Assembly: GCA_945873195.1 (NCBI GenBank)
Contig: CAMCDA010000024.1
Span: 1 to 34,111, forward strand
Reading direction: 5' to 3'
Source of the DNA: Asaia bogorensis
GTDB lineage: Bacteria; Pseudomonadota; Alphaproteobacteria; Acetobacterales; Acetobacteraceae
DNA length: 34,111 nucleotides
Part shown: one piece after another, positions 1 to 34,111 of the stretch
How the letters are laid out: every line of letters starts with the position of its first letter
Position numbering within the stretch: the first letter of the stretch is position 1
The notes under the pieces: model-generated
The model's input: the letters and a program-made list of their open reading frames with translations, nothing else
Database searches by the model: none
Told to the model about the DNA's origin: nothing
Program-made: the position numbers and the translations under genes

Positions 1-416
1 CACGACGATCAAGCATATGGCTCACAACTTGCTCCGAACCGCCGGCGGCAAGGACTCATTGCGCCTGCGGCGGAAAGTCGCCGCATGGGATGATGACTTT
101 CTCGCGGGCATCATCGCTCGGTGAAAAAGGCTTCACCCGATTCCCCTGCGAGGGGGGAGGGTGTGTGACGCGGTGCCGCGGCCAAAGCCCCTGCGGTCCG
201 AACGCGGCCTCGGGTTTGATCCCCGAACATGGTTGTTGGCATGAAAGGGCTGACCGGGTGGCGGTCTTTTGCCTCATGCGGTAGGCTTGGGCTCAGCGAT
301 GGGCCACTTGACCGGACCCTATCGGTCTGGCGAGCCTGAGAGAAACCCGAAGCCCCACGAGGCGCAACCAGTGACCAGCACCGGTTCGTCAGGGCCAATG
401 ATTAAGGAATTGTCCG
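1..416. other. Non-coding leader upstream of the first monooxygenase
   Basis: I see no convincing gene here: the open frames are short, overlap on both strands and have no recognisable protein. The last part must carry the promoter and leader of the monooxygenase gene at 417. A small inverted repeat GACCG-N8-CGGTC lies at 310-327, followed by a purine-rich stretch (CTGAGAGAAACCCGAAG, about 337-353). AAGGA at 404-408 is a good Shine-Dalgarno site 8 bases before the ATG at 417. I compared the leader mentally with glycine, TPP and guanidine riboswitches and found no convincing match. Confidence 0.5.
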
Positions 417-2051
417 ATGTCCACGTCCCCCACCAAAGCCTCATCCGTCGATGTGGTCATCGTCGGAGCCGGTTTTTCCGGCCTCTATCTGCTGCACCGC
501 ATGCGTAAACAGGGCCTCTCGACACGGTGCTTCGAACGCGGCGATGGCGTGGGCGGCACCTGGTACTGGAACCGCTATCCCGGCGCGCGTTGCGATGTGG
601 AAAGCATGCAGTATTCCTATGGCTTTGATGACGATCTGCAGCAGGAATGGAACTGGCCGGAGAAGTTCTCGGGTCACGCCGACATCCGCGCCTATGCCGA
701 TCATGTGACCGACCGCTTTGGCCTGCGCCCACACATCGATTTCGAGACCGAAGTGCGGGCCGCGCATTACGACGAGGGTCAGCGGCTGTGGAACATCGAA
801 ACCAGCAAGGGGGAAAAGATCCGCGCCCGTCATTTCGTGATGGCCGGCGGCTGCATCTCGACCGCGCAGATCCCGAAGTTTGAAGGCCTGTCGGACTACA
901 CTGGCAAGACCTATCACACCGGCCGCTGGCCGCATGAACCGGTGAGCTTCGCTGGCATGCGGGTGGCGGTCATCGGCACCGGCTCCTCGGCTATCCAGGC
1001 AATTCCAGTGATCGCGCAGGAGGCCACGCACCTGACCGTTTTCCAGCGGCAGGCGAACTTCACCATCCCCTCGCGCAATCAACCGATGACCGCCGATTAC
1101 GCGAACACATGGAAAGACGGCTACCCGGCAAAGCGCCAGGAAATGCGCCACATGCCGAACGGCGTCCTGCGCGAGCTCAACGACAAATCGGCGTTGGCAG
1201 TCAGTGGGGAAGAGCGGCTGGCCACCTATGAGGAGCGTTGGCGCCTCGGCGGGTCGGGCTTCCTTGGCGCGTTCAACGACATCATGACGAACCGCGAAGC
1301 CAACGACACGATGGCGGAGTTCGTTCGCAACAAGATCCGCCAGACGGTCAAGAACCCGGTGACGGCCGAGATCCTCTGCCCAAAGACCCATCCCATCGGC
1401 ACCAAGCGGCTATGCGTCGATAGCGGCTATTTCGAGACCTATAACCGCGACAACGTCGAGTTGGTGGACATCAGCCAGACACCAATCGATCGGCTGACGC
1501 CGCGGGGCCTGACGGTGAACGGGCGCGATTTCGAGTTCGATGCGATCGTCTTCGCTACCGGCTTCGATGCCATGACGGGCACCCTGTTCAACGTCGACAT
1601 CCGTGGTCGGGACGGGCTGGAACTGAAGACCAAGTGGGCGGCGGGCCCGCGCACCTATCTGGGCCTGATGACCGAGAGTTTCCCGAACCTGTTCATGATC
1701 ACCGGCCCGGGTAGCCCGTCGGTGAAAAGCAACATGATCACCTCGATCGAGCAGCACGTGGAGCTGGTTGCCGATACCATCATCCACATGCGCAACCAGG
1801 GCCTCGCTCTTATCGAGCCGGAGCGCTCGGCCGAGGACAAGTGGGTCGATCACGTGCAGGAGGTGGCGTACAAGACGCTGTTTCCGCAAGCGAATTCCTG
1901 GTATATGGGCGCCAATATCCCGGGCAAGCCGCGCCTGTTCATGCCCTATATCGCTGGGGTCGGCCGATATCGCACAATCTGCGAAGAAGTGGTGGCCGAA
2001 GGCTACAAGGGCTTTCGCTTCGAGGCTGAACAGGCAATGGCGGCGCAGTAG
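417..2051 (+). CDS. Baeyer-Villiger-type flavin monooxygenase (cyclohexanone monooxygenase-like)
   Basis: Predicted cytoplasmic FAD- and NADPH-dependent class B monooxygenase of 544 residues. Enzymes of this family insert one oxygen atom of O2 next to a ketone, giving an ester or lactone. Seen in the protein: an N-terminal FAD Rossmann motif GAGFSG (17-22), the conserved GGTWYWNRYPGARCD segment (about 46-60), a family fingerprint YTGKTYHTGRWP (161-172; the usual first residue is Phe, here Tyr), a second nucleotide-binding motif GTGSSA (about 187-192), and FATGFD in the C-terminal third. The length matches cyclohexanone and cyclopentanone monooxygenases. The ATG at 417 has AAGGA 8 bases upstream. 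The gene is monocistronic and converges on an LLM flavin enzyme. The substrate cannot be read from the sequence; cyclic or long-chain ketones are the usual range. Family call sure, substrate unknown. Confidence 0.93.
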   Translation: MSTSPTKASSVDVVIVGAGFSGLYLLHRMRKQGLSTRCFERGDGVGGTWYWNRYPGARCDVESMQYSYGFDDDLQQEWNWPEKFSGHADIRAYADHVTDRFGLRPHIDFETEVRAAHYDEGQRLWNIETSKGEKIRARHFVMAGGCISTAQIPKFEGLSDYTGKTYHTGRWPHEPVSFAGMRVAVIGTGSSAIQAIPVIAQEATHLTVFQRQANFTIPSRNQPMTADYANTWKDGYPAKRQEMRHMPNGVLRELNDKSALAVSGEERLATYEERWRLGGSGFLGAFNDIMTNREANDTMAEFVRNKIRQTVKNPVTAEILCPKTHPIGTKRLCVDSGYFETYNRDNVELVDISQTPIDRLTPRGLTVNGRDFEFDAIVFATGFDAMTGTLFNVDIRGRDGLELKTKWAAGPRTYLGLMTESFPNLFMITGPGSPSVKSNMITSIEQHVELVADTIIHMRNQGLALIEPERSAEDKWVDHVQEVAYKTLFPQANSWYMGANIPGKPRLFMPYIAGVGRYRTICEEVVAEGYKGFRFEAEQAMAAQ

Positions 2052-2130
2052 CCTCGCCGCCCGCGGGCCTGACCCGCGCCGTCTCAAGGGCGGCGCGATG
2101 GGCCTGGCGAAGTTGGGGGCTTAGTCCCAG

Positions 2131-2156
2131 CCCCTCCGGGCAAAGGCCCGGAGGGG
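2131..2156. terminator. Hairpin between convergent monooxygenase and LLM genes
   Basis: CCCCTCCGGGC (2131-2141), loop AAAG, then GCCCGGAGGGG (2146-2156): a perfect 11-bp GC stem with a 4-base loop, lying between the stop codons of two convergent genes. There is no clear T-run on either side. It fits a bidirectional transcription terminator or 3'-end stabiliser. Confidence 0.65.
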
Positions 2157-2170
2157 AACGGGATTTCCGC

Positions 2171-3358
2171 CTATTGCGCCGCCGCGGCGACCTTCGGCCC
2201 GGCTCCGAAGGCGGGCATGACCTCCTTCGAGAAGCGGTCGAGATCCTCAAGTTGCACGGCGAGAGGGGTGCCGAGCGGTGTTGCGCAGACGACGCGATTG
2301 AGGGCGGGGTAACGCTTCTCGACCGCCTTGAGCTGTTCAATGATGTCGGCTGGCGTGCCGGCCAGGAATCCGCCCATGGCCACGGCGTCCTCGATCCTGG
2401 GCAGCTTCACCGTGCCGGCCAACGCCGGATCGCTCATCGCGGCGATCTGCTCGTCTGTCAGCGCGCGCACGAGCCGCAGTTCGCCGAACATCTTCATGTT
2501 CTCTTCGTAATGCGGTGCAGCCTCGCGGATGGCCTGCTCACGGCTGTTTGCGATATGAAACTGAAAGCCGAGCGCGAGGCGTTCACCGGGTTCGAGGTGG
2601 ATGCCGCGGCGCGCATAGGCTTCACGGAAGCCGGTGATGTGCCGATCGACCGCGCCGCCTTCGGCCGAACCGCCGCCGATGATGCCGCTGATGCCGTGCT
2701 TGGCCATGAAATCGAACGCGCGCTCCGAGCCGCTTTGGATCGGCTGCCAGCATTCGACCGGCAACCGCGCCGGCGCCGGGACCAGCGTGATCTCCTTCAG
2801 CGTGTAGCCGCGATACGGCACCTCGGGCGGGATCGTGTAGAATCGGCCTTTGTGGGAGAACGGTTCCCCCTGGAAGGCCTTGAACATGATGTCGACACCT
2901 TCCTCGAAGATCGCGCGGTTCGCTTCCTGATCGATCAGGGGGCCGCCAAAGCTTTCGACCTCACGGCTGTGATAGCCGCGGGCGACGCCGAAGATCACCC
3001 GCCCGCCGGTCAGGATGTCGGCCATCGAGTAGTCTTCGGCGAGGCGCAGCGGATGCCACATGGGCAGGACGTTGAAGCCGCAGCCGACGTTGATGTTCTT
3101 GGTCACGCCGCAGAGATGCATTGCCATCATCAGCAGGTTCGGGATCAGTTCGGTCCCCTCCGGCTGGAAATGATGTTCCGCCATCCACATCGTGTTGAAG
3201 CCGCGTTCGTCCATGCACTTGGCATAGGCAACCACCTTATGTAGCGCCTGCCCAAGTACCTCGCGCGAATAGCGGCGCGCATTGATTGGCGTGCCGGCGT
3301 ATCCCAGCTTTTCCATATCGACGGTGCCGAAATAAGAGCTGTCAAATTTGGTTATCAT
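2171..3358 (-). CDS. LLM class flavin-dependent oxidoreductase (luciferase-like monooxygenase)
   Basis: Protein of 395 residues of the bacterial luciferase-like superfamily. These are TIM-barrel enzymes that use reduced FMN or F420 supplied by a partner reductase. Seen: the luciferase-type AEHHF motif near residue 60, the WHPLRLAEDYSMADILTGGRVIFGVARG segment of the barrel (quoted here as two parts: WHPLRLAEDYSMAD and ILTGGRVIFGVARG), and a C-terminal 'FLAGTPADII' region typical of the family. An upstream in-frame ATG at 3403 would add 15 residues, but the ATG at 3358 is preferred: GAGGAG lies 6 bases ahead of it and the protein family starts there. The gene is divergent from the gluconate-dehydrogenase-like operon and convergent with the monooxygenase at 417. 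LLM enzymes often act as ketone, alkane or sulfonate monooxygenases; which applies here is not visible. No flavin reductase gene is adjacent. Confidence 0.9.
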   Translation of the reverse strand: MITKFDSSYFGTVDMEKLGYAGTPINARRYSREVLGQALHKVVAYAKCMDERGFNTMWMAEHHFQPEGTELIPNLLMMAMHLCGVTKNINVGCGFNVLPMWHPLRLAEDYSMADILTGGRVIFGVARGYHSREVESFGGPLIDQEANRAIFEEGVDIMFKAFQGEPFSHKGRFYTIPPEVPYRGYTLKEITLVPAPARLPVECWQPIQSGSERAFDFMAKHGISGIIGGGSAEGGAVDRHITGFREAYARRGIHLEPGERLALGFQFHIANSREQAIREAAPHYEENMKMFGELRLVRALTDEQIAAMSDPALAGTVKLPRIEDAVAMGGFLAGTPADIIEQLKAVEKRYPALNRVVCATPLGTPLAVQLEDLDRFSKEVMPAFGAGPKVAAAAQ

Positions 3359-3707
3359 GTTCGTCTCCTCGAAGCCCGGCGTGACGCCCGGCGGCATTTC
3401 CATTCAGATTGTCGGTTTGGCGATCCTCGCCTGGATTTCCCATGTGGCGGCTACATCGCTCAGCGTTGTGGTTTGTCGCCGGGTTTCTGTCCGATGGCAA
3501 GCCGGACCGGCCTGACGCGCGGGTGTGACGATCGGCGTGCCAGTTCGGTTCCCGTCGAGCCGCGGTCATCAATTGGCGGCGGGAGATCCGTCAAATAAGC
3601 CCCCGACATCCCCCGATGTATCACCCGTATTCGTTCCGTTTCCGGTTCTCTTGACAATGGCGGGTCTCACTATCCACCCTGGACGTCGCGGACTGAGGAG
3701 ACGACCT
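3359..3707. promoter_or_regulatory. Divergent promoter region, LLM gene / gluconate-dehydrogenase-like operon
   Basis: 349 bases between two divergent genes, so both promoters should be here. A perfect -35-like TTGACA lies at 3651-3656, but I cannot place a good -10 at 16-18 bases (TATCCA at 3671 is only 14 bases away). An inverted repeat ACATC-CCCC-GATGT sits at 3606-3619, a possible operator just upstream. No regulator gene is in this interval. All site calls here are tentative. Confidence 0.45.
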
Positions 3708-3710
3708 TTG
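3695..3710 (+). promoter_or_regulatory. Ribosome binding site that decides a TTG start
   Basis: GAGGAG (3695-3700) lies 7 bases before TTG (3708-3710). It is nearly the same as the site of the divergent LLM gene (GAGGAG-ACGAAC-ATG, 3358-3370 on the other strand). The in-frame ATGs upstream (3525, 3657) have no such site and would add residues unlike the family. Confidence 0.6.
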
Positions 3711-4367
3711 AGCGACAATCCGATCGGGGCTTCCTACATCTATTTGCTGGAGCCCGAAGTCCGCTTCCTGGAAGCCGCCGTCGAGCAGCTGATCCCGACC
3801 GACGATCTCGGGTGTGGGGCCCGCGATGCCGGCGTGGTGGTCTATATCGACCGCCAATTGGCCGGCACCTGGGGTGTGCACGGCCGCCAGTATCGCGGCG
3901 GTCCCTGGATGGATGGCACGCCGCAGCAAGGCTACCAATCGCGCTTCACCCCGCAGGAAGTCTATCGCATCGCGATCCGCGAAATCGACCAGCATTGCCG
4001 GACCGCATTCGGCCGGCCTTTTGCCCAGCTCGCGCCCGACGCGCAGTTGGGTCTGCTCGGGCAGTTGGAGAAGGACCGGGTCGCGCTTCCCTCCATGTCG
4101 TCGAAGTTCTTCTTCGACCTGCTGTGGCGCAACACCGAGGAAGGCTATTTCGCCGATCCGCTCTATGGCGGCAACCGCGACAAGGTCGGCTGGAAGCTTC
4201 TCGGCTTTCCCGGCGTACCCAGCAGCCAGTACCGTGATCTGATCACCAGTCACGAGCCGTACCACGCCGAACCCGTCAGCGTGCTGGACGTGCAGACCGG
4301 CAAGGTGCCGGTCGATGCGCAAGGCTTTCCCAAGCACGTCATGATCAAGCCGAACAAGGAAAACTGA
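3708..4367 (+). CDS. Gluconate 2-dehydrogenase subunit 3-like protein
   Basis: Predicted small partner subunit of a membrane-linked flavoprotein dehydrogenase, 219 residues from the TTG start. The N-terminal part (residues about 9-45, LLEPEVRFLEAAVEQLIPTD...G..DAGVVVYIDRQLAG) and the central GYQSRFTPQEVYR and FFFDLLWRNTEEGYFADPLYGGN segments match the gluconate 2-dehydrogenase subunit 3 family. In that family the subunit often carries a twin-arginine signal that takes the folded flavoprotein to the periplasm. From the TTG start there is no signal peptide. An ATG start at 3657 gives an arginine-rich leader (RRGLRRRP) without the hydrophobic stretch a Tat signal needs. It is one base from the GMC gene, and the two almost certainly form a complex. 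Family call good; localisation open. Confidence 0.85.
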   Translation: MSDNPIGASYIYLLEPEVRFLEAAVEQLIPTDDLGCGARDAGVVVYIDRQLAGTWGVHGRQYRGGPWMDGTPQQGYQSRFTPQEVYRIAIREIDQHCRTAFGRPFAQLAPDAQLGLLGQLEKDRVALPSMSSKFFFDLLWRNTEEGYFADPLYGGNRDKVGWKLLGFPGVPSSQYRDLITSHEPYHAEPVSVLDVQTGKVPVDAQGFPKHVMIKPNKEN

Positions 4368-4368
4368 G

Positions 4369-6132
4369 ATGTCGGCAACGAAATTGAAGCCAGTCGATGT
4401 CGTCGTTGTGGGCAGCGGCGTGGTCGGCTCGATCATGTCGATGGAACTCGCCAGCGCGGGCATGAGCGTCGTGTGCCTCGAACGCGGCCGGTCGATCGAT
4501 GTGAACACTGACTTCCACAAGCCCGATGTGTATGACGAGCTGAAATACGATCGCCACAGCGACATCTTCCAGAACCTCGCGCGCGACACGCTGACGTTCC
4601 GCAACAACGACGGGCAGATGGCGCTGCCGATGCGGGAACTGGGCGCGTTCAAGCCGGGCGAGATGGTCGGTGGCACCTCGGCCCACTGGGGCGCCAATGC
4701 GCGCCGCTTCCTGCCGCATGATTTCGAGATGCGCTCGCGGATCCAGCAACGCTATGGCAAGTCGTTCATCCCCGAGGACTGCAACCTGCAGGACTGGGGC
4801 GTCAGCTGGGATGATGTCGAACCCTATTACGACCAGTTCGAAAACATCTACGGCGTCGGCGGCAAGGCCGGCAACCTGAACGGCGAGATTCAGCCGGGTG
4901 GGAATCCGTACGAGGGGCCTCGGTCCCGCGAGTTTCCCAACCCGCCGACCGAAGCCACGTATGAGGGCACGCTGTTCGCCAAGGCGGCCAGTTCGCTGGG
5001 CTATGTCCCGTTCCAGGGGCCGACCGCGGCGATGACCCAGGACTTCCGCAACCTGTATCGCACGCAGATGCTGGAATGCTCGCATGGCGGCTTTTGCTCC
5101 AGCCATGTCTGCGCCCAAGGCGCCAAGGCCAATCCTCTCGTCGCGGTGTTCCCCGCGTTGGCGCGCCTGCCCAACTTTGAGCTGCGTCCGTTGTGCAACG
5201 TGCTGCGCGTCAACACGGACTCCACCGGCAAGAAGGCCACGGGTGTCACCTATATCGATGCGCGCGGCAACGAGATCGAGCAGCCGGCCAGCATCGTGAT
5301 CCTGGGCGCCTATTGCTTTAGCAACACGCGGCTGCTGCTGCTGTCGGGCATCGGCACGCCGTATGATCCGCGCACCGGCAAGGGCGTGGTCGGCCGCAAC
5401 TACGCCTATCAGCAAGGTGGCTCGGTCAACGTGTTTTTCGACGATCGGGAGTTCAATCCGTTCTTCGGCGGCGGCATGGTCAACACCTCGATTGATGAGC
5501 TCAACGGCGACATCATCGATCGTGGTCCACTCGGCTTTATCGGTGGCGCCTATGTCGACGTCGCGGCGCGCGGTGCTGCGCCGATCAAGGGCAAGGTGGT
5601 GCCGTCTGGCACGCCGGCCTGGGGGGCCGAATGGAAGAAGGCGGTGGCGTATCACTACCGCCGGAACCTGCGTATCAGCATTCACGCCACCTGCCTGAGC
5701 TATCGGCAGAACTACCTGGATCTGGATCCGACCTATAAGGACGCCTTCGGCCTGCCGCTGCTGCGCATGACGTTCGACTGGAACGACAACGACCTGCGAA
5801 TGATGAATTTCATGAATGAGCGTTGCACCGAGATCGGCAGGGCGATGAATGGGTCCGGGCTTGGGGGTAAGGGGAAAGGCACGCATTTCAGCATGGTGGG
5901 ATACCAGAGCACGCATAATGCCGGCGGCGCCGTGATGGGCACTGATCCGTCGACCAGCGTCGTGAACAGGTATCTACAGTCATGGGATGTCTCGAATCTG
6001 TTCGTCGTGGGTGGCAGCGCGTTTCCGCAGCAGCCGGCGAATGGACCCACCGAGACGATCGGCATGCTCGCTTGTTGGGCCGCCGATGCGATCAAGGAAA
6101 ACTATGTTCGCAATCCGGGCTCGTTGGTCTGA
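4369..6132 (+). CDS. GMC-family flavoprotein dehydrogenase (gluconate 2-dehydrogenase large-subunit type)
   Basis: FAD-dependent oxidoreductase of 587 residues in the glucose-methanol-choline family; relatives oxidise gluconate, other sugar acids, sorbitol or glucose. Seen: the FAD motif GSGVVG (15-20) followed by an acidic residue at the end of the second strand (LERG), a GGTSAHWGANARR segment, and the C-terminal catalytic block with THNAGGAVMG, NLFVVGGSAFPQQPANGPTETI and ACWAAD. Three cysteines spaced C-x5-C-x4-C (237, 243, 248) precede 'QGAKA'. Related dehydrogenases have a similar cysteine group at this place, which in FAD-glucose dehydrogenase holds a 3Fe-4S cluster, so I infer an iron-sulfur cluster here. 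It starts one base after the subunit-3 gene, with AGGA inside the end of that gene. No cytochrome c subunit gene follows, so the electron acceptor is unknown. Substrate not determinable. Confidence 0.9.
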   Translation: MSATKLKPVDVVVVGSGVVGSIMSMELASAGMSVVCLERGRSIDVNTDFHKPDVYDELKYDRHSDIFQNLARDTLTFRNNDGQMALPMRELGAFKPGEMVGGTSAHWGANARRFLPHDFEMRSRIQQRYGKSFIPEDCNLQDWGVSWDDVEPYYDQFENIYGVGGKAGNLNGEIQPGGNPYEGPRSREFPNPPTEATYEGTLFAKAASSLGYVPFQGPTAAMTQDFRNLYRTQMLECSHGGFCSSHVCAQGAKANPLVAVFPALARLPNFELRPLCNVLRVNTDSTGKKATGVTYIDARGNEIEQPASIVILGAYCFSNTRLLLLSGIGTPYDPRTGKGVVGRNYAYQQGGSVNVFFDDREFNPFFGGGMVNTSIDELNGDIIDRGPLGFIGGAYVDVAARGAAPIKGKVVPSGTPAWGAEWKKAVAYHYRRNLRISIHATCLSYRQNYLDLDPTYKDAFGLPLLRMTFDWNDNDLRMMNFMNERCTEIGRAMNGSGLGGKGKGTHFSMVGYQSTHNAGGAVMGTDPSTSVVNRYLQSWDVSNLFVVGGSAFPQQPANGPTETIGMLACWAADAIKENYVRNPGSLV

Positions 6133-6161
6133 ACGGCGGCGCAAGCTTCGTCGCTGAATAC

Positions 6162-6190
6162 CCGGCCTGAGACGTTTACGCTCAGGCCGG
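6162..6190. terminator. Bidirectional terminator hairpin between GMC gene and lutC
   Basis: CCGGCCTGAG (6162-6171), loop ACGTTTACG, CTCAGGCCGG (6181-6190): a perfect 10-bp stem, 30 bases after one stop codon and 8 bases from the convergent one. No long T-run follows. Confidence 0.7.
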
Positions 6191-6197
6191 TGATGCT

Positions 6198-6875
6198 TCA
6201 GGCCCCGGCGGTATCCTCCACCAGCAGCACATGCAACCGCCGCGGCCCGTGAGCGCCGAGTTCCAACGTCTGCTCGATATCCGCCGACCGAGACGGCCCG
6301 GTCACCAGCATGACATTGCGCGGCATGCCGCCCATCTCGGCCCGCAGCAGGTCCCAGGCTTCCTCATACGCACCCACCAGGCGCGACGCCCGGAGCACCA
6401 CGATCTCGGTATCCGCGAGCAGGTTCAGCGTCGTCGGCCGCTCCGGCGCGCTGGGCAGCATCAGGGTCCCGGTCTCGGCGATCGCCGCGAAGGCATGCTG
6501 GACGCTGACCGCGTCGGTCGCCTGCGCCCGGCCTTCCCGGATCGCCAGCAAGGGCCGGTTCGACCACGGAATCCCCTGCAACTCCGGATGCGGCGCCATC
6601 GCAAACGCGCTCGGCAGGTTCTGCGCCATCAGGTAGTCCGCGACGGCCTCGGGCACCGCGTCAAAGTCCGGCAGGCGGGTGATGGACCCGAACTCCTTTT
6701 CGATATTCCGCACGAACAGATCGACCTGTTCGGGATGCGGCAAGCGGGAGCGGGCGGGGATCAAATGCCGCTGATGCCGCTCCAACCGCGCCAACAGCAT
6801 GGCGGTCTGGTCGGTCGGCAAAGGACCACGGCGCAGGCCACGACGGACCGAGGTGAGAATGGAGTCCCGGCTCAT
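6198..6875 (-). CDS. lutC: Lactate utilisation protein C (LUD domain)
   Basis: 225-residue protein of the LutC/YkgG family with a single LUD (DUF162) domain. In bacteria with lutABC the three proteins are needed to oxidise L-lactate to pyruvate; LutC is cytoplasmic. Seen: the family's central segment (AVSVQHAFAAIAETGTLMLPSAP) and the C-terminal VMLVTGPSRSADIEQTLELGAHGPRRLHV, where 'TGPSRTADIE...GVHGP' is the family signature. I chose the ATG at 6873-6875 because it overlaps the lutB stop by one base (TGATG) and gives the usual length. Translation is probably coupled to lutB. The order lutB-lutC is normal; lutA is not in the window. Confidence 0.9.
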   Translation of the reverse strand: MSRDSILTSVRRGLRRGPLPTDQTAMLLARLERHQRHLIPARSRLPHPEQVDLFVRNIEKEFGSITRLPDFDAVPEAVADYLMAQNLPSAFAMAPHPELQGIPWSNRPLLAIREGRAQATDAVSVQHAFAAIAETGTLMLPSAPERPTTLNLLADTEIVVLRASRLVGAYEEAWDLLRAEMGGMPRNVMLVTGPSRSADIEQTLELGAHGPRRLHVLLVEDTAGA

Positions 6876-8311
6876 CACACGCGCCCCGCCCGCTGTTCCC
6901 GCGCATATCGCGTAAAGAACGTCTCGGCCTCGGGTGCCGGCAGATCTCGCCCGGCGGTCCATCCGGAGGCCAGCGGCAGGCTGGTGAACCGGCCCCTGCG
7001 CCTTCCCATCCAACCCAGGACACGCGCCGCCGCGCCGGTCGCCATCCGGTAAAGCTGCGGCCGACGCGCGAGGAAGGCCCACAGGCCCAGCCCGGTCCGG
7101 ACCGCCCCGGGTGTCAGATGGCGCTCGAACTCCCGCTCCCGCCAATGGCGCATCAGCTTGGGCAGCGGGATGCGGACCGGGCAGACGCTCTCGCACTTGC
7201 CGCAGAAGGTGGAGGCATTGGGCAGGTTCCCGGCCTCCTGCACCCCGACCAGGCCAGGCGTCAGGACCGAACCCATCGGGCCGGGATAGACCCAGCCATA
7301 GGCATGGCCGCCCACGGCGCCATAGACCGGGCAATGGTTCATGCAGGCCGCGCAACGGATGCAGCGGAGCATCTCCTGGAACTCGGTCCCGATCATGGCG
7401 GACCGGCCGTTGTCGATCAGGACGACGTGGTATTCCTCCGGCCCGTCCAGGTCGCCAGGACGGCGCGCGCCGGTCGAGAACGTGGTGTAGACCGAGAAAT
7501 CCTGCCCCGTCGCGGATCGGGCGAGCACGCGCAGCAACGACGTGCAGTCCTCGATCGTCGGCACCATCTTCTCGATGCTGGCCAGCACGATGTGGACGCG
7601 CGGCAGGGTCTGGGTCAGGTCGCCGTTGCCCTCGTTCGTCACGATGACGCTGGAACCGGTTTCCGCGATCAGGAAATTTGCCCCGGTGATGCCGACATCG
7701 GCGGCGAGGAATTTCTCGCGCAGGCGGGTCCGCGCTTCGGTCAGGATGTCGCGGCGTTCGGCGAAGACGCGATCGGCCGGCAGGTCGGTGTGGTGCTTAC
7801 GGAAGGCTTCTTCCCAGTCCTCCATGTTCAGATGGAAGGCCGGGGCGATGATGTGGCTCGGTAGTTCCTTGCGAAGCTGGATGATGTATTCACCGAGGTC
7901 GGTCTCGACCGGCGTGATGCCGTGGTGTTCCAGGTGCTCGTTGATCGCGATTTCCTCGCCGATCATCGACTTGCCCTTGGTCACGGTGCGGGCGCCTGCT
8001 TTCTGGCAGATGTCCAGCACCGCCGTCCGCGCCTCGGCCGCATCGGCGCACCAATGGACCTTGCCGCCGGACGCGAGGACCTTCCGCTCGTACTCTTCGA
8101 GATAGAAATCCAGATGGGTCAGCGTGTGGTTCTTGATGTCGCGGGCGGTGTCCCGCAACTGCTCGAACTCAGGCAATCCCGCCACCGCCGCGGCGCGACG
8201 CGCGATGAAGCTGGGACCGCTGCGGGCGAGCGCCTTCTGCAGGCCGCGATCGCCCAAAGCGCGATGGGCGTTTTCCTTGAACGCGTGGGAGGTGGCGGTC
8301 AGCATGGTCAT
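6875..8311 (-). CDS. lutB: Lactate utilisation iron-sulfur protein B
   Basis: 478-residue LutB/YkgF-type protein: an N-terminal LUD domain followed by a ferredoxin-like region with two cysteine groups. The first group is CIRCAACMNHCP and the second is CGKCESVCP, typical of two 4Fe-4S clusters passing electrons from lactate oxidation. The TKGKSMIGEEIAINEHLE and TETGSSVIVTNEGNGDL-type segments of the LUD domain are clear. Two ATG codons compete: 8311 and 8305. AGGAG lies about 3 bases from the first and 9 bases from the second, so the real start may be 8305 (476 residues). The gene is divergent from ruvA. The partner LutA (cysteine-rich oxidase subunit), usually just upstream, is missing here. 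Confidence 0.92.
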   Translation of the reverse strand: MTMLTATSHAFKENAHRALGDRGLQKALARSGPSFIARRAAAVAGLPEFEQLRDTARDIKNHTLTHLDFYLEEYERKVLASGGKVHWCADAAEARTAVLDICQKAGARTVTKGKSMIGEEIAINEHLEHHGITPVETDLGEYIIQLRKELPSHIIAPAFHLNMEDWEEAFRKHHTDLPADRVFAERRDILTEARTRLREKFLAADVGITGANFLIAETGSSVIVTNEGNGDLTQTLPRVHIVLASIEKMVPTIEDCTSLLRVLARSATGQDFSVYTTFSTGARRPGDLDGPEEYHVVLIDNGRSAMIGTEFQEMLRCIRCAACMNHCPVYGAVGGHAYGWVYPGPMGSVLTPGLVGVQEAGNLPNASTFCGKCESVCPVRIPLPKLMRHWREREFERHLTPGAVRTGLGLWAFLARRPQLYRMATGAAARVLGWMGRRRGRFTSLPLASGWTAGRDLPAPEAETFFTRYAREQRAGRV

Positions 8312-8517
8312 CGGCTCCTGATCCTGGGATTGTAGCCGCCGCCGGACCCCGCGTCAGCGGTGCATTGCGGTCGTCCGGCGCTTTCGTGTCGGTTTCCCAT
8401 GGAACGGAGGCGGCCCCGACGCCGCTTTCCCCCGCGACGCCTCGGCGAACGCGTCGTATATGGAAGCGCCGCAACCCCGGACGGAAGCCCGATGTCCCTC
8501 CCCCGCGTGTTCCCCCC
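8312..8517. promoter_or_regulatory. Divergent promoter region lutB / ruvA
   Basis: 206 bases between divergent genes. GTATAT at 8456-8461 could be a -10 for ruvA but no good -35 is seen at the right distance. ruvA has no recognisable Shine-Dalgarno site (C-rich TTCCCCCC precedes its ATG). No lactate regulator gene or clear operator was found. Confidence 0.35.
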
Positions 8518-9135
8518 ATGATCGCGCAGCTGACTGGCCGGATCGAGGCCTTGGCCGACGGCACCTGCATCGTCGATGTCAACGGCGTGGGGTATCTGGT
8601 GCATGCTTCCTCCCGCACGCTGTCGGCGTTGCCGCAGCCGCCCGCCCCGGCGAAGGTGCTGGTCGAAACCCATGTGCGGGAGGACGCGATCCTGCTGTAC
8701 GGCTTCGCCGATTCCGCCGAACGCGACTGGTTCCGCCTGCTGACAACCGTCCAGGGTGTCGGTGGCAAGGTCGCGCTGTCCCTGCTGTCGGCCCTGTCGC
8801 CCCGCGACCTGGTGGCCGCCATCGCCGCGGGCGACAAGACCAGCCTGACCCGCGCCGCCGGCGTCGGCGCCCGCCTCGCCGTGCGCCTGGTCACCGAGTT
8901 GCGCGACAAGGTCGAAGCGATGCCATCCTCGGGCGGGGTAGGGATGCCGGTGACCACCGCGCCGGCCGGCGGCGTGCGGGACGACGCGGTCTCCGCCCTG
9001 GTCAATCTTGGCTACCGCCGGCCGGAGGCACAGGCCGCCACCACACGGGCTGCCGACCGGCTGGGAGACGGGGTCACACTCGACGCCCTGATCCGGGAAG
9101 CGTTGCGTGAGATCGCGCAGAGGCTGGTGGGCTGA
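8518..9135 (+). CDS. ruvA: Holliday junction branch migration protein RuvA
   Basis: 205-residue RuvA, the usual length. It binds Holliday junctions as a tetramer and loads the RuvB motor during recombinational repair. Domains seen: the N-terminal OB fold starting [12 protein letters not shown] and including [11 protein letters not shown]; two helix-hairpin-helix motifs in the middle ([17 protein letters not shown] and [16 protein letters not shown]); a linker; and the C-terminal RuvB-contact domain ([20 protein letters not shown]). The frame is open upstream, but MIAQL is the family's normal N-terminus and fixes the start at 8518. Its stop overlaps the ruvB ATG by one base. ruvC, commonly next to it in proteobacteria, is replaced here by lutB on the other strand. 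Confidence 0.97.
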
Positions 9136-10181
9136 TGGCCGAGGCTCCGGAAGACCGCCCTGTTTCCTCGGCGCGCCAGATGGAAGATGCGGCCGAGGCA
9201 TCGCTGCGACCGCAGACCCTGGCGGAGTTCACAGGCCAGAAGGCCAGCCGGGAGAACCTGGCGATCTTCATCCAGGCCGCGCGCGGCCGGGGGGAGGCGC
9301 TTGATCATGTGCTGCTGCACGGCCCGCCCGGGCTTGGGAAGACGACGCTCGCCCAGATCGTCGCCCGCGAACTCGGTGTTGGGTTTCGCGCGACGTCCGG
9401 CCCGGTGATCGCCCGTGCCGGCGACCTGGCGGCGATCCTGACCAATCTCCAGCCGCGTGATGTCCTGTTCATCGACGAAATCCACCGCCTTCAGCCGGCC
9501 ATCGAGGAAGTGCTGTATCCGGCGATGGAGGACTTCCAGCTCGATTTGATCATCGGGGAGGGGCCGGCCGCGCGCAGTGTGCGGATCGACCTGCCGCCCT
9601 TCACCCTGGTCGGCGCCACCACGCGCGCCGGGCTGCTGGCCACGCCGCTGCGTGACCGATTCGGCATTCCGCTGCGGCTGGTCTTCTACACGCCCGAGGA
9701 ACTGCGCCAGATCGTCACCCGCGGTGCCCGTTTGCTTGGGATCACGCTGACCGACGATGGGGCGGAGGAAATCGCCCGCCGCTCACGCGGCACTCCCCGC
9801 ATCGCCGGCCGCCTGCTGCGCCGGGTGCGGGACTTCGCCGCCGTCGCCGGGGATGCCACCGTTGATCGCAAGATCGCCGATGCCGCGCTGACCCGGTTGG
9901 AGGTCGATCGCCTGGGGCTGGACGCGATGGACCGCCGCTATCTGCGGCGCATCGCCGACCACCATGGCGGCGGGCCGGTGGGCGTGGAAACCCTGGCCGC
10001 CGCCTTGGCGGAGGCGCGGGATACGCTGGAAGACGTGGTGGAACCCTATCTGATCCAGGAGGGCCTGATCCTGCGCACCAGCCGCGGCCGCATGATGGGC
10101 GACCCGGGCTGGCGGCATCTGGGGCTGAAGGCGCCCACCCGCGCCTCCCCCCAGTTGGACCTGCTGCCGGAGGATGAATAG
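9135..10181 (+). CDS. ruvB: Holliday junction branch migration ATPase RuvB
   Basis: 348-residue AAA+ ATPase that forms hexamer rings on either side of the RuvA-bound junction and pumps DNA. Seen: the N-terminal '[12 protein letters not shown]' segment, Walker A GPPGLGKT (63-70), Walker B with DEIH (114-117), sensor 1 in [10 protein letters not shown], the arginine-finger region PLRDRFG, sensor 2 in [15 protein letters not shown], and a C-terminal winged-helix part ending GWRHLGL. It is translationally coupled to ruvA (TGATG). Its stop codon is 3 bases from the stop of the convergent membrane-fusion gene, so no separate terminator fits between them. Confidence 0.98.
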
Positions 10182-10184
10182 CCC

Positions 10185-11453
10185 CTACAACTCCCGTCCC
10201 GCCGTCCGGAGACTCTCCCGCAACGGCGCGATCAGGTAGTCGAGCGCGGTGCGGGGCGCGATCGGCACGACCACGTCCACGGGCATCCCTGGCCCCAGGC
10301 GGGCGAGCAATCGCCCGCTCTCCTGGTCCGCCACGAGGGCGACCTCGGCCCGGAAATAGGTCCGGCCGGATCGGCTGTCGGTGATCCGGTCCGCCGAGAG
10401 CACCCGGATTTCCCCCTGGATCGGGGCGGTCTCCCGCGGGTTGAAGCCCAGCGCGATGACCGAGGCGGCTTGGCCGACGCGCAGATGCTCGATGTCCTCC
10501 GGGCGGATTTCCGCCTCGGCGATGATCGTGCGGGTGCGTGGGACGATATCCATCATCGCCCTGCCCGAATCGACCACGCCTCCATGGGTGAAGATCGCCA
10601 GATTGACGACCTCTCCGGCGATCGGCGCTCGGATTTCGAGGCGCGCCAGGATGTCCCGGTCGGCGGCCAGGCGCGGGATCACGTCGTGGATCCGCATCTG
10701 CGCCTCCCGCATGTCACGCGTCGCCTCGGCGTGGCTGGATTCCCGCAGCCGCAGCTTCTCGGCGTCCAGTTCGATGGCCAGGGCACCCAGGCGCATGACC
10801 TCGGTGGACAATTGCCCGACCTGGCCGCGGAGGGACTCGGCGGCGCGGGAGATTTCGAGCAGCCGGTTCTTCGACGCGAGCCCGGATCGTTCCAGCCGGG
10901 AGACGGAGCGCCATTCCTCCTCGGCGAAGCCCAACTGGCGGATGGTGGACTCGAGCTGGATGCGCACGCCGTTGATCTGCTGGCGGCTCTGCTCGATCCG
11001 CTGGTCAAGGATCTGGATCTGCCGGGACAGCAGGTCGCGCCGGCTGGTGAACATCAGCCGCTCCCTCCCCTTGACGACCGCGGCGACGGGGTCGTCGTCG
11101 TCCAGGGCCGAAGGGAATGTGATATCGGCTGCTTCCGCCAGTTCCGCCAGGCTGCGCGCGACCAAAGCGCGGTCGGCCAGCAGTTGCGCGTGATGGACCG
11201 TGTAGGACGCGCGCGCCTGGGTGTCGTCGAGGCGCACCAGAAGCTGGCCTTCCTCCACGATCGTGCCGTCGCGCACCAGCAGTTCGGCGACGATGCCGCC
11301 TTCCCGGTGCTGGATGGTCTTGCGGTTGCCATGCACGGCCAGGGCGCCGGTACCGACCACGGCCCCATCCAGCGGCGCGAGCGCCGCCCAGGAACCGAGG
11401 CCGCCGAAGAAGGCCAGGATCGTGATCAACCCGACGCGGATTGCGTTTCTCAT
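10185..11453 (-). CDS. HlyD-family membrane fusion protein of a type I secretion system
   Basis: 422-residue periplasmic adaptor of the HlyD/PrtE family. It links an inner-membrane ABC transporter to an outer-membrane TolC-like channel in type I secretion. Seen: a short cytoplasmic N-terminus, one membrane helix (residues about 7-27), a barrel-sandwich part with the conserved VVGTGALAVHGNRKTIQHREGGIV region (split: VVGTGALAVHGNRK, TIQHREGGIV), a long alpha-helical hairpin rich in Gln, Arg and Glu (about 90-270), and the second half of the lipoyl-like domain (IRAPIAGEVVNLAIFTHGGVV). GGAGG lies 6 bases before the ATG, and the ATG overlaps the stop of the giant upstream gene (ATGA). That overlap is the normal arrangement of a prtD-prtE pair. 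No TolC-like gene is present in the window. Confidence 0.93.
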   Translation of the reverse strand: MRNAIRVGLITILAFFGGLGSWAALAPLDGAVVGTGALAVHGNRKTIQHREGGIVAELLVRDGTIVEEGQLLVRLDDTQARASYTVHHAQLLADRALVARSLAELAEAADITFPSALDDDDPVAAVVKGRERLMFTSRRDLLSRQIQILDQRIEQSRQQINGVRIQLESTIRQLGFAEEEWRSVSRLERSGLASKNRLLEISRAAESLRGQVGQLSTEVMRLGALAIELDAEKLRLRESSHAEATRDMREAQMRIHDVIPRLAADRDILARLEIRAPIAGEVVNLAIFTHGGVVDSGRAMMDIVPRTRTIIAEAEIRPEDIEHLRVGQAASVIALGFNPRETAPIQGEIRVLSADRITDSRSGRTYFRAEVALVADQESGRLLARLGPGMPVDVVVPIAPRTALDYLIAPLRESLRTAGREL

Positions 11454-12541
11454 ACCCGTCCTCCCGCCACCACGGCCGGTGTCTGCTGTGCCATGAACTC
11501 GGTCGCACGCTGCACGCCGGTCATCGCGCCATCCCGCATGGTGGCGACGTAGTCGGAGATGCGAACCAGACCCGCCCGATGCGTGACCATCACGACCGTC
11601 CGCTTACGCTTCTTCAGGTCCAGGACGCATTCGGTCAGCGCGGCCTCTCCATCGGAATCGAGGTTGGCGTTCGGCTCATCCATCACCACCACCGCGGGAT
11701 CGCCCAGCAGGGCTCGGGCGAGGGCGATGCGCTGCTTCTGGCCGCCGGACAGGCTGGCGGCTGTTTCATCCAGGACGGTGCCGTAGCCATCGGGCAGATG
11801 GGTGATCATCTCATGCGCGCGGGCGACCTTGGCGGCGGCGACCACGTCCTCATCCGTCGCGTCGCCGAAGCGGGCGATGTTGTCGCGGATCGTACCGGGG
11901 AACAGCGCGACGTCCTGTGGCAGGTAGCCGACAGCCCTGCCGAGCTGCGTGGGCTCCCAGGTGGCGAGGTCCGCGCCGTCGAGGCGGGCGGTCCCCACGT
12001 CGGGCCGGATCGCGCCGACCAGCAGGCGGGCGATGGTTGATTTGCCGGCGGCGCTGGGCCCGACGATGGTCAACACCGCGCCCGCCTGGATCTGCACCGC
12101 CACGCCGCGCACGACGGGCCGGTTCAGCCCGGGCGGCGTCCAGGACACCGTTTCCAGATGCACGTCTCCGGCCGGGGCCGGCAGCGTGACGGTCTTGAGG
12201 TCCCGTTCGCCCTCGACCAGCAGTGCGCGGATGCGTCCGAAGGAGTCCTTGGCCGCCAGCGTCGGCCGCCAGGCGCCGATCATTGCCTCGATCGGGGCAA
12301 GCATGCGGCCCAGCAGCAGGGAGCCGGCGAAGATCGCGCCGGCCGAGATGGCATCATGGATCGCCAGCCAGGCGCCGACGCCCAGGATGGCGGACTGGAA
12401 GAACAGCCGCAGGCCCTTGCCGATTGCCCCCAACACGACCGAGCGGTGGCTGGCGGCGTTCTGGGCGGCGAGCATTTCGCCGCGCAATTGCCGCCAGCGG
12501 GCCGTCAGGCCAGCGCCCAGACCCATGGTCCTGGCGCAGTC
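11450..12541 (-). other. Truncated type I secretion permease/ATPase moiety of the giant fusion
   Basis: The last ~364 residues of the giant frame match the C-terminal two-thirds of PrtD/AprD-type exporters, which are usually about 550-590 residues long. Seen: the 'A..MGL...L..RW..L' helix that follows the fourth membrane segment, two membrane helices (LFFQSAILGVGAWLAI and AGAIFAGSLLLGRMLAPIEA), then a complete ATPase domain (Walker A, Q-loop in GYLPQDVALFPGTI, LSGGQ, Walker B, H-loop). The part holding helices 1-4 and the start codon is not in the window. I therefore treat this as the 3' remainder of a separate transporter gene joined to its substrate gene. Confidence 0.8.
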
Positions 12542-15500
12542 GACGTGGCGGGTCGGATCGTAGACCAGGATCGGATTGGCATGATCGGTGGGCGCCGTCG
12601 TGGTCGTGTAGAGGTCGATGAATTGCCCAGTATCGACCTGGATATCGCCGTCGGCCGCGAAAGTGGCGCTCGCGCTGGTGGCTTCATCCGTCAGCACGGT
12701 GCGTTCCAGCCCGATGATCGGGGCCGATTCACCGGATGCGGCCACGCCGCCGACGATCGTCGTGACAACGACACCGTTGATGATGTCGTTGACATCCGCG
12801 GTGACGTCGAAGTTGTCGTCCGCGCCGTTGACCGTCGTCAGCACCGTCCCGTCGGACGCATAGACCTTGAGCGTGGCGCCATCGACACCGTTGCCGGTGA
12901 CATGAACGGTCCCGGAGGTGGAGCTGACGGCGACCCCCGTTGCCAGGGCCGACACCGCATGACCGTTCAGCACGATGGTTTCATCGGCAAGCGCGGCATA
13001 CTGGGTCGGCGTCAGCGCCAGGGCGCTCTGCGTCAGGGTGATCGTCTTGCCGTTGTCGTCGAACCCATCATCGAAGTTGGCGATCGCCGTCAGGGTGGCA
13101 GCGTTCGCGTAGTCGTTCGACGCCAGATAGATCGTGTTGGCGCCCAGCGTGAAGTTCGGCAGGACGGACAGGCGGTAGGTGGTCAGCGCCGACGCGGTCT
13201 CATCCCCGGCGAGCGTCACGGTGTTTGCCAGGTTGAGGGCCGCGAGGTTCGCCGGGTTCAGCAGGTAGGACGCGCCGTCCTGGATGCTCAGGTCGTCGGT
13301 GTCGGTGAACCCGGGCAGGGCTACCAGGCGCGCGGCGGTGCGGGCATTCAGGGTTTCGGCGCCGGACAGTTCCACATGGATGCTCGCCTTGTAGGCGCTG
13401 GCGTTGATCAGCGGCGACAGGACACCATCCAGCAGGCTGTCCGACGTGTCGGAGACGGTCAGCGTGTGGTTGAGCACGAACTTCGCCTCGGCGAGCAGCG
13501 CCTCGGCATCCAGCGCCGCCACCGTGGCGTTGCCCGTGAGCTGCCAAATATCGGCGAAGGATTTGCCGTTGTCGTAGGAGGTGTTCAGCAGGTTGGACGG
13601 GGTGTCGGAGATCGTCAGCGTATAGGCGCCGCGGTCGAAGTGAATCGTATCCTTCAGGGTGAACAACGACGTGGCGTTGGCGGCCGTGGTCGACTGGTTG
13701 GAGGAGAAGGTGGTCGCGTTCATCGACGACAGGGATGCGGTGTTAGACCCGTTCACCAGCGTCGAGACGCTGTCGGCGACCACCAGGTTGAAGTCGTCAT
13801 GCACGCTGGTGTTCGCGGTCCAACCGCCCGACCCCGTCAGGGTCTGGATGTTGGTGAACGTATCGGTCACCGCCGCGATGTTGTTTCCGAAGAAGACACT
13901 CGCGGCGAGGATGCCCGGGTTGTTCCCCACCTTCAGCAGGTCCAGGAAGGCCGCAGCCTGGTTCACGGACACCGTGGAGCTGTCGGTGACCGTGATGCTG
14001 CCGCCCAGCAGTTTGCTGTTGTTCGTCAGGGTGGCGATGTGGGCGAAGGTATCGGTGATATCGGGCGTCACGACCAGGCGGGCGTTGTTGCTCAGGTTGG
14101 ACACGGTCGCCACGTCGCCCGCCAACTGGATGGTGTGGCCATTCAGTTGGAACGCGTTGCCCAGCGCGCCGATCTTGTTGGCGTCCGCCACGCTCATGCC
14201 CGTTGCATTCGCCGACAGTGACAGCGTGAAGTTGCCGGCGCTGAAGCCTGTCAGCCCGCCCAGGATGGCGGCGTTGGCGGCCGTCACGCTGGCACTGGCC
14301 GACAAGGACCAGGTGGTCGGGGTGATGCTCGGGCTGCCGCCCAGATGGCCCGGAGCATTGGCCGCGAGGGTGGCCGCCGTGTCCCGCACTGTCAGGTTGA
14401 CACCACCGCCCGCGGTCGCGCCCAGGTTCAGCAGGTGGGTGTAGACGGCGTCCGTCACCGTGCCTGACGCACTCACGACCACGCTGCTGATCAGCGCGTC
14501 GTTGGCGTCAAGGGTTGCGTAGTTCGCCTCGATGTTCGCGGTGGTGCCGGAGACGATCAGCGTATTGGTTGTCGCGTTCGGGTTGTCCTTGCTGAAGTTG
14601 GTGATTGAAAGCAGTGTCGCCGCGGTCGCCGGCGACACGGTGGCCGAACCGGCGACCGTCTTGAGATGGACGGCGTCGATGGACGGGTCGTTCACCGCGG
14701 CGAGGTAGCCGTCGATGGTATCGATCAGGTTCGCCGCCGAGTCCCAGACCTTCAGCGTATGGCCGTTCTTGTCCAGGTTGGTCAGGCCCTGCAGGGCCAG
14801 CGCATCGGCCGCCGTGATGACCGAGGCCTCGGACAGTTCGATATCCAGGCTGTTTATGAACGCGAGCCCGTCGCTGTCCGCCGCCGCGATGGCCGCGGCG
14901 ATCTGCGCGCCACTGTCCGATACAGTCAGGTTCGATGCCGCGAGGTTGGGGATTTCGAGCAGGCCCGCGATCTCACTGGCGTTGATGACGTTGTCGGTCA
15001 GGGTGGCCTGGGAGAACTTGGACCCGATCGTGTTCAGCGTCGTCAGGTTGGACAAGATGTTCGCCGCCGTATCGGTGACGTAGACCTCGCTGACGGTCGC
15101 GTCGGCCGCCAAGGTCGCCGCGATCGCCGCGATCTGCGCCGCCGTGCCGATGACCCGCACCGCCCCGGTGGTGGTGATCGCATCGATCACCGCCGCGACG
15201 GAGGTGTAGGTCACCGCCGTAGTGGTGATGGTCGGGGTGTTGGCCACTCCGTCCGACAGCGCGATGACGAGCGTATGGGCGTTGTCCGTGATCGTGGTCT
15301 TCAGGCTGTTGAGGCTGGCGCTGACATTGGCCGACGAGTCGGCGACCCGGACCGTGTCAGCGAGGCTGAGATTGCCCTGCGACAAGGCCAGGATGTTGGC
15401 CGCCGTATCCTGGACCGCGATGGTGCGGCCGCCGGCGGCAAAGGCGGCGATCGCGTCGAGCGCCGTCAGTTGCGCCGCCGTCACCGTGATGTTGGCCGAC

Positions 15501-18500
15501 GGGTTCACCGTGGTTGCCGCCGCGATACCCGCCGCGTTGGCATTGTCCAGGATGTTGGCGACGGCATCGGAGATCGTGATCGCCTGGGCCGCCACGTTGA
15601 AGTCCTCGATCGCCACCAGGTCGGTCGCGAGGGCGGCCGTCGTGGTCGTCGCCCCGCTGAGCTCGACCGTGGTCGCCAGGTCGATGCCGGCGGCGTTGGC
15701 CTGGTTCAGCAGGTTGGCGATCGTGTCGGCGATGGCCATCGTCTGGCCGCCACCCAGGGTCGCGTCCAGGATGCCGGACAGGGTGGTTGCCTCGGCCGCC
15801 GTCAGCCCGGTCGGGTTGTTCGACATGGTGACCGCGAGCGCGGCGGTCAGCATCGCGGGAACCGCGCCCTGCGCCGTCAGCAGGGCCGCCGCGGTGCCGG
15901 TGATGGTCAGCGCGCTCTCGTCAAAGGTCGCGATGCCAACCAGGCTGTTGAAGATGGTCGTCGCGTTGGCGACGGTCATCGAGCCCTCGGTGGGTTTGAC
16001 CGAGGTGACGAAGGCGGCGTGCACACCGAGATCACCCGTGCCGCCGAAGTCACCCAGGATGTTGGCCGTCGTGTCGAGAATCGTGACCTCGGCCGGCGTG
16101 ACATTCAGGGCGAACAGCGTCACGAGATCAGCGATTTCCGCATTGCTGACGGCAAGCGTGGGGCCCGTCATCAGGTCGAAGGCGGAACCATTGCCATCGT
16201 TCACGTCCTGGGCCAGCACTTGCGCGACGGTCAGGGTGATCGTGCCCGCCGGACTGACGGTGATCGCGGTGATGTCGCCAAGATTGCCCAGGATGTCGGA
16301 GGACCCGCCGAGCGCCAGGTCAGCCTGGACGTGGGCCGCCGTGTCATTGATCGAGATGGATGCCGGCGCGACCCCAAGGGCCAGGATCGTATCGATATCG
16401 GCAACCGCCAATCCGGTGACGATCAGCGAGCCGCCCGTCACTTTCGACAGCACCGATCCGACGCCGTCGTTCACGCCGGCGGTCAATACCTGGGCCGAGG
16501 TCAGCGTGATCGCCCCGGCATTGCTGTTGGTGATCGCCGTGATGTCGCCGTTGTTCGCCAGCAGGTCGGAGGCCCCACCCAGCGCCAGGTCAGCCTGGAT
16601 ATGCGCCGCCGTGTCGCTGACGGTGATCGATGCCGGGGCTACGCCCAGGCCGAGGATCGTCTCGACATCGGCAACGGTCACACTCGTGACGATCAGGGAT
16701 CCTCCGGTCACCTTCGCCAGCACGGACCCCGCGCCGTCGTTGACCCCCGCCGCCTGCACCTGGGCGGAGGTCAGGGTGATGGCCCCCGCATTGCTGTTGG
16801 TGATGGCCGACAGCATCGCGTTGTTGGCCAGCAGGTCGGAGGACCCGCCGAAAGCCAGATCAGTGGCAATGTTCGCCGCTGTGTCGCTGACGGTGGCGCT
16901 GTCCGGAACCTCCGGGAATGCCAGCACAGTGTCGATCTCGGCCACGGTGATGCCGGTGACACGCAGCGTGCCCCCGCTAAGCAGCGCCGCCGCTGATCCA
17001 GCGCCGTCGTTCACGCCGGCCACCTGCATCTGCGCCAGTGTCAGGGACACAACCCCGGCGTTGCTGACCGTGATCCCGGTGATCGTGCCCAGGGCCGCCA
17101 GGATGTCGGAGGAGCCACCCAGCGCCAGGGCGGCCTGGATGTGGGCCGCCGTGTCGCTGATCGTGATCGAGGCCGGGGAGACGTCGAGCGCCAGGATCGT
17201 ATCGATATCCGCAACCGCCACACCGGTGACGATCAGCGAGCCGCCCGTCACTTTCGACAGCACCGATCCGACGCCGTCGTTCACGCCGGCAGCCAATACC
17301 TGGGCCGATGTCAGCGTGATCGCCCCGGTATTGCTGTTGGTGATCGCGGTGATGTCCGCCAGGTTCGTCAGCAGGTTGGAAGACGCCCCGAGCGCCAGAT
17401 CGCTGGCGATGTGTGCCGCCGTGTCGCTGACCGTGATCGACGCCGGGGCAACGCCCAGGCCGAGGATCGTCTCGACATCGACTACCGTGACACCGGTGAC
17501 GATCAACGTTCCGCCCGTCACCTTGGACAGCACCGATCCGGCGCCGTCGTTGACCCCCGCCGCCTGAACCTGGGCGGAGGTCAGGGTGATGGCTCCGGCA
17601 TTGCTGTTGGTGATGGCGAACAGCATCGCGTTGTTGGCCAGCAGGTCGGAGGACCCGCCCAAAGCCAGATCAGTGGCAATGTGCGCCCCTGTGTCGCTGA
17701 CGGTGGCGCTGTCCGGAACCTCCGGGAAGGCCAGGACGGTGTCGATCTCGGCCACCGTGACGCCGGTGACACGCAGCGTGCCGCCGCTCAGCAGCGCCGC
17801 GGCCGACCCAGCGCCGTCGTTCACGCCGGCCACCTGCATCTGGGCCAGCGTCAGGGACACAACCCCCGCGTTGCTGACCACGATCCCGGTGATCGTGCCG
17901 AGAGCCGCCAGGATGTCGGAGGAGCCGCCGAGCGTCAGGTCGGCCTGGATGTTCGCCGCCGTGTCGCTGATCGTGATCGTGGCCGGGGAGACGTCGAGCG
18001 CCAGGATCGTGTCGATATCGGCAACCGCCACACCGGTGACGATCAGAGACCCTCCGGTCACCTGCGCCATGACCGATCCGGCGCCATCGTTCACGCCCGC
18101 CACCAGCACCTGGGCCGATGTCAACGTGATCGCGCCGGCATTGCTGTTGGTGATCGCGGTGATGTCCGTCAGGTTCGTCAGCAGGTCGGAAGATGCTCCC
18201 AGGGCCAGGTCGGTGGCGATATGCGCCGCCGTGTCACTGACGGTGATCGACGCCGGGGCAACGCCCAGGCCGAGGATCGTTTCGATGTCGGCTACCGTGA
18301 CACCGGTGACGATCAGGGAGCCTCCGGTCACCTTCGCCAGCACCGAGCCGGCACCGTCGTTGACCCCCGCGGCCTGAACCTGGGCCGAGGTCAGGGTGAT
18401 GGCTCCGGCATTGCTGTTGGCGATGGCGAAGATCATTGCGTTGTTTGCCAGCAGGTCGGAGGACCCACCCAAAGCCAGATCAGTGGCAATGTTCGCCGCT

Positions 18501-21500
18501 GTGTCGCTGACGGTGGCGCTGTCCGGAACCTCCGGGAACGCCAGGACTGTGTCGATCTGTGCCACGGTGACACCGGTGGCACGCAGCGTGCCGCCGCTCA
18601 GCAGCGCCGCGGCTGATCCAGCCCCATCGTTCACACCCGCCGCTTGCATCTGCGCCAGTGTCAGGGACACAACCCCGGCGTTGCTGACCACCACGCTGGT
18701 GATGTCGGCAAGGTTCGCCAGAATGTCGGAGGAGCCGCCCAGCGCCAGGTCGGCCTGGATATGCGCCGCCGTATCGCTGATCGTAATTGACGCCGGGGCT
18801 ACGCCCAGGCCGAGGACCGTCTCGATATCGGCAATTGCTACACCGGTGACAACCAGAGATCCCCCTGTCACCTTCGACATGGCGGATCCGGCGCCGTCAT
18901 TCACGCCCGCGGCCTGCACCTGGGCGGATGTCAGCGTGATCGCCCCGGCATCGCTGTTGGCGATCGCGGTGATGTCGGCATTGTTCGCCAGCAACTCCGA
19001 GGACCCACCCAGTGCCAGGTCGGTCGCGATATGCGCCGCGGTGTCGCTGATCGTGATGGATGCCGGTTCCACTGGCAGGCCGAGGATCGTGTCGATATCG
19101 GCCACCGCAACCCCGGTGATGATCAAGGACCCGCCCGTCACCTTCGACAGTACGGAGCCCGCGCCATCATTGACCCCCGCCGCCTGTACCTGGGCGGATG
19201 TGAGTGCGATCGCGCCCGCATTGGTGTTGGTGATCGCGAAGATCATCGCGGCGTTCGCCAGCAGGTCGGACGACCCACCCAAGGCCAGGTCGGTCGCGAT
19301 ATTCGCCGCCGTATCGCTGACGGTGGCGCTGTCCGGCACCTCCGGGAATGCCAGCACCGTGTCGATGTCCGCCACGGTGATCCCGGTGACACGCAAAGTG
19401 CCACCGCTGAGCAGCGCCGCCGCCGATCCGGCGCCATCGTTGACCCCCACCGCCTGCATCCGAGCCAGCGTCAGGGACACGATCCCGGCGTCACTGACCG
19501 CCAAATTGGTGATGTCGGCCAGGTTCCCCAGGATATCCGAGGACCCACCCAGTTCCAGGTCGGCCTGGATATGCGCCGCCGTGTCGCTGATCGTGATCGA
19601 CGCCGGCGCGACCCCCAGCCCCAGGATCGTCTCGATATCGGCAACGGCCACGCCGATGACGATCAGCGAGCCTCCGGTCACCTTCGACAGCACCGACCCG
19701 GCGCCGTCATTCACCCCAGCCTCCAGTACCTGGGCGGATGTCAGCGTGATCGCGCCGGCATTGCCGTTGGTGATCTCGGTGATGTCGGCGTTGTTCGCCA
19801 GCAGCTCAGACGAGCCACCCAGGGCCAGATCGGTGGCGATGCTGGCGGCCGTGTCGCTGACCGTGATCGAGGCCGGTGCCACTGGCAGGGCCAGGATCGT
19901 GTCGATGTCGGCGATGGCAACGCCGGTAACGACCAGGTCGCCTCCGGTCACCTTGGACAACACGGACCCCGCGCCATCATTCACCCCGGCCAGCCGCACC
20001 TGCACCGAGGTCAGGAGGATCGTCGCCGACGTGCTGTTCGTGATCGCGGTGATGTCGCCAATGTTCGACAGCAGGTTGGAAGATCCACCCAGTCCGAGGT
20101 CCACCGAAATCGCCGCCGCCGTATCGCTGACCGTGATCGACGCCGGGGCCACGGGCAGGGCCAGGAGCGTTTCGATGTCCGCCACGGAGACGCCGGTCAC
20201 GACCAGCGAGCCTCCGGACACCAGGGACATGACCGAGCCAGCTCCGTCATTGACATGCGCGGTGGTAACCTGAGCCGACGTCAGGGTGATCACGCCGTTA
20301 TCGGTGTTCAGGACCCCGCTCAGCAGCGCCCGGTTGACCAGCAGGCTGGACGAACCGCCCAGCGCCAGATCCGTCTGGATATGGGCCGCGGTGTCCTCCA
20401 CCGCGATCTCATCCGGGGTCACCGGCAGTGCCGCGGCGCTCGCGACATCGGCCACCGTCGCGTCCAGCACGATCAGCGTCCCGCCGCTCAGCAGCGAGGC
20501 CGCCGATCCGGCACCGTCATTGATGTCGGTGAACTGCCACTCGGCCAGCGTCATCGCGATCGTGCCGTTGTCGCTGACGGTGATCTGCGTGATCTCCGCC
20601 AGGTTGCCCAGGATCAGCGATCCCGCGCCGGCCTGGAAATCAGCCTCGATATGCGCCGCCGTGTCGCTGACGGTGATCGAGGCCGGCGGGACGCCCAGCG
20701 CGAGCATGGCCGGGATATCGGCGACGGCCACGCCGGTGACGACCAGCGAGCCTCCCGTCACCTTGGACAAGGCGGACCCCGCTCCATCGTTCACCCCGGC
20801 CGCCACCACCTGCGCTGCGGTCAGCGTGATCGCCCCGGCATCGTTGTTGGTGACGCCCGAGATCAGCGTCAGGTGCTCCAGGATGTTCGACGTGCCGGCG
20901 ACGGCCAGGTCGGCCTGGATCGTGGCCGCGGTCGCGGTGACGGCGATCGAGGCCGGCGCCACCGGCAGAGCCGCGATCGTGTCGATATCGGCGACCGCGA
21001 CGGCGGTAACGACCAGAGAACCTCCCGTCACCTTGGACAGCGCCGAACCGGCCCCGTCATTCACGCTCGGCACGACCACCTGCGCGGCGGTCAGGCTGAT
21101 CGCCCCGGCATCGCTGTTAGTGATGGCCGAGATGTCGGCCAGGTTGTCGAGGATGTCGGACGATGCGCCCAGCGCCAGGTCGGCGGCGATGTTCGCGGCG
21201 GTGTCGGACACGGTGAAGCTGTCGGCCGCGACGGGCAGGGCGGCGATGGCGTCGATATGCGCCACGTCCACGCCGATCACGACGATCGTGCCGTTGGTCA
21301 AATGCGACAGCGCCGAACCGGGTCCGTCATTTACGTTGGTCGCCAGGACCTGGGCCTGCGTCAGGGTGATCGGATCGGAGTCGCTGACGGTCAGCGCCGC
21401 CAGCGGCCCGCGGTTTGCCACCAGGTCGGACGTATTGCCGGCCGCGATGTCGGCGATGATATGCGCCGCCGTGTCGGTGACCGAGACGTCGGACGGCGCC

Positions 21501-24500
21501 GGCACCAGGGCCATCAGCGCATCCAGTTCGGCGACGGTGGCTCCGGTCACGACCAGGGTCACGCCCGTCGTCAGGGCCAGCGCGTCATCGACGTCGATCA
21601 CCAGCGCCTGGGTCGCGGTCAGGGTGACCGTGCCGGACGGCGTGACCGTGATCTCCTCGATTTCGGCCAGGTTGGCCAAAATGAGCGAGGCGTTGCCGGC
21701 GGTCAGGTCCGCCTGGACATGGGCGGCCGTATCGGCGACCACGATGCTCGTCGGGGCCACGCCCAGCGCCATCAGGTCATCGATCTGATCGACCGTGGCA
21801 TCGGTGACGGCCAGCGTCACGCCGGTCATCTTGCCAAGGGCGGAACCGCTGCCGTCGTTGAAGCCGGCGGTGAGGGCCTGGGCCGCCGTCAGGGTGATCG
21901 TGCCGGCCGGGCTGACGGTGATCCCGCTGACGACCGCCAGGTTGGCGCGGATCGTGGAGCCACTGTCGGTGATGTTGGCCTGCAGGTGCGCCGCGGTGTC
22001 GACGATCGCGATGCTGTCGGGCGCGACGGGCAGGGCCAGGATATCCTCGATATCCGCCTCGGCCACCGAGGTGACCGCGAAGTCGCCGCCGGTGACCTTG
22101 GACATGACCGATCCCGCGCCGTCATCGACGTTCGCCGCGGTGGCGCGGGTGGCGGTCAGGCTGACCACGCCGTTGTCGGACACCGCGATCCCCTCGATCA
22201 GCGCGCGATGCGTCACCAAGTCCGACCCGACGGTGGCAAGGTCGGCAGAGATCGCGCTCGCGACGTCGGAGACCAGGATGCTGTCGGGCACGACGCCCAT
22301 GGCGGCCAGGTCGGCCACGTCATCGACGGTCGCGCCGATCACGGTGACCGTCCCGCCAGTCATGATATCCAGCGCGGAGCCGTCGCCATCATTGACGCCG
22401 GCGGCCTCGATCTGCGCCACGGTCAGTTCGATGTCCCCGGTATCGCTGACGATGATCTGGCTGATGAACTGCAACACACCCAGCATGTAGGACGATTGGC
22501 CATTGGCGAGGTCGGCCTCGATATTGGCGGCCGTATCGTTGACATGCAGCGCGAAGCTGGACCCGATCAGGCCGAGCACATCGCGGGCGGAACTGAGCTG
22601 GGCGACCGAGACGGTGAGGGTCGGCGTTCCTCCGTCACTGAGCACGATCGTGGTGACCACCCCGCCGTCTTCCGCGAAGGAGACGAGCGCATCGAGCCGG
22701 GTATTCACGTTGGCGGCGCTGTCCAGGATGGTCGCGTGGGCGCCGAGGCTGTCCAGGATTCCGCCATTGGTAACGATCTGCTGGGCGGTGGAGTTGGGTG
22801 CGGTGATGGCCGAAATCCGGCTCTGCCCCAGCAGGGTGGTCAGGCCGCTGGACTGGGCCGCGATAGCGGCGGGTGTATCGGTGACGGACACCTGGACGCC
22901 CTGGCCCAGATGGTCCTCGATCGGCAGCAGCCCGACCGCGATGGCGGCGGTCAGATCGGTGGTGCCGGAGATCGAAACGACCCCCAGCAGGTCGCCCAGG
23001 TCATCAAGGTCCGAGGCAACGGCCACCAGGGCGGCGGCCGTGTCGGTCACGTTCAGTTGTGTGTTGCCGGTGATGTTCGCCAGGACGGGCAGAAGGTCCG
23101 CGGCCACCTCGGCCGTGACCGGCACGGAGTCCGTCAGGGTGATGGACAGGCGGCCCCCGAGGGTCTGGATCGGGTTCTGACCGCCGGCGACCGCGCCGAT
23201 CGCCGCCGCGGAGTCGGTGACCCGCACGGCGCTCAGATTGTTGCCCAGGGCCACCAGGTTGGTGATGTGGGCGGCCACATCGGCGGCGTCATCGGCCACC
23301 TCCAGCGGGTCACCGGTCAGAAGGTCCGCCAGCTCATGCAGGCCGGCCGCGTTGGCGGCGCTCAGCGCGCCGGAGTTCGTCAGGGTGACCGAGGCCAGGT
23401 CGGTGACGGTCAGCAGCCCGGTGCTCTGCGTTCCAATCGCCTGGGCGGCGTCGACCACATGGACCGGCACGCCGAGCGTGTTGAGCGCGGAGGCCGCGCC
23501 GGCAATGGCGCCCGCGGTGTCGGACACCTCCAGGTCCCGGTCGCCGGTAGAGAAATGCGCGCCCAGGCCGGCGAAGACGACCGCCACGGCGGCGGCGACC
23601 GTCGCGTTGGCGGAGAGTTCGTAGTCCGGGGCAAGGCTGCCCCAGTCGTGTTCGGCGGCGTCCTCCAGCGCGCTGGCGGTATCCAGGATCGTGACATGGT
23701 CGGCCAGGGCCAGGCCTTCCGCGTTATCCTCGTCGGACAGATGGGCGAAGGTATCGACGACGTTCAACTGGTGGCCGGACGCGAAGGTCAGCATCGCGGC
23801 GGTGTCGAGCGGCACCAGCGCGTCGGCCTGCGCGACCGAGATGTCGGCCGACTGGTTGATCCGGGCGCCGGTCGCGACCGCCAGGATGGCATCGACATTG
23901 GCTGCCATCGCCGCGGGGCCATCGACGACAACCAGCAGCATGTCAGCGGCGTCGAAGTCGGGCGTGTCGGCCAGGATCGCCGCGGTCGCCGCGTCGATCG
24001 TCGAGTCACCGGAGGGCGTCACCGACGCCGCCTGGACCAGCAGCGGATTGCTTGTGTTCGCGGCGATGTTGCCGATGGAGTCGACCACTTCGTACGACGT
24101 CGCCACGTCGGCCCAGTCTTCCGTTTCGGCGGCGGCCAGGTTGGCGATGGTATCGCGCACGACGATCGTCGCGCCGGTGTTGGTGAAGGCGGGCAGTGCG
24201 GCGAGGTCCGCCGCCTCAGCCGCTGTCAGGACCACGCTGGCGCTGGCGGGCAGACGCTGGGCGGTGGAGATATCACGCGCGGCCTGCGACAGGTCGATCA
24301 GGTTCTCGACGCTGTCCTGGATGGTCAGGGCCACGCCGTCACTCAAGGCGAGGTCCGGCAGGTCGGCCAGCTCCTCGGCCATGGCGGCCGAGACGGTGGC
24401 GCTGGTGCCAAGCGTCTGATGCGCCGCCAGTTCAAGTTCCTGCGTGCCCAGGTCGGCCAGGTTGATCGCCGTATCGACGACCGTCAGGGTGTTGTCATCC

Positions 24501-27500
24501 AGGTCGAACTTCACGCCCAGGCGGGCGAGGCCGCGCAGTTCGACCGCGTCGATCGTTTCGGAGTCCACCAACTGGAGGACGGTCGCCATCAGCAGCGTCT
24601 CGCCGGACAGGTCGAGCAGGGCTTCGACGTCGTCCCGCACGGTCAGCATGCGGCCGCCGGTCCAGAACCGGTCGTCGGCGAACAGCGCCGTGGCCGAGGA
24701 GGCGGTTACGACCGCGTTGCCCGACAGGACCAGCATGTCGGCGATCGCCAGGCCGGCGCTGTTGGCCTCGGCGAGCAGTCCCTCGGCGGTGTCGGCGATG
24801 GTCAGCAGGTTGTCGCCAAGATCGACGGATCGGCCGGCCAGGATGGTTGCCTGTGCGGCGGTCAGCGTCGCGTCGCCGGCCATTTCATACGCGGTCGGCG
24901 CGGAGTGCGCATCCGCGGTGAAGTTCGCGATGCGTCGGCCGGAGTCGCGCAGGATCAGGTCGTTGCCGTCCAGGTCGAATGGCGCGCCACTCAGATTGTA
25001 TTGCGGCAGGGACCGCAGCGCCATGAGCTGGGCAACGGTCGCGACCGTATCTTCCGACAGCGAAATGGGTGTCGCCTGCAACAGGGGGTTGTTGCTGGCC
25101 AAGGTGGTGGACCCCAGGTCCAGCAGGTTCGCCAGCGTGTCGCTGATGGTCAGCGCGGCGTTGGCGTTGACTTGGAAGGTGGACGTGCCGACCAGGGCCA
25201 CCGCATCGTCGACCGACAGGGTGGTGGCGGTGCTGAGCTGGATGTGATCCGCCAGCGCCAGACCGGCATCAAAGCCGGCGAAGGCCAGGGCGTCGGCTGT
25301 GTCGCTGATGGTGACGACCGCGCTGCCCTTGGTGAAGTCATCGATCGCGACCAGGCGCATGGCCTGGGCCGCGGTGATCGTCACCGGTCCGCTGGACAGG
25401 CTGACGACATCGGCGATCTCAAGCGCCCGGGCGTTTGCCGGGTCGAGCAGCTCCGCCGCGGAATCCCGCAGTGTCAGCGTATGGGTCCCGGAAGAGAAGC
25501 GGCTGCCGAGGGTCGCGAGGTCGGAGGCGTTGGCGGCGGTGACGACGGCGTCCTCGGACAAGGTGGCGGTGCCGGCGAGCAGCAGGCCCGCCCAGTTGTC
25601 GGGATCGGCCTCGCTGTTCGTGCGGAACAGCATCTCCTCGGCTGTATCCACCACGGCGATGCGGTCGGGGCGGCCGTTGAAGCTGGGCAGGTCCGTCAGC
25701 ATCGTGGCCTGTTCGGCCGTCAGGCTGGCGGTACCCTGGAGCAGGGTGATCCCGATCAGCGAGGTATCACCATCCAGCGTCAGCAGGTTCGTGGCGGTGT
25801 CGCTGACGATCAGCATCCGGCCGTTCAGACTGAAGTTCGGCAGGTCGCGCACGGCCTCGAACTGGGCCACGCTGATCAGGCTGTTGCCGGCCAACTGGAT
25901 CGCCGTGGCCATCGCTGCGGTGCCCTGGTCCAGCGCCGCCAGGCGCGCGGCGCCGTCGCTAATGATCAGGTCGTGGGTGCCGACCGAGAAATGCGCGATC
26001 GCGTGCAGGGACGTGGCAACCGTGGCGATGACGGTGCTGTCCGCCGACAGGGACACGGCGCCGGCCAGCGCGAGGCCAGCGCCCGCGCCCGGGGCCAGCA
26101 GGGCGGCCACGGTGTCGACCACCGACAGGCCCGGCCCAACATCGAGGTTCGGCAGCATGGCCAGGGTCGCGGCCTGGGACGCCGACATCACCCAGGGCTG
26201 GGCCTGGTCGGCCAGTTCAAAGCCGGTGATCTCTCCGGCCAGGGCGGTCCAGGCGCGGGTGACGCTCAGCGCATCGGGGGTGTCGCGCACGACGAGGTCG
26301 TGCCCGCCATTGCCGAAGCGCGCGCCGAGGCCCGCGAGGATGGCGGCTTCCGCGGACGTGACGACCGCGTCGGCGGACAGGACGACCTGGTCCGCAACCA
26401 TCATGACGGCCCAGGCATCGGGTTCGGAGGCGCCTTCCGACATGTGCAGCAGCGCGGAAGCGGTGTCCTGGATCGTCAGGCTCACCGGCCCGGATTCGAA
26501 ATGCGTGAACCGGGCGAGTGTCGCCGCGTCGGCGGCCGAAGCGGTGACCGCGGCCGAGAGCATGACCGGGCCCATCCAGGCGTTCACCACCTGCAAGGCG
26601 GAGGACCCGGCCAGGGTAAGCAGGTCGCTCAGCGTCGCGGCGACGGCGATCGCGTGATCCTGCGTGTCGAATACGGGACCCAGGGCGGCCAGGCGGCCCG
26701 CCTGCTGGGCATCGATCAGGGCATCATCCGCCAGGACGATGGCGGTGGCGGCCGACAGGCCGGCGGCGTTGGCCTGATCGGCGAGGGCGGCGGCCTGGTC
26801 GCTGACGACCAGGTCCACGCCCTGGGCCAGCCCGAAGCCGGGCAGCGCGGACAGCGCCAGGGCCTCGGCCGCCGACACGGTGGCGTCGAAGCCCAGGCGG
26901 GCGGTCGCGCCTTCCTCGAATGCCAGCGTGTCATCCAGCAGCTGTGCCACGGTGGCGGTAAAGACGCCGGACTCCACGGTGATGGCCAGGAAGCCGCGGT
27001 CGAAGATCCCGTCCGCGACGGCGGACAGGGCCGACCCGGTGTCGGCGACCGACAGCGCGAACAGGGCCGGCTCGAAGTCGGGCGTGCCGGCCAAGGTGGC
27101 GGCGGATTCCGCGTTCACGGTGCCGCCATTGTCCGTCGGCGTGACCGAGATCGGGCCGGTTTCGCCCAGTTCCGCCAGCATCACCCGCGCCGCGACGAGG
27201 TTGACGAGGGTGTCGGAGATGCGGAGGGCGGGGTGGTCCTCGGACCCCACCAGCGTCATCGTCACGTGCTCGGGCACCAGGGCGGCCAGCGCCTCGATCT
27301 GCGCGATGGTATAGGTGCCATTGTCGGCCAGAAGGCGGATGGCGGTCACGCCGGACGGAATCTGGGTGGCGGCGACCAGGTGGGCGGCGGTGTCTTCCAG
27401 GATGATGGCGGTGGCCAGCGCCTTCAGGTTGCCCGCAAGGGCGGCCAGCGTCGCCAGGGTGTCGGCAATCGTCAGGTTCGTGCCGGTGGCGGTGTCGGGA

Positions 27501-28507
27501 CCGAAGCGGCTTGCGAGCTGCACGACCTGCTGCGTCGTCAGGGTGGCGGGGGCGGACAGGATCGCGTTCTGGGCGAACGACGCGTCACCCGCGGATACGG
27601 CCAGCAGGTTGGCGGCGGTATCCTCGACCGTTATCTCGCGACCGGCCGCCATCGAGAAGTTCGGCAGGTCGGCCAGGACGGCGAGTTCGGCCGCCGTGAC
27701 GGTTACGCTGTCCGTGGCTTGGGTGCGGAGCGCGGGGACGGAGACAGCCAGGGTGGCGATGGTCTCCGCGCCGTTGATCAGGGCCTCGGTGGTATCGGTC
27801 ACGCGGATCACGACCCGGGGAAGGGAGCCGATGGCCGGCAATTCCGTGACGACACCCTGCGCCAGAAGGGCCGAGAGTGTGTCGGAGACGGTCAGGGTGG
27901 CATTGGTGCCGACCGAGAAATTATGCAGCGCCACCACGTCCAGGGCGGTGTCGACATTGACCGTGGAATCCACCGAGACCTTGTAGGCCTGCAGGGCGGC
28001 GCGCTTCTGGCCGTTGGTGATGGCGAGCAGGTTGGCGGCGGTATCGGCCAGGGTGATGATCGCGCCGGGGAAGACGGAGAACGACGGCATGGTCGTGAAC
28101 GCGATCATGCCCGCCAAGGAGACATCGGCGCTGGTGGACATCACGACGCTGTTCGCGCCGGTGATCACCGTCTGGGTCGCCGCGGCCAGGATATTGGCGG
28201 CGGTGTCGAAGACCGCCTTCGCGTTCGCCAGCGTGAGACCGGTGGCGTTCAGCGGATTGGCCAGGTCGGCAACCGAGCTCCGGACCGTCAGGGTGAAGCC
28301 ATTCTTGGAAAACAGCCCGCCCAGGTTGGCGAGCAGCCTGGCATCGCCCGGTGACGTGGCCCCGTTCGCGTTCATGTTGAACGCGGTCACCCGGGGCATC
28401 AGGCTGGTGGTCAGGCTGCCACGCGCGATGTTGGTCGGCGTATCGACAATGGTGATCCCCGTCGCGGTGGGCGATGCCAAAGCCTGATCGATCGTCATGA
28501 TTGCCAT
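11450..28507 (-). CDS. Giant cysteine-free repeat protein fused in frame to the C-terminal part of a type I secretion ABC transporter
   Basis: One open frame of 5,685 residues. The ATG at 28507 is preferred (AGGGA 10 bases upstream); an in-frame ATG at 28552 would add 15 residues. There is no signal peptide. Residues 1 to about 1630 are diverged repeats of roughly 45-60 residues, each ending in a strand with 'DTAANLL'. About 1630-1990 have a related but different spacing. About 1988-4142 are 24 units of 90 residues. About 4142-5190 are again diverged. A bacterial Ig-like stretch follows at about 5200-5280, and then 'ILVYDPTRH', which resembles the start of the C-terminal motif of type I secreted proteins. 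At V5322-D5323-C5324 the sequence changes abruptly to a PrtD-type ABC transporter: two membrane helices, Walker A GPSAAGKST (5483-5491), LSGGQ (5586-5590), Walker B MDE (Asp5610) and VTHR. The first ~200 residues of the transporter are absent. I see no cysteine before 5324. The repeat part is inferred to be a secreted surface adhesin; the fusion product's function is unknown. Confidence 0.85.
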   Translation of the reverse strand: MAIMTIDQALASPTATGITIVDTPTNIARGSLTTSLMPRVTAFNMNANGATSPGDARLLANLGGLFSKNGFTLTVRSSVADLANPLNATGLTLANAKAVFDTAANILAAATQTVITGANSVVMSTSADVSLAGMIAFTTMPSFSVFPGAIITLADTAANLLAITNGQKRAALQAYKVSVDSTVNVDTALDVVALHNFSVGTNATLTVSDTLSALLAQGVVTELPAIGSLPRVVIRVTDTTEALINGAETIATLAVSVPALRTQATDSVTVTAAELAVLADLPNFSMAAGREITVEDTAANLLAVSAGDASFAQNAILSAPATLTTQQVVQLASRFGPDTATGTNLTIADTLATLAALAGNLKALATAIILEDTAAHLVAATQIPSGVTAIRLLADNGTYTIAQIEALAALVPEHVTMTLVGSEDHPALRISDTLVNLVAARVMLAELGETGPISVTPTDNGGTVNAESAATLAGTPDFEPALFALSVADTGSALSAVADGIFDRGFLAITVESGVFTATVAQLLDDTLAFEEGATARLGFDATVSAAEALALSALPGFGLAQGVDLVVSDQAAALADQANAAGLSAATAIVLADDALIDAQQAGRLAALGPVFDTQDHAIAVAATLSDLLTLAGSSALQVVNAWMGPVMLSAAVTASAADAATLARFTHFESGPVSLTIQDTASALLHMSEGASEPDAWAVMMVADQVVLSADAVVTSAEAAILAGLGARFGNGGHDLVVRDTPDALSVTRAWTALAGEITGFELADQAQPWVMSASQAATLAMLPNLDVGPGLSVVDTVAALLAPGAGAGLALAGAVSLSADSTVIATVATSLHAIAHFSVGTHDLIISDGAARLAALDQGTAAMATAIQLAGNSLISVAQFEAVRDLPNFSLNGRMLIVSDTATNLLTLDGDTSLIGITLLQGTASLTAEQATMLTDLPSFNGRPDRIAVVDTAEEMLFRTNSEADPDNWAGLLLAGTATLSEDAVVTAANASDLATLGSRFSSGTHTLTLRDSAAELLDPANARALEIADVVSLSSGPVTITAAQAMRLVAIDDFTKGSAVVTISDTADALAFAGFDAGLALADHIQLSTATTLSVDDAVALVGTSTFQVNANAALTISDTLANLLDLGSTTLASNNPLLQATPISLSEDTVATVAQLMALRSLPQYNLSGAPFDLDGNDLILRDSGRRIANFTADAHSAPTAYEMAGDATLTAAQATILAGRSVDLGDNLLTIADTAEGLLAEANSAGLAIADMLVLSGNAVVTASSATALFADDRFWTGGRMLTVRDDVEALLDLSGETLLMATVLQLVDSETIDAVELRGLARLGVKFDLDDNTLTVVDTAINLADLGTQELELAAHQTLGTSATVSAAMAEELADLPDLALSDGVALTIQDSVENLIDLSQAARDISTAQRLPASASVVLTAAEAADLAALPAFTNTGATIVVRDTIANLAAAETEDWADVATSYEVVDSIGNIAANTSNPLLVQAASVTPSGDSTIDAATAAILADTPDFDAADMLLVVVDGPAAMAANVDAILAVATGARINQSADISVAQADALVPLDTAAMLTFASGHQLNVVDTFAHLSDEDNAEGLALADHVTILDTASALEDAAEHDWGSLAPDYELSANATVAAAVAVVFAGLGAHFSTGDRDLEVSDTAGAIAGAASALNTLGVPVHVVDAAQAIGTQSTGLLTVTDLASVTLTNSGALSAANAAGLHELADLLTGDPLEVADDAADVAAHITNLVALGNNLSAVRVTDSAAAIGAVAGGQNPIQTLGGRLSITLTDSVPVTAEVAADLLPVLANITGNTQLNVTDTAAALVAVASDLDDLGDLLGVVSISGTTDLTAAIAVGLLPIEDHLGQGVQVSVTDTPAAIAAQSSGLTTLLGQSRISAITAPNSTAQQIVTNGGILDSLGAHATILDSAANVNTRLDALVSFAEDGGVVTTIVLSDGGTPTLTVSVAQLSSARDVLGLIGSSFALHVNDTAANIEADLANGQSSYMLGVLQFISQIIVSDTGDIELTVAQIEAAGVNDGDGSALDIMTGGTVTVIGATVDDVADLAAMGVVPDSILVSDVASAISADLATVGSDLVTHRALIEGIAVSDNGVVSLTATRATAANVDDGAGSVMSKVTGGDFAVTSVAEADIEDILALPVAPDSIAIVDTAAHLQANITDSGSTIRANLAVVSGITVSPAGTITLTAAQALTAGFNDGSGSALGKMTGVTLAVTDATVDQIDDLMALGVAPTSIVVADTAAHVQADLTAGNASLILANLAEIEEITVTPSGTVTLTATQALVIDVDDALALTTGVTLVVTGATVAELDALMALVPAPSDVSVTDTAAHIIADIAAGNTSDLVANRGPLAALTVSDSDPITLTQAQVLATNVNDGPGSALSHLTNGTIVVIGVDVAHIDAIAALPVAADSFTVSDTAANIAADLALGASSDILDNLADISAITNSDAGAISLTAAQVVVPSVNDGAGSALSKVTGGSLVVTAVAVADIDTIAALPVAPASIAVTATAATIQADLAVAGTSNILEHLTLISGVTNNDAGAITLTAAQVVAAGVNDGAGSALSKVTGGSLVVTGVAVADIPAMLALGVPPASITVSDTAAHIEADFQAGAGSLILGNLAEITQITVSDNGTIAMTLAEWQFTDINDGAGSAASLLSGGTLIVLDATVADVASAAALPVTPDEIAVEDTAAHIQTDLALGGSSSLLVNRALLSGVLNTDNGVITLTSAQVTTAHVNDGAGSVMSLVSGGSLVVTGVSVADIETLLALPVAPASITVSDTAAAISVDLGLGGSSNLLSNIGDITAITNSTSATILLTSVQVRLAGVNDGAGSVLSKVTGGDLVVTGVAIADIDTILALPVAPASITVSDTAASIATDLALGGSSELLANNADITEITNGNAGAITLTSAQVLEAGVNDGAGSVLSKVTGGSLIVIGVAVADIETILGLGVAPASITISDTAAHIQADLELGGSSDILGNLADITNLAVSDAGIVSLTLARMQAVGVNDGAGSAAALLSGGTLRVTGITVADIDTVLAFPEVPDSATVSDTAANIATDLALGGSSDLLANAAMIFAITNTNAGAIALTSAQVQAAGVNDGAGSVLSKVTGGSLIITGVAVADIDTILGLPVEPASITISDTAAHIATDLALGGSSELLANNADITAIANSDAGAITLTSAQVQAAGVNDGAGSAMSKVTGGSLVVTGVAIADIETVLGLGVAPASITISDTAAHIQADLALGGSSDILANLADITSVVVSNAGVVSLTLAQMQAAGVNDGAGSAAALLSGGTLRATGVTVAQIDTVLAFPEVPDSATVSDTAANIATDLALGGSSDLLANNAMIFAIANSNAGAITLTSAQVQAAGVNDGAGSVLAKVTGGSLIVTGVTVADIETILGLGVAPASITVSDTAAHIATDLALGASSDLLTNLTDITAITNSNAGAITLTSAQVLVAGVNDGAGSVMAQVTGGSLIVTGVAVADIDTILALDVSPATITISDTAANIQADLTLGGSSDILAALGTITGIVVSNAGVVSLTLAQMQVAGVNDGAGSAAALLSGGTLRVTGVTVAEIDTVLAFPEVPDSATVSDTGAHIATDLALGGSSDLLANNAMLFAITNSNAGAITLTSAQVQAAGVNDGAGSVLSKVTGGTLIVTGVTVVDVETILGLGVAPASITVSDTAAHIASDLALGASSNLLTNLADITAITNSNTGAITLTSAQVLAAGVNDGVGSVLSKVTGGSLIVTGVAVADIDTILALDVSPASITISDTAAHIQAALALGGSSDILAALGTITGITVSNAGVVSLTLAQMQVAGVNDGAGSAAALLSGGTLRVTGITVAEIDTVLAFPEVPDSATVSDTAANIATDLAFGGSSDLLANNAMLSAITNSNAGAITLTSAQVQAAGVNDGAGSVLAKVTGGSLIVTSVTVADVETILGLGVAPASITVSDTAAHIQADLALGGASDLLANNGDITAITNSNAGAITLTSAQVLTAGVNDGVGSVLSKVTGGSLIVTGLAVADIDTILALGVAPASISINDTAAHVQADLALGGSSDILGNLGDITAITVSPAGTITLTVAQVLAQDVNDGNGSAFDLMTGPTLAVSNAEIADLVTLFALNVTPAEVTILDTTANILGDFGGTGDLGVHAAFVTSVKPTEGSMTVANATTIFNSLVGIATFDESALTITGTAAALLTAQGAVPAMLTAALAVTMSNNPTGLTAAEATTLSGILDATLGGGQTMAIADTIANLLNQANAAGIDLATTVELSGATTTTAALATDLVAIEDFNVAAQAITISDAVANILDNANAAGIAAATTVNPSANITVTAAQLTALDAIAAFAAGGRTIAVQDTAANILALSQGNLSLADTVRVADSSANVSASLNSLKTTITDNAHTLVIALSDGVANTPTITTTAVTYTSVAAVIDAITTTGAVRVIGTAAQIAAIAATLAADATVSEVYVTDTAANILSNLTTLNTIGSKFSQATLTDNVINASEIAGLLEIPNLAASNLTVSDSGAQIAAAIAAADSDGLAFINSLDIELSEASVITAADALALQGLTNLDKNGHTLKVWDSAANLIDTIDGYLAAVNDPSIDAVHLKTVAGSATVSPATAATLLSITNFSKDNPNATTNTLIVSGTTANIEANYATLDANDALISSVVVSASGTVTDAVYTHLLNLGATAGGGVNLTVRDTAATLAANAPGHLGGSPSITPTTWSLSASASVTAANAAILGGLTGFSAGNFTLSLSANATGMSVADANKIGALGNAFQLNGHTIQLAGDVATVSNLSNNARLVVTPDITDTFAHIATLTNNSKLLGGSITVTDSSTVSVNQAAAFLDLLKVGNNPGILAASVFFGNNIAAVTDTFTNIQTLTGSGGWTANTSVHDDFNLVVADSVSTLVNGSNTASLSSMNATTFSSNQSTTAANATSLFTLKDTIHFDRGAYTLTISDTPSNLLNTSYDNGKSFADIWQLTGNATVAALDAEALLAEAKFVLNHTLTVSDTSDSLLDGVLSPLINASAYKASIHVELSGAETLNARTAARLVALPGFTDTDDLSIQDGASYLLNPANLAALNLANTVTLAGDETASALTTYRLSVLPNFTLGANTIYLASNDYANAATLTAIANFDDGFDDNGKTITLTQSALALTPTQYAALADETIVLNGHAVSALATGVAVSSTSGTVHVTGNGVDGATLKVYASDGTVLTTVNGADDNFDVTADVNDIINGVVVTTIVGGVAASGESAPIIGLERTVLTDEATSASATFAADGDIQVDTGQFIDLYTTTTAPTDHANPILVYDPTRHVDCARTMGLGAGLTARWRQLRGEMLAAQNAASHRSVVLGAIGKGLRLFFQSAILGVGAWLAIHDAISAGAIFAGSLLLGRMLAPIEAMIGAWRPTLAAKDSFGRIRALLVEGERDLKTVTLPAPAGDVHLETVSWTPPGLNRPVVRGVAVQIQAGAVLTIVGPSAAGKSTIARLLVGAIRPDVGTARLDGADLATWEPTQLGRAVGYLPQDVALFPGTIRDNIARFGDATDEDVVAAAKVARAHEMITHLPDGYGTVLDETAASLSGGQKQRIALARALLGDPAVVVMDEPNANLDSDGEAALTECVLDLKKRKRTVVMVTHRAGLVRISDYVATMRDGAMTGVQRATEFMAQQTPAVVAGGRV
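16081..22546 (-). repeat. Tandem array of 24 coding repeats, 270 bp (90 residues) each
   Basis: The unit reads roughly ITVSDTAAHIQADLALGGSS, DILANLADITAITNSNAG, AITLTSAQVQAAGVNDGAGS, VLSKVTGGSLIVTGVAVAD, IDTILALGVAPAS. The marker VNDGAGS recurs exactly every 270 bases over long stretches (for example ends at 16470, 16740, 17010, 17280, 17550, 17820). Units 1-7 (22546 to about 20700) are most diverged. One unit near 21588 lacks 12 bases at the NDG loop. Borders are approximate to about one strand of the repeat. Confidence 0.9.
16351..19590 (-). repeat. Higher-order repeat: four copies of a three-unit, 810-bp block
   Basis: Inside the 270-bp array three unit types alternate. Type C is marked by SAAALLSGGTLRVTG and FPEVPDSATVSDTAANIATD. 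It recurs at exactly 810-base spacing (VNDG marker at about 17010, 17820, 18630 and 19440). Comparing 16801-16990 with 17611-17800 by eye gives 12 differences in 190 bases. This points to recent duplication of blocks of three units. Confidence 0.85.
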
Positions 28508-28748
28508 TTTGCCGTCTTCCCTAGCCTGGTCACACAAGGTCGGCGGCTGCATGTCGACTCGCTCTGGGTCAGCATGGTCCGCCGGATGGTCCTGACGATG
28601 CCACTCAGGGTTGAATCAAAGGTTAAATTCAATCGTATGGATTGCGGACTTCCACAGGCTCGATGGTGAACAAAACTGGAATTCGTCAACGAATGGATAA
28701 CCGGACGCCGGCTGGCAGGGCGGGCGCCGGCCTGATACACGGCCCCGC
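28508..28748. promoter_or_regulatory. Divergent promoter region, giant fusion gene / ABC exporter
   Basis: 241 bases between divergent genes; the middle is AT-richer than the surroundings. It holds an inverted repeat TTGAAT-N10-ATTCAA at 28611-28632, and two similar copies GGTTGAATC and GGTTAAATTC side by side. This could be an operator or part of overlapping promoters. AGGGA (28518-28522, minus strand) is the ribosome site of the giant gene. I cannot place a confident -35/-10 pair. Confidence 0.4.
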
Positions 28749-30533
28749 ATGAGTGGTGCTTCCCCCGCGAAATCCCCATGGCAACCCCTTGGGCGTGAGC
28801 GTGACGACACGCGCGTGCTGCTGGTTCGGCTGTGGCGTGACCATCTGCGCGACCATCGGCCGCGCATGCTGCTGATCCTGTTGCTGACCATGCTGATGGC
28901 TGGCACGACGGCGCTGTATCCCGTGGTCATCGACCACGCGTTCCAGATGTTTACCAACAAGGATCCCGCGATCCTGTATCAGATCCCGGCCCTGGTCGTG
29001 ATCGTGACGCTGGTGAAGGCCGCCGCCCAATACTTCCAGACCGTACAGGTGCAACGCATCGTCCTGCTGGTCATCCGCGCCCTCCAGCTTCGGATGTTCG
29101 CCCACCTCGCCCATGCCGACCTGGCGCGGGTGGAGCGGGAAGCACCGGCCCAGCTCACGACCCGCTTCACCACCGACGCCGCCACGATCCGCGAAGCGCT
29201 GACCCGGGGCGTTAACGGTGTGTCGGACGCGATCACGGTGGTCGGGCTTGTCGCCTCGATGCTCTATCTCGACTGGGTGCTCTCCCTGATCGCCGCGGTC
29301 ATGTACCCGATCGCCGCCGTGCCGATCGAGCGGCTGGGCAAGCGCATCCGGCGCGCCTCGGGCGGCATGCAGGAGCGGATGGGCGAAGCGGCGGTGATGC
29401 TGAACGAGAGCTTCACCCAGGCCCGCACCGTGCGCGCCTTCCGGCTGGAGGAGACCGAGGTCCAGCGGGCGGATGGCGTGTTCACCCAGCTCTATCGGTC
29501 GCTGCTGCGCATGGCGCGAACCCGGGCCGGCGTCGATCCGGTGCTGGAGGTCCTGGGCGGCTTGGCCGTCGCCGCCGTCATCGGGTTCGAGGGCTGGCGC
29601 GCCGCCGTCAGCGACCACACGCTGGGCAATTTCACCGGCTTCGTCGCGGCCCTGTTGATCGCCTCCCGCCCGCTGCGAGCGCTGGGATCACTGAATGCGG
29701 CGGTGCAGGAAGGTCTGGCGGGGCTGGCACGGGTGTTCACCGTGCTGGATGAAAAGCCGACGATCCTGGACCGGCCGGGTGCCGAACCGCTGCCGGCCGG
29801 TAAGGGGCATGTCGTGTTCCAGGACGTGCATTTCCGCTACCCGGACGGGCGGGTCGGGCTGGCGGGCCTCAGCTTCGAGGCCCTGCCCGGGCGCACCGTG
29901 GCACTGGTCGGGCCGTCTGGGGGGGGCAAATCCACCGCCTTGGCCCTGATCCCCCGGTTGCATGACGTGACCGATGGGCGGGTGCGGATCGACGGGGTGG
30001 ACACGCGCGAGGTCTCCCTCGGCAGCCTGCGTGGGGCGATCGCCTATGTGGCGCAGGACTCCCTGCTGTTCGACGACACGATCGCCGCGAACATTGCGAT
30101 GGGACGGCCGGGCGCCGATCGCTCGGCCATCGAGGCCGCGGCCTCCGCCGCCGCCGCCGCCGACTTCATCGCGGCGATGCCGGATGGCTATGACACGCGG
30201 GTCGGCACGGGCGGGCAGCGTCTGTCGGGCGGGCAGCGCCAGCGCGTGGCCCTGGCCCGCGCGCTGCTGCGGGACCCGCGCATCCTGCTGCTGGATGAGG
30301 CGACCAGCGCGCTCGACACCGAAAGCGAGGCGGCCGTTCAGGTGGCTCTGGCCCGCCTGCGGAAGGACCGCACCACGATCGTGATCGCCCACCGGCTGTC
30401 GACCGTGCGCGACGCGGACCTGGTGGTGGTGATGGCCAACGGGCGGGCGGTGGAAACCGGCACCCATGCCGGGCTGATGGCGGAAGACGGGTTGTATGCC
30501 AGACTGGTGCGGAGCCAGACGCTGGCGCAGTAG
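28749..30533 (+). CDS. MsbA-type ABC exporter (permease fused to ATPase)
   Basis: 594-residue half-transporter that should work as a homodimer in the inner membrane, with membrane domain first and ATPase domain last. Several membrane helices are visible between about residues 38 and 330 (for example MLLILLLTMLMAGTTALYPV and VLSLIAAVMYPIAAVPI). The ATPase domain has Walker A GPSGGGKST (388-396), Q-loop in AYVAQDSLLFDDTI, LSGGQ (492-496), Walker B LLLDEA (Asp516-Glu517) and IAHR. This arrangement is typical of lipid A/lipid or multidrug exporters. It is not a PrtD-type secretion ATPase, so it is unlikely to replace the missing half of the neighbouring exporter. No strong Shine-Dalgarno site precedes the ATG. 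The gene diverges from the giant fusion gene; any functional link is only by position. Confidence 0.9.
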   Translation: MSGASPAKSPWQPLGRERDDTRVLLVRLWRDHLRDHRPRMLLILLLTMLMAGTTALYPVVIDHAFQMFTNKDPAILYQIPALVVIVTLVKAAAQYFQTVQVQRIVLLVIRALQLRMFAHLAHADLARVEREAPAQLTTRFTTDAATIREALTRGVNGVSDAITVVGLVASMLYLDWVLSLIAAVMYPIAAVPIERLGKRIRRASGGMQERMGEAAVMLNESFTQARTVRAFRLEETEVQRADGVFTQLYRSLLRMARTRAGVDPVLEVLGGLAVAAVIGFEGWRAAVSDHTLGNFTGFVAALLIASRPLRALGSLNAAVQEGLAGLARVFTVLDEKPTILDRPGAEPLPAGKGHVVFQDVHFRYPDGRVGLAGLSFEALPGRTVALVGPSGGGKSTALALIPRLHDVTDGRVRIDGVDTREVSLGSLRGAIAYVAQDSLLFDDTIAANIAMGRPGADRSAIEAAASAAAAADFIAAMPDGYDTRVGTGGQRLSGGQRQRVALARALLRDPRILLLDEATSALDTESEAAVQVALARLRKDRTTIVIAHRLSTVRDADLVVVMANGRAVETGTHAGLMAEDGLYARLVRSQTLAQ

Positions 30534-30547
30534 CGGTGCCCAGCGTC
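30518..30547 (+). terminator. Hairpin across the stop codon of the ABC exporter gene
   Basis: GACGCTGG (30518-30525) and CCAGCGTC (30540-30547) are perfect 8-bp arms with a 14-base loop that contains the TAG stop. There is no T-run, so this is a weak terminator or mRNA end structure. Confidence 0.4.
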
Positions 30548-30565
30548 GCATGGATGGAGGAAACC

Positions 30566-30751
30566 ATGGTCGCGAACATCAACCGCCTCGTGTATTTCGA
30601 GGAATTGATGGACACGATCGTCCTCTGCATCCGGCCCGGCCGGCTGGATATCGACGTTGGTTGGCTGGAATACGAGTCCCAAGTGGATGACAACCGGGGA
30701 AGACGACCGGGGCGCATGGCTCCCAAGTATAGTCCGGGACGGAACACCTAG
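30566..30751 (+). CDS. Possible small protein, 61 residues, no known family
   Basis: A short frame begins MVANINRLVYFEELMDTIVL and ends in an arginine- and proline-rich tail. What supports it is a strong ribosome site: GGAGG lies 6 bases before the ATG at 30566, which sits 33 bases after the ABC exporter stop. I do not recognise the product. It has no signal peptide or clear membrane helix, and its C-terminal third looks like translated non-coding sequence. It could be a decayed gene fragment. Confidence 0.35.
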   Translation: MVANINRLVYFEELMDTIVLCIRPGRLDIDVGWLEYESQVDDNRGRRPGRMAPKYSPGRNT

Positions 30752-30998
30752 CTCCCAAATGCGCTTCTGGGCTCCGGAAGGCCGTGTTCATATGCCGCTG
30801 GGCTCAGTCGAACCGCTGGTCCGACGGCAACCATAAGCGGGTGGCGCCGGCCGCGACCGCCCCGCCGACCCCTCCGCCGTTGCGAAGGTCCTCGGACGGC
30901 GGGTAGCATACCACCCAAGATTGCCGGATGAGCTGCTCATCTGGGAGAAAGTCGGCTCGAATCGAGCATGCGTAACGATGCGGTGGAGGACTAAGCGT
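30752..30998. promoter_or_regulatory. Leader of the second monooxygenase gene
   Basis: 247 bases with no convincing gene. GGAGG at 30985-30989 lies 9 bases before the ATG at 30999 and decides that start over an in-frame ATG at 30921. No promoter boxes or operators are clear. Confidence 0.4.
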
Positions 30999-32924
30999 AT
31001 GACCAAGCGGGATATGGCATTACGGCCGGAGTTACAGGCAGCGAGCGACGCCGTCATCGACGACGCGATCGCCCATGCCGATCCCATGGTCCTGCGTGGC
31101 CTGCTCTACCAACTCACCGGCGATCCGGAAGTGGCGGCGACGCGCGTGAAGATGGTGCTGGCCGGCTACTTCGACGTCGCCGCCCCGGCGACCGAAGCGG
31201 ATGTGGCGCTGCTCCGGCGCAAGGCCGCCGAGTTCCTGAAGGCCTACCGCGACAGCGGCGCGGGCGATATCGCCGTCGGCCCACCGGAACGGCTCGCGGC
31301 CAGCCTGGGCCTGATGCTGGGTCGGACCATGGAAGGCGATGACCTGCGGCACCACGTGGAGGAGTTGGCGCTCGACCCGGCGGTGAGGTCGCTGCACTGG
31401 CAGGCGAAACCCGATCCCTCGCGCCTCAAGGACTTCACCGTGACGGTGATAGGCGCCGGCATGGGCGGGCTGAACGCCGCGCTCCAACTGCGGGAGGCCG
31501 GGTTCCCGTTCACCGTCATCGAGAAGAACGACGGCGTCGGCGGCACCTGGTGGGAGAACCGATACCCGGGCGCCCGGGTCGATACGCCCAGCCGTTCCTA
31601 CACCCATCTGTTCGGCGTCGACTTCCCGTATCCGAACCCGTTCTGCGAGTGGCGGGAGAACGTGAAGTATTTCGACTGGGTCGCCGACAACTTCGACTTG
31701 CGCCGGCACATCCAGTTCAACACCGAGGTGAAGGCACTGACCTGGGACGAGGCTGCCGGCGAGTGGCAGATCGACATCGAGGGGCCGGAAGGCGCCCGCA
31801 CGATCCGCTCCCGCGCCGTCATCACGGCCGTCGGCTTCCTCAGCCGGCCGAACATCCCGGCGATCCCGGGCGCCGAGACCTTTGCCGGCACCGCCTGGCA
31901 CACGGCGCGGTGGCCGCAGGGCTTCGACATGAAGGGCAAGCGGGTCGCGGTGATCGGCACCGGCTGCACCGGCTACCAGATGATCCCCGAACTGGCGCTG
32001 GAGGCAGCCCACGTCACCGCGTTCCAGCGGACGCCGCAATGGCTGTTTCCGGTCCCTGGCTACCGGTCGCCCTTCCCGTCGCAGATCAACTGGCTCGACC
32101 GCAACCTGCCGTTCCACACCAACTTCATGCGTGCCCGCACCTGCTCGCTGGACCGCATCGCCAATGTCGCGGAGATTGATCCGGCGTTCCAGGATCCCTA
32201 CGCCTGCAACCCGCTCAACAAGCGCGCCCGCGAAGGGTGCATCGAATTCCTGGAGCGCAAGCTCGACGATCCCGCGCTTGTGGCGACCATGACGCCGCCG
32301 CACCCGGTCTGGTCGGCCCGCGCGGTCGTCGTCGACCCGGACTATTCGATCCTGGACGCCCTGCGCCGCGACAATGTCAGCCTGGTCACCAGCGGGATCG
32401 AGCGTATCGAGCCGAGCGGCATCGTCGCCAAGGACGGGACGCTGCATGAGGCCGACGTGATCGTCTACGCGACCGGCTTCCACGCCACGGAATACCTCTA
32501 TCCGATGACCATCACAGGCCGTGGCGGGCAGACGCTGGACGACCTGTGGTCCAAGGATGGCGCGCGCGCCTACCTCGGTTGCATGATGCCTGGCTTTCCC
32601 AATCTTTGGTCGGTCTACGGCCCGAACACCAATGGCGGCCTGACCGTGGCGACGTTCCACGAGAAGGTTGCCCACTATGCGCTCCAATGCATGGAGGCGC
32701 TGGTCCTGGGCAACGGCGCCGCGATGGAGGTCCGGCCGGACGCCTTCTGGCGCTACAACAGCCTGGTGGACGAACGCAACCTTCAGAAGGTGTGGAGCGA
32801 TCCTCGCGCCCACAACTACTATTGGACCGAGCACGGCCGCTCGGCCGTGATGAATCCGTTCCACACCGCCGAGATGTCGGGCTTCCTGCGCAAACCCGAC
32901 CTCGCCGACCTGATGATCGCCTGA
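30999..32924 (+). CDS. Baeyer-Villiger monooxygenase, 4-hydroxyacetophenone monooxygenase size class
   Basis: 641-residue FAD/NADPH class B monooxygenase with an N-terminal extension of about 140 residues before the FAD domain. That size and layout match 4-hydroxyacetophenone monooxygenase, which turns aryl ketones into aryl acetates. Seen: FAD motif GAGMGG (152-157), the GGTWWENRYPGARVDTPS segment, the full family fingerprint FAGTAWHTARWP (295-306), the NADPH motif GTGCTG (320-325), and YATGFHATEYL. The extension (ALRPELQAASDAVIDDAIAH...MVLRGLLYQLTGD) is helical and lacks a signal. The start at 30999 is supported by GGAGG. It differs clearly from the shorter enzyme at 417, so the two probably have different substrates. 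The gene stands alone and converges on a TIM-barrel gene. Family sure; an aryl-ketone substrate is an inference from length and extension. Confidence 0.93.
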   Translation: MTKRDMALRPELQAASDAVIDDAIAHADPMVLRGLLYQLTGDPEVAATRVKMVLAGYFDVAAPATEADVALLRRKAAEFLKAYRDSGAGDIAVGPPERLAASLGLMLGRTMEGDDLRHHVEELALDPAVRSLHWQAKPDPSRLKDFTVTVIGAGMGGLNAALQLREAGFPFTVIEKNDGVGGTWWENRYPGARVDTPSRSYTHLFGVDFPYPNPFCEWRENVKYFDWVADNFDLRRHIQFNTEVKALTWDEAAGEWQIDIEGPEGARTIRSRAVITAVGFLSRPNIPAIPGAETFAGTAWHTARWPQGFDMKGKRVAVIGTGCTGYQMIPELALEAAHVTAFQRTPQWLFPVPGYRSPFPSQINWLDRNLPFHTNFMRARTCSLDRIANVAEIDPAFQDPYACNPLNKRAREGCIEFLERKLDDPALVATMTPPHPVWSARAVVVDPDYSILDALRRDNVSLVTSGIERIEPSGIVAKDGTLHEADVIVYATGFHATEYLYPMTITGRGGQTLDDLWSKDGARAYLGCMMPGFPNLWSVYGPNTNGGLTVATFHEKVAHYALQCMEALVLGNGAAMEVRPDAFWRYNSLVDERNLQKVWSDPRAHNYYWTEHGRSAVMNPFHTAEMSGFLRKPDLADLMIA

Positions 32925-32972
32925 CGGACGATGGTGATCCTTCGAGCGTGCGGCGTGCGATTATATGGATAG

Positions 32973-32990
32973 CGGCGGCGACAGCCGCCG
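32973..32990. terminator. Small hairpin between convergent genes
   Basis: CGGCGGC (32973-32979), loop GACA, GCCGCCG (32984-32990). A 7-bp GC stem in the 123-base gap between two convergent stop codons; no T-run. Confidence 0.45.
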
Positions 32991-33047
32991 GAACACCGTC
33001 CATCTGATCCGCACGTGCGCTCGGCTGGCCCATGCCCTGCCGCGATC

Positions 33048-34037
33048 CTATGTGGCGGCGATCGTCGCCGCCCAGGTCTGGCGAAGCCATTTGGCGCAGG
33101 CGATGTTCTGTTCAAAGATCGAGTACTTCGCCCCGCCGCCATAGTCTGGATTGGGGATGAACTCCGTGCTGATCTGACGCAGCGTGCTGTTCGGATTGGT
33201 CGCGTGGTGATGCATCAACTGGCGTATCACCATCTTCCATGGCTCCAGCTTTGCCTCGTCCCACTCGGCGTGCCATTGGCCTGGTTCGGGCTTAACGAAC
33301 GGATACTGGATGCCGCGCCCGGGCCGCCCGTTCGGATGGCTCATCCACGCATTCTTCGGCCCGCCCGGCGCGGCGGCGCGGGCGTGGCAATGGCGGATCC
33401 AGTTGCGCTCGATCCAGATGCCGCAGACATGGTTCGGCTTACGCGGGTCCAGTTGCAGCGTTCCGGCATCGATTTCGGCGCGCATGCCCTGCACCGCCTG
33501 TTCTGCCGGATTGTCGATCTTGAAGATGATGTGGGAGCAGTCCAGGGTCATGTAGTACGGTATGCCGCGCGCCTCCACCATGTCCGCCACGCGCTGGATG
33601 CGGCCGTAATGCTCGGACCACATGTTCACATGCACCTCGAAGCAGGCATCGATGCCAAGCTTCTGGCCGATGTCGTAGGCGCGCAGATAGGTATCCGCCA
33701 CCTGCTGGTCGCTCACCGGCTTTCCCGTCGCATCGAACGTGCCGATTTGCACGTTATGCACAATCGCGCCGAGTTCAGCACCGATGCGAAGGTGCCATTC
33801 CAGCAGCGGCTCATCACGGCCGAGCGCATAGAAGAAGCCACCGCCGCGGATGGGCAGGGCGTTGTCCGCGCTGCATTTTTTGTAGAGATCCAGTTCTCCC
33901 GGCAGCGGCGTGCGATCAAAATAGTCGAACACGCCGGCTTCCTTCACCATGCGGAAGCGCAACGGCACGTCAAACGGGTCCGTGCCGGTATGGGTGGCGC
34001 CGCTGCCTGTGCAGCCGATGGGCAGGTCCTTGGGCAT
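33048..34037 (-). CDS. Xylose isomerase-like TIM-barrel protein (sugar isomerase/epimerase or endonuclease IV fold)
   Basis: 329-residue protein that looks like the xylose-isomerase-like TIM-barrel superfamily, whose members bind divalent metals through His, Glu and Asp residues at the barrel mouth. Seen: FEVHVNMWSEHYGRI in mid-protein, TLDCSHIIFKIDNPAEQ, WIERNWIRHCHARA, and MHHHATNPNST near the C-terminus, all spaced as expected for barrel strands with metal ligands. I chose the ATG at 34037 (AGGA 8 bases upstream); an in-frame ATG at 34073 adds 12 residues without a site. There is no signal peptide. The substrate is unknown; a sugar or keto-acid isomerase or epimerase is most likely. It is convergent with the monooxygenase, so it is not in the same operon. 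Confidence 0.7.
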   Translation of the reverse strand: MPKDLPIGCTGSGATHTGTDPFDVPLRFRMVKEAGVFDYFDRTPLPGELDLYKKCSADNALPIRGGGFFYALGRDEPLLEWHLRIGAELGAIVHNVQIGTFDATGKPVSDQQVADTYLRAYDIGQKLGIDACFEVHVNMWSEHYGRIQRVADMVEARGIPYYMTLDCSHIIFKIDNPAEQAVQGMRAEIDAGTLQLDPRKPNHVCGIWIERNWIRHCHARAAAPGGPKNAWMSHPNGRPGRGIQYPFVKPEPGQWHAEWDEAKLEPWKMVIRQLMHHHATNPNSTLRQISTEFIPNPDYGGGAKYSIFEQNIACAKWLRQTWAATIAAT

Positions 34038-34111
34038 CCGCGTGTTCCTCACCTGAGCCTTGCAGGAACGCACAATGCCCGGGGCGCCCGATCATCGACA
34101 AGTCGGCAAGC
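34038..34111. other. Upstream end of window
   Basis: 74 bases upstream of the TIM-barrel gene holding its ribosome site (AGGA, 34046-34049, minus strand). No other feature seen. Confidence 0.4.

Follow-up and report, generated by a model that had tools for sequence, protein, structure and literature searches.

In an environmental bacterium, one open reading frame joins a giant repeat-protein gene to the distal part of the gene for a PrtD-type ABC exporter, and the join is most likely a loss-of-function deletion rather than a new kind of protein. The window analyzed here is a stretch of 34,111 bp (contig C24, bases 1–34111) from a draft genome of 5.45 Mb that has 400 contigs and is 97.76% complete. 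The fused ORF occupies 11450..28552 on the minus strand and has 5700 codons with zero internal stops. A first-pass annotation had described a repeat protein joined in frame to part of its exporter, and the uninterrupted 5700-aa frame confirms this as a genuine feature of the assembly. The true start may be the methionine at residue 16 (about 28507), based on comparison with the orthologue in a same-genus genome (G022), where the repeat gene has 6020 codons. In the translated ORF, residue 5336 (window 12545) ends the string ILVYDPTRH and is followed without a gap by VDCARTMGLGAG. A recent inactivating deletion is the likely explanation. Two direct repeats, short and imperfect, probably flanked the deleted stretch of about 737 bp, which would have included the spacer together with the final codons of the giant substrate gene and the initial third of the exporter gene; the two remnants would have been left in a single frame by chance. 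The resulting protein would be missing the C-terminal end in which the type I export signal should lie, and the half exporter, without TM1–4, could not have formed a translocation channel.

The giant repeat protein part (12545..28552, minus strand) encodes ~5336 residues and is without the last 37–40 residues present in relatives. A tandem array of 270-bp units, in about 18 copies, lies within the gene at 16259..21283 (minus strand). No Pfam family scored above cut-off in the giant protein, encoded repeats included. Nonapeptide calcium-binding repeats (PF00353) had no match when the protein was scanned in two halves, and it is not an RTX protein by these repeats. The opposite strand of the gene contains a 3107-codon frame at 19031–28354 (plus strand), which is probably a by-product of high GC content and repeats. 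ARAGORN called a tRNA-Thr (cgt) at 15690–15779 (plus strand), antisense to the coding sequence; this call is probably false. An Rfam search returned zero matches at gathering scores.

The exporter remnant (11453..12544, minus strand) consists of the C-terminal 364 residues, with TM5–6 and the nucleotide-binding domain. These 364 aa match the PrtD model TIGR01842 (E value 2.2e-128, 429 bits) over positions 193–538 of 544. Since the match begins at model position 193 and its score lies below the cut-off of 510 bits, the exporter is N-truncated; with an incomplete membrane domain, the window copy falls short of full TIGR01842 membership. Judged by sequence similarity, it is a truncated descendant of a PrtD-type exporter. 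The intact orthologue in the closest relative found (MAG UBA6159) scores 589 bits over model positions 7–538 and aligns to Aquifex aeolicus PrtD (PDB 5l22) over residues 8–546. The window copy differs from exporters of this type in lacking model positions 1–192 (TM1–4) and in sitting behind a giant repeat protein. The remnant also matches PF00005 (E value 7e-30), and GPSAAGKS, LSGGQ, VVMDEP, and VTHR, which we take to be the Walker A, signature, Walker B, and H-loop motifs, are all found in its translation, as expected of a nucleotide-binding domain. The HlyD-type adaptor gene (10185..11453, minus strand) shares a 4 bp overlap with the fused ORF and is complete, covering positions 3–421 of 422 in TIGR01843.

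The search for the exporter part covered 59 genomes, comprising its own, 32 from the same genus, and 26 others. Orthologues with 71%–96% identity and open frames of 567–603 residues were identified in 10 of the 32 same-genus genomes; identities in the remaining 22 were no higher than 44% among the matches listed. All 10 orthologous loci have a separate repeat gene that ends at its own stop, a complete exporter, and an HlyD gene next after it. The separate ABC gene of ~580 residues that the first-pass annotation proposed looking for between the repeat and HlyD genes is therefore present at every one of these loci. In nine, the earliest in-frame exporter start codon is 10–171 bases beyond the last base of the repeat-gene stop; in the tenth (G027), it is 7 bases before or 11 bases after, according to which start is taken. 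The reading frame of the exporter relative to that of the repeat gene varies among the 10 loci. A separate contig scan yielded 56 relatives, four of which (L002–L005) are at least 74% identical. L002 and the contig in G014 (UBA6159) are one and the same, and L003–L005 appear to be G022, G003, and G027, with identical frames, and were counted once. The repeat protein/exporter/HlyD operons of UBA6159 and the nine other genomes thus have the same gene order and repeat-protein tail as the window, but with a stop, a separate start, and a complete exporter at the point where the window is 737 bp short.

Alignment of the window to UBA6159 produced two colinear blocks, 12546–21807 (88.6% identity) and 6202–12553 (92.2% identity). 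The blocks overlap by 8 bases in the window, and their counterparts are 737 bp further apart in UBA6159. The junction was placed at 12545..12556 (minus strand); the short repeat leaves the precise position of the breakpoint ambiguous. The extra stretch in UBA6159 holds 40 repeat-gene codons with their stop, then 26 bp of spacer and 196 codons of the exporter (TM1–4); the number of lost repeat-gene codons is 37 when similar residues at the join are taken as kept and 40 otherwise. It had been proposed that both partners are cut and that the transporter is without membrane helices 1–4. Both points stand: compared with UBA6159, the repeat protein is short by 37–40 residues and the exporter by ~196, and four merged hydropathy peaks (residues 10–39, 46–72, 131–149, and 152–170) fall in the missing part. 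A further hydropathy group at 235–288 is kept in the remnant, where one peak within the nucleotide-binding domain is also over threshold.

The breakpoint ends in UBA6159 are AGCGGCCAT and ACCCGCCAT, an imperfect direct repeat identical at 7/9 positions. A 7/9 match within 5 bases occurs at 1.6% of 4000 positions with the same spacing and in 1.7% of 20000 random pairs. A short imperfect repeat with this modest chance level suggests repeat-mediated deletion as the mechanism. In Escherichia coli, short direct repeats are described as sites of RecA-independent deletion (PMC5426353). The events described there resemble this one in the loss of a single stretch with a short repeat at either end; they differ in that the present repeat, of about 9 bp, is imperfect and that this deletion is reconstructed from comparison only. 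An in-frame join has a roughly 1-in-3 chance after such a deletion, so the open frame alone is unremarkable.

A different account of the same junction is that the assembler took up a chimera or a deletion variant carried by a minority, and that the main population has two separate genes. The draft state of the genome, with its 400 contigs, and the separate genes in all 10 comparable relatives are consistent with this, as is the short shared sequence at the junction, which would also fit template-switching chimeras. Searched with a 729-bp query, however, the assembly contained only 43 bp of the missing stretch at 84% identity (contig C65), and on both sides of the junction the window otherwise keeps the order of UBA6159. 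This search gave no sign that the missing piece had been relocated within the genome. A repeat collapsed during assembly is not favored because the sequence shared by the breakpoints amounts to only about 9 bp, with 7 identical, and no contig was found to hold the missing piece; identity of this length and quality cannot collapse the usual k-mer graph. An artefact or minor allele is unlikely, though it is the main rival. A stop, spacer, and transporter start at the join had been named in advance as signs of an artefact; they are present in the relatives, but alone they cannot separate a true deletion from one. Among the three origins first considered for the fusion, deletion is supported by the separate genes at all 10 loci, assembly collapse is less likely, and a tethered protein is unsupported. 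We infer from the sequence comparison that the junction would be present in living cells.

The proposed deletion bears directly on export. Substrates of the HlyA type carry their signal in the last 50–60 residues and exit C-terminus first (PMC4648471), and by analogy with HlyA the last 37–40 residues, lost here, are expected to carry the type I export signal. In the lost tail, 15/40 columns are invariant among the 10 relatives, compared with 11/40 and 15/40 in the two preceding stretches. Conservation of the tail is no stronger than in the stretches before it and was rejected as a mark of an export signal. For A. aeolicus PrtD, one study (PMC8277102) describes a basic bowl formed by TM1, TM3, and TM6 near substrate entry. 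Because the presumably signal-bearing C-terminal end and TM1–4 are gone and an ATPase domain replaces the native C-terminus, the fusion product would most likely not be exported, and the operon would be null in the strain or population.

The age of the event was considered from the absence of stops. Between 1.1% and 1.3% of random substitutions yield a stop in the ORF, and 227–270 neutral substitutions (1.3%–1.6% of the ORF) give a 95% chance of at least one. Synonymous divergence (dS) from UBA6159 is 0.25–0.28 in the three stretches compared. Provided that no selection has acted since then, the deletion would be young, because there are zero stops in 5700 codons against this dS. The dN/dS ratio is lowest in the exporter remnant (0.073), followed by the adaptor (0.088) and the repeat-protein tail (0.156). 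Such ratios sum up constraint across the entire divergence and do not isolate the time after the event; the value for the remnant is expected from pre-deletion history and likewise if the fusion has been kept by selection. We infer that the mechanism would be repeat mediated, the age recent, and secretion lost.

The alternative of a selectively kept fusion, in which TM5–6 of the exporter remnant anchor the giant repeat protein in the inner membrane, could draw on this low dN/dS, on the single frame without a stop, and on the intact nucleotide-binding domain motifs. It is nevertheless highly improbable given that the fusion is seen in none of the 10 relatives and that four of six membrane helices and the substrate C-terminal end are missing. 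A wider survey of 289 genomes from the class, 144 of which have a TIGR01842 match at an E value of 1e-100 or better, also argues against it. Among the matches listed, only three frames exceed 1000 residues: the one in the window and those in G100 (1532) and G216 (1403). Upstream, the latter two run over the gene of an RTX protein (L090) and a glycosyltransferase-like ORF (L091), and the extra frame of L091 had no Pfam hit when scanned. Both were rejected as natural substrate-PrtD fusions, since each appears to be a frame that overlaps a different upstream gene by chance. Among the papers listed on such fusions, the titles and the starts of the abstracts showed no natural substrate-exporter fusion. 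That cells express and retain the fusion as a giant repeat protein anchored in the membrane, a natural substrate-exporter chimera with its own ATPase domain, staying in the cell or blocking the type I route, is scarcely credible.

A second type I cluster occurs in the same genome on contig C65 (L087, 3–6870). It has an RTX-like repeat protein, whose start near the contig end is uncertain, a full-length PrtD exporter (666 bits), and an HlyD-type adaptor. Because this cluster is retained, type I secretion genes are not wholly lost from the genome. For annotation, the 5700-residue protein should not enter databases as an example of a novel domain architecture. Should the deletion prove to be fixed, the species would be without export of a giant protein kept by its relatives and would be a natural knock-out for the role of that protein.
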